Positions 1 to 38,243 of a stretch of 38,243 nucleotides of DNA are shown here, piece by piece. Made by a program: the position numbers and the translations under genes. Every line of letters begins with the position of its first letter. The first letter of the stretch is position 1. A model generated the notes under the pieces. It saw only the letters and a program-made list of their open reading frames with translations. It searched no databases and was not told the origin of the DNA. Source of the stretch: a virus; IMG/VR virus record IMGVR_UViG_3300028920_000152, positions 1-38,243 of that record. One strand, given 5' to 3'.

Positions 1-26
1 GATTCGGATTCGGATTCGGATTCGGA
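1..26 (+). repeat. GATTCG tandem hexamer
   Basis: Four in-frame copies of GATTCG followed by a partial one encode the Asp-Ser linker of the truncated replication protein. The unit length is a multiple of three, so it can be explained at protein level. It is also a plausible place for an assembly to break. Confidence 0.9.
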
Positions 27-489
27 TCAGATTAAAGCATTTGATGTGTTTTGGCAGGCGTATCCGAAGAAGCGGGGCAAACTTGCGGCGTCGAGGGCCT
101 TTGATAAGCTCAAGGAACCCAAAACCACCCTGGCGCTGATCCTGGCCGCGCTGGAGTGGCAGCGCACGCAGCACGATTGGGTAAAGGACAATGGTGACTA
201 CATACCCATGCCCGCGACTTACCTCAACCAAGGCCGATGGATGGACGAGCGCCCAGCCAAACGCAAAAACGAAAGTGTTTGGCGTGAAGCCAAAAGCGAG
301 TGTGGCATGATCAAGAAAGAGGGAAACGCGAAATTTCGCTGTTTTTTGAATGCCGGCCACAACGGCCCCCACGAATGGACGGAGCTGGGATCGGGCCAGG
401 ACTTCCGCAAATTCAAACCATCACCACATCGCACAAGCGAGCCCGCATCTGTGGGCGATATTATTGGAGGAATGAATGCCAACAATTAA
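1..489 (+). CDS. Phage replication protein, C-terminal part (5' truncated)
   Basis: The frame is open from base 1, so the N-terminus lies outside the window. It begins with a (Asp-Ser)4-Asp linker made by a tandem GATTCG hexamer, then the pattern FDVFWQAYPKKRGK, an Ala-rich helix, EWQRTQHDW and YIPMPATYLNQGRW. This is the usual C-terminal module of phage replication initiator/replisome organiser proteins, which follows an N-terminal winged helix through a flexible linker. The tail after WMDERP is Cys-poor and not recognised. The stop overlaps the next gene by 14 nt. A GTG at 46 could be read as a start but would cut into the conserved module, so I treat the gene as partial. The family call is from motif memory; the role in replication is inference. 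Confidence 0.7.
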   Translation, partial: DSDSDSDSDQIKAFDVFWQAYPKKRGKLAASRAFDKLKEPKTTLALILAALEWQRTQHDWVKDNGDYIPMPATYLNQGRWMDERPAKRKNESVWREAKSECGMIKKEGNAKFRCFLNAGHNGPHEWTELGSGQDFRKFKPSPHRTSEPASVGDIIGGMNANN

Positions 490-823
490 ATTCACCCATG
501 CGGGTTATCGCAAGCTCTACAATCCCGTGTCGGACACGCCTGTAAAGACGGCACGGCTCCTCGATGTCGTCGATTTCGAGCTATCGAACATGTCCGAGCC
601 CATGCGCGACTACGATACCACCTACGAAACCGACGACCAGGACGGCAAATACCCCCTGGCCCAGCACGGCCTTGCCCTGCTTCTGATCTTCCAGAAGCCC
701 ACGCAGGGCATGAAAGCCTTCAACGTGTTCACCACGATCCGGCGCTACACCGGGGAGAAGCAGCGCTACTACCGGAGCATGATCGGCAAAGTCTTTGATG
801 TCGTAATTACGGAGGGCGAATAA
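476..823 (+). CDS. Conserved phage hypothetical protein
   Basis: 115 aa, not recognised. It starts at the second of two nearby ATGs, behind GGAGG (466-470), and overlaps the preceding stop by 14 nt. The protein has a basic N-terminus, an acidic centre (DYDTTYETDDQDG) and a C-terminal half rich in aromatics and Arg (TTIRRYTGEKQRYYRSMIGK). No Cys pairs, signal peptide or membrane segment are visible. Its stop is fused to the next start (TAATG), so the two are translationally coupled. Its place between replication-type genes suggests an early DNA-metabolism accessory role, but no function can be assigned. Confidence 0.7.
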   Translation: MPTIKFTHAGYRKLYNPVSDTPVKTARLLDVVDFELSNMSEPMRDYDTTYETDDQDGKYPLAQHGLALLLIFQKPTQGMKAFNVFTTIRRYTGEKQRYYRSMIGKVFDVVITEGE

Positions 824-1125
824 TGGTTGCCCAGCAAGAGCTATTCAACACCGACAAAACCCTGGCCCAGCGCTACGACGAGTGGAAGGAGAAGAACCCG
901 TCGATACTTAAAGCCTTCTTCCGTTTCGCCGATGCCGCCGCCAGGAAGCAAAGGAAGTTCGGGGCCAAGATGGTCGCCGAGCGCTTGCGCTGGTTTACCT
1001 TTGTCGAATCCAACGACGAGGAATACAAAATCAACAACAATTATGTGGCGTATATTGCACGGGATTGGAAAGCCGAGCGCCCCTTTTATGAACACTTGAT
1101 CGAAACCAGGGCGCAGCGGGCCTAA
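823..1125 (+). CDS. Conserved phage protein, possible DNA-binding accessory
   Basis: 100 aa with a pattern I recognise as recurrent in phages: RYDEWKEKNPSI near residues 17-28, a basic helix KFGAKMVAERLRW around 45-57, and INNNYVAYIARDW around 70-82. Family members are usually annotated only as hypothetical phage proteins, near replication or recombination genes. All-helical and basic, so nucleic-acid contact is plausible but inferred. The start is the ATG inside TAATG shared with the upstream stop. The gene ends just before an AAGGAGGGGGAG ribosome site for the next ORF. Confidence 0.75.
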   Translation: MVAQQELFNTDKTLAQRYDEWKEKNPSILKAFFRFADAAARKQRKFGAKMVAERLRWFTFVESNDEEYKINNNYVAYIARDWKAERPFYEHLIETRAQRA

Positions 1126-1138
1126 GGAGGGGGAGTAG

Positions 1139-1297
1139 ATGGCAACTAAACCAATAGTACAACACTTCCAAGATGATCTTTCTGCGGTTGTCGATAAATA
1201 CCGCGACCAAGGGCTGACACTTAGTGAGGCGATTGGAGCGATTGAATTGATAAAATTGGATTTATGGCACACAGAAGATGAGGAGGAATTGCTTTGA
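1139..1297 (+). CDS. Small acidic hypothetical protein (52 aa)
   Basis: ATG at 1139 sits right behind a strong AAGGAGGGGGAG site, and the frame runs to TGA at 1297. The product is about 52 aa with a C-terminal acidic run (HTEDEEELL). Its last codons carry the GAGGAGG ribosome site and TTGA overlap for the following TTG-start gene, which supports real coupled translation. Function unknown. Confidence 0.6.
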   Translation: MATKPIVQHFQDDLSAVVDKYRDQGLTLSEAIGAIELIKLDLWHTEDEEELL

Positions 1298-1845
1298 AAA
1301 AGTATTCGTTTACTCTCACTGTTGAAGTGAAAAATGACCACGATGAATTTTTACTTGCCCAAGCAGTGCAGCGGGCGTGGTTTGATTGGCAGGCCAGCCA
1401 GTTAATGATCAAGTCTGTTTCAGTATTACCAGAGCCGCCCCAAGGGGGCAAGGCCACCCGCCCCACACCGGAACACGTTGGCAAGCGGGAAGCGGTAGAG
1501 GAGCTGGTTAAAATGGCCAAGCAGGCCCTTGAGGCCACCCGCCCCACGGCACCCACACAGCAGGAAGCGGACAAGCGTGTTGCACGCAGGAGCGGAAAGC
1601 ACCCAGTTGTCTTTTGCGCTCAATGTAAGCACATGCGGGACGGATACACCACATGCAAGGTTGGCCTTGACCAGACAAAGGAAAAATCGTCGTGCAAATT
1701 TGAATGTGATTTAGAGGCCACCCGCCCCACACCGAAAGCAACTATCGCAAAGCAGGCAGCCCCAAGGGTGCGAGAAGCCGCCGAAATACTTTTAATGATT
1801 GCCGATAATTTGGACGGCACCGGCACGGCACCAAAGGGGGAGTGA
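1294..1845 (+). CDS. Mosaic protein with zinc-knuckle module and A-T-R-P-T-P linkers
   Basis: 183 aa from a TTG start (GAGGAGG upstream, TTGA overlap). An N-terminal beta-type segment (KYSFTLTVEVK) is followed by three copies of the linker A-T-R-P-T-(A/P), each encoded by GGCCACCCGCCCCAC. Between copies 2 and 3 lies a four-Cys module, FCAQCKHMRDGYTTC then SSCKFEC, likely one zinc site. The middle module (DNA 1533-1682) is repeated at 38094-38243 behind a different N-terminus, so this is a domain mosaic. The C-terminus GTAPKGE is encoded by DNA that also supplies the next gene's ribosome site. No enzyme function is visible. Confidence 0.75.
   Translation: MKKYSFTLTVEVKNDHDEFLLAQAVQRAWFDWQASQLMIKSVSVLPEPPQGGKATRPTPEHVGKREAVEELVKMAKQALEATRPTAPTQQEADKRVARRSGKHPVVFCAQCKHMRDGYTTCKVGLDQTKEKSSCKFECDLEATRPTPKATIAKQAAPRVREAAEILLMIADNLDGTGTAPKGE
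1533..1682 (+). repeat. 150-bp repeat, left copy
   Basis: Matches 38094-38243 with one mismatch (1555 versus 38116). The last 127 positions, 1556-1682, are identical. It encodes the linker A-T-R-P-T-A-P plus the cysteine module ending TTCKVGLDQTK in both places, in the same frame. Confidence 0.97.
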
Positions 1846-2036
1846 TGCATAAACATGATTGGGAAAGGCTTCACAAAGACAGGCATTGGTGCAGGATTTG
1901 CGGAATGCTGAGAACACGCATTTACTATAACCACAAAACCACAAACCTTGGCGGCTCATTTAGAGAACATTTGTGGGATGAAAAATATACCTATAAAAAA
2001 CCAACCGGCACGGCACCAAAGGAGGGGGATAAATGA
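1845..2036 (+). CDS. Small zinc-ribbon protein
   Basis: 63 aa. The start chosen is the ATG in TGATG shared with the upstream stop; a GTG one codon earlier is possible. The pattern HDWERLHKDRHWCRICGMLR is typical of small phage zinc-ribbon proteins with one CxxC pair and an upstream His. The C-terminus GTAPKEGDK is the repeated junction peptide whose DNA contains AAAGGAGGGGGA, the ribosome site of the following ATGA-overlapped gene. Role unknown. Confidence 0.7.
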   Translation: MHKHDWERLHKDRHWCRICGMLRTRIYYNHKTTNLGGSFREHLWDEKYTYKKPTGTAPKEGDK

Positions 2037-2122
2037 TCGGCTTTATCTGTGGTGTGTTTATTGGGGCGGCTATCTCAGCTATCGTGATTGGGTTGCTACA
2101 TTCATACGTAGATTACAAATGA
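2033..2122 (+). CDS. 29-aa single-pass membrane microprotein
   Basis: The ATG overlaps the upstream stop (ATGA) and follows AAAGGAGGGGGA. The peptide MIGFICGVFIGAAISAIVIG then LLHSYVDYK is one hydrophobic helix with a short polar tail. A near-identical paralogue lies at 37380-37466, and conservation of the same start and helix supports translation. Such peptides may act at the inner membrane (lysis timing, superinfection effects), but that is inference. Confidence 0.7.
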   Translation: MIGFICGVFIGAAISAIVIGLLHSYVDYK

Positions 2123-2176
2123 TTTGCTAGCCGTTGTGCTTGCATTTGCTTTTTGAAAGTGTTTTATTATTAATGT

Positions 2177-2288
2177 GACCGGCAATCTCAAACAGAACAT
2201 TTAAGGCCCGTCCTCCCAGTGGGGCGCAAGTCTGTTGGCGAATCTTTGCCGGTCCACCAACGGAGCGGGCTAATTTTTAAGGACCGGC
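2177..2288 (+). promoter_or_regulatory. Structured leader with possible SD-sequestering pseudoknot
   Basis: In the 166-nt gap before the replication gene, 2206-2213 pairs with 2262-2270 (GCCCG/CGGGC plus TCC/GGA, one bulged G). This encloses a CCC/GGG mini-hairpin and a GTTGG (2234-2238)/CCAAC (2257-2261) hairpin. The apical loop of the latter carries GCCGGTCC (2248-2255), an exact complement of GGACCGGC (2281-2288). That segment overlaps the AAGGA ribosome site and abuts the ATG. The same loop region can instead pair with GACCGGCAA (2177-2185) over nine bases. Two exclusive pairings, one masking the start, look like a translational switch. I do not recognise a known riboswitch class. Confidence 0.55.
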
Positions 2289-3107
2289 ATGGCAAAACTT
2301 ACACATCACGAAACATGGGCACCCATTAGCCGTGGGTTGATTCACCATTTACAATATATGTCGAGCAACGCGGCAAAACTCTTCCTTTACATCCTTTTGC
2401 GCGTCAAATCAACCGGAGAAACCAAGGGAGCATTTCGGGGTTTTGTGATTGATTGTTGCGAAGATTTGGGGTGGATAAAAAAAACCTGGTATGCCACATT
2501 AAAAGAACTGGAACCGTATATCAAGGTTGAAAAGCAGAACAGCAGGCACAAACCTTTCACAATAAAAGTGGCAAGATATAAGGGAATTGATGACTTTTAC
2601 CGCATACCCAAAGGGAACTCTAAAAGTAACAGTAACGGGACAGTAACGGGACAGTACGGTGACGGTAACGGGACAGTAACCCCATCCATGTCGGCTAATG
2701 ACAATGACTTACAATCCCCTAAAAAGAAGAAAAGAGAAAAAGAAGAAAAGGATAATACAAGAGAAGAGCAACGCACCTGGAAAAATGATTTTGGGATTTA
2801 CCGAACCGAGGCAGAAGAGGCATTGAAAAAACTATTGGCCGATTCATCCTGGATTATAAGCAGAAAGGAATTTCACCCGAACCTGGACATTGAGAAAACG
2901 CTCAAAAAGTCGTGGGTTGATTATTGGCTTACGCAAGCAGGGTGGAAGAATAAAAAGCAGAAACGCAGCGAATCAATCGACTGGATTAGAACGGCAAACA
3001 ATGCCCTGACTCAGCGCATGAACCAGGTTTGGCTACCAAAAGAACAGCAAGGAAAATTTGTTGAGGAATACACGGAAGATGAAGCCCGAGCGAAAGGATA
3101 CATTTAA
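2289..3107 (+). CDS. Replication initiator (lambda O-like / replisome organiser)
   Basis: 272 aa. The N-terminal third (HETWAPISRGLIHHLQYMSSNAAKLFLYILLRV... DLGWIKKTWYATLKEL) reads as a winged helix-turn-helix. A low-complexity Ser/Asn/Gly linker follows (about 112-137), then a Lys/Glu-rich stretch, then a helical C-terminus with WVDYWLTQAGW. The domain order (DNA-binding head, linker, partner-binding tail) matches phage replication initiators. The linker DNA is a tandem 11-bp repeat array, as in genes that carry their own origin. The start ATG directly follows the structured leader with AAGGA at 2279-2283. The stop overlaps the next ATG. The family call is moderate; the origin role is inference. 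Confidence 0.7.
   Translation: MAKLTHHETWAPISRGLIHHLQYMSSNAAKLFLYILLRVKSTGETKGAFRGFVIDCCEDLGWIKKTWYATLKELEPYIKVEKQNSRHKPFTIKVARYKGIDDFYRIPKGNSKSNSNGTVTGQYGDGNGTVTPSMSANDNDLQSPKKKKREKEEKDNTREEQRTWKNDFGIYRTEAEEALKKLLADSSWIISRKEFHPNLDIEKTLKKSWVDYWLTQAGWKNKKQKRSESIDWIRTANNALTQRMNQVWLPKEQQGKFVEEYTEDEARAKGYI
2630..2684 (+). repeat. Five 11-bp iterons: candidate replication origin
   Basis: Head-to-tail units start at 2630, 2641, 2652, 2663 and 2674. The first two are identical (CAGTAACGGGA); the others are CAGTACGGTGA, CGGTAACGGGA and CAGTAACCCCA. Eleven is not a multiple of three, so each unit encodes different residues and selection on the peptide cannot explain the repeat. An A-rich purine tract follows at about 2695-2765, resembling iterons plus an unwinding element. 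Confidence 0.6.
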
Positions 3108-3484
3108 TGGGTTGTTATTTTTGCAACGAAAAAGGATTTGTCCCTGTAATGCGATGGCAAAAAATTGGCGAAGCAATGATGATTTATACGGATTTGTATG
3201 TTTGCAGGTGTGAACATTCACACGATTTATGGATAAAAAAGGATAAAGAAATAACTGACGAAAACGGAAAAAGAAAAACAATTAAGGTCAAAACGATAAT
3301 TAGCGAGCGATTCTTTGACAAATTCAGCAAACCGCAATTTGATTGGACAACGGAACTCTGTATTAGTAAAAACCCGAAAATGGATTACCACGAATTTTTT
3401 GAAGGGTGTAGGCAGGCCTGTTTGCGGCATTACAGAGAAACAGGGGAAGCAAAAATTTTTACTTCAGATGTTTGGTGGAGGTAA
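3107..3484 (+). CDS. Cysteine-containing hypothetical protein
   Basis: 125 aa, start in TAATG shared with the upstream stop. The N-terminus has CYFC (3-6) and a later CRC (about 33-35), which could form a zinc site, then a basic central segment (KRKTIKVKTIISERFF) and C-terminal aromatic residues. Its position directly behind the initiator and before rusA suggests a replication or loader accessory role. I cannot place it in a named family. Confidence 0.7.
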   Translation: MGCYFCNEKGFVPVMRWQKIGEAMMIYTDLYVCRCEHSHDLWIKKDKEITDENGKRKTIKVKTIISERFFDKFSKPQFDWTTELCISKNPKMDYHEFFEGCRQACLRHYRETGEAKIFTSDVWWR

Positions 3485-3488
3485 AAAA

Positions 3489-3872
3489 GTGAGCATTATT
3501 TTGCAGATCCCATTTGAGCCAGTCGGCAAGCCCCGCATGATCCGCAGCGACAAATGGAAACGCAGGCCAGCAGTTGTGCGGTATTGGAAATATAAGGCAA
3601 AATTGCAAGAAGCAGCATTGAAGGCCGGCATTGATTTGGCTGTTGCCCCGCTTGAGGTCCGGGTGAATTGTGACATGCCAATGCCCGGGCTGTGGTCAAG
3701 GAAGAAAAAAGCTGAGTATGCAATGAAATTCCACCGGCAGAAGCCGGATATTGACAACACCTGCAAGGCGATCCTCGACAGCCTTTGGAAACAGGACCAA
3801 AAAATCGCAATAATATATTTTGCAAAGCGTTGGAATTACACCGGGCACACAAGGATCGAGATTGTTTATTAA
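3489..3872 (+). CDS. rusA: RusA-type Holliday junction resolvase
   Basis: 127 aa from GTG at 3489, chosen because GTGGAGG (3475-3481) sits at the right distance and the RusA fold begins here (SIILQIPFEPVGKPRM). The signature RQKPDIDNTCKAILDSLW carries the Asp pair expected for metal binding, followed by a Lys-rich loop and the closing strand GHTRIEIVY. The family resolves four-way DNA junctions by paired symmetric cuts and commonly sits in phage replication blocks. Upstream in-frame codons to 3315 are shadow of the previous gene. The length is normal for RusA. Confidence 0.93.
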   Translation: MSIILQIPFEPVGKPRMIRSDKWKRRPAVVRYWKYKAKLQEAALKAGIDLAVAPLEVRVNCDMPMPGLWSRKKKAEYAMKFHRQKPDIDNTCKAILDSLWKQDQKIAIIYFAKRWNYTGHTRIEIVY

Positions 3873-3873
3873 T

Positions 3874-4764
3874 ATGGAGGCTTTAAATGAGTTGGCACTT
3901 TTCGCGGGCGCTGGTGGAGGAATACTTGGGGGAAAACTACTTGGATGGAGGACAATAGGTTATGTCGAATACGAAAAATACTGCCAAAAAATCCTCAAGC
4001 AGCGAATCGCAGACGGTATTCTGGATGCCACGCCAATCTTCGGAGACATCCGATCCTTCATCTCAGAAGGTTACGCCGAGCGATATAGAGGAATGGTTGA
4101 CGTCATTACCGCAGGGTTCCCATGCCAACCCTTTTCCGTTGCCGGGAAACAAGCAGGCGAATATGACCCTCGGAACATGTGGCCAGCTACCCTCCGATGC
4201 ATACGCCTTATACGACCGCGGTACGCATTCCTGGAAAACGTCCCAGGTCTCATTTCTTCTGGGTACTTCGGAACAGTTCTCGGGGGATTGGCCGAAATCG
4301 GGTATGATGCAAGATGGTGTGTGCTCGGAGCTGACGATTGCGGTGCCCCACACAGGCGGAAGCGGCTCTGGATATTGGCATACTCCAAGGGCCTCAATGC
4401 CGGTGGAGAAACCGGGGAACTTCGTGAAGCGGAACGCAGACCGTGGAGAGCATTGCACGGGGAGCCTTGCGGAACAGGTGGAACGGAAGATGTATCCGAC
4501 AGCCAGCAGCCGGGATTGGAAAGACTCTCCGGGGATGGCGCAGAAGGGAACGAACCCAGACGGATCGGAGAGAAACAGAACCGACCAATTGGCGAGAGCG
4601 ATTTATCATGGTGGAGCGTCGATCCCGCTAACTGGAAAACTGAATCCAGATTGGGTAGAATGGCTGATGGGGTGGCCGATTGGGTGGACCGCATTAAAGC
4701 CATTGGAAACGGAGAAGTACCAATTGTGGCAGCAACAGCATGGAAAATTTTAACTGCTAATTAA
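3874..4764 (+). CDS. dcm: DNA (cytosine-5) methyltransferase
   Basis: 296 aa. Motifs appear in order: FAGAGGG (SAM loop, about 10-16), GFPCQPFS with catalytic Cys 84, ENV (121-123), RRKRLWI (161-167) and the C-terminal AIGNGEVP (about 277-283). This is the complete C5-methylase set, so the enzyme is probably active and modifies phage DNA. ATG 3874 is the chosen start; its ribosome site is weak, and the nearby GGAGG is better placed for an out-of-frame ATG at 3887. The target-recognition region (about 170-265) is low-complexity and charged. Almost the whole gene is overprinted by a +1-frame ORF (3962-4753) that also resembles a phage family. Confidence 0.93.
   Translation: MEALNELALFAGAGGGILGGKLLGWRTIGYVEYEKYCQKILKQRIADGILDATPIFGDIRSFISEGYAERYRGMVDVITAGFPCQPFSVAGKQAGEYDPRNMWPATLRCIRLIRPRYAFLENVPGLISSGYFGTVLGGLAEIGYDARWCVLGADDCGAPHRRKRLWILAYSKGLNAGGETGELREAERRPWRALHGEPCGTGGTEDVSDSQQPGLERLSGDGAEGNEPRRIGEKQNRPIGESDLSWWSVDPANWKTESRLGRMADGVADWVDRIKAIGNGEVPIVAATAWKILTAN
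3962..4753 (+). CDS. Overprinted ORF inside dcm, phage methylase-associated family
   Basis: 263 aa in the +1 frame relative to dcm, wholly nested within it, with GGAGG (3947-3951) upstream of ATG 3962. The protein shows patterns I recognise from phage proteins often annotated as methylase-like: YDRGTHSWKTSQ, DWPKSGMMQDGV, GSGYWHTPRA, YPTASSRDWKDSPGMAQ, NPDGSERNRTDQLARAIYHG and LNPDWVEWLMGWPIGWTALK near the C-terminus. These come one after another along the whole ORF, unlike a chance frame. Function is unknown; a partner of the methylase or a target-recognition protein are guesses. The family recall needs a database check. Confidence 0.65.
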   Translation: MSNTKNTAKKSSSSESQTVFWMPRQSSETSDPSSQKVTPSDIEEWLTSLPQGSHANPFPLPGNKQANMTLGTCGQLPSDAYALYDRGTHSWKTSQVSFLLGTSEQFSGDWPKSGMMQDGVCSELTIAVPHTGGSGSGYWHTPRASMPVEKPGNFVKRNADRGEHCTGSLAEQVERKMYPTASSRDWKDSPGMAQKGTNPDGSERNRTDQLARAIYHGGASIPLTGKLNPDWVEWLMGWPIGWTALKPLETEKYQLWQQQHGKF

Positions 4765-4777
4765 CCGTGGAGGGGTT

Positions 4778-5137
4778 ATGTTGGATTTATTTGATATGCC
4801 AGTAGCAGCAGCAAGGGGATCAGACCCGGTATCATCGCACATCGCCGAGGCCGAAATGCAGCCGAGGTTGAGCAAAAAGCGGCGGCTGGTTTATGATGCA
4901 CTAAAAGGTAATCCCTGGGTTACTGCCAGGGAACTATCATCTGCCTGCGGTTTAGACCATCCCACAACGCACAAGCGACTGCCAGAACTGGAAAAGGCGG
5001 GATTTGCAGAGCGGAGAATGAACCCGATGACAGGTGACCATTACATGCGGCGGTGCCGAGTAACAGGGAAAAAATGCTGCGTTTGGATGGCAACCGAGCC
5101 CGCAAAGGAGGGGGAGTGTATCCGCAACCCAAAATAA
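4778..5137 (+). CDS. Winged-helix DNA-binding protein
   Basis: 119 aa, start behind GTGGAGG (4767-4773). Residues 34-82 (KRRLVYDALKGNPWVTARELSSACGLDHPTTHKRLPELEKAGFAERR) form a MarR/ArsR-like winged helix, and a small Cys cluster follows (RRCRVTGKKCC). The C-terminal EPAKEGE is encoded by the same junction DNA that ends other small genes here (compare 36430-36457), but here the frame reads through. A GTG at 5116, well placed after GGAGGGGG, opens a 17-codon ORF whose stop overlaps the next ATG. Probably an early regulator or nucleoprotein. Confidence 0.75.
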   Translation: MLDLFDMPVAAARGSDPVSSHIAEAEMQPRLSKKRRLVYDALKGNPWVTARELSSACGLDHPTTHKRLPELEKAGFAERRMNPMTGDHYMRRCRVTGKKCCVWMATEPAKEGECIRNPK

Positions 5138-5165
5138 ACCCATACAGGTACAAAAAGGTGGCAAC

Positions 5166-5462
5166 ATGACCAAAGAGGAAAAGCGACGCAAGGCACATTT
5201 AAAGCAGAACCTTGTCACCCGCGATGCCAGAATGCTTTTAATCGCAATGGCCAAGAGAACCACGGCCCAGGCCGCATTTGACGAATGGTGCAAAAAGCTC
5301 GAATCCTGGGCGGCGCGTGACCCGGAGAATGGAAAAAGAATAAGGATTGCCAAGGATGACATTATCGCAGAATTGAACAAAAAAGGCAAAGACGAAAAAG
5401 CGCGGCTGGCAAAGGAACTGGCAAAAGGCAAAACGGCGGCAGTACTAAACGCATTGAAATAG
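5166..5462 (+). CDS. Small Lys/Ala-rich helical protein
   Basis: 98 aa, highly charged and predicted helical throughout (KEEKRRKAHLKQN..., KGKDEKARLAKELAKGKTAAVLNALK). It has no motif beyond basicity. The start is ATG 5166 behind a weak AAAAGGTGG. It could bind nucleic acid. It lies between a winged-helix gene and another small ORF in one run of co-directional genes. Confidence 0.65.
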   Translation: MTKEEKRRKAHLKQNLVTRDARMLLIAMAKRTTAQAAFDEWCKKLESWAARDPENGKRIRIAKDDIIAELNKKGKDEKARLAKELAKGKTAAVLNALK

Positions 5463-5471
5463 GGGGAAGTG

Positions 5472-5744
5472 ATGAACGAAATACCAGAATCAGCAAAACC
5501 AGGAATTGAGTGGCTGATTGAGAATTTTCCCGAAACCTGGGAGAACCGTCCCGGCGGGTTGAAGGATGCGCTGAAAAAATTGGTGGAGAAACCGATTTTA
5601 GAAAACGAAAAATTCACAGTAGAAACGATTTACATTGATCACATGCAAGCTTGTGCCAAAATAACGTTGCAGTGCGACCTAACAAAAAACACAAAAATCC
5701 AATTTTTACATCTTTTCGACAAAGTAATTGTTCAAAAGGCTTAA
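5472..5744 (+). CDS. Hypothetical protein
   Basis: 90 aa. ATG 5472 is preferred over GTG 5469; AGGGGGAA lies just upstream. A helical N-terminal half (PGIEWLIENFPETWENRPGGLKDALKKL) is followed by a beta-rich C-terminal half (FTVETIYIDHMQACAKITLQCD... IQFLHLFDKVIVQ). Not recognised. Confidence 0.65.
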   Translation: MNEIPESAKPGIEWLIENFPETWENRPGGLKDALKKLVEKPILENEKFTVETIYIDHMQACAKITLQCDLTKNTKIQFLHLFDKVIVQKA

Positions 5745-5776
5745 CCCGGTAAATTTTGATTGAAAGGGGAAATATC

Positions 5777-6241
5777 ATGTCAAAAATAGCCGAAGTGAAA
5801 AGTAAAATATTTGAGGACTTAAAGCACTTTGCATATCAGTGTTATTGTATGCCGTGGAACCAAGAGATACCAATCAAACTCGAAGAGGCAATATTGGCAT
5901 ATTCGAGAGCAACAGAAGTTGAAAAAAGCGCAAAAATATGCGAAAAAGAATACGTTGGAAAAATCAAAAAAATCGGGAAACTCAAAAAAACAGAATGCCC
6001 AACAACAAAAGCAAACGACAAAGAAAAGGAGGATTTTAAACTAATTAGAGCATTATTGGCGTCAGAAGGGATTCCCATTTCCCAATTGGCCGATGTGGCG
6101 GGATACCATGTTGTTTACGCGCGGGATTGCCTCCGAGGTACCCGGCGACCGGGACCCAATTTTTACCCCCGCCTAATTGCGGCATTGGCCAAAATCCTAC
6201 CAGATCAAGCGGTAGCGATTACAGAAATTTTAAATAAATGA
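5777..6241 (+). CDS. Protein with C-terminal helix-turn-helix
   Basis: 154 aa, start behind AAAGGGGA (5763-5770). The N-terminal half is helical and Lys-rich. The C-terminal part (LIRALLASEGIPISQLADVAGYHVVYARDCLRGTRRPGPNFYPRLIAALAKIL) reads as an XRE/Lrp-like helix-turn-helix with a basic recognition region. It is the last gene before the packaging operon and its promoter, so a regulator of late genes is plausible but inferred. Confidence 0.65.
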   Translation: MSKIAEVKSKIFEDLKHFAYQCYCMPWNQEIPIKLEEAILAYSRATEVEKSAKICEKEYVGKIKKIGKLKKTECPTTKANDKEKEDFKLIRALLASEGIPISQLADVAGYHVVYARDCLRGTRRPGPNFYPRLIAALAKILPDQAVAITEILNK

Positions 6242-6255
6242 GTAGAAACCAAGAT

Positions 6256-6284
6256 TTGCCACTTACGTGTTTAAATTGTACATT
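6256..6284 (+). promoter_or_regulatory. Candidate promoter for the packaging operon (leaderless start)
   Basis: TTGCCA (6256-6261), 17-bp spacer, TACATT (6279-6284). Transcription would begin at or next to ATG 6291, which has no ribosome site, so the terS message may be leaderless. Confidence 0.4.
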
Positions 6285-6290
6285 CTGAAT

Positions 6291-6851
6291 ATGGCTACTC
6301 CACCAACAGGAAACCCAACCGGCAGGCCAGGAATTTACACACCGTATCTGCGCGATAAATGCCTTAAGCTATACAGAGCCGGAGCCACAGATAAGGTGGT
6401 TGCTTTGGCAATTGGCGTAACTGAGCAAACAATAGACAATTGGAAGATTGAACACCCAGACTTTTTTGAGGCATTACGCGAGGCGAAATATAAAGCAGAC
6501 GGTGCGGTGCGCAGGGCAATGTATGAACGGGCAATCGGTTACGAACATGCCGACGTCCACATCACCACCTATGAGGGGGAAGTGATTGAAACGCCTGTCA
6601 CAAAAAAATATCCGCCTGACACAAAGGCCGGTACGCTTTGGCTCATGAACCGTGGCAGCCTACACCCCGACACCGGCGAGCAGGAAGAGTGGAGCCTCAA
6701 GCAAGACATCACATCCAAGGGCAACAGCCTGGCCCCGGTGCAGATCGTGGGCGATGGTGAGACGGCCGCAGCACTGAAAGGAATAGTTGACGGTGCCGAT
6801 AAACGCGCAGACGATTCCGCCGGTGCAACTGCGGACGACAAACGTATTTAA
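6291..6851 (+). CDS. terS: Terminase small subunit
   Basis: 186 aa. The N-terminus (GNPTGRPGIYTPYLRDKCLKLYRAGATDKVVALAIGVTEQTIDNWKIEHPDFFEALREAKYKADGAVRRAMYERAIGY) is the classic small-terminase helix-turn-helix that binds the packaging site, followed by an oligomerisation helix and a middle beta segment ending KYPPDTKAGTLWLMNR. The acidic C-terminus likely contacts TerL or the portal. ATG 6291 fits the family N-terminus; a GTG at 6267 is the alternative. The 3' end overlaps the terL N-fragment by about 59 nt. Confidence 0.88.
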   Translation: MATPPTGNPTGRPGIYTPYLRDKCLKLYRAGATDKVVALAIGVTEQTIDNWKIEHPDFFEALREAKYKADGAVRRAMYERAIGYEHADVHITTYEGEVIETPVTKKYPPDTKAGTLWLMNRGSLHPDTGEQEEWSLKQDITSKGNSLAPVQIVGDGETAAALKGIVDGADKRADDSAGATADDKRI

Positions 6852-7218
6852 AAAAATAGCCAAGGCCGTTAATGGCGGTGCCCGGACCGTGATTGAACAA
6901 GGCGGCACTTCCTGCTTTGGCCCGCAGCAGCGCGTTATCACAGAACGCGGCAGCATACCGATATCACAAATCCGCCGAGGCGATATGGTCCGGTCGTTTA
7001 ACCTGAAAACTGGGCTTGAAGAATTTCGACCAGTTAAAAACGTTTTTAAATTCAAAAACCAAAAGCACACAGTTAAGGTAAGGCTGAAAAACGGGCAAGA
7101 AATAATTGCAACCGAGGACCACAAGTTTTTCACAAAAGGGGGTTGTGGTTCTCTAAAACATATTTTATCTTGTTGTCATGGAAATTTGGATGTCAATACC
7201 AGGGTTCAGGAGATATGA
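6793..7218 (+). CDS. terL: Terminase large subunit, N-fragment fused to split-intein N part
   Basis: Starts at GTG 6793 (AAAGGAA 9 nt upstream; TTG 6787 is the alternative). The first 40 aa are the N-extein, ending EQGGTS. The intein begins at Cys (6913): CFGPQQRVITERG (block A), QIRRGDMV, then GQEIIATEDHKFFT (block B), and the frame ends at 7218. The remaining Walker A residues (SSKTHS) are encoded at 7818 in another frame, so this fragment must be joined after translation. The last 13 codons overlap the HNH gene out of frame and may be non-conserved tail. Gene split by insertion rather than decay is the favoured reading because TerL is essential. Confidence 0.85.
   Translation: MPINAQTIPPVQLRTTNVFKKIAKAVNGGARTVIEQGGTSCFGPQQRVITERGSIPISQIRRGDMVRSFNLKTGLEEFRPVKNVFKFKNQKHTVKVRLKNGQEIIATEDHKFFTKGGCGSLKHILSCCHGNLDVNTRVQEI
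6913..7218 (+). mobile_element. Split intein, N-terminal part
   Basis: Cys1 at 6913 follows Gly-Gly-Thr-Ser of the TerL P-loop. Blocks A and B of an HINT-fold intein are present (CFGPQQRV; ATEDHKFFT with the Thr/His pair). About 101 codons precede the stop, close to natural split-intein N parts. Confidence 0.85.
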
Positions 7219-7702
7219 GGCGTCATCTTTCGGTCGGCTTCGCAGCCTGAACTATAAAAACTCTTGCAAAATCAAAATATTGAAACCAGGACTTTCTCCA
7301 GATGGTTACCTTAAAACGATGCTTCTTGATGATTGCGGAAAATACAGGTGTTGGACTGTTGGAAAATTTGTATGCCTTGCGTTTTATGGCCCAAGCGAAC
7401 CAAGCAAACAAATAAACCACATAGACGGAATAAAAACAAACAATGCAATTGGCAACTTGGAATATTGTACCAGATCAGAAAACCTGCTACATGCCTTTAG
7501 GATTGGCCTCATTCAGCCAAAGGTAGGCAGCAAAAATGGAATGGCAAAACTGAATGAGCAACAGGTCCGGGAAATCCGCGAACATGCTGCTAAAAACGGC
7601 AGGCACTATGGCCGCAAAGCTCTTGCGGAGAAATACGGCGTCTGCGAATGCACTATTAAAGAAGTCGTTACAAGAAGAAAAAACAAGTTTTACAACGCTT
7701 GA
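7178..7702 (+). CDS. Free-standing HNH homing endonuclease (NUMOD4-HNH-HTH)
   Basis: 174 aa with its own start and stop. It opens with a NUMOD4-type motif (MEIWMSIPGFRRYEASSFGRLRSL). HNH_3 follows: VCLAFYGPSEPSKQINHIDGIKTNNAIGNLEYCTRSENLLHAFRIGL, with the His-Asn-His set. A DNA-binding helix-turn-helix follows (KLNEQQVREIRE... YGRKALAEKYGVCECTIKEVVTRR). It sits exactly between the two halves of the TerL intein, in a frame different from both, overlapping the upstream half by 41 nt and the downstream open frame by 149 nt. Such enzymes cut intein-free alleles and spread the element. Visibly more A/T-rich than terL. Confidence 0.92.
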   Translation: MEIWMSIPGFRRYEASSFGRLRSLNYKNSCKIKILKPGLSPDGYLKTMLLDDCGKYRCWTVGKFVCLAFYGPSEPSKQINHIDGIKTNNAIGNLEYCTRSENLLHAFRIGLIQPKVGSKNGMAKLNEQQVREIREHAAKNGRHYGRKALAEKYGVCECTIKEVVTRRKNKFYNA

Positions 7703-8885
7703 ACCTGACGACATTGAATCCTGGGAATATGTTGACGAGCCAACTGTTTACGATATCGAGGTTGAAAACAACCACAATTATTTTTTAGACGTTGGCAAGC
7801 CCGTGCTGGTTCACAATTCCAGCAAGACTCATTCCGCCCTGCAATTCCTTTACTTCCTTGCCCGCAACATTCCCAGAAAACTCATTATCTCCGTGGTATC
7901 CGAATCCGGGCCGCACCTCAAGCGCGGGGCCATGCGCGACTTTTTCAATATCGTCGGCCCGGTTTACAACGAGGCACACCACAACAAAACGGATTGGGAG
8001 TATTACATAAATCAAAGCACTATAGAATTTTTCAGCGCAGACAACCCGGCCAAGATGCGCGGCAGCAGGCGCGACATCCTTTTCATAAACGAGTGTAACA
8101 ACATACCCAAGGAAACCCGCGACCAGTTGGAGGTCCGAACCAAATGGTTTGAGCTTTTGGACTTCAACCCGGTGCAGCGGTTTTGGGCCCACGAGCTTGA
8201 GAACAAGCCCGGCGTGGCGTTTCACGTTTCCACCTACAAAGACAACCAGTTTTTAGACCCGCGAATTATTCAATCCATCGAAAACCGCAAGGGCATGGAC
8301 CCAAATTGGTGGCGCGTTTACGGCATGGGCCTTGTGGGGAAGATCGAGGGGCTTTTATTCCCTGATTTTGAATTGATTGACGAAATGCCCGACATCCAGA
8401 CCGACCTTGGCCTGGACTTTGGATTTTCCAACGATCCCACGGCATTAATCGAGGTTGGGATACAGGGCGACTACATTTACATGCACGAATGGATTTACGA
8501 GCGGTTTTTGACTAACCCGGATATTGTGTCAAAAATGCGCGGCTTTGGTATCACCAAGAATTACCCGATTTATGCCGACAGTGCCGAGCCGAAAAGCATT
8601 GAGGACATCCACCGGGCCGGCTTCACGATTAAGCCATGCGTCAAGGGCAAAGACGCGGTAAATATCGAAGTGGATTTCATGCGCCGGTATAAACTCCGCG
8701 TGACCAAATCCAGCACAAACCTGATTCGGGAGTTGCGCGGTCTTACCTGGATGCGCGACAAAAACGGCGAATTAACAAATATCATTGCCAAGGTGCCGGA
8801 CCACGGATTTGACGCGGCCCGATATACCCTGACTTCTCGAATCAGCCCGGGCGGCACGCTGCGGAGCTTGAGAATCGCAATATAA
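7554..8885 (+). CDS. terL: Split-intein C part fused to terminase large subunit, main portion
   Basis: The frame is open from ATG 7554, but its first codons are shadow of the HNH gene; real starts could be ATG 7584, ATG 7608 or TTG 7623. Intein block F (EPTVYDIEVENNHNYFL) and block G (GKPVLVHN) end at 7817, and the C-extein begins with Ser at 7818 (SSKTHSALQFLYFLAR). Walker B is RRDILFINE. The RNase H-like nuclease shows LGLDFGFSNDP, YADSAEPKSIEDI and DHGFDAARY. Spliced to the N-fragment this gives a TerL of about 395 aa with a complete P-loop, normal for the family. It powers DNA packaging through the portal and makes the cuts. Confidence 0.88.
   Translation: MSNRSGKSANMLLKTAGTMAAKLLRRNTASANALLKKSLQEEKTSFTTLEPDDIESWEYVDEPTVYDIEVENNHNYFLDVGKPVLVHNSSKTHSALQFLYFLARNIPRKLIISVVSESGPHLKRGAMRDFFNIVGPVYNEAHHNKTDWEYYINQSTIEFFSADNPAKMRGSRRDILFINECNNIPKETRDQLEVRTKWFELLDFNPVQRFWAHELENKPGVAFHVSTYKDNQFLDPRIIQSIENRKGMDPNWWRVYGMGLVGKIEGLLFPDFELIDEMPDIQTDLGLDFGFSNDPTALIEVGIQGDYIYMHEWIYERFLTNPDIVSKMRGFGITKNYPIYADSAEPKSIEDIHRAGFTIKPCVKGKDAVNIEVDFMRRYKLRVTKSSTNLIRELRGLTWMRDKNGELTNIIAKVPDHGFDAARYTLTSRISPGGTLRSLRIAI
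7674..7817 (+). mobile_element. Split intein, C-terminal part
   Basis: Roughly 48 conserved codons ending in HN at 7817, followed by Ser+1. Blocks F and G are intact (VYDIEVENNHNYF; VLVHN). The left edge is approximate because the true start codon of this fragment is uncertain. Confidence 0.8.
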
Positions 8886-8920
8886 TGTAATTTATAGAAA
8901 ACCCAACCCGGAGGCCACAC

Positions 8921-10414
8921 ATGGCAGTAGGAACGCAAACCCCGCCTGATAATTCAAAAATCGTAAACGAAATGACCCACATACCGAGCGCAAAGGACCG
9001 CGTGAATTTTGTGCCGCTCACCGAGGACACGAAATATCTGTTTATGATGCACGCCTACCACGGCACCGGGGGCTTTCGGGATGGCAGTTATGTAATTCCG
9101 CACCCCAGGGAAGTTTTTTACGATGCCCGCAGGCAGTTGGCGTTTTACAAGAACTTTACGGCCCCGGTTGTGGACGCGATGGTTAATCCGGTATTTCACG
9201 ACCCGATTAAGCGGCAATTGTATGTCAACGGAACGGTGAAGGAATCCGGGCTTTTGGCACACGCTTTTCTTGATGATGCCGACAACGCCGGCCAGTCGTT
9301 TCACGACCTGATGCGCGATGCCGTGACCTTTGCGATCTTGCAAGGCGTGACTTTTGTGGTGATGGATAATTTCCCTGTCCAGCCGCAGGGCAAAACCGAT
9401 GCCATAGCGACCCGCACCCTGCCCTATGCCTACCTGAAAAAAGCCCACGAATATGTGGAATCGAAAACTGACCGCTTTGGCAGGTTGGAATGGATCATCT
9501 TCACCGACGACCCGGACCTGACCAAAACCGCAACCGGCAGGGTAATCAAAGAAGAGCGGTTTGTGAAATACGACGCCGTGAATCGGGTAGTGATGAAAAA
9601 GGCTGCAGCCGGGGCCGGGTATGTTGAGCTTGAAAGCGTGCCACACGGACTTTTCCGGGTGCCGATTGTGCCTATCATTTTCGGCAAGAAAAAGAGCAGC
9701 AAAGAAATCATGGTGGAGCCGCCCCACTACGATATTGCCAAGCTGAATTACGCCATTTTTAACAAGGATTCCGAGGTCCGCGACCAGGAGCGGGCACAGG
9801 GTTTTGCCGTGTTGTATGTCCAGACCGAGAACGTGGGCAACATCACCCTTGGGGTTCACAACGCTTTAATTATCCCGATGGGGGCCAATATCGAACCTGG
9901 TTATGCCTCACCCCCGCCGGAGATCCTTACCATGCTGCGGAAGGGCAACGAGGAATTGCGCGATGACCTTTTCCGCATTGCCGGCCAGCGTGGGGTAATC
10001 GGAATACAGGAAGCCAAGTCTGGTGTGGCGATGCAATGGGAATTCCGGGCAGAAGAGCATGTATCACAGATGGTTTCCCAAAGGGCCAAGGCCGCAGAAA
10101 TGGCCGTTTTTGCGCTGTTTGAGGAATATGCGATGGAAGGCGCGGAACTCGAGTCAACATACCCGACTGAATTCGCCCCCAGGGATGAGATCAACGAACT
10201 CGACCAGGTTGAGCGGGTTCTGGACATGGGTATGCCCACAAAAGCGTCTGTTTTGCTCAAAAAGAAGGCATTTACGGCGGTGACGGTCAAAGAGGACCAG
10301 GAAGATGTTGACGCGGCCCTGGAAGAATTCGACGCATTTGAGGAAGAGACCAGGCAGAACAAAGACGCGGCGGCGGCGGCAATGGCGGCAAATTTTGCCC
10401 AACGGACTGAATAA
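8921..10414 (+). CDS. Portal protein (DUF4055-like)
   Basis: 497 aa, GGAGG upstream of ATG 8921. The N-terminal part (REVFYDARRQLAFYKNFTAPVVDAMVNPVFHDP... GQSFHDLMRDAVTFAILQGVTFVVMDNFP) matches the DUF4055 portal pattern, with a middle wing (EWIIFTDDPDLTKTATGRVIKEERFVKYD) and a helical stem/crown (QRGVIGIQEAKSGVAMQWEFRAEEHVSQMVSQRAKAAEMAVFALFEEYA). It forms the dodecameric entry ring at the capsid vertex and docks TerL. Its stop overlaps the next ATG (TAATG), and it lies directly after terL as usual. Confidence 0.88.
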   Translation: MAVGTQTPPDNSKIVNEMTHIPSAKDRVNFVPLTEDTKYLFMMHAYHGTGGFRDGSYVIPHPREVFYDARRQLAFYKNFTAPVVDAMVNPVFHDPIKRQLYVNGTVKESGLLAHAFLDDADNAGQSFHDLMRDAVTFAILQGVTFVVMDNFPVQPQGKTDAIATRTLPYAYLKKAHEYVESKTDRFGRLEWIIFTDDPDLTKTATGRVIKEERFVKYDAVNRVVMKKAAAGAGYVELESVPHGLFRVPIVPIIFGKKKSSKEIMVEPPHYDIAKLNYAIFNKDSEVRDQERAQGFAVLYVQTENVGNITLGVHNALIIPMGANIEPGYASPPPEILTMLRKGNEELRDDLFRIAGQRGVIGIQEAKSGVAMQWEFRAEEHVSQMVSQRAKAAEMAVFALFEEYAMEGAELESTYPTEFAPRDEINELDQVERVLDMGMPTKASVLLKKKAFTAVTVKEDQEDVDAALEEFDAFEEETRQNKDAAAAAMAANFAQRTE

Positions 10415-11517
10415 TGCCGATTAACCCGGTTACGCCTGAATTTGGCAAATATTCGGCAAAAACAGAGCAATTGTGGGCGCAACTGGCCGACAAAATCATT
10501 GCGCTTACCGATGCCGGAGTGCCCCCGGGCGAGGCCGTGGATATTGCCGTATCCGGGCTTGGGGTGACAACATACCTACGGCTTGAGATCGTGGACAAGT
10601 GCTTGACAGTGCTTTCCGGGCGCGGGGTTGATATTGCCGTGTCACCACTTGGCAAACGGAACTTCTGGCTACATCACAACTGGCCTGGCGAGGATCTCGA
10701 TTTATCGGCCAGAATCACAAAAATGGCCAAATTTCCGCTTTTAAAGGAAGAATTGCGGATTGCGATGAAGGATGCCCGTGGCTGGCGCGAGGCGGGCCGG
10801 GCACTCCAAAAGGCCGATATCATGAAAACCGATATTGCCGGGTATGTGGACGATCTGGAAAGCGCGGCCCGGCGGTTGATGCAGGGCGACCCTCAGGCGT
10901 TCCAGGCATACAGGCGGGCACTACGCAAGGCCGAGCGGAACCTTGCACGCCTGGCCCAAGGCGGAGCCCCTACAATGCGGCTCAAGAAAGCCGTGGCCAA
11001 TTTGGTCAAGGTATCCCAGGAAACCAGCACAGAGGCCCTGGATAAAGCTATGGATAGGCTTGTGAGGGCAAAGGGCAACTACAACGCCAACCGGATAGCC
11101 CGCACGGAAATGACCAAAGCCTATGCCCAGGGAACCTATGCGCGGATAAAGCAAGACAGCGATGTGGTTGCCATAAAATATTCGCTTTCCGACCGGCACC
11201 CTGCCCCAGATATCTGCAATCTCCATACCGGGGTAAATGCTCACGGTTTGGGGCGCGGCGTCTATCCGCTGGACAGCCTGCCAAGCTACCCATTTCACCC
11301 ACATTGTTTGTGCGTTATGAGCAATGTATATTCTGGTACAGTGGAGGCACGGCAACAGGCGCAGGCCGAATACCTACAAAAAGCATCTGAAACAGAGCGC
11401 AAGGCCATCATGGGCAAGGCCGGGGCGGAAGCCTTTGCGTTGAACCCGCAGCGGTGGCCGGAATTGGTCAAAGGATTCGAGGGCTACAAACATATTGATG
11501 CCCTGATTCAACCATAA
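10414..11517 (+). CDS. MuF/SPP1 gp7-like minor head protein
   Basis: 367 aa. The C-terminal domain has NRIARTEMTKAYAQGTYARIK, a DRHPAPDICNLH segment, and LPSYPFHPHCLCVM, the typical Cys/His signature of phage head morphogenesis (MuF) domains. The helical N-terminal half probably contacts portal or scaffold. These proteins are minor capsid components and may be ejected with DNA. Location directly after the portal is canonical. Confidence 0.87.
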   Translation: MPINPVTPEFGKYSAKTEQLWAQLADKIIALTDAGVPPGEAVDIAVSGLGVTTYLRLEIVDKCLTVLSGRGVDIAVSPLGKRNFWLHHNWPGEDLDLSARITKMAKFPLLKEELRIAMKDARGWREAGRALQKADIMKTDIAGYVDDLESAARRLMQGDPQAFQAYRRALRKAERNLARLAQGGAPTMRLKKAVANLVKVSQETSTEALDKAMDRLVRAKGNYNANRIARTEMTKAYAQGTYARIKQDSDVVAIKYSLSDRHPAPDICNLHTGVNAHGLGRGVYPLDSLPSYPFHPHCLCVMSNVYSGTVEARQQAQAEYLQKASETERKAIMGKAGAEAFALNPQRWPELVKGFEGYKHIDALIQP

Positions 11518-11533
11518 CCCGTGGAGGGGGATT

Positions 11534-12421
11534 ATGAAAATAGACGGATACAAGTTTGGGCAAAAAAACAATTGGCGAAAATGGGCATGGAACAGAGCTA
11601 AGGAAATAATATCGCAAGGCGGTGTTTTACCCAAAAACGCAAACATAATGTATTTGGCTGGAATGCAAGATTTGGACAGGGCCGTTGCGACATCAAAAGG
11701 GTTTAACCCAAACAACATGATTGCAGTTGATATTAACAGCCGGGTAGTCAACCACGCAAGAGAAAAAAAGTGTCTGGCGGTTAAATCAGATCTGAATTCA
11801 GCGATAGCGGCCATTTCTTTACTTAATAAAAAAATAGACGTATTGGTATGCGATTTGTGTTGTGGGCTAACTACGCAAATAAAAGAATTGATAGATTTGT
11901 TGTCTCGCGGGTGCATATATAACGAAAATACAATGCTAAATTCGTACCCATTGTCAGACAGCGCCGCAATAATAATAAATTTGCTTCGAGGTCGTGATGC
12001 CGGGGAAGTTCTTGATTTGTATGCAGGCATTCAAGATAGACATCGCGGGAAAATGGTTTACAGTTATTATGTTCGGATGCTAAGGCAAACAACGGAAAAA
12101 GACATAATAAAACATCACGGAAGCAGAGACAATTTTGTTTCTTTCTGCAAAAATTGCGGCATGGGTGACGGCAAAAACTTTGAAGGATTGCTTGATTATT
12201 GGATTCAACGAACAACGATAGGAGAGAGATTTTGCTTTAATTCGTATAGCACGAATAATGCAAAAATGGATTCCGTCGTGTTTAAGTATCTATCCCCCAT
12301 TAACGGGGCGTGCCCAGAAACAAAAAAAGAAATAACAGAAGCAAAAAGAAGCATTGCCTCTGTTTTTGCCATTCAAACAATGAAAAAGGCCGGGAAGCTT
12401 AAACCGTGCCCGGCTTTTTAA
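11534..12421 (+). CDS. Rossmann-fold protein, possible SAM methyltransferase (moron)
   Basis: 295 aa, start behind GTGGAGG (11521-11527). An N-terminal Rossmann-like core (NIMYLAGMQDLDRAVATSKGF... MIAVDINSRVVNHAREKKCLAVKSDLNSAI... IDVLVCDLCCGL) resembles class I methyltransferases: acidic strand-2 end (AVDIN) and strand-4 motif (VCDLCCG). Two Cys later (SFCKNCGMGDG) may bind metal. It interrupts the head operon, is visibly more A/T-rich than its neighbours and ends in its own intrinsic terminator, so it looks like an acquired moron. The substrate is unknown and the methyltransferase reading is inference. Confidence 0.6.
   Translation: MKIDGYKFGQKNNWRKWAWNRAKEIISQGGVLPKNANIMYLAGMQDLDRAVATSKGFNPNNMIAVDINSRVVNHAREKKCLAVKSDLNSAIAAISLLNKKIDVLVCDLCCGLTTQIKELIDLLSRGCIYNENTMLNSYPLSDSAAIIINLLRGRDAGEVLDLYAGIQDRHRGKMVYSYYVRMLRQTTEKDIIKHHGSRDNFVSFCKNCGMGDGKNFEGLLDYWIQRTTIGERFCFNSYSTNNAKMDSVVFKYLSPINGACPETKKEITEAKRSIASVFAIQTMKKAGKLKPCPAF
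12383..12419 (+). terminator. Intrinsic terminator after the moron
   Basis: GCCGGG (12389-12394) pairs with CCCGGC (12409-12414), with an A-run before and five T after (12415-12419). The hairpin overlaps the last codons of the gene. Confidence 0.8.
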
Positions 12422-12451
12422 TATTTAACCATAAACAAGTGGAGGTGTTTC

Positions 12452-12628
12452 ATGCAGGCAGAGGTCGGGAAAATCAAAATCAGTTGGGGCAAGCGCAAAT
12501 TGACGCTTACCCTGGACGAAGCGGTGGAGTTGAAAGCAAAATTGCACGAGGTCATTGACGCCGTGCGGAAACTTTCTGGTGCTGAAGCAACTCTGAAAGT
12601 GGACGCGGGCAGAACATCAAGCAAATAA
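12452..12628 (+). CDS. Small helical hypothetical protein (58 aa)
   Basis: ATG 12452 behind GTGGAGG (12439-12445), frame to TAA 12628. Product: a basic N-terminus (KIKISWGKRKLTLTLDEA) and an amphipathic helix (VELKAKLHEVIDAVRKL). It lies between the moron and the Gly/Lys-rich protein. Possibly a capsid accessory; not recognised. Confidence 0.65.
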   Translation: MQAEVGKIKISWGKRKLTLTLDEAVELKAKLHEVIDAVRKLSGAEATLKVDAGRTSSK

Positions 12629-12639
12629 AGGGAGAAATC

Positions 12640-12795
12640 ATGGCAAAAGGTTACGGCCTTAAAACAGGCATGGGAAAAGGCAAAGGTGTTTCCGGTGGCG
12701 GGCGCAGAAATATCAACACGGGCGGCTGCAAAAGTGGAGGCCCGGGCTACGGAAAGGGAGGCGGCAAAGGCCAGGGAAAAGGGCGCAAAGGATAA
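12640..12795 (+). CDS. Gly/Lys-rich basic mini-protein (51 aa)
   Basis: ATG 12640 follows AAAGGGAGAAATC; the frame ends at 12795. The peptide is almost entirely Gly, Lys, Arg and Ser (MAKGYGLKTGMGKGKGVSGG... GGKGQGKGRKG) with a single Cys. No folded domain is expected. Placement just before the scaffold and coat genes suggests a virion-associated nucleic-acid-binding or condensing peptide, but that is inference. Confidence 0.65.
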   Translation: MAKGYGLKTGMGKGKGVSGGGRRNINTGGCKSGGPGYGKGGGKGQGKGRKG

Positions 12796-12856
12796 AAACT
12801 TGCGCGATTAAACAAAAGCATTTAATTTAAACTCAGAACAAAAGGAGTCCTTTCAC

Positions 12857-13573
12857 ATGCCTACACTCGATGACGTAAAATCGGCGTTGCTCAAAGACGG
12901 CGAAAACGGCGAAGAGTTATACAAGGTTGTATCTGGCGCAATCCTGAACGCAAAAAACGACAGGAAAACGCACGTGCAAAACCTTGAGGCGCAAAACTCA
13001 CGGCTTTTAGAGGCCGCCAAGGAACTCGGTTACGACGGAACGGGCGAGATTTCGGGCTTTATTTCGGAAACGAAAAAGGCAATCGAAACTGGCCGGGCCA
13101 ACACCGAAAAATTGACGGGCGAACAGAAGCGGTTGCAGGATCTGGAAAACCAAATCAAATCAGTTTCGGCGAACTTTGCCAAATCCGAATCGGAGCGCAT
13201 TGCTTTGATTGAAAAGGCAAATAAGTCGAAGGTGAAAGATGCGGTGCTTCCACTTCTGAAAGGCAAAATATTTTCTGCGGAGTTACGGGCAGAAACTATT
13301 GCCAATTCGGGCAAGGCCAAGCTGTCGGACGACGGCAAGGTGCTGTGGGTTGAAGGCGAAGAGCAAATGGATCTGGCAAAGGGCGTAGAAAGCTATTTGT
13401 CGGCTCCTGAAAATAAAGACGATTTGCGCAATTCACAGCAACCAGGACCGGGCGGCAAGCCCGGTGGGGAGCCAGCCCCCGGAAAGACAATGACCCGCTC
13501 CGCTTTTCTCGCTTTGAGCCCACAGGACCAAAGCGCAAAAGTACACGAAGGCGTGGCCGTCGTGGACGGCTAG
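12857..13573 (+). CDS. Capsid scaffolding-like protein
   Basis: 238 aa, AAAGGAG upstream. The N-terminus (MPTLDDVKSALLKDGENGEELYKVV) precedes a long coiled coil (about 30-125, heptad-like, Lys/Glu/Gln-rich). A Pro/Gly-rich segment (PGPGGKPGGEPAPGK) then leads to a short C-terminal helix (MTRSAFLALSPQDQSAKVHEG) that probably binds coat. Gene order scaffold then coat is standard. The family resembles phage minor structural/scaffold proteins; the exact family is not certain. Confidence 0.75.
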   Translation: MPTLDDVKSALLKDGENGEELYKVVSGAILNAKNDRKTHVQNLEAQNSRLLEAAKELGYDGTGEISGFISETKKAIETGRANTEKLTGEQKRLQDLENQIKSVSANFAKSESERIALIEKANKSKVKDAVLPLLKGKIFSAELRAETIANSGKAKLSDDGKVLWVEGEEQMDLAKGVESYLSAPENKDDLRNSQQPGPGGKPGGEPAPGKTMTRSAFLALSPQDQSAKVHEGVAVVDG

Positions 13574-13596
13574 CCTAAAAAACAGGAGCAAGGTCA

Positions 13597-14757
13597 ATGT
13601 CAAACACCCTCACTAATCTGATTCCAGATGTCATTGTTGGTCTGGAAACCGTTTCACGCGAAATGGTTGGACTCATCCCCCGCGTGGCCCGTAGTTCGAC
13701 AGCAGAACGCAGCGCAAAAGGCACAACCGTGCGCAGCCCCGTGGCCCCGAAGCAGACCGCAGGCGCGATCACCACGGCAGCAACAGCCCCGGCAATCAGC
13801 GACAACACTTACACCAACCGCACAATCAGCCTGTCAAACCTTTATGCCACTCGTTGGCATTATGAAGGCGAAGAGCAAGCTGCCCTGCGTTTGACCGGCG
13901 TTTATTCGTCGCTGTTTGCGCAGAACGTGGCCCAGGCCATGCGTGCCTTGGTTACGGAAATCGAAACCGACCTGGCCGAATTGTATTACAACGCTTGCCG
14001 TGCATACGGCACCCAGGGCACAACCCCATTTGCATCTGACCTTTCGCCGCTTTCCGCTTGCAAAGCCATGTTGGATAAAAATGGCGCTCCCGGCGCAGAC
14101 CGTCATTTGGTGATGAGTAACGAAGCCGCTTATACGATGCGGAACCTGACCCAATTGACCAACGTGAATCAGTCCGGCACAAGCAAGGTTTTGGTTGAGG
14201 GTTCTTTCATGAACATCATGGGTTTTGACCTTGCTGAATCTGCATACATCCAGACGCATACGGCTGGCGACTCAACCGGCCAAGATGTGAATGGCGGCGA
14301 CACAGCAGGCACGACATCAATCACTTTCCACGGTGCCAGTGGCAACGTGCTTGCTGGTGACATTATCAGCATTGCGACCGGCGACGATACTGGCCCCGGT
14401 GGATCGACCAACAAATATGTGGTCACTACCGCAGTTGATACGTCCGGTGAACTTGTTATCGGGTCTCCCGGTCTGTTAAACGAATGGGCAGACACCACAG
14501 AAATCGCGTTGAACACAAACGACTACGTTGCAAACCTTGCTTTCCATCGGAACTTCCTGGCCCTGGCAACTCGCCCGCCAATGAAGCCCGAGGGCGGCGA
14601 TGCGGCAACCGACGACGTTGTTGTGACCGACCCGGTGAGCGGTCTGTCGTTTCTGCTCTCCGTGTATCCTGGCTACCACACCAACCAGTATGAGCTTTCT
14701 GTACTGTGGGGCGTGGGCACGGGCAACCCGGAGCAGGGCGTCATTTTGATGGGATAA
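13597..14757 (+). CDS. Major capsid protein (P22 coat-like)
   Basis: 386 aa. The opening MSNTLTNLIPDVIVGLETVSREMVGLIPRV... TAERSAKGTTVRSPVAPKQTAG is the hallmark of the P22 gp5-like coat family, and the HK97-type core continues with RWHYEGEEQAAL and the ETDLAELYYNACRAYGT helix. An inserted beta domain (about 230-300, AGTTSITFHGASGNVLAGDIISIATGDD) matches the I-domain position in this family. It forms the icosahedral shell. A strong terminator follows. Its pairing with a siphovirus-like tail is a known kind of mosaicism. Confidence 0.92.
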   Translation: MSNTLTNLIPDVIVGLETVSREMVGLIPRVARSSTAERSAKGTTVRSPVAPKQTAGAITTAATAPAISDNTYTNRTISLSNLYATRWHYEGEEQAALRLTGVYSSLFAQNVAQAMRALVTEIETDLAELYYNACRAYGTQGTTPFASDLSPLSACKAMLDKNGAPGADRHLVMSNEAAYTMRNLTQLTNVNQSGTSKVLVEGSFMNIMGFDLAESAYIQTHTAGDSTGQDVNGGDTAGTTSITFHGASGNVLAGDIISIATGDDTGPGGSTNKYVVTTAVDTSGELVIGSPGLLNEWADTTEIALNTNDYVANLAFHRNFLALATRPPMKPEGGDAATDDVVVTDPVSGLSFLLSVYPGYHTNQYELSVLWGVGTGNPEQGVILMG

Positions 14758-14763
14758 CCTCGT

Positions 14764-14813
14764 AAAACGTTGGGGGGTGGGCCTTTTTCTTTGCTGACCC
14801 CCCGCGTTTTTTT
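14764..14813 (+). terminator. Intrinsic terminator after the coat gene
   Basis: AAAACG (14764-14769) with CGTTTT (14805-14810) outside, and GGGGGGT (14772-14778) with ACCCCCC (14797-14803) inside, then a T-run. It likely attenuates transcription between coat and tail genes. Confidence 0.85.
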
Positions 14814-14821
14814 ATTATCCC

Positions 14822-15226
14822 ATGAAAATCCACATCGAAGCAGACGGCGTTATAAACGCCTTGAGGCGGGCACCTTCCAAATTCCTTGGTGAGCTTCGGA
14901 AGGCGTTAAAAACATCCGCCACTATGGTGCAGGTATACGCCAGGAGTATTGACGGACACCGCTACACCTCGCGCGGCGGCTCACTTGCGCGGTCAGTCCA
15001 AGTCAAAACCGGCACCACATCCGCAACCGTTTATCTTGACACCGGTATTGCCAAATACGGCCCATTCATCCACCAAGGTTGGAAAAGGCCCAAAAGTAAA
15101 ACCGAATGGAGTTGGGCACCGGACCCATTTTTAAACAATGCCCTGGACGCAAACGAATCCAAAATCAAACGCGAAATAGCCGTGGCGATCGCACGCGGCA
15201 TAGTAAAGGCGGGGTTGCATGGCTGA
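14822..15226 (+). CDS. HK97 gp10-like neck/tail completion protein
   Basis: 134 aa. Pattern: ALRRAPSKFLGELRKALKTSATMVQVYARS, RYTSRGGSLARSVQVKTGTTSATVYLDTGIAKYGPFIHQGWKRPK, then WAPDPFLNNALDANESKIKREIAVAIARGI. This is typical of head-tail joining / minor tail proteins of the gp10 type. It has no clear ribosome site and lies only a few bases after the terminator T-run, so it may start on a short or read-through transcript. It overlaps the next gene by 8 nt. Confidence 0.75.
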   Translation: MKIHIEADGVINALRRAPSKFLGELRKALKTSATMVQVYARSIDGHRYTSRGGSLARSVQVKTGTTSATVYLDTGIAKYGPFIHQGWKRPKSKTEWSWAPDPFLNNALDANESKIKREIAVAIARGIVKAGLHG

Positions 15227-15641
15227 TTATATCGCAAGCGCAGACATTACCGACAGCCTGATATCGGAACTCACCACGGAAGTGACTGCAAAAATCGCCC
15301 TTTCCACCGAGGCACTAAACGACCTTGCCTGGACGCGCGGCGTTGCCCCGGACGATATCGAAACCGACGTTGACGCCGACGGTGACGGCTCCGGTGATGG
15401 TGAGGCGCATTATTGCGTCCGTAAATGGTGCGAGTATTGGGTCTGTGAAATGATCTGCCTGGACATGATCGGCAAAAACAACGACCCGGTGTTAGACGAC
15501 AAATGGCACCGCAAATTTGAGCTTTACCACAAAATGCGCACCGAAGAGGAAAAGAAAATCAATGCGGAAGTTTTGACCGGCACGGCTGACACAGCCCCGG
15601 AACGCAACAGCCTTGGAACGGCTTTGATATTCAGGGGGTGA
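15219..15641 (+). CDS. Head-tail connector-like protein with Asp/Gly loop
   Basis: 140 aa. A helical N-terminus (ADITDSLISELTTEVTAKIALSTEALNDLAW) and a later WCEYWVCEMICLDMIGKNNDPVLDDKWHRKFELYHKMRTEEEKK helix fit small adaptor proteins by position and composition. Between them lies DVDADGDGSGDGE, an Asp-rich loop that could bind calcium but does not match EF-hand spacing exactly. Family not certain. Confidence 0.65.
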   Translation: MADYIASADITDSLISELTTEVTAKIALSTEALNDLAWTRGVAPDDIETDVDADGDGSGDGEAHYCVRKWCEYWVCEMICLDMIGKNNDPVLDDKWHRKFELYHKMRTEEEKKINAEVLTGTADTAPERNSLGTALIFRG

Positions 15642-15644
15642 GGC

Positions 15645-15869
15645 ATGGGCGATGAATTCAATCTGGCCCTTTGTGACGAAAAACACAGGAATGTGAGGGA
15701 GAACCAGCAGGAAATGAGAACCGACATAAACAACCTTGGCAACATAGTACGGGAATCGACAGACGCACTCCACAAAAAGCTGAATTGGTTTTACGTCATT
15801 GCCATATCCACCTTGATCGGTGTTGTGGTGAGTCTGGCCAAAAGCATTGCAGTAAAGGGCGGGGCATGA
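15645..15869 (+). CDS. XhlA-like coiled-coil membrane protein (lysis or structural)
   Basis: 74 aa. An N-terminal coiled coil (RNVRENQQEMRTDINNLGNIVRESTDALHKKL) is followed by one membrane helix (WFYVIAISTLIGVVVSLA) and a short basic tail. This order resembles XhlA-type proteins that assist holins. The location between connector and tail genes, far from the endolysin at 31695, is unusual for lysis, so a structural role is possible. Its ATGA stop overlap couples it to the next membrane gene. Confidence 0.6.
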   Translation: MGDEFNLALCDEKHRNVRENQQEMRTDINNLGNIVRESTDALHKKLNWFYVIAISTLIGVVVSLAKSIAVKGGA

Positions 15870-16045
15870 AATCGCAATATATTACAATCGCATTTCTTTG
15901 CGCCGTCACCGCAATTTTAGGTGTGTGCGTTTTGTGGCAGATGGACAAAATGCGGATGCGCGGCCCGGGCTTTATTGAGCGCGGGGTATCTGCCCTTGAG
16001 ACAATAGCGGCAGAGGAAGCCAAGCAAACGGAGTTGATGCGATGA
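15866..16045 (+). CDS. Small N-anchored membrane protein
   Basis: 59 aa, ATG in ATGA overlap with the upstream gene. One hydrophobic helix (YITIAFLCAVTAILGVCVLW) is followed by an amphipathic helix (GVSALETIAAEEAKQTELM). With the preceding membrane protein it forms a coupled pair. Could be holin or spanin related; no lipobox or holin signature is clear. Confidence 0.6.
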   Translation: MKSQYITIAFLCAVTAILGVCVLWQMDKMRMRGPGFIERGVSALETIAAEEAKQTELMR

Positions 16046-16530
16046 AAAAAAATGCCAAGTATAGCCACGGCAGTTTCAAGCGGCAAGATTTGTCAAAAGT
16101 TGACCCTGCGGAATTCAACGATACCGAAATTGTAGGGTCGTGCTTTTATCAAGAAACGCACCATTCAAATGCATTGCCGGATAAAATGACCGGAGTTGTT
16201 TTCCGCAACTGCAATTTGGATAACTGCATTATTCCCAAAGGCGCAACGGTGAATGGCGGGACAAACAAGCATATCCAGAGCCAAAAGGATGGGGAATATT
16301 GGATTGTTGGTGTTGATGGATTGCCTATTGAGCCGAGAGACAAGGCCAAGTTTATTGAGTTTGGAATAAGCATTGCACCGCAGGACTTACCGGCAGAGCA
16401 ATTGGCTGAACCGATTACAGTAACCAATGACCCAAAAGTAATAGAGCAAAAAAAGATAGATGCTTTCCTTGCTGACGAAGAAAAGGTAAAAGAGGCGGCG
16501 TTGGCAGATGCAGCAAAGGCGGTTTCGTAA
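16042..16530 (+). CDS. Pentapeptide-like hypothetical structural protein
   Basis: 162 aa. The N-terminal half has loose pentapeptide-like strands (FKRQDLSKVDPAEFNDTEIVGSCFY, TGVVFRNCNLDNCIIPKG), then EYWIVGVDGLPIEP, and a C-terminal Lys/Ala helix. Coupled to both neighbours by overlaps (ATGA; TAATGG). Probably a structural accessory of the fibre that follows; weak family support. Confidence 0.55.
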   Translation: MKKNAKYSHGSFKRQDLSKVDPAEFNDTEIVGSCFYQETHHSNALPDKMTGVVFRNCNLDNCIIPKGATVNGGTNKHIQSQKDGEYWIVGVDGLPIEPRDKAKFIEFGISIAPQDLPAEQLAEPITVTNDPKVIEQKKIDAFLADEEKVKEAALADAAKAVS

Positions 16531-17651
16531 TGGCAATTAATGCTTATTACCACGTGACACCGGCAGGCGCAGGCGCAAAAAACGGAAACGATTGGGATAA
16601 CGCTTTTGACGAACCCGCCTGGGAAACCTTTATGGAGGGTGGTGGCCTTGCTGCTGGAGATGTGATTATCATCAAAGAAGGCACATACACGCTTGATTCC
16701 GACATTGACTTTAGCGCAATAAACGGAACAGTAACCGCACCAATTGCCTTGATTGGGGTGAAGGACACTACAACAAATGTTGGTGCAGCAGTTGTTTATT
16801 CTGATTGGGCAAGAACCGCAGGGGATAGACCATTTTTTGATACCGCTACTTTTCAATTTAAAACAGGTAGCTACACAATCATCAGAAATGTTTCTATTCA
16901 AGGGGCAGGGAATGACACTCTTGAAATGGGGATTGTTTGCGCGGTTGAAAATTGCAAAATTGAGAACGATAACGGAGTTTCAACAAATACCAATGCTCTC
17001 AAAATGACAACTTATGCAGGCGTAATTAATTGTGAAATTACATCGGCTAACACTAACGGTGTGAGTGTTGCCCAATACGGCAAAGTGCATAATTGTTACT
17101 TCCATGACTTTACTGGGGTAACGTATGGATCTGCGTTAACTCTTGCAACCCACGGCGGCTCAGTTGTTTCTAATATTTTCAACACGGCAAAAATCGGCAT
17201 AAATTCTGGTACCAGCTATGGTTACATGGTCTCGAATAATACGTTTTATGAATGCGACACAGCTGTTTCGGGGACAAGCGGTGGTGGAAATTTTTCCATA
17301 AATAACATTGTGGAGGGGTCTAATGCTGACGGATTCAAGTGGACAACCCAAACAGATAACAATTTCTTTTGGGGAAACCACGGTGATGATACCAGATGCA
17401 CGGATATGTGGGACGGCGTAGACATAACAACCGTTTTCCAAGATTACGAAGTAAGCACGGGCGATCCGAAATTTACAACAGCGGGCAGCGACTTTTCTTT
17501 GCAGTCAGACTCACCAAACATCAATAATGCAAACGGAATTACCGATGGCGTTGGCGCAACACCAGTAACCGGCAACCAAGGCGCATGGCAGGGCAATGAA
17601 CCGGGCGGCGGCGGCGGTGGTAACATTTTTGCACAAGGCATAATCCGATAA
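16530..17651 (+). CDS. Right-handed beta-helix protein (tail fibre/spike-like)
   Basis: 373 aa. It begins YYHVTPAGAGAKNGNDWDNAF and GDVIIIKEGTYTL, typical for the first turns of pectate-lyase-like beta-helices. Repeated N/S/T/V strands follow (IRNVSIQGAG, VENCKIEN, VINCEITS, VHNCYFHD, VSNIFNT, VSNNTFYEC, INNIVEG). The end SDSPNINNANGITDGVGA matches the closing turn. A Gly run precedes FAQGIIR at the C-terminus. Such proteins bind or degrade glycans in tailspikes. No catalytic residues are evident. A related fold is embedded in the tail hub protein at 25891-30387. Confidence 0.75.
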   Translation: MAINAYYHVTPAGAGAKNGNDWDNAFDEPAWETFMEGGGLAAGDVIIIKEGTYTLDSDIDFSAINGTVTAPIALIGVKDTTTNVGAAVVYSDWARTAGDRPFFDTATFQFKTGSYTIIRNVSIQGAGNDTLEMGIVCAVENCKIENDNGVSTNTNALKMTTYAGVINCEITSANTNGVSVAQYGKVHNCYFHDFTGVTYGSALTLATHGGSVVSNIFNTAKIGINSGTSYGYMVSNNTFYECDTAVSGTSGGGNFSINNIVEGSNADGFKWTTQTDNNFFWGNHGDDTRCTDMWDGVDITTVFQDYEVSTGDPKFTTAGSDFSLQSDSPNINNANGITDGVGATPVTGNQGAWQGNEPGGGGGGNIFAQGIIR

Positions 17652-17661
17652 GGGGTTCAAA

Positions 17662-18399
17662 ATGTATTTAGGATCGTGGAAAATTGACGATACTTTGACC
17701 TTTACGTGCAACACCCACACGCCCGCGACAAGTGCGGCAGTGGATGCGGATGCGGTGCCGGGGTATCGGATTTATGAGGACGAAACAACAACCCCTATTC
17801 TTACCGGATCAATGGCAAAACTGGATGACGCTAACACAACAGGATTTTACAGCGAGCAGATCACTTTGAGCGCAGCCAATGGGCTTGAAAAAGGCAAGAG
17901 TTACAATATCAGAATAACCGGCGTTGTGGACGGAGTTACCGGCGTAAAGATTGACACCTTCCAGATCGAGGCCGAAGTGGATGCGAATGTGGTGAGCGAC
18001 AAAACAGGATTCAGCCTTGCCGCAGATCAAAGTGGTGTGACAATCGGCACGGTAACGACAAACACGGACATGCGCGGGACTGACAGCGCAAATACAACCG
18101 TGCCAGATGCAGCAGGAACGGCGGCAACGCTTCACGGCATTACCGATGGCAAGGTTGACGCGGTGCAATCGGACGCGACGGCAATCAAGGCCGTGACTGA
18201 CGTAATCCCGGATGCTGGTGCGTTGACTGACATTATCGCAACCCTGGGCCAGATCAAGGGGGCCGTGGCAGGCACGAAATGGGTATCCGTGGACGAGGAC
18301 CAAGTGAAAATTTACGATTCCGACGATAACTTGCTTGCCACTCTCGACAAGACAACTGACGGCAGCAACAATGTAACCTGGACGGCGACATGGGCCTAA
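17662..18399 (+). CDS. Fibre/baseplate-type structural protein
   Basis: 245 aa, start behind AAGGGG. The N-terminal 110 residues read as a beta domain (LTFTCNTHTPATSAAVDADAVPGYRIYEDETTTPIL... YSEQITLSAANGLEKGKSYNIRITGVVDGVTG), common in phage fibre adaptor proteins. A low-complexity Ala/Thr/Asp segment follows, then the end VDEDQVKIYDSDDNLLATLDKT. No transmembrane segment. Overlaps the next gene by 10 nt. Confidence 0.65.
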   Translation: MYLGSWKIDDTLTFTCNTHTPATSAAVDADAVPGYRIYEDETTTPILTGSMAKLDDANTTGFYSEQITLSAANGLEKGKSYNIRITGVVDGVTGVKIDTFQIEAEVDANVVSDKTGFSLAADQSGVTIGTVTTNTDMRGTDSANTTVPDAAGTAATLHGITDGKVDAVQSDATAIKAVTDVIPDAGALTDIIATLGQIKGAVAGTKWVSVDEDQVKIYDSDDNLLATLDKTTDGSNNVTWTATWA

Positions 18400-19232
18400 A
18401 TGGACCTGGCAGCGGCCTGGGGATAGTCACCCTTGGCCTGGAAAATGACGAAAATGTATCCGCTTTGCAGGCACCGACAGCGGCGTTAATTACTGCGGTG
18501 GCGTTGAACACAACAACGATCCGCATTGAAATAATCACGGCGGCTGCGCGGGCGGCTGAATATAAAGCTTACTGGAAAGTAACCGGGGGATCGTATGCCC
18601 AATTTCCAGATGGATCAACAACGCATTTGACAAGCACAATTGATATAACTGGCCTGACAGCATCGACCGACTACATGGTTAAGATAGCGGGGTCAAATCC
18701 TACGGGCGACACGGACAGCAACGAGGTGACGGTATCGACGCCGGCCGCGACGCCCATTTTAAGTCGCATTGAAGCCGCAATGTTGGCACTTATTGAAGGC
18801 ATGACGATTGCCGGGGGGTATTATTACGATTGGGGTGATTGCAACGAGCGTGACATGGCCATAAAAGACGCCTATCCCAATGCGGAAATTTACCTGTCGG
18901 ATGAGGAAAACGACGACGACATAAACGGCGACCATTCCAATGCCTATGAGAACCGGGCCACGTTTGAGATCCGGGTACATGGCAAATTGTCGGCGATACA
19001 AGACAATCCGGAATTCTCAATAAATGCCGAACACAACAAGGCCTTGGACGATCTCAAAAAGCTGTTTGGCACGAATTACACCGTGTCGGATACCTGTAAC
19101 ACGATTCTATACCGTGGCAGCAGGCGCGAAAAGGCCAACCATGGTGATGTTCTTGTGCCGACGATTTTAATAACGACATGGGAAATATCGTATGCCCAGG
19201 ACAGGCAGAGCGTGGCCAATAACGCAAACTGA
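18390..19232 (+). CDS. Fn3-like domain fused to tail terminator-like domain
   Basis: 280 aa. Residues about 28-118 look like a fibronectin type III/Ig-like repeat (LQAPTAALITAVALNTTTIRIEIITAAARAAEYKAYWKV... TSTIDITGLTASTDYMVKIAGSNPTGDTDSNEVTVST). The C-terminal part (ILSRIEAAMLALIEGMTIAGGYYYDWGDCNERDMAIKDAYPNAEIYL... FEIRVHGKL) resembles tail terminator/completion proteins, which sit just upstream of the tail tube. Fusion of both in one chain is unusual. Domain calls come from pattern only. Confidence 0.6.
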   Translation: MGLNGPGSGLGIVTLGLENDENVSALQAPTAALITAVALNTTTIRIEIITAAARAAEYKAYWKVTGGSYAQFPDGSTTHLTSTIDITGLTASTDYMVKIAGSNPTGDTDSNEVTVSTPAATPILSRIEAAMLALIEGMTIAGGYYYDWGDCNERDMAIKDAYPNAEIYLSDEENDDDINGDHSNAYENRATFEIRVHGKLSAIQDNPEFSINAEHNKALDDLKKLFGTNYTVSDTCNTILYRGSRREKANHGDVLVPTILITTWEISYAQDRQSVANNAN

Positions 19233-19243
19233 CGGAGGCAACA

Positions 19244-19459
19244 ATGAATGTTCCATTAAATGCAAAAATTAACTTTAAGGGGAAAACCTACCGGGGCGGC
19301 GAAGAGTTGCCCGAGGATTACAAGGAGGCCCCAAAGGAAAAACCCCAAAAAAAGGCGGAGGTGAAAGATGGGCGTGAATCTGACAAGAAATCTGCGGGTG
19401 ATGGTGGCACAATTGGAAGCCAGCCCGGGGACGATGGAAACGGACCTGGCGACAGGTGA
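19244..19459 (+). CDS. Small charged tail-region protein with overlapping tail
   Basis: 71 aa, start behind GGAGG. The first 45 residues (NVPLNAKINFKGKTYRGGEELPEDYKEAPKEKPQKKAEVK) resemble small structural-region proteins common in phages. The last 30 residues are Gly/Asp-rich and overlap the tail tube gene out of frame by 92 nt, so the C-terminus is probably dispensable. Function unknown. Confidence 0.6.
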   Translation: MNVPLNAKINFKGKTYRGGEELPEDYKEAPKEKPQKKAEVKDGRESDKKSAGDGGTIGSQPGDDGNGPGDR

Positions 19460-20402
19460 CTTTTTGCAGCGAATTCGAGATATTGAAATAAGCCCGCAAA
19501 TCGAATTCGACGACGAATCAAGCAAGTACGCCAACGGCTCGCACGCCGAGGACGAGGCCATTGTTGGCAAGCAGGCCGTGACGATCACCTGCCGCACCAA
19601 GATGACTTATTCCGGCACTGCTGGAGTTCAACCCCAATGGTTCACCCTTGCCAAATTTTGCGGCCTTGGTGTTATCGGTTGGGACGGCGGCTCGGAAGAA
19701 GTGTATGATGGCGGCGGGGACGGCTGTGCGCTTGTCAACCGCGAGGCCTATGACGACGTTTGCGCAACAATCTGGATTATCGACAGGTCGATTGGCAGCA
19801 GCCCGACATATACGATTTACAAGTGCCAGGGGTGCATGGGGAATGTGGTTTTTTCAACCGAGGGTGTGGGGCAACCCTGGTATGCAAACTTCACCTTTTC
19901 CGGCGTGCTGAATGACATTGTGGACGGTTCAAATATCGCCATAAACAGCGGGATGCAAACGGCTTTGGCCCAGGCTTTCTTGTCAAGCACCGTAACCCTT
20001 GGCGGAACGGCTGTGCAGGTTTCAAGGTGCCAGCTTGACCTTGGGAACACAATAAGCGCACTTGAGGATCAAAGCACGGCTACCGGAATAAAGTATTTTC
20101 ACAGAACAAACACGCAGCCGAGGATTTCCATTGACCCCTTGGCAGTGAAGCAGGCCACAACGGACTGGCATAGCATCATCACTTCGATGACAAGCCATGC
20201 AATCAGCATTGGCCTTGGGGCAAATATGACCATAAAGGGCATAGATGCGCAGCCGATGAATCCTGGCCTGGCAGCACGCGAAGGTTTGGTGAATTGGGAT
20301 CTCAATTATCGCTGTTTGCAAAACGGCGTACCAGGCACGCAGATTGATGCGGCTTTGGACCTTGAGGACACAATCGAAATTTTGCACGGGGCACGCACTT
20401 AA
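19368..20402 (+). CDS. Major tail (tube) protein
   Basis: 344 aa. Start ATG 19368 has a strong GGAGGTG site inside the previous gene. Pattern: TRNLRVMVAQLEASPGTMETDLATGDFLQRIRDIEISPQIEFDDESSKYANGS, then long beta-rich stretches (WYANFTFSGVLNDIVDG) and the end REGLVNWDLNYRCLQNG. This is typical of phage tail tube proteins that polymerise into the non-contractile tube. Position after the terminator-like gene and before the chaperone agrees. Confidence 0.75.
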   Translation: MGVNLTRNLRVMVAQLEASPGTMETDLATGDFLQRIRDIEISPQIEFDDESSKYANGSHAEDEAIVGKQAVTITCRTKMTYSGTAGVQPQWFTLAKFCGLGVIGWDGGSEEVYDGGGDGCALVNREAYDDVCATIWIIDRSIGSSPTYTIYKCQGCMGNVVFSTEGVGQPWYANFTFSGVLNDIVDGSNIAINSGMQTALAQAFLSSTVTLGGTAVQVSRCQLDLGNTISALEDQSTATGIKYFHRTNTQPRISIDPLAVKQATTDWHSIITSMTSHAISIGLGANMTIKGIDAQPMNPGLAAREGLVNWDLNYRCLQNGVPGTQIDAALDLEDTIEILHGART

Positions 20403-20429
20403 CCAACAACCCATAGAAAGGGGTTTATC

Positions 20430-20951
20430 ATGCCAGCAGACAGACAGACCGTGAACGGTCACACTTTCCTGAAAGGGTCGAACCTCGATATCGGCAACTC
20501 AAAGGATATCGAGACTTTGGTTGATTTCATTGAAATCGCCGCCCAGGTGATTGACACAAGCGGGCAGCTTGACGGCGTGACTTCCGCAGGCCATATCACA
20601 ATGGCCGATGCTAAAAATATCGTTGTCAACGGAACAACCGGCACGAAGATCGGGACCGCCACAAGCCAAAAACTCGGTATGTGGAATGCGACACCCGTAA
20701 CGCAACCGACCCACAATGCAGACCCGGCAGCAATGGCCGGAGTGACCTCCGCAGCATTGACCGATGTTGGGTCTACGAGCACCAACCCTTTTGGTTGCAG
20801 CACAGCCGCACAGTTGGCGCGGATTGTTACTGCAATTGATGCGCTTGTTGGTGATGTGGCAGCAGCCAAAACCGCCATTGACGCAAATAATGCCGCCATT
20901 GATGCTATCAACGCAGATATGGCAACCATCGGCTTGACGGCAGCTTCCTAA
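20430..20951 (+). CDS. Fibre-like decoration protein
   Basis: 173 aa, AAAGGGG upstream. The segment VNGTTGTKIGTATSQKLGMWNATPVTQPT is a motif I recognise at the collar/attachment part of many phage fibre and head-fibre proteins. A C-terminal Ala/Ile/Asp coiled coil follows (IVTAIDALVGDVAAAKTAIDANNAAIDAINADM), suggesting trimerisation. A strong inverted repeat and two glycosylation-type genes come next, so this surface protein is a candidate substrate, by inference only. Confidence 0.65.
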   Translation: MPADRQTVNGHTFLKGSNLDIGNSKDIETLVDFIEIAAQVIDTSGQLDGVTSAGHITMADAKNIVVNGTTGTKIGTATSQKLGMWNATPVTQPTHNADPAAMAGVTSAALTDVGSTSTNPFGCSTAAQLARIVTAIDALVGDVAAAKTAIDANNAAIDAINADMATIGLTAAS

Positions 20952-20958
20952 TGAGGAC

Positions 20959-20992
20959 TTGTGTGGGGTGGGAGAAATCTCGCCCCACACAA
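20959..20992 (+). other. Strong inverted repeat between fibre and glycosyltransferase genes
   Basis: Perfect 10-bp arms TTGTGTGGGG (20959-20968) and CCCCACACAA (20983-20992), with GAGA/TCTC possible inside the loop. No T-run follows, so it is not a standard terminator; an mRNA stability or processing element is possible. Confidence 0.7.
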
Positions 20993-21002
20993 ACCTTAAG
21001 TA

Positions 21003-21734
21003 ATGAACAAGGCATTGATAGCCACGCCGTTTTATGAGGGTAGAGGGTGGGTTAATTACATAATGGCCATCTCTCAAACCCTTATGACGTTGGCAAAGAG
21101 GACGGATATGTCAATAGCGTATTCGGCCTTGGCCGGTGATTCCTATGTTGACCGTGCAAGGAACGCAATAGCGGCAACCTTTCTTGAGGGTGATTATACT
21201 GATCTGATATTCATTGACTCGGATATGGGATGGGAAGTTAAAGACATGGTGCGCCTTATTCAGGCCGACGAAGATGTCATAGGTGCGGCATATCCGTGTA
21301 AAAACAGTTGGGATTTTTACGGATGTTTTTTGAAACTGGATGCCGAAAAAAATCCAGTAAAAAACGCAAACGGAAATTTTGTTGCATGGAACGTACCAAC
21401 GGGGTTTTGCAAAATAAAAAAAGCACCGCTTCAAAGGATTATGAGCGACAACCCGGACGATTGGTACACTGGCGATTCTATGGATGTTAAAAACACGAAG
21501 ATCCATAGTTTTTTTGGCAAGTTGGGAACAAACGCAGTCCGGGGCAGGCAGCACCGGTTTTGGGGTGAAGATACGAGTTTTTGCCTGAGGCTTCACGCTT
21601 TAGGTATCCCTGTTCACGTATTGCCGGACTGCGAAATCAGCCACATGGGAGTCGATGTCAAGGTGGGGAACTTCTCAACTCACCTTGATGGGCCGGGCAT
21701 AAAAAAAGAACTTTCACCGGAAATATTCGCATGA
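21003..21734 (+). CDS. GT-A type glycosyltransferase-like protein
   Basis: 243 aa. KALIATPFYEGRGWVNYI at the N-terminus, then DLIFIDSDMGW with a DxD-type metal/nucleotide-sugar motif near residues 72-75, VIGAAYPCK, and FWGEDTSFCLRLHALG, the typical acceptor-side ED motif of GT2-like folds. Family members transfer sugars from nucleotide donors. The gene is A/T-richer than its neighbours and forms a coupled pair (ATGA) with the next gene. It probably decorates a virion protein or host surface glycan; the target is unknown. Confidence 0.8.
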   Translation: MNKALIATPFYEGRGWVNYIMAISQTLMTLAKRTDMSIAYSALAGDSYVDRARNAIAATFLEGDYTDLIFIDSDMGWEVKDMVRLIQADEDVIGAAYPCKNSWDFYGCFLKLDAEKNPVKNANGNFVAWNVPTGFCKIKKAPLQRIMSDNPDDWYTGDSMDVKNTKIHSFFGKLGTNAVRGRQHRFWGEDTSFCLRLHALGIPVHVLPDCEISHMGVDVKVGNFSTHLDGPGIKKELSPEIFA

Positions 21735-22321
21735 ATAAAATTATGGAACTGAAAGGTGTGCACGTTGGGCAAACCGCGTACATCGTTGGAAGCGGTCCGA
21801 GCCTGCAATACCTGGAAGCGGATAATTTTGGTGACGGAATAGTAGTTGCGCTGAATGACACGATCCTGAAAGTCGAGCAACTCGGTATTCCAAACAAAAC
21901 GTATTCAATGCAGAAGGATGGATGTTTGGTTTGTAGGCGCAAGTGTCCTCCGTGCTGGACCGTTAAGCCACAAAAAGCAACTTTGCTTGTTCATAAACAG
22001 GAAAGCGCGTGGAGATTGCAGGAATACGCGCCCAGGTATGTATTCAGCAATAAGGAAGATTTTAATATTCCCTGGTTCACATTCTCGTCTGTTGTTGCGA
22101 TTCACATTGTGGCCTTAATGGGATGCAACCGGATCGTTTTGGTGTCGCATGATGCAATGGCAACCGGAGATACCGGAAGGTGGAGCGTAAGAAATCACGA
22201 TGATCTTTCAAATAAATCAAATGAGGGATACCTTGAGCAAGCCAAGACGGAAATGCTTATCGTTTTGAATTCAAAATCAATCGAGTTTGAATTTTTAACA
22301 CCCAAAAACAAGAAAGGATAG
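21731..22321 (+). CDS. DUF115/MptE-like glycosylation-associated protein
   Basis: 196 aa, start in ATGA overlap. The opening VGQTAYIVGSGPSLQYL is the glycine-loop signature of the DUF115-type family (Maf-like, sialyltransferase-related fold), with DGIVVALNDTI and the later WFTFSSVVAIHIVALMGCNRIVLVSHDAM in the expected order. A Cys cluster (CLVCRRKCPPC) may bind metal. Members participate in glycan transfer to proteins such as flagellins. With the neighbouring glycosyltransferase it forms a small modification cassette inside the tail operon. Confidence 0.75.
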   Translation: MNKIMELKGVHVGQTAYIVGSGPSLQYLEADNFGDGIVVALNDTILKVEQLGIPNKTYSMQKDGCLVCRRKCPPCWTVKPQKATLLVHKQESAWRLQEYAPRYVFSNKEDFNIPWFTFSSVVAIHIVALMGCNRIVLVSHDAMATGDTGRWSVRNHDDLSNKSNEGYLEQAKTEMLIVLNSKSIEFEFLTPKNKKG

Positions 22322-22349
22322 AAGGCCGGAGTTTAGTAAGGTGCAGCGG

Positions 22350-22378
22350 TTGACTCTTGGAAAAACTGACAATTATTA
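22350..22378 (+). promoter_or_regulatory. Candidate promoter restarting the tail operon
   Basis: TTGACT (22350-22355), 17-bp spacer, TTATTA (22373-22378), 15 bp before ATG 22393. It would restore transcription after the glycosylation cassette. The -10 match is imperfect. Confidence 0.35.
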
Positions 22379-22392
22379 ATCGTGGAGGGATT

Positions 22393-22845
22393 ATGGCCGA
22401 ATTGAGACTTGACGAAAAAACAAAAGCGGCACTTATTGGCTTAATGCCGATGTCTGAAAATGGCCGGTTGCCGTTTACCCCGGTGGAATTTACCGAAAGG
22501 GGTTTGCCGGCCGAGGTAATACCGGAATTTGATTTGGGAACGTGGACCATGCAGCAAAAGCATGATTACCACGAGCGGCGCAAGGGCAACCGCAATGCGA
22601 CCCAAGACGAAATAAAGCAAGAGGCCCGGCAGTCCATTTACGGAATGCGCAAAATGTTTTTGCTGCCAGACTTTGAGCCGCTGGAATTCAAGGCCGAGAC
22701 AGATGGCACGATCACCAAGGACGTTTTTGAGCAGCTACCCGAAACCGTGCAACTGTCTTTGTGGTTTCAGGCGGCACGCATGGCGGGGGTGATCGGCCCG
22801 GCAGCGGTTTTGTCAAGCGAGGAAATGCAGGGTTTAAAATCTTAG
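22393..22845 (+). CDS. Tail assembly chaperone, short form (gpG-like)
   Basis: 150 aa, start behind GTGGAGG (22382-22388). Helical, acidic, with no catalytic motif; it ends ...EEMQGLKS at 22845. The stop lies just behind the slippery heptamer T-TTA-AAA at 22833-22839, in the right phase for -1 slippage. It precedes the tape measure gene, the canonical place for the lambda G-type chaperone, which binds the tape measure during tail assembly. Confidence 0.8.
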   Translation: MAELRLDEKTKAALIGLMPMSENGRLPFTPVEFTERGLPAEVIPEFDLGTWTMQQKHDYHERRKGNRNATQDEIKQEARQSIYGMRKMFLLPDFEPLEFKAETDGTITKDVFEQLPETVQLSLWFQAARMAGVIGPAAVLSSEEMQGLKS

Positions 22846-23180
22846 CTGCCATCCACACCGGGGCCATGCCCGCACACGTTTGCGACATGGCTGCCGGGGT
22901 GCCGAAAGCACGGTGCGAGAACCCCACGCAGGCGGCAGCTTGGGAAGATCCTTTTTCGGTGCCGGAGGAATGGTATTATGAATGTCCTGTGCGATTCATT
23001 CCGGGGAATGTGTTTGACTTTTACGAGCAATACGAATATGAAAAGGAAACCCGGACGGCTTTACCATACTGGCAGCGCAGCGTGCGGTGGATGGCTGCGG
23101 TCAATCAATACCAGCACTGGAAAACGCACTATTCAAATGAACTGGCAAAGAAGCCACCTAAACCTGCGAAGGGGCTTTAA
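22393..23180 (+). CDS. Tail assembly chaperone, frameshift product (gpGT-like)
   Basis: Produced by -1 slippage at 22833-22839: the reading continues ATC TTA GCT GCC (from 22839) as ILAAIHTGAMPAH... to TAA 23180. The extension has a Cys/His segment (HVCDMAAGVPKARC) and a helical end (WQRSVRWMAAVNQYQHW). It has no own ribosome site, and its conserved-looking part begins exactly at the shift. The ratio of short to long form is known to matter for long-tailed phages. Confidence 0.8.
22833..22891 (+). promoter_or_regulatory. Programmed -1 frameshift site
   Basis: Slippery TTTAAAA (22833-22839) in the X-XXY-YYZ phase. A hairpin GCCATG (22863-22868)/CATGGC (22886-22891), with inner CGCA/TGCG, begins about 23 nt downstream. 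The spacing is longer than usual for a stimulator. Confidence 0.75.
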
Positions 23181-23182
23181 TC

Positions 23183-25081
23183 ATGGCTGATGACAAAATC
23201 CGAATAAAAATCGAGCTTGACGAGAATTTAAAAAGCGAGTTCAAAAAGGCTTCCAATACCATAGGCACGGGGTCGCGCCAAATGGAGGGGAGTTTAAATT
23301 CCCTAAAAAAAAGCGTATCAAATTTAGCAACAGGATATGTGGCCTTAAGGGCAGCATCTGAAAGCGTTAGATTTTTGTGGGATTCTGCGAAGGTTGCCGG
23401 AAATCTTACCGAGGCACTTAATAAGCAGCGCACGGTTTTCCGTGGCCTTGAAAAAGAGGTTGCCCAATACAACAAGGTACTAACGCAATCCTATTCACTT
23501 TCAAGGCGTGAGGCTGCGCAATTTACCAGCACGATTCAGGACACCCTTGTGCCTTTGGGGTTCGCTCGTGACAAGGCCGGGGAAATGTCGTTTGAAGTTG
23601 TTAAGCTGGCCCGCGACCTTGCATCATTTAACAATTTGCCAACCGAACAGGTTATTGGTGACATCCAAAGCGCACTTGTTGGAAACGTCATCACGATGAG
23701 AAAATACGGGGTTGTTTTAAGCGAAACATCACTAAAGCAAGAGGCCGCCAATCTTGGCTATAAAGTAGGAACCGGAATTCTTGACGCAAACGCAAAAGCG
23801 GCTGCGGCATTGTCTTTGGCTATGAAGGGAAGCGCGGACGCACAGGGCGACTACGCAAGAACGGCAGACTCTTTTAATAACCAACTTAGGGCAGTTACGA
23901 GCTCATGGGAGGACTTTCAAGCAAGCCTTGGGGCGTTTGTTGCCGGATCGTCTTTGGTTTTGGGAGCAATAGGAAAAATAAACACACATCTTGCGTTGAT
24001 GGCCAAACTGTTGAACGGTAGGGATACGGAAGAATTGCAAATGACGGCCCACAGGAAAAACAAGGAACGGCTCGAAGAGCAAATAAAGCTTGAGCAAGAC
24101 AAACTTTCTTTAATAATGCAGGGCCGTATGGCTACCGGGTCAATGTCGAGAGATGAGGCGGTAGCGGCATTAACGGCAAAAATCAAATTCATGCGCGAAC
24201 AGGCCGATCTTTCAAAAGAATCTTTTGATAAAATGTGGCAATCGGCAAAGGGTAAAACAAAGCCAAAGCCAGGTGCGCCAATTAATGGTGGGGCGTCCGC
24301 AGATACAAGCCTGCAAAAAGATGAGGTCGAGGATGAGTGGGAAACGGCGCGAATGATCCGAGACATTCAGCAGCAGGGGTTAAAAGATTGGGAGGATGTG
24401 CAAAGGAAAAAACAGGCAGCGCGGTTTGCCCATATCAAGGAAATGAACGAAGCTTATGAGGCCGAGGTACGGGCGGAGGAAGAAAAAACCAGGCGCATAG
24501 CGTCAGAAACAGCAAAACAGAAGGCATTGCGCCAGTCAGTAGTACAATCAAGCATGGGGCTAATTACCCAACTGGCTGCGCTCAACAAAGACGCAAGCGC
24601 GGAGAACTTTACCGTTTACAAAGCGGCAGCAATGTCCGAGGCCGGGGTTGTGGCAGGATTAAATGCAATCAAGGCACTTGGGCAACCGCCATTTCCGGGC
24701 ACCAATATTGCGGCGGCAATCCTGGCCGGGTCGTTGGGAGCGGTTCAAATCGCCAACATAGCACGGCAGCAGCCACCGAAATTTGCCCAGGGCGGTATTG
24801 TCACCGGCAATCAGCCATTGGGCGACCACGTTTTGACCCGGCAGAACTCCGGGGAAATGAATCTTAACATGAATCAGCAGGCGTCGCTTTTCCGTGCGAT
24901 ACAAGGCGGAACCCTGGGCGGGCCTACTATCAACATGGGCGGAGATACGATTGTTGTGCAGGGCAACGCGGACGATGAAACAATCGGAGCCATAGCGCAG
25001 ACCCGGGAGCGGCAATTATCGGCGTTAAAAGAGATGCTTCATGAATTGAATGTAGCGGGCCAACTTTCGGCATTGGCATGA
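23183..25081 (+). CDS. Tail tape measure protein
   Basis: 632 aa. N-terminal coiled region (KIRIKIELDENLKSEFKKASNTIGTGSRQMEGSLNSLKKSVSNLATGYVALRAA), then the tape-measure core (QYNKVLTQSYSLSRREAAQFTSTIQDTLVPLGF... MSFEVVKLARDLASFNNLPTEQVIGDIQSALVGN), coiled coils and an Ala/Gly-rich hydrophobic stretch near the C-terminus (AAAILAGSLGAVQIANIAR). The size implies a rather short tail. It directly follows the frameshifted chaperone. Confidence 0.9.
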   Translation: MADDKIRIKIELDENLKSEFKKASNTIGTGSRQMEGSLNSLKKSVSNLATGYVALRAASESVRFLWDSAKVAGNLTEALNKQRTVFRGLEKEVAQYNKVLTQSYSLSRREAAQFTSTIQDTLVPLGFARDKAGEMSFEVVKLARDLASFNNLPTEQVIGDIQSALVGNVITMRKYGVVLSETSLKQEAANLGYKVGTGILDANAKAAAALSLAMKGSADAQGDYARTADSFNNQLRAVTSSWEDFQASLGAFVAGSSLVLGAIGKINTHLALMAKLLNGRDTEELQMTAHRKNKERLEEQIKLEQDKLSLIMQGRMATGSMSRDEAVAALTAKIKFMREQADLSKESFDKMWQSAKGKTKPKPGAPINGGASADTSLQKDEVEDEWETARMIRDIQQQGLKDWEDVQRKKQAARFAHIKEMNEAYEAEVRAEEEKTRRIASETAKQKALRQSVVQSSMGLITQLAALNKDASAENFTVYKAAAMSEAGVVAGLNAIKALGQPPFPGTNIAAAILAGSLGAVQIANIARQQPPKFAQGGIVTGNQPLGDHVLTRQNSGEMNLNMNQQASLFRAIQGGTLGGPTINMGGDTIVVQGNADDETIGAIAQTRERQLSALKEMLHELNVAGQLSALA

Positions 25082-25123
25082 TTTTGAAGCCTTTAAACAG
25101 GGTATTTTAAAGGATTAAACTTT

Positions 25124-25891
25124 ATGGATATTGATGGCGCAGGCATTACGCAAGTAACAGCAAAGATTTTGCCGGGGTTTCGGCCATTGACGAAGCACGC
25201 GATTGTCTGGCGTCAAGCCGAGGATGGTAATTGGCTTGGGGTTGACCGTGGAGCTGCGGAGGATATTTACGAAACCAAAATATCAATGCACGGAACGGAA
25301 TCGGTTATCAATACGTTTATCACTGAAATGCAGTACAACAGGGACGGAGAATCAAACACGCTTACTCTTTCCGATTTTTTCAGCACTGAACACATATTCG
25401 GGGAAAACGTAGATCACAGCGGTAACATAACGGCAACAATTACGGGGTGGCCCCAAAGACGACAGGCGACTCTAAAGGGATGGAGTGTGACTGTAACACT
25501 GCGGGCCACATCCGTATCTTTCACCGGTGCCAGCAGCTTGCCAACATTGCAATATTGCGCGACCGGGCCAGAAGCATATTCCGACTGGACGATTAACAAA
25601 GATTTTACTTATGAGGGCACTGCGGCATACTCCGACCGGCAGGCAGACACGGGAATATTTCAAGGCGTTTTCACTGTGACACAGGCCGACGCAATCCTGT
25701 TGCGGAATTACATAAGGTCACAACGCACCGGCAATTTTACGCTGGCAAACAATTTTGGTATTGATTACCCTTTTGGCCCAAGGTCCGGCAATTCGTATTC
25801 GTACACAACCAAGCTGATTGATTGGGAAGATATGGGCTTGGTCGGGGTCAACTGGCACCGTTTCAGATTGCGCTTTGCAGAGGTGGTATAA
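25124..25891 (+). CDS. Distal tail / minor tail protein
   Basis: 255 aa, AAAGGA upstream. Beta-rich throughout (AIVWRQAEDGNWLGVDRGAAEDIYETKISMHGTE... FTLANNFGIDYPFGPRSGNSYSYTTKLIDWEDMGLVGVNWHRFRLRFAEVV). The order right after the tape measure is that of distal tail proteins that start the tip complex. The family is not certain. Confidence 0.65.
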   Translation: MDIDGAGITQVTAKILPGFRPLTKHAIVWRQAEDGNWLGVDRGAAEDIYETKISMHGTESVINTFITEMQYNRDGESNTLTLSDFFSTEHIFGENVDHSGNITATITGWPQRRQATLKGWSVTVTLRATSVSFTGASSLPTLQYCATGPEAYSDWTINKDFTYEGTAAYSDRQADTGIFQGVFTVTQADAILLRNYIRSQRTGNFTLANNFGIDYPFGPRSGNSYSYTTKLIDWEDMGLVGVNWHRFRLRFAEVV

Positions 25892-28800
25892 TGGCTGATT
25901 TTATTTATGTACTTTGGAAGGTAGGCGACCAGGGCACCGGCACCGGCAAAGAGCATTTCGGCATAAAAGACGGCATGCCCGTTTGTTACATAGACCCCGA
26001 CGACCCGAAGTATCAAAACTGGACGCCGAGCCCGCACACAAAAAAGGTTTTTGCCGTTACAAAGGTGCCAAGCGCGTTACTGGAAGATATCAAAGACGGC
26101 CTGCAGCCAACTACCGACAAAGAGGAAATCGACCCCAAAACCTACCGCCCGCGCAAAAAGAAAATCAATTTTGGCGCACTCGAATCGTTTACGGGGTCAA
26201 TTGGGCTTGAAACATCTTTGCGCGACGCCTCCACGGTTGACGTAATAGATTGCACCAAAGAAGGGTTTTCTGCATTGCTTACTGATACGGCAACGCTCAA
26301 CCCGTCACAAATTGATTTTAATGCCGTCGCTTCTGGCGAGTTTACCGTTGGGTCGGGCGGGTCAGACGATTATGCGACGTGGGCAGCCGCAAGCTCCGAC
26401 GTGGATTCGACGGTTACGGACACGCTCACCTTCAAGCAATCAACGGCAGTTACGGAAACCGCAACATCGACTTTTGCGCCTGATTTAAACGGGCAGACGC
26501 TCAACATTACGTCAAGGGTAAGGCCCAGGAAAAGCCCCGCAAGCGGCCTGCAAATCACGGTCAATGTGGACGCAAATATTTTCGTAATCAGCAATACCGG
26601 GTTGGGCACCGTCAATCTTTGCCATTTAAGAATGAAGCGCGGCGCGGTATCTGTGACAGGTGCAAAATATTGGATTTTAATAAATGGGCAAGACGCGGCA
26701 ACGGCTATTAATATTCACAACAACGTTCAAGACGGCCAAAACGAAAATTCCATTGTTTTTATTGCGGTTGGCGGCGGCGGCGGCGAAAACGCCATTGTGT
26801 CTGTTTGGAACAACTTATTGTGGGGTGGATATAAAGGAATTTACACCACCGGAGCCCACACTTCCAATAGATACGAAAACAACACCATTGCCGAAATTAC
26901 GGGCACGGGCATTGATCTTTATAATACAAACGTAACCACAAAAAATAATTTTGTTGAATCAACAGGGGCGAACTACTACCAACACGGAAACGCCGCCGGA
27001 TACAACAACGCGGGCACGGATGCAACTTGCACCAATGGAAACTGGGGCACCGGCTCGGGCAATGTGCCGAGCCTGACCGTTGCCGATGAATTCGAAAGCA
27101 TTGTCGATACTTCCGGGGTGGACTATTTCCGGGTATTGGCTGGCAGCAATCTTGACACTGCAGGAACGTCGCCGGGCATATCGCTAAACACAAGCGGCGC
27201 TCAGGGCAACACGCGCCCGCATACAGGGTCAAGCTATTCAATCGGCGCTGACGAATTGTTTGTAAATACTGCCCTGCAGTATGCAATCGAAGTGGAAACT
27301 GATGCCAGCTATTCGGCAGCGGCAACCGGGTTTAACAATGGTTTTCTGCGGGTTGTCACTGGTCGGCCAGGTTATGACGGCACAGACACAGGCAACGCCA
27401 TTATACCAACCGGTGATAATTCGGTGTTGAAAATTGACCTTGGCGGGGCCGAGACAATCAGCGTTTCGTTTCAGTCGGGCGAACTCTATGCAGCAAGCAA
27501 TGGCGATTTTAAGGCGGCGAACACCGTGCCGGTTGTCGGGTCACGCTTTACTGTTTTGGATACGTCAGATTTTACCGGGGGTGAGCTCACAACAGCCAAG
27601 GGCGGCGCACCGGCTGAAGGGGATATGTTTGAGGTCACAAACGCCACAGCAGCAAGCGAAGCCGTGGAATATGTCGGGGTTAATGTCTGGTATGAGGGCT
27701 TGATATCCAAGGGCAGCATGACCAACCCAAGCCGGGAGGCTGCGGGCCTGGTTAAGACCGGGGGGTATGGCACGCTTTCAGGGTTCAATTTCGCCGTACC
27801 CCAGGCGTTTGTCGCGGGTTCCGGCACACCATTCTGGAAGTCTATGGTCGATAACGATGTGGCCTTTTTGAATAAGGAAGTGCGGCTTTATTCTGTCATT
27901 GGTGATGAATTTTTCCAAATTTGGAGTGGGCGCGTAAACAACACAATTCAAACCGAAACGGATTACAAGATCGTGTGCAAGGGCGGATTTAAGCGCGACC
28001 ACAAGGACTTTCCGCCGAACACTTTTAATCCAAAAGATTACCCGAACGCGGACGAAGCTTTTGCGTCTGATCCTGTGCCGGTTTGTTTTGGCACGGTGCC
28101 CTATGCGCGATTGATACCTGTTTCTGGTGGGCCGTCGTTTTATAACCTGGTAATTAATGGCGGGGTAGAACATAAAACAGCGATGGCATATTCCTACAGC
28201 GTCGGTGCCACTTCCACCACTCTCGGATTGCGTATTCGCCGGTATGGAATCCAGCCCTTTTACAGCGCAAACTATTTTGCCGGAGCTTATTTGTTTGTGT
28301 TAAGCGGCGGCGGCAGTCCGGACACAACAAAAGGAATTAGGATAATTTCCAACACGCAAGGGCCTTCTGATATGGTGTTCACATTATCAGAACCGGTTTC
28401 TAATTTTGTATTGGGAACTCACGGATATTCTGGCAGTGCTGACCAAATAGACAAATGGCAATTTGCAATCGCAAAACTTGAAACAACGTGCGTTGTTAGC
28501 AATGCCGAAGTCGCAGAGTTTAAAAAAGACATCCACGGACTGCCCCAGGTGTTTAATTACAACATGCAAAACAAGAGTTATGACGACATAAAGCACCTGC
28601 ACAATGAATCAAGCGTGACAAATGCCAGCTATAACGACACGGCAACAATGGACACACTTTCTAACGTCCTTTCAAAATCCGGCAACACTGACATTTTATT
28701 TCCTTTGCCATTAATATCCGCAGGCGCGGAGGCTTTTGGGGAATTAATTAATATTGACGCAAGCACGTTTATACCCACGATTACAACGACGTTTAGCCCT

Positions 28801-30387
28801 GTTGCTAATATGTCGCTTGTGGGGTCTGTTGCTTCCATTTACGACCTTGACAGGTCCACATATTTAGAAGTGCAACGGACAAGTACCGGCGCAGCGATGG
28901 GCACCGGCACGGAAACCAGCGCGGTTATTTATGCGACAATCGAAATACCTGAAAGTCAAAACGACGCGAGCAGTTTTTATTTTGGCGCGGATTTGGAGCA
29001 GGCAAGCACGGCGGCACACGACCAAAACATAAGAATCGACATAATCTTTTTTGACCAATACGGCAACTATGCGACCAATAAAAATTTTCTGCACCCGGGA
29101 TCAGCTTCCCGCGATGATACGGCGTCATGGACAGACTTCAATATTTTGCCAAATGAATATTACCGTTTGGCGATAACTGGAAATGGGGCAAACAGCGAAG
29201 ATTCTTTGTTTGCATCAGACGATGGCACGGCAACGGGTGAAATAAAAACGGCTGTTACGCTTGATTCGAGCATAATCACCGGCCTGCAAAACGGATCAAT
29301 AAGCAACCGAGTAGTGATTTATATATCCATGATTGGGGAACAAATAGCGGCTGCGCAGACATACAAACTCAGAATAAAACAGTTTGGGCTTTTGGCTGAA
29401 AAATCCGTTGATATCACAAGCGCGGAAAATTACACCCGGTTGGCAGGCGAAGAATACAACAGCACTTCCAGCCATTCCGTGTATCGGATTTTCCGCAAGA
29501 TATTGGAAGATTACGACGGAATAAGCACGAGCCTTATTGATTACGACAATATGGCAAACACGCGGCACAACTGGTTTGCAGCGCGGCAGATAACCGAAAA
29601 GAAAAACAGCTTTGAGTATTTAAAGGAACTTGCCGAGCAATCGTTTGTATCAATCTACCAGGACCGCAAAGGGAAAATCAAATTGACCGCCTGGCTTGAC
29701 CGTGACGACACGGCGCACCAACACGATGAGGATAGCATGATTGCCGGGTCGATACACAACTGGAAGCGCACCGGCGTTGATTACCTGTACAACAATTTTA
29801 CCCTGCGGTGGGGATACAACCCGGGGGCCAACTCATATTTTCAGCAATACCAGATCGCAAACGTGGATGACTCAACTGCCGGGCCGGACTGCCAATTTGA
29901 GGAAATGTGGAATATTTGCCGGATCTGTTACAACCTATACAATGTTATTCGTGAATTCAAAATGGATCTGCCATGGTATCAGGACTTTGAAAAGTATTCC
30001 AATGTTGGCGACAGCACAAACGGCGTGCCCCCGCAGGACGCGGCCAGGTATTTTTTACAGCAGTGCATTTTTTGGCTGACAAGGGAAAAGCGCCGGGTAT
30101 CATATCGCATACCGATGAATGCCGACAACGCAACAATTGAGCTTTGCGACCCTGTAAACTTTCGGGATGCCGTCTTTACAGACTCAAAAACCGACAGTAG
30201 CTATATTGCCGGCAGCGTTGAAAAAATCGAGTACGATTTAAAAAAGGACCAAATCATAATTACCAGCCTGCTTGATCCGGAAGATTCGGTTGACGATGGC
30301 GGGTACATTTACGAAACCGGCGACGCACCGGACACAATTACAGAGTCAGGCAGTCAATCAGACACAATTACGGAGGTGGGGTTATAA
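25891..30387 (+). CDS. Large tail-tip/hub protein with embedded beta-helix
   Basis: 1498 aa; ATG 25891 in TAATG with the upstream stop (in-frame ATGs further up are shadow). About residues 140-460 form an inserted beta-helix (LNGQTLNITSRVR, VSVWNNLLWGG, YENNTIAEITG, and a closing SIGADELF). The C-terminal half contains hub-like stretches (VFNYNMQNKSYDDIKHLHNESS; SFEYLKELAEQSFVSIYQDRKGKIKLTAWLDRDD; RRVSYRIPMNADNATIELCDPVNFRD) seen in receptor-binding tip proteins. It probably organises the tip and carries the carbohydrate contact. Confidence 0.7.
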   Translation: MADFIYVLWKVGDQGTGTGKEHFGIKDGMPVCYIDPDDPKYQNWTPSPHTKKVFAVTKVPSALLEDIKDGLQPTTDKEEIDPKTYRPRKKKINFGALESFTGSIGLETSLRDASTVDVIDCTKEGFSALLTDTATLNPSQIDFNAVASGEFTVGSGGSDDYATWAAASSDVDSTVTDTLTFKQSTAVTETATSTFAPDLNGQTLNITSRVRPRKSPASGLQITVNVDANIFVISNTGLGTVNLCHLRMKRGAVSVTGAKYWILINGQDAATAINIHNNVQDGQNENSIVFIAVGGGGGENAIVSVWNNLLWGGYKGIYTTGAHTSNRYENNTIAEITGTGIDLYNTNVTTKNNFVESTGANYYQHGNAAGYNNAGTDATCTNGNWGTGSGNVPSLTVADEFESIVDTSGVDYFRVLAGSNLDTAGTSPGISLNTSGAQGNTRPHTGSSYSIGADELFVNTALQYAIEVETDASYSAAATGFNNGFLRVVTGRPGYDGTDTGNAIIPTGDNSVLKIDLGGAETISVSFQSGELYAASNGDFKAANTVPVVGSRFTVLDTSDFTGGELTTAKGGAPAEGDMFEVTNATAASEAVEYVGVNVWYEGLISKGSMTNPSREAAGLVKTGGYGTLSGFNFAVPQAFVAGSGTPFWKSMVDNDVAFLNKEVRLYSVIGDEFFQIWSGRVNNTIQTETDYKIVCKGGFKRDHKDFPPNTFNPKDYPNADEAFASDPVPVCFGTVPYARLIPVSGGPSFYNLVINGGVEHKTAMAYSYSVGATSTTLGLRIRRYGIQPFYSANYFAGAYLFVLSGGGSPDTTKGIRIISNTQGPSDMVFTLSEPVSNFVLGTHGYSGSADQIDKWQFAIAKLETTCVVSNAEVAEFKKDIHGLPQVFNYNMQNKSYDDIKHLHNESSVTNASYNDTATMDTLSNVLSKSGNTDILFPLPLISAGAEAFGELINIDASTFIPTITTTFSPVANMSLVGSVASIYDLDRSTYLEVQRTSTGAAMGTGTETSAVIYATIEIPESQNDASSFYFGADLEQASTAAHDQNIRIDIIFFDQYGNYATNKNFLHPGSASRDDTASWTDFNILPNEYYRLAITGNGANSEDSLFASDDGTATGEIKTAVTLDSSIITGLQNGSISNRVVIYISMIGEQIAAAQTYKLRIKQFGLLAEKSVDITSAENYTRLAGEEYNSTSSHSVYRIFRKILEDYDGISTSLIDYDNMANTRHNWFAARQITEKKNSFEYLKELAEQSFVSIYQDRKGKIKLTAWLDRDDTAHQHDEDSMIAGSIHNWKRTGVDYLYNNFTLRWGYNPGANSYFQQYQIANVDDSTAGPDCQFEEMWNICRICYNLYNVIREFKMDLPWYQDFEKYSNVGDSTNGVPPQDAARYFLQQCIFWLTREKRRVSYRIPMNADNATIELCDPVNFRDAVFTDSKTDSSYIAGSVEKIEYDLKKDQIIITSLLDPEDSVDDGGYIYETGDAPDTITESGSQSDTITEVGL

Positions 30388-31490
30388 TGGGAAATGAAAA
30401 TAAAGATGTCAAACGAGTAGAAAAAACCGAAGCACAGATTGAAGCAGGCGGGATCATTCAGCAGCAACTTGGGCACGCAAGCGACACGGACAGCTTAATA
30501 TATAGGGACAGCGGCGACAATTACATTGAATATCGGGCCTACCTTGACGGCTACATTGTTGATGATAGCCATTTTGTCGGCTTGTCAGACTCCACCGCCA
30601 GGCTTGTTTTTAATGATGAGGCAACCGACGACGTCACTGTTGAGTCGGCCGATTTTATCATAAATGGCGGCGACACATATTTTAAATATGATGCGGACAG
30701 CTACACGAAATTTTCAGTTGATGACGCTACCGGAGCCTTGGTAATAGAGCCGATAGGTGACGAAAGCGATGGATGCGTTGGCATTGGCGGGTCGCCGTCA
30801 AATTGCAGTTACGATAATGGCCTGGAAACACAAGGTGAAATTTGGGCAAATGGTATTATTACTTCCAAGCGGTCCGGTGGCGACACTGTTAGCCAGTTGA
30901 GCGTTATTGATACGGCGGCTGGTAGTGCGACAGCGGGGCCAATTTTTGATTTGTATCGAAGCGCGGAAGGTGATGCTGATGACGTACTGGCGGCTATCAA
31001 TTTTAACGGGCAGAATGACGCGGGTGAGCCTGAAAAAATTCTTTATGCCCAGATGCGTGCAGAGATTAAAACCGAAACTGACGAATCGGAGGATGGCCGG
31101 TTTGTATTTGAGGTAATGGACGGCGGAACAATAAGCACAGACCATTTGGTACTAGATAAGGATGGATTAAGCTTAAATGGGCGCATTGAGTTAAGATCAA
31201 CTGTCGCCCTGTCAAGCAGCTCTGACAATTTGGACGTAGTCAACTCAAGCGTTGTTATTGCTAACACGTCCGGGGGGGATATAACGCTTGGCGGGTTGGT
31301 TGGCGGAGTAACCGGCCAGGTGCTTTTCATTTTTAAAAGTACCGCAGCAAACACTTTGACAATAGAACACGACGAAAACACAGGAAATCAAGACATTATA
31401 ACCGCAGACACAAACGACATTTCGTTGACTAATTACGGCGGAGTGACGCTTGTGTATGATGGATCAAACTGGCACGAAGTGGGTCATTAA
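30387..31490 (+). CDS. Tail fibre protein
   Basis: 367 aa, start in TAATGG overlap. The N-terminal segment (RVEKTEAQIEAGGIIQQQLGHASDTDSLIYRD) likely docks on the tip. Asp/Gly/Ser-rich beta repeats with VGIGGSPSN and a C-terminal beta sandwich (GGDITLGGLVGGVTGQVLFIFKSTAANTLTIEHDE... NYGGVTLVYDGSNWHEVGH) follow, a common end of receptor-binding fibres. Function by position and composition. Confidence 0.75.
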   Translation: MGNENKDVKRVEKTEAQIEAGGIIQQQLGHASDTDSLIYRDSGDNYIEYRAYLDGYIVDDSHFVGLSDSTARLVFNDEATDDVTVESADFIINGGDTYFKYDADSYTKFSVDDATGALVIEPIGDESDGCVGIGGSPSNCSYDNGLETQGEIWANGIITSKRSGGDTVSQLSVIDTAAGSATAGPIFDLYRSAEGDADDVLAAINFNGQNDAGEPEKILYAQMRAEIKTETDESEDGRFVFEVMDGGTISTDHLVLDKDGLSLNGRIELRSTVALSSSSDNLDVVNSSVVIANTSGGDITLGGLVGGVTGQVLFIFKSTAANTLTIEHDENTGNQDIITADTNDISLTNYGGVTLVYDGSNWHEVGH

Positions 31491-31510
31491 TAAAAACAAG
31501 TGGAGGGGTC

Positions 31511-31813
31511 ATGACTAAAATCACAATTCCAGAAGCATCAAAAATCAGGTTGCAGCGTTTGTTGAGGCAGGAAAACGCGGCGGCAATGGTTTTTAAAACC
31601 ACAGCCAAGGCCATAGGCGAAGCACTGGGCGTTGACTTTACCAAATACGAATTTGATGTAGCAACGCTGGACTTTGTACCCAAGGGGGCCACAGATGAAC
31701 AGGGAGCAGTTTCTGACGATAAAGTACTTCAGCCCGGAGGAAGTGGAACTATGCGGGGCGGGGATCGACTCCGTTCAACTGGAATTGATGCGCAAGTTGG
31801 ACGCGTTCCGTGA
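31511..31813 (+). CDS. Small protein upstream of endolysin
   Basis: 100 aa, start behind GTGGAGG (31500-31506). The first 60 residues (KITIPEASKIRLQRLLRQENAAAMVFKTTAKAIGEALGVDFTKYEFDVATLDFVPK) look conserved and helical. The rest overlaps the endolysin out of frame for 119 nt and is Gly/Arg-rich. Possibly a tail-tip or lysis accessory; not recognised. Confidence 0.6.
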   Translation: MTKITIPEASKIRLQRLLRQENAAAMVFKTTAKAIGEALGVDFTKYEFDVATLDFVPKGATDEQGAVSDDKVLQPGGSGTMRGGDRLRSTGIDAQVGRVP

Positions 31814-32114
31814 TGCAGTAGGCTGCACGGTCAGGTTTGTAAAAAACGGGTTGACCACAGGGGATCACAAAAGCAAAGAACACGGCTTAGGGTTGGGCGC
31901 GGATGTTATTCTTGGGGATTATCGCAATAGCAGCCATGTTGTTTGTTCTGCTTTGGCGGCGGGATTCGACGCCATAGGGATATATCACAACTCGCTGGTG
32001 TATTCTTACCACCTCGGCATCCGGGGTGAGTTTGCTTTTTGGGCGGCGACAAAAGAACACCACGGGGCTTGGACATACACGGGCCTGTTTGTTGACCCCC
32101 GGGAAATAATATGA
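31695..32114 (+). CDS. Peptidase M15-like endolysin
   Basis: 139 aa. Start ATG 31695 with AAGGGGG upstream; the longer in-frame start at 31674 is less likely. Pattern FSPEEVELCGAGIDSVQLELMRKLDAFRDAVGCTVRFVKNGL... SKEHGLGLGADVILGDY (the H..G..AD-type metal site) and IYHNSLVYSYHLGIR. The M15/DUF882 fold cleaves peptidoglycan cross-bridges; Zn ligands are probably the His/Asp of HGLGLGAD and the late His. No signal peptide, so it depends on a holin. It overlaps the preceding and following genes. Confidence 0.75.
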   Translation: MNREQFLTIKYFSPEEVELCGAGIDSVQLELMRKLDAFRDAVGCTVRFVKNGLTTGDHKSKEHGLGLGADVILGDYRNSSHVVCSALAAGFDAIGIYHNSLVYSYHLGIRGEFAFWAATKEHHGAWTYTGLFVDPREII

Positions 32115-32548
32115 GCGAGATTTTTACTTATCCATTTAAATATAGGCGCGTCGCCCCCTGGTATAAGCCTTGGGCAAAATGGAAGTATGAAGTCACCGAA
32201 GAGTATTGCGATCCGTGCGGGATATACGACCATGAAGCCGAGATAAAAAGCGGCTTTGCGGTTCTGGCCGAGCTACATACCGATGGCATGTTGTGGATAT
32301 CACAAGGCTACCGTTGGGATGGCGCGAGCGGGCCCACGATTGATACCGCCAATTCGATGCGGGCTTCCTGCGTGCATGATGTGCTTTTCCAGATGATGCG
32401 CGAATGCGGCTTGCCCCAGGATTGTTTCCACATGGCAAATGAGCGGTTCCACGAAATTCTGCTTGAGGATGGTATGCACCCTGTCCGGGCGCGAGTCTGG
32501 TTTGAATGCGTGGAGCGGTTTAGCCGTAAACACGCAAGGCCGAAATAA
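32111..32548 (+). CDS. DUF1353-like phage protein
   Basis: 145 aa, ATGA overlap. The core GYRWDGASGPTIDTANSMRASCVHDVLFQMMRECGLP followed by a helical end (ERFHEILLEDGMHPVRARVWFECVERF) matches the DUF1353 family, commonly found near lysis or tail genes in phages. No biochemical role is established to my knowledge. It is the last gene before the late terminator. Confidence 0.75.
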   Translation: MSEIFTYPFKYRRVAPWYKPWAKWKYEVTEEYCDPCGIYDHEAEIKSGFAVLAELHTDGMLWISQGYRWDGASGPTIDTANSMRASCVHDVLFQMMRECGLPQDCFHMANERFHEILLEDGMHPVRARVWFECVERFSRKHARPK

Positions 32549-32628
32549 CGGGCGCGGCTTCCCCCGCAGCGAGTGCCTCCACCACTCGACCCGTGGCCCC
32601 TGCCGGAGCAATCCGGTGGGGGTTTTTT
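32548..32628 (+). ncRNA. Candidate 3'-end small RNA with CCUCCAC loop
   Basis: ACGGG (32548-32552) pairs with CCCGT (32590-32594) around two hairpins: GCGG/CCGC (32554-32567) and CGAGTG (32570-32575)/CACTCG (32583-32588). This compact three-way junction is followed directly by an intrinsic terminator, giving about 80 nt of RNA. The second loop, CCTCCAC (32576-32582), is an exact complement of GTGGAGG, the start-site motif of at least eight phage genes. Promoter not seen; it would come from processing or termination of the late transcript. Confidence 0.45.
32597..32628 (+). terminator. Late operon intrinsic terminator
   Basis: CCCC then CCGGA-GCAA-TCCGG and GGGG, followed by TTTTTT. It ends the tail/lysis transcript. 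Confidence 0.9.
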
Positions 32629-32700
32629 ATTTAATTACTTAATATTGCGTTTTCGGGCTGATTTTACAGGTTTTTTGGTGAATTATTTTTGTGGTAGGTA

Positions 32701-32729
32701 TTGACAACAATAATAACAACAATTATATT
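32701..32729 (+). promoter_or_regulatory. Strong sigma-70 early promoter with operator-like repeats
   Basis: TTGACA (32701-32706), 17 bp, TATATT (32724-32729). The spacer holds two direct ACAACAAT boxes (32704-32711 and 32716-32723), and a TGACAA/TTGTCA dyad (32702-32707; 32731-32736) flanks the -10. It drives the second early block. Confidence 0.85.
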
Positions 32730-32774
32730 ATTGTCATGAGCAACGAAACAACAACCCAAAACCAGGAGGCCAAA

Positions 32775-32984
32775 ATGGCAACCACTATTGAACAAGTAAA
32801 AGCAGTAAAAGTTGGCGGCATGGCCCCCGATTGCTTTGGCAGAATGGCCGAAGTTGTCGAGATCAATCACCGTGGCCTTGATATCCACGGCAAGCTGTTT
32901 GTCCATTATTATGTGAAGTTTGGCGAGACTTCGCGGATTTCCAACAGCATCAAAGAGGGCCGGGTTGAATCTTTCGTGAATTAG
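32775..32984 (+). CDS. Small early protein upstream of ribozyme
   Basis: 69 aa, start ATG 32775 with AGGAGG at 32764-32769; ATG 32736 is possible but lies at the transcription start. A beta-rich small domain (EQVKAVKVGGMAPDCFGRMAEVVEINHRGLDIHGKLFVHYYVKFGETSRISNS). The stop TAG shares its G with the first base of the hammerhead ribozyme. First gene of the early transcript; function unknown. Confidence 0.65.
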   Translation: MATTIEQVKAVKVGGMAPDCFGRMAEVVEINHRGLDIHGKLFVHYYVKFGETSRISNSIKEGRVESFVN

Positions 32985-33033
32985 GCCGAAACCCCTTCGG
33001 GGGTCTGCCGGTAGGTCCGGCACTGATGAGGCC
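32984..33033 (+). ncRNA. Type II hammerhead ribozyme
   Basis: All core positions are met, in the order of a ribozyme open at stem II: GGCC (32984-32987), GAA plus A15.1 (32988-32991), stem III CCCC-UUCG-GGGG, U16.1 (33004), C17 (33005, cleavage site), stem I UGCCGG-UAGGU-CCGGCA (33006-33022), CUGAUGA (33023-33029), GGCC (33030-33033) closing stem II. Predicted self-cleavage is between 33005 and 33006, separating the first early gene's message from the SEC-C gene. Confidence 0.93.
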
Positions 33034-33066
33034 ACAAACCACAAACCAAGTAGGGCAGGACTGGAA

Positions 33067-33219
33067 ATGACTGAGAAAACAGCCAGATACCTTATCAACA
33101 ACGGTAAAGCCAAAAGCATAACCACTGGTGGCAAGGTCTATCGTCTTGAGGCAACGCCAAGGAATGCCCCATGTCCTTGTGGGTCAGGGAAGAAATACAA
33201 AAAATGTTGCGCCCAATAG
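33067..33219 (+). CDS. SEC-C motif mini-protein
   Basis: 50 aa. The C-terminus RNAPCPCGSGKKYKKCCAQ is a textbook SEC-C zinc motif (CPC...CC type), here the major part of the protein. The preceding segment (TARYLINNGKAKSITTGGKVYRLEAT) is a short beta hairpin. In larger proteins this motif binds zinc and contacts partners (SecA C-terminus). Its first message segment would be the 5'-OH fragment left by hammerhead cleavage. Confidence 0.8.
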   Translation: MTEKTARYLINNGKAKSITTGGKVYRLEATPRNAPCPCGSGKKYKKCCAQ

Positions 33220-33234
33220 GGCAGGAGGGGAACC

Positions 33235-33432
33235 ATGGATACAGCATATCAGCTTGGCAAAACGCAGTATTACTTGACCAGGGCGGCAAACGCCTTGTCG
33301 CATATCAAGGAAGAGAACAATCTGGAACGGGCTAAGATGTTCGCTGAAATTGTGCTTGCCGATATTCTTGAATTCTATGCCGAAATCGAGGCGGAAGCAA
33401 AGGAAGCAAAGGAGAGAAAAAATGCTGTCTGA
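33235..33432 (+). CDS. Small helical protein
   Basis: 65 aa, start behind AGGAGGGG. All-helical (LGKTQYYLTRAANALSHIKEENNLERAKMFAEIVLADILEFYAEIEAEAKEAKERKN), likely a helical hairpin or dimer. Overlaps the next gene by 11 nt. Function unknown. Confidence 0.6.
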   Translation: MDTAYQLGKTQYYLTRAANALSHIKEENNLERAKMFAEIVLADILEFYAEIEAEAKEAKERKNAV

Positions 33433-33607
33433 ATGTTGCGGCGCACCGGCCTTGGGCGAGCTTTCCGAAAATATTGGTCGCTGTTCCAAGTGCAAGGAAA
33501 TGGCGGATTTTTACGATGAGGACGCCGACCCGACGCCCTGGTGCAACTGGTGCGGAGCGCAAAGGCCAGAGCAATGCAAATGTGGGCCTATACCGGAGAA
33601 TTTCTAA
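33422..33607 (+). CDS. Small zinc-ribbon protein
   Basis: 61 aa with CxxC-like pairs: CCGAPAL, CSKCKEM, CNWCGAQ, QCKCG. This fits one or two zinc sites. Coupled to neighbours by overlap (11 nt) and TAATG. DNA-binding or partner adaptor role inferred. Confidence 0.65.
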   Translation: MLSECCGAPALGELSENIGRCSKCKEMADFYDEDADPTPWCNWCGAQRPEQCKCGPIPENF

Positions 33608-33783
33608 TGATTGCCCACATCGTTTGTATGCACTGCAAAAAAGAGTATGATCAAAAAACCTGGATTGGCGAGGGCGAATGCACGAGCCACGGGATTTGCC
33701 AGGAGTGTTTAAAAAAGCATTATCCGAGGGTGTGGGCCAAAAAATACGGAGGTGAGGCGAATGTCAAAAGCATTAAGGGCTGA
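33607..33783 (+). CDS. Small zinc-ribbon protein
   Basis: 58 aa, start in TAATG. CMHCKKEY and CTSHGICQEC supply Cys pairs for a zinc site; basic C-terminus. Another of the mini-gene series with TAATG/overlap coupling. Function unknown. Confidence 0.6.
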   Translation: MIAHIVCMHCKKEYDQKTWIGEGECTSHGICQECLKKHYPRVWAKKYGGEANVKSIKG

Positions 33784-34003
33784 GGCCCGGGCCGTGGTAG
33801 AGGATCTAAAAGGCCGGTTTGGTATCCTGGCCGGCCCGATTCTCTGCGAGGCGATTCTGGAAGCCTGCGAGATCAAGCGCGGGTATGTGGAGGTTTCCGA
33901 GCGTGTGGACGAAAAGACGGCGCGGACCGACATGGCGTTGAGCCGGTGGAGGACAAGCGATTATCTGGCAAGGCGCAAGCAGATATTGGGGGGCGCGGGA
34001 TGA
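33761..34003 (+). CDS. Helical early protein
   Basis: 80 aa, start behind GGAGG, overlapping the previous gene by 23 nt. Helical, with ALRAEARAVVEDLKGRFGILAGPILCEAILEACEI; no domain recognised. ATGA overlap with the next gene. Confidence 0.55.
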   Translation: MSKALRAEARAVVEDLKGRFGILAGPILCEAILEACEIKRGYVEVSERVDEKTARTDMALSRWRTSDYLARRKQILGGAG

Positions 34004-34191
34004 AGGGGGCAGGGGACCAAGAAGCTTGGGGGCCATACTACGGGCACCCGGGCGACCCACGGCAACCTGACCCACTGATTGCAGAATGCCCGGCCTGTGG
34101 GAACGACGCGGATTGCACCGATTACGTTTTCAATGAATGGGCAAAATTTACCTGTGACCGATGCGGGCACAAATGGAGGGAGGAATTTTGA
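34000..34191 (+). CDS. Small zinc-ribbon protein
   Basis: 63 aa, ATGA start. Two Cys pairs ECPACGNDADC and TCDRCGHKWREEF give a classical zinc ribbon. Probably an early regulator or inhibitor, unproven. Confidence 0.65.
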   Translation: MKGAGDQEAWGPYYGHPGDPRQPDPLIAECPACGNDADCTDYVFNEWAKFTCDRCGHKWREEF

Positions 34192-34193
34192 GC

Positions 34194-34292
34194 ATGGACA
34201 GGATGGACCGGAACGGCAGGATTTTGGTTGTGGCCCTGTCAATATTCACGGCATTGATGTTTGTTTTCGCAGTTGATCAGTGGTTTTTTTAA
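34194..34292 (+). CDS. 32-aa membrane microprotein
   Basis: ATG 34194 (a TTG overlap at 34188 is an alternative), ending TAA 34292, two bases before the next promoter's -35. Charged N-terminus (MDRMDRNGR) and one membrane helix (ILVVALSIFTALMFVFAV). Role unknown. Confidence 0.5.
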   Translation: MDRMDRNGRILVVALSIFTALMFVFAVDQWFF

Positions 34293-34293
34293 C

Positions 34294-34322
34294 TTGCATT
34301 ATTGTTGTTATTGTTGTATAAT
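34294..34322 (+). promoter_or_regulatory. Second early promoter
   Basis: TTGCAT (34294-34299), 17 bp, TATAAT (34317-34322), followed by GGAGGTG and the Cro-like gene. The spacer contains ATTGTTGTTATTGTTGT, whose reverse complement shares the ACAACAAT boxes of the 32701 promoter. Confidence 0.85.
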
Positions 34323-34344
34323 AAATATGAATGGAGGTGATACC

Positions 34345-34521
34345 ATGACAGACGCGGCACTGGAAAAACTGAAACGCAGCGCAAAGAGTGTTGGTTATAA
34401 GGCCATCGCGCATCATCTTGGATGGGAATATTGGAAAGTGGTGCAGAAAATGAACCGGTTTTCTAAGATGAAAGCTGACGACCTTGCCAAAATCGAAACC
34501 GCCATTAAAACACTATCATAA
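34345..34521 (+). CDS. Cro-like helix-turn-helix regulator
   Basis: 58 aa, ATG 34345 with GGAGGTG (34333-34339). KSVGYKAIAHHLGWEYWKVVQKMNRFSKMKADDLAKIETAIKTL reads as a small XRE/Cro-type helix-turn-helix with the usual closing helix. First gene of this transcript and next to two promoters sharing ACAACAAT boxes, so it is the natural candidate repressor. The sequence does not prove which boxes it binds. Confidence 0.65.
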   Translation: MTDAALEKLKRSAKSVGYKAIAHHLGWEYWKVVQKMNRFSKMKADDLAKIETAIKTLS

Positions 34522-34548
34522 CCCCTGCGCTTGTGGAGGGCGCAAACA

Positions 34549-35001
34549 ATGAACAAAATGGAAGCAATTGAGGCATTTTGCGAATATGAGGATGCCAAAA
34601 CCGTTGACGACTTGTATTTTCAAAGGCTTGGCATAGACGGCGCAATTGCCCGGCTGCGGCAAATCAAGGCCGACCTGGATGCCGAGCTTATTCTGCGCAT
34701 GGCCGAGGCCGGGATTAAGGAATTCCAATATGGTGAGCCGGGCCAGGGTGTAAAAGTCAAGGCCTTCAAAGAATCCAAAAAGACGATCAAGGACACCAAG
34801 GTTTTGCGCGAAATGCTTTGGTGTGATGATGAAGCCAAACGGGATATGGCCCGCAAAGCCCTGTCAGAAAGCCAATCGGCCTGGAAAACGGCCCAGGTCC
34901 GCGTGCTTGCGGATACGCTTGGGCTTGACCTTATCGAGACGACCTGGACGGACAAAATTGTGGTCGCGGTTATTCCTAACAGCGTGGAGGCAAAACAATG
35001 A
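34549..35001 (+). CDS. Conserved phage protein next to recombinase
   Basis: 150 aa, GTGGAGG (34533-34539) upstream. Helical, with AIEAFCEYEDAKTVDDLYFQRLGIDGAIARLRQIKADLDAELI and SAWKTAQVRVLADTLGLDLIETTW. Overlaps the ERF gene start by 4 nt. Probably part of the recombination module; exact role unknown. Confidence 0.65.
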   Translation: MNKMEAIEAFCEYEDAKTVDDLYFQRLGIDGAIARLRQIKADLDAELILRMAEAGIKEFQYGEPGQGVKVKAFKESKKTIKDTKVLREMLWCDDEAKRDMARKALSESQSAWKTAQVRVLADTLGLDLIETTWTDKIVVAVIPNSVEAKQ

Positions 35002-35783
35002 GCCAGGAGCAAAAAATATACGGGGCCATCATTGCGGTTATGCGCAAGGTCGGGGCCATCACAAAGGACAAGCGGAATACGCAACAGGGGTTTATGTTCC
35101 GGGGCATTGACGACGTTTACAACGCCTTGCACCCGCTCATGGCCGAGGCCGGGGTGTTTTCGGTTCCCGAGGTTCTGGAAAGCGAAACCGAGGAAAGGAC
35201 CACGCAAAAGGGCGCGACGCTGATTTATGAGAAATATCGCATAAAATACACGTTTTTTGCGGAAGATGGCTCAAGCATCACGGCCACGGTCAAGGGCATC
35301 GGCATGGACTCCGGCGACAAGGCCGGGAACAAGGCGATGGCCATAGCCCACAAATATGCACTTTTACAGGTTTTCGCCATCCCTACGGCTGATATGGTTG
35401 ACCCTGACGCGGAGAGTCACCCTGAGTTAAAGCCAAGGCAGGCCCGGGCCGTTAAAGCCACGCCTGCGGCCTCTAATGAAGCCACAGGGCCATCTGCGCA
35501 AAAACCGCAAGTCCACGAATCAAGCCTTCTTGTCATCATGGGCGGCGCAGTTGAAAAAACCGCAAAAACAGGCAAAAAATACTATGTGGTTGAGGCCGAG
35601 GAAGATTTGACCGGCGAAAAGATCACAGCCTCGACCTTTTCTGATACCCTGGCCAACGACTGCAACGACCTGGCCGGCCAAAAGGTTATCCTGACCTATG
35701 CCACCAACGGCAAATACCGGAATGCGGTATCGGTTGAACTTCACGCCCCAAACACAAAGAAAGAGGATTTGCCTTATGCTTGA
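34998..35783 (+). CDS. erf: ERF-family single-strand annealing protein
   Basis: 261 aa, GTGGAGG (34984-34990) upstream. Residues 1-135 match the ERF fold: KIYGAIIAVMRKVGAITKDKRN... FMFRGIDDVYNALHPLMAEAGVFSVPEV... SSITATVKGIGMDSGDKAGNKAMAIAHKYALLQVFAIPT. The C-terminal part (GGAVEKTAKTGKKYYVVEAEEDLTGEKI... LAGQKVILTYATNGKY) looks like an added OB-type beta domain after a flexible linker. The family pairs complementary single strands during recombination. Its gene set (RusA, ERF) fits a recombination-based early module. Confidence 0.85.
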   Translation: MSQEQKIYGAIIAVMRKVGAITKDKRNTQQGFMFRGIDDVYNALHPLMAEAGVFSVPEVLESETEERTTQKGATLIYEKYRIKYTFFAEDGSSITATVKGIGMDSGDKAGNKAMAIAHKYALLQVFAIPTADMVDPDAESHPELKPRQARAVKATPAASNEATGPSAQKPQVHESSLLVIMGGAVEKTAKTGKKYYVVEAEEDLTGEKITASTFSDTLANDCNDLAGQKVILTYATNGKYRNAVSVELHAPNTKKEDLPYA

Positions 35784-36018
35784 CCCTTTCAACCCAGACC
35801 AAATGAAGCCGCTCGCGCTTGCTTTCTGTGATGAAATCCAGCACGAGATTGTCACCCATTTGCGCGAGCGCACCCGGTTTGCGGTCACTGCCGTAAAAAT
35901 GGATCTGTCAGAATCCGGTGCTTTCCAGTCAACCAAGAAGTTTATCACCATCGAGGACACAAACGGGAAGCTGTACAAAATCACGATCGAAGAAGCAAAA
36001 GGCGGGGAACGAATATGA
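35776..36018 (+). CDS. Hypothetical protein
   Basis: 80 aa, overlapping the ERF stop by 8 nt. A helical N-terminus (KPLALAFCDEIQHEIVTHLRERTRF) and a beta end (SESGAFQSTKKFITIEDTNGKLYKITIEE). Not recognised; early module by position. Confidence 0.6.
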   Translation: MLDPFNPDQMKPLALAFCDEIQHEIVTHLRERTRFAVTAVKMDLSESGAFQSTKKFITIEDTNGKLYKITIEEAKGGERI

Positions 36019-36260
36019 CAGTTTACGGAGAGAAAGAGGACGCCTTGGCAAATGCGGTTGACGACACAACTGGGGATGTTTTGCTTGAGTCAGAGGCCCG
36101 CGACATTCTCAAGCACCTTGAGGCGCAGGGGTGGGAGTTGGTAAAATCCGGGCCATGTGCCGGGTGTAAATACTACCACCGAGGCAGTAAGGACTGCATG
36201 TTGTCAGCACCAAATAATTGCATCCGGCAGGCAGAGGATTATTACACAAAGGGGGAGTAG
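36015..36260 (+). CDS. Cysteine-knuckle small protein
   Basis: 81 aa, ATGA overlap. C-terminal module CAGCKYYHRGSKDCMLSAPNNC, related in spacing to the module in the 1294 and 37846 genes (C-x2-C-K-x5-G-x3-C-x(n)-C). The stop lies in AAAGGGGGAGTAGATGG, the repeated junction that also gives the next start. Confidence 0.65.
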   Translation: MTVYGEKEDALANAVDDTTGDVLLESEARDILKHLEAQGWELVKSGPCAGCKYYHRGSKDCMLSAPNNCIRQAEDYYTKGE

Positions 36261-36458
36261 ATGGTTCGCGCCGATGACTGGGAAAGCGGCAAGGTGACGA
36301 TACCAGAAGATTTTTATGAGCCTGTGTATCAGCGCAAGCCAAGCGCTATTGATCACATTTACAAAAACCCCATAATATGTTTTATGGGGCGGGAGTCTGG
36401 CCGGTGCCTGCACCCGGAGTTTGCAGATATTTTAGAGCCCGCAAAGGAGGGGGAGTAG
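36261..36458 (+). CDS. Small hypothetical protein with repeat-type end
   Basis: 65 aa. Starts immediately after the upstream TAG (TAGATG). ICFMGRESGRCLHPE is a small Cys pair, and the end EPAKEGE is encoded by a junction segment near-identical to 5096-5117. Function unknown. Confidence 0.6.
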   Translation: MVRADDWESGKVTIPEDFYEPVYQRKPSAIDHIYKNPIICFMGRESGRCLHPEFADILEPAKEGE

Positions 36459-37139
36459 ATGGAACAGAAATTATTGCCTTGTCCGTTTTGTGGGTTGATG
36501 CCAGAGTTTTGGCAGAATAAGGCTTATGAGGCGTGGCACCTTGGATGTCCGAACGAGGATTGCCCAATGGAAAGCGTTGGCACAATTCCGTGCGCTACCA
36601 GAAAAAAGGCTATCGAGTTGTGGAACACCCGCCCCACGGCACCCAAAGGGGGAGAGGCAGCATCACAGGAACCCAACGATCTTAGATGGCAGAACGGAAA
36701 ACCTGTTAAGGTTTATCCCGCAGAGCCACCCAAAGGGGGAGAGACAAGCGAGGGGGAAGCGGTTGGCTCGATAATCCGGAAATGGTTAGAGGCAAACGGA
36801 TATGATGGGCTTTGCCAGGAGGAATGTGAATGCGGATGTAAGCTTGATGATCTTGCGCCATGCGAGTCAAGTGATTTTATAAACTGTATTCCGGGGCACA
36901 TCACTCCGGGGAAAGACGGATACGATTTTTTCATCAAGCCTGGCAAGGCCACCCGCCCCAAAGCACCAAAAGGTCTAAGGAGGGTTGATGTGGTTAGGAT
37001 CATTGACGATTTGCTCTACAACCTTAACAACCATCTGCACGACCCGCAAATGTCGCAGAGGGACATAATAAATGCCATTGACAGGCTTGCCACCGAGCCC
37101 GAGGCACCAAAGGAGGGGGAAAGGAATTATGATGTGTGA
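36459..37139 (+). CDS. Lar-like zinc ribbon fused to Cys-rich and helical domains
   Basis: 226 aa. Residues 1-60 (LLPCPFCGLMPEFW... CPNEDCPMESVG... ATRKKAIELWNTRP) match Lar-type restriction-alleviation zinc ribbons. Linkers RPTAPKGGE, EPPKGGE and ATRPKAPKG separate this from a second Cys cluster (CQEECECGCKLDDLAPCESS... NCIPG), a common phage mini-domain, and from a C-terminal helix (VVRIIDDLLYNLNNHL). A real Lar role in reducing host restriction is established for that family; here it is inference. The end EAPKEGE feeds the next ribosome site. Confidence 0.75.
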   Translation: MEQKLLPCPFCGLMPEFWQNKAYEAWHLGCPNEDCPMESVGTIPCATRKKAIELWNTRPTAPKGGEAASQEPNDLRWQNGKPVKVYPAEPPKGGETSEGEAVGSIIRKWLEANGYDGLCQEECECGCKLDDLAPCESSDFINCIPGHITPGKDGYDFFIKPGKATRPKAPKGLRRVDVVRIIDDLLYNLNNHLHDPQMSQRDIINAIDRLATEPEAPKEGERNYDV

Positions 37140-37338
37140 ACTTCAATTATGTCAAACGGCAGAAACAGAGCACGTTAGAGTGTTCCCGGCTTACATGGAT
37201 GACAACTACACTAACCAGCTTGCAACGCTGCAAAATCTTCAATCTTGGATTGATGGTGAACGCAAACGGATTTCTGCCGCACAACAAAACAAGGAATCCG
37301 CAAAACCTTCGGTTAACAAACAAAGGCCAAAATGCTAA
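37129..37338 (+). CDS. Small hypothetical protein
   Basis: 69 aa, start at ATG 37129 after AAAGGAGGGGGAAAGG, overlapping the upstream gene by 11 nt. N-terminal Cys (MMCELQLCQTAE) and a helical C-terminus ending SVNKQRPKC. Unknown. Confidence 0.55.
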   Translation: MMCELQLCQTAETEHVRVFPAYMDDNYTNQLATLQNLQSWIDGERKRISAAQQNKESAKPSVNKQRPKC

Positions 37339-37379
37339 CGCGCTTCGGCCATTTGTCGCACGTTAAAGGAGGTTGAACA

Positions 37380-37466
37380 ATGATCGGCTTTATCTGTGGT
37401 GTGTTTATTGGCGCGGCTATAGCTGCTATTGTTTTGGGGCTTCTACATTCACAAGAGAGGGGGTAG
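37380..37466 (+). CDS. 28-aa membrane microprotein, paralogue of 2033-2122
   Basis: MIGFICGVFIGAAIAAIVLG then LLHSQERG. AAAGGAGG upstream. Nearly identical to the left copy over the first 24 residues and at DNA level over the first 33 bases, with changes after. Single membrane helix; its stop is followed by the next gene three bases later. Confidence 0.7.
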   Translation: MIGFICGVFIGAAIAAIVLGLLHSQERG

Positions 37467-37469
37467 GAG

Positions 37470-37844
37470 ATGGTCGATTTATATCAATGTATTCATTTTC
37501 AGGTATGCAAGATTTGGGAGCGTGACAAGCGATGTCCATATAAATGCTCAAAGCGGATTGATGGTGGACCCCCTGCAAGCGAGGGGGAAGCGGCCCGACT
37601 TTTGGACAAGCTCGAAAACGGGGCACAGTATCTGAAATGGACTGACCGTGAGCGGTATATGACTGATGTTGTGAGAGAGTGGAAAACCATCAAGGCCACC
37701 CGCCCCACACCGGCAGCACAAGAAGGCACGATCTACGTAGAAGGAAAAGGCCAAAAGCTCCACGGCAAATCAGTAGAACGTGTAATAGTCAATAAGGGCG
37801 CAGACCGGCATTGCACAGGCACGGCACAAAAGGAGGGGGAGTAG
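37470..37844 (+). CDS. Small protein with Cys knuckle and A-T-R-P-T-P linker
   Basis: 124 aa. N-terminal VCKIWERDKRCPYKC, then PASEGEAARLLDKLENG (DNA shared with 36745-36762), the linker ATRPTPAAQE and the end GTAQKEGE, which supplies the ribosome site of the next gene. Another mosaic of the same family. Confidence 0.65.
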   Translation: MVDLYQCIHFQVCKIWERDKRCPYKCSKRIDGGPPASEGEAARLLDKLENGAQYLKWTDRERYMTDVVREWKTIKATRPTPAAQEGTIYVEGKGQKLHGKSVERVIVNKGADRHCTGTAQKEGE

Positions 37845-37845
37845 G

Positions 37846-38243
37846 ATGGGAAAGCAGATAGGCTATGACGATTTGAAAAATTTACCACACGCAACAGATT
37901 GGACGCTTGTTGATGTTCATCTGTATGCCTATGGGGAATTGCCCGAACCAAGTGACATGAGGGATTTGGATCTCATAAAAGCCATGAGAGGTGTTTCCGA
38001 TAGATTGGAGAATGACCAAGATGATAAAATGCCACTGCGAAACAGCGTGGCCTATTTTATCAGGCTTTGTGCAGATTATATAGAGAGTCTGCGGGCCACC
38101 CGCCCCACGGCACCCGCACAGCAGGAAGCGGACAAGCGTGTTGCACGCAGGAGCGGAAAGCACCCAGTTGTCTTTTGCGCTCAATGTAAGCACATGCGGG
38201 ACGGATACACCACATGCAAGGTTGGCCTTGACCAGACAAAGGA
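37846..38243 (+). CDS. Mosaic small protein, 3' truncated by window end
   Basis: Open to the window end. N-terminal 80 residues (MGKQIGYDDLKNLPHATDWT... NSVAYFIRLCADYIESL) are not similar to the left copy, whereas the C-terminal part (ATRPTAPAQQEADKR... TTCKVGLDQTK) is the shared 150-bp module. It probably continues into a segment like SSCKFEC. Confidence 0.65.
   Translation, partial: MGKQIGYDDLKNLPHATDWTLVDVHLYAYGELPEPSDMRDLDLIKAMRGVSDRLENDQDDKMPLRNSVAYFIRLCADYIESLRATRPTAPAQQEADKRVARRSGKHPVVFCAQCKHMRDGYTTCKVGLDQTK
38094..38243 (+). repeat. 150-bp repeat, right copy
   Basis: Partner of 1533-1682: one mismatch at 38116, then 127 identical bases to the window end. The window stops exactly where the left copy reaches 1682. 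Confidence 0.97.

Follow-up and report, generated by a model that had tools for sequence, protein, structure and literature searches.

Does the junction between the first two early genes of this virus carry a genuine self-cleaving RNA, and what would a cut at this point mean for the early message? The window, that is to say the whole stretch of DNA analysed, corresponds to one complete IMG/VR virus record, 38,243 bases long, and the element in question lies at 32984–33033 on the plus strand.

Structure and identity of the element

Read directly, the 50 bases run GGCC, GAAA, CCCC, UUCG, GGGG, U and C up to the predicted cut and UGCCGG, UAGGU, CCGGCA, CUGAUGA and GGCC behind it. The parts of the element are as follows (evidence in brackets).

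32984–33033 (+): type II hammerhead ribozyme, whole element (sequence, fold, Rfam, relatives)
32984–32987 (+): stem II, first strand GGCC, paired with 33030–33033 (sequence, fold, covariation in relatives)
32988–32991 (+): GAAA, i.e., G12, A13, A14 and A15.1 (sequence)
32991–33004 (+): stem III, from A15.1 to U16.1, with UUCG tetraloop (sequence, fold, covariation in relatives)
33005–33006 (+): predicted cut between C17 (33005) and U1.1 (33006) (position deduced from the hammerhead fold)
33006–33022 (+): stem I with UAGGU loop (sequence, fold)
33023–33029 (+): CUGAUGA core (sequence)
33030–33033 (+): stem II, second strand GGCC (sequence, fold)
33034–33047 (+): 3′ tail, ACAAACCACAAACC (sequence)

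The complete type II core claimed by the first-pass annotation is borne out by the sequence and by a full-length covariance match: all positions of the hammerhead core (CUGAUGA, GAAA and U16.1-H17) are present, the A15.1–U16.1 pair is formed by 32991 and 33004, and C17 is at 33005. The three perfect helices that it described, with UUCG and UAGGU loops and an open stem II closed by GGCC, were recovered from both the sequence and the MFE structure, and there is no mismatch in stem II (4 bp, 32984–32987 with 33030–33033), in stem III (5 bp counting A15.1–U16.1, 32991–32995 with 33000–33004) or in stem I (6 bp, 33006–33011 with 33017–33022). The permutation runs GAAA, stem III, cut, stem I and CUGAUGA, in which the outer strands form the open stem II, while stems I and III are closed by loops; the cut predicted from this fold falls between 33005 and 33006, where the annotation had put it.

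The MFE structure of the 50-mer is the hammerhead fold, at −24 kcal/mol. This energy is ordinary for the composition (z −1.4 against dinucleotide-shuffled 50-mers), so that the identification depends on the core and on the match to the covariance model. In a transcript from 32738 to 33040, the MFE structure contains the hammerhead, and its three stems have pair probabilities of 0.89–0.99. With other end points (partial upstream or longer downstream sequence), alternatives can win in the folding model, which is one without tertiary contacts, and the share of the hammerhead in the ensemble is then 0.002–0.6; these alternative pairings mostly cost stem II. A candidate pseudoknot between loop I and the tail (GGU 33014–33016 with ACC 33038–33040) has only 3 bp, and its tail strand is 4 nt from stem II. 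In type II hammerheads, such a pseudoknot between loop I and the 3′ tail speeds cleavage at low Mg2+, and it is found in the majority of the family, not in all of it. Since the pseudoknot here is weak, the ribozyme of the window may be slow in the cell.

In the Rfam search, no family matched the window at its gathering score, and the match to RF02276 (Hammerhead_II) is visible by E-value search only. It covers the full length of the model (1–66 of 66) with 31.9 bits against a gathering cut-off of 37, i.e., about 5 bits short. It is nevertheless the best Rfam match of the window, with E = 0.009 when all of it is searched against 4227 families, E = 3.3e-5 over a 141-base stretch, and E = 2.1e-6 when the genome is searched against RF02276 alone. 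That is to say, the covariance check proposed by the first-pass annotation turned out well above background over the full length, but below the family cut-off. No second hammerhead was found by Rfam search of the whole window. A weak match to Six3os1_3, also below its cut-off, was judged to be chance, and a match to snoR116 at 37860–37930 (+), with 30.1 bits against a gathering score of 47, is probably chance as well.

Could two GC-rich hairpins simply mimic a hammerhead? The sub-threshold Rfam score and the near-equal stability of the shuffled 50-mers would both allow it. However, when 3.17 Mb of loci fetched by hammerhead patterns were scanned for the full set of structural features, 365 distinct examples were found, against none in mononucleotide shuffles of the same DNA, so that the complete motif is absent from 3.2 Mb of shuffled DNA; in addition, the placement of the element on the stop codon exactly matches that of its relatives. 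Chance resemblance is thus extremely improbable, and the E-value of 0.009 against all of Rfam together with the scan of shuffled DNA practically refutes it. The element at 32984–33033 is a type II hammerhead ribozyme.

Genomic setting

The features around the ribozyme in the window are listed below, in order along the plus strand.

32595–32624 (+): terminator-like hairpin and T run, closing the preceding (late) transcription unit (consensus scan)
32701–32729 (+): sigma-70-like promoter, TTGACA-17-TATATT (11 of 12 consensus positions; not by itself evidence of function)
32764–32769 (+): Shine-Dalgarno sequence AGGAGG of the first gene (sequence)
32775–32984 (+): first gene behind the promoter, ATG at 32775, 69 aa (ORF)
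32982–32984 (+): TAG stop, the G of which (32984) is the outermost base of stem II and pairs with C33033 (sequence)
33067–33219 (+): SEC-C (zinc-binding) gene, 50 aa, first gene after the cut (PF02810, E 4.3e-11)
33235–35783 (+): remaining early cluster, small genes including a zinc-ribbon-like one, then ERF (ORFs, Pfam and PHROGs matches)
34998–35783 (+): gene of the ERF ssDNA annealing protein (Pfam and PHROGs matches)

The hairpin at 32595–32624, which ends the lysis-side genes, has a 13-pair stem followed by TTTTATTT; the scan for terminator-like elements gave three in total, against 2.5 expected in shuffles. The promoter upstream and the SEC-C neighbour downstream are both where the first-pass annotation had reported them, and the start of the element on the stop codon of the first early gene also stands, as the TAG shares its G with stem II. 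The hammerhead occupies the junction between two genes on the same strand, with gene 1 ending at 32984 and the SEC-C gene starting at 33067.

The 69-aa product of gene 1 has no match in Pfam or PHROGs, its tblastn search against isolated phages gave none, and no DNA similarity to isolated phages was found for 32560–34300. Two homologues of gene 1, with 39–44% identity, were found in IMG/VR (loci L002 and L003). In neither of them is the gene followed by a hammerhead, and the next gene begins within a few bases, which marks the ribozyme as an insertion that this junction can do without. Since the ribozyme is not kept at the junction in these two loci, it is its own relatives, and not those of the locus, that lend support. 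As for the related phages in which the annotation proposed to look for the element, relatives of the ribozyme were found at many other loci, and none at the same junction in L002 and L003.

Two other observations were made in the window. The large terminase gene at 6787–8885 (+) looks fractured by a split intein, with the break in the P-loop: an ORF at 6787–7218 holds the N-terminal part of the terminase (..EQGGTS) and the N-terminal half of an intein (Pfam Intein_splicing positions 12–72), an ORF at 7178–7702 is a free-standing NUMOD4/HNH_3 endonuclease, and an ORF at 7554–8885 holds the C-terminal half of the intein (positions 121–155, ..VLVHN) and then SSKTH.. and the rest of the terminase. 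The layout is similar to that of the 'fractured genes' (Dassa 2009, cited in PMC10448857). In addition, linker-like stretches (ATRPTP.., ..APKGGE..) recur in otherwise different small proteins encoded at 1294–1845, 36459–37139 and 37470–37844.

Relatives of the ribozyme

Five IMG/VR loci (L004–L008) match a pattern modelled closely on the copy in the window, and when either stem II or stem I was left free in the pattern, at least 120 loci were found for each. In bacterial genomes, 18 loci were found by pattern, mostly in Clostridia and one in a deltaproteobacterium. For covariation, 271 matches were listed from patterns that demanded neither stem II nor most of stem III. Among these 271, stem II is intact at pair 2 in 97% (shuffles 42%) and at pair 3 in 71% (shuffles 39%), the pairs of stem III are intact in 85–97% (shuffles 42–46%), and pairs 2–4 of stem II as well as stem III covary, with many compensatory pair types. 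A pairing of at least 4 bp between loop I and the tail is present in 102 of the 365 relatives among the matches listed, against 24 in shuffles, and these counts agree with the published pseudoknot (PMC3088659). The copy in the window scores lowest of the close set (31.9 bits against 34.7–39.7 or more for the best copies of the pattern relatives). No constant neighbour gene of phage hammerheads was found among 216 flanking proteins, of which HU-like, ArdA/ArdC and Lar-like ones appear a few times.

Position relative to the upstream stop codon

The distance used here is the number of bases from the upstream stop to G12. The first survey pattern had GGCC fixed, which favours TAG, and therefore the stop statistics are quoted from scans with free stem II. 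Among the matches listed, the distances peak at 1–4, i.e., the stop abuts or overlaps stem II; 127 of 254 relatives have their stop at this distance. Both flanking genes could be called in 186 of these 254; among them the stop lies within 2–6 nt in 124, against 33 expected from uniform placement in their own gaps, and a comparable stop distance is found for 1.4% of random positions. The pattern persists if only ORFs of at least 100 aa are counted (74 of 109 listed matches no more than 4 nt from stem II) and if each locus contributes a single ribozyme (110 of 177 at 1–7 nt). The ORFs behind these counts are mechanical, except in two annotated phages, Marav and RcWaterboi. On the other side of the listed matches, the downstream start codon has a median distance of 25 nt past stem II.

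The kind of stop codon also follows the distance: among the matches listed, UAG is found in 56 of 107 at the overlap distance of 1–3 and in 13 of 104 elsewhere (Fisher 4e-10). An 'overlap' class defined by pairing favours G, so that the test by distance only is the fair one. Judged by these sequences, the overlapping stop is preferentially UAG, the G of which doubles as a stem II base, as it does in the window.

Type I phage hammerheads dock too, with 48 of 117 listed matches within −3 to 4 nt of the outer end. In one group of type I elements (L381–L460 and following), the stop lies some 10 nt inward from the outer end of stem I, at the CUGAUGA core, and this core itself contains UGA. Compaction of the phage genome could yield identical docking on stops. 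In the open-licence literature, no earlier report of hammerheads docked on stop codons was found.

Arrays and annotated phages

In other phages, hammerheads of this kind occur in arrays. The densest example is contig G008 (IMGVR_UViG_3300017605_000570; locus L501, 8500–19000), in which 24 type II hammerheads lie within 7.6 kb (9932–17520), all above the gathering score and all on the minus strand, with nearly one hammerhead per gene junction. Nearly all of these copies lie between a stop, which is mostly 1–7 nt before G12, and a Shine-Dalgarno sequence with a start codon about 10 nt past the match; stem II is often only GC/GC, and stems I and III vary from copy to copy with their pairing preserved. 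A second contig (G009; L022) has 11 type II hammerheads. Some copies in multi-ribozyme arrays also score below 37 bits. No earlier report of hammerhead arrays this dense was found in the open-licence literature.

Two annotated phages extend the picture. The Streptomyces phage Marav (OQ995441.1; L503), a cultured isolate, has 14 type II hammerheads at 40820–49689, and its record has no feature annotated at the matched site; several of the hammerheads begin 1–5 nt after the annotated upstream genes gp77, gp75 and gp74, and others after longer gaps. Salutena, a relative of Marav, also matches. The Mu-like Rhodobacter phage RcWaterboi (MW677528.1; L502) has one type II hammerhead, at 10392–10462 with 65.8 bits, which lies between the HU-like gp19 and gp20, and its first base, 10392, is the last base of the annotated gp19. 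Here the independent gene annotation agrees with the stop codon rule.

As far as was found, the position rule is what is new, namely that the ribozyme lies on or next to the upstream stop and that the UAG is recruited into stem II. The interest comes mostly from this rule and the arrays and less from the copy in the window alone, which adds a clean case, at the first early-operon junction, to a kind already known. The arrays, including the 14 copies in the cultured phage Marav, make the idea of message processing directly testable. As to the copy in the window, processing of the message is a role suggested in the first-pass annotation, and the position at a gene junction and the arrays of 14 and 24 copies fit it.

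Proposed function and alternatives

The element probably works as a type II hammerhead and cuts the early polycistronic message between genes 1 and 2. The ribozyme would cut itself between 33005 and 33006 during transcription. Because stem II is the open stem, the cut falls between two closed hairpins; by topology, neither new end is then unpaired, as one of them would be in type I and type III. The upstream message would end flush on stem III with a 2′,3′-cyclic phosphate and leave 3′ exonucleases without a tail; the downstream message would start flush on stem I with a 5′-OH. 3′ exonucleases need a single-stranded tail, and 5′-OH ends are poor substrates of decay that depends on a 5′-monophosphate. 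Both messages may therefore be protected at the new ends by flush hairpins, by which genes 1 and 2 would get separate lifetimes and lose their translational coupling. A terminating ribosome covers about 9 nt past the stop, so a ribosome finishing gene 1 would cover stem II and GAAA; since the stop codon forms part of stem II, cutting should wait for, or compete with, the termination of translation.

A broader reading, which we put forward tentatively, is that phage hammerheads punctuate operons and incorporate the stop codon in the ribozyme itself: nearly all genes would be set apart by a cassette of stop, ribozyme, Shine-Dalgarno sequence and start, and a long early transcript would be cut, under the gating of translation termination, to hairpin-capped messages of single genes. 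If so, the copy in the window would be a one-junction example of the system.

Two alternatives on function have to be weighed against, or added to, cutting by a working ribozyme. The element could be a true hammerhead by descent that is too slow to matter, either a decaying relic or a spacer that acts in the cell only through its structure, with hairpins that make the message of gene 1 more stable or reduce coupling. The weak pseudoknot, which leaves no good tertiary contact, would suit such a state, as would the lowest score of the close set, the single copy in this phage and the homologous junctions without ribozyme. However, all core bases and helices, which a relic would lose quickly, are intact, and the G of the stop codon is used in stem II as in other copies; moreover, among the matches listed, 263 of the 365 relatives lack a 4-bp pseudoknot, and many of them are equally well kept. 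We regard a slow or decaying element as quite unlikely. A switch gated by translation is somewhat less doubtful, though still rather unlikely, and it would add to cutting by a working ribozyme without replacing it: ribosomes on gene 1 would keep the ribozyme unfolded, and the cut would be made only if gene 1 is poorly translated or the last ribosome has gone, which would report the translation of gene 1 to the operon. It is consistent with a stop that touches stem II or reaches into it in most relatives among the matches listed, with the preference for UAG at the overlap, and with the cover that a terminating ribosome, judged by its general footprint, would give to stem II and GAAA; but genome compaction accounts for the position equally well, and type I hammerheads also dock on stops. 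Cutting of the early message by a working ribozyme remains the preferred explanation.

Comparison with known systems

Hammerheads with an open stem II from bacteria and phage-like sequences, to which the first-pass annotation had referred, are already published, which limits the novelty of the present one (PMC3088659). The same work described type II hammerheads in phages and the idea that they process long phage transcripts (Perreault 2011, PMC3088659); activity in vitro and in E. coli was shown for clustered phage-associated hammerheads, an RNA 5′ end of a halovirus was mapped within 3 nt of the hammerhead cut site, and 4 of 18 consensus hammerheads tested were inactive (PMC3088659). The role of hammerheads in bacteria and phages is treated in a review as an open question (PMC6155905).

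The element in the window is like the RF02276 type II hammerheads (PMC3088659) in its core, open stem II, order of helices, C17 cleavage site and phage context, and it differs from them in a short stem III with UUCG, a 4-bp stem II and a candidate pseudoknot of only 3 bp. With HHphage of the haloviruses HF1/HF2 (PMC3088659; PMC7230728) it shares the early region, a tailed virus and a gene boundary of a polycistronic unit. HHphage itself has a mapped RNA 5′ end near its cut site; its place is 13 nt ahead of the first ORF and its core is a variant one, whereas the copy in the window comes after gene 1 and has a canonical core. The hammerheads of ardA-region prophages (Agrobacterium, Azorhizobium, Clostridium scindens), which are active in vitro and were proposed as processors of long phage transcripts, likewise flank small phage genes (PMC3088659). 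Their clusters have few copies, whereas the window has one, contig G008 has 24 and Marav has 14.
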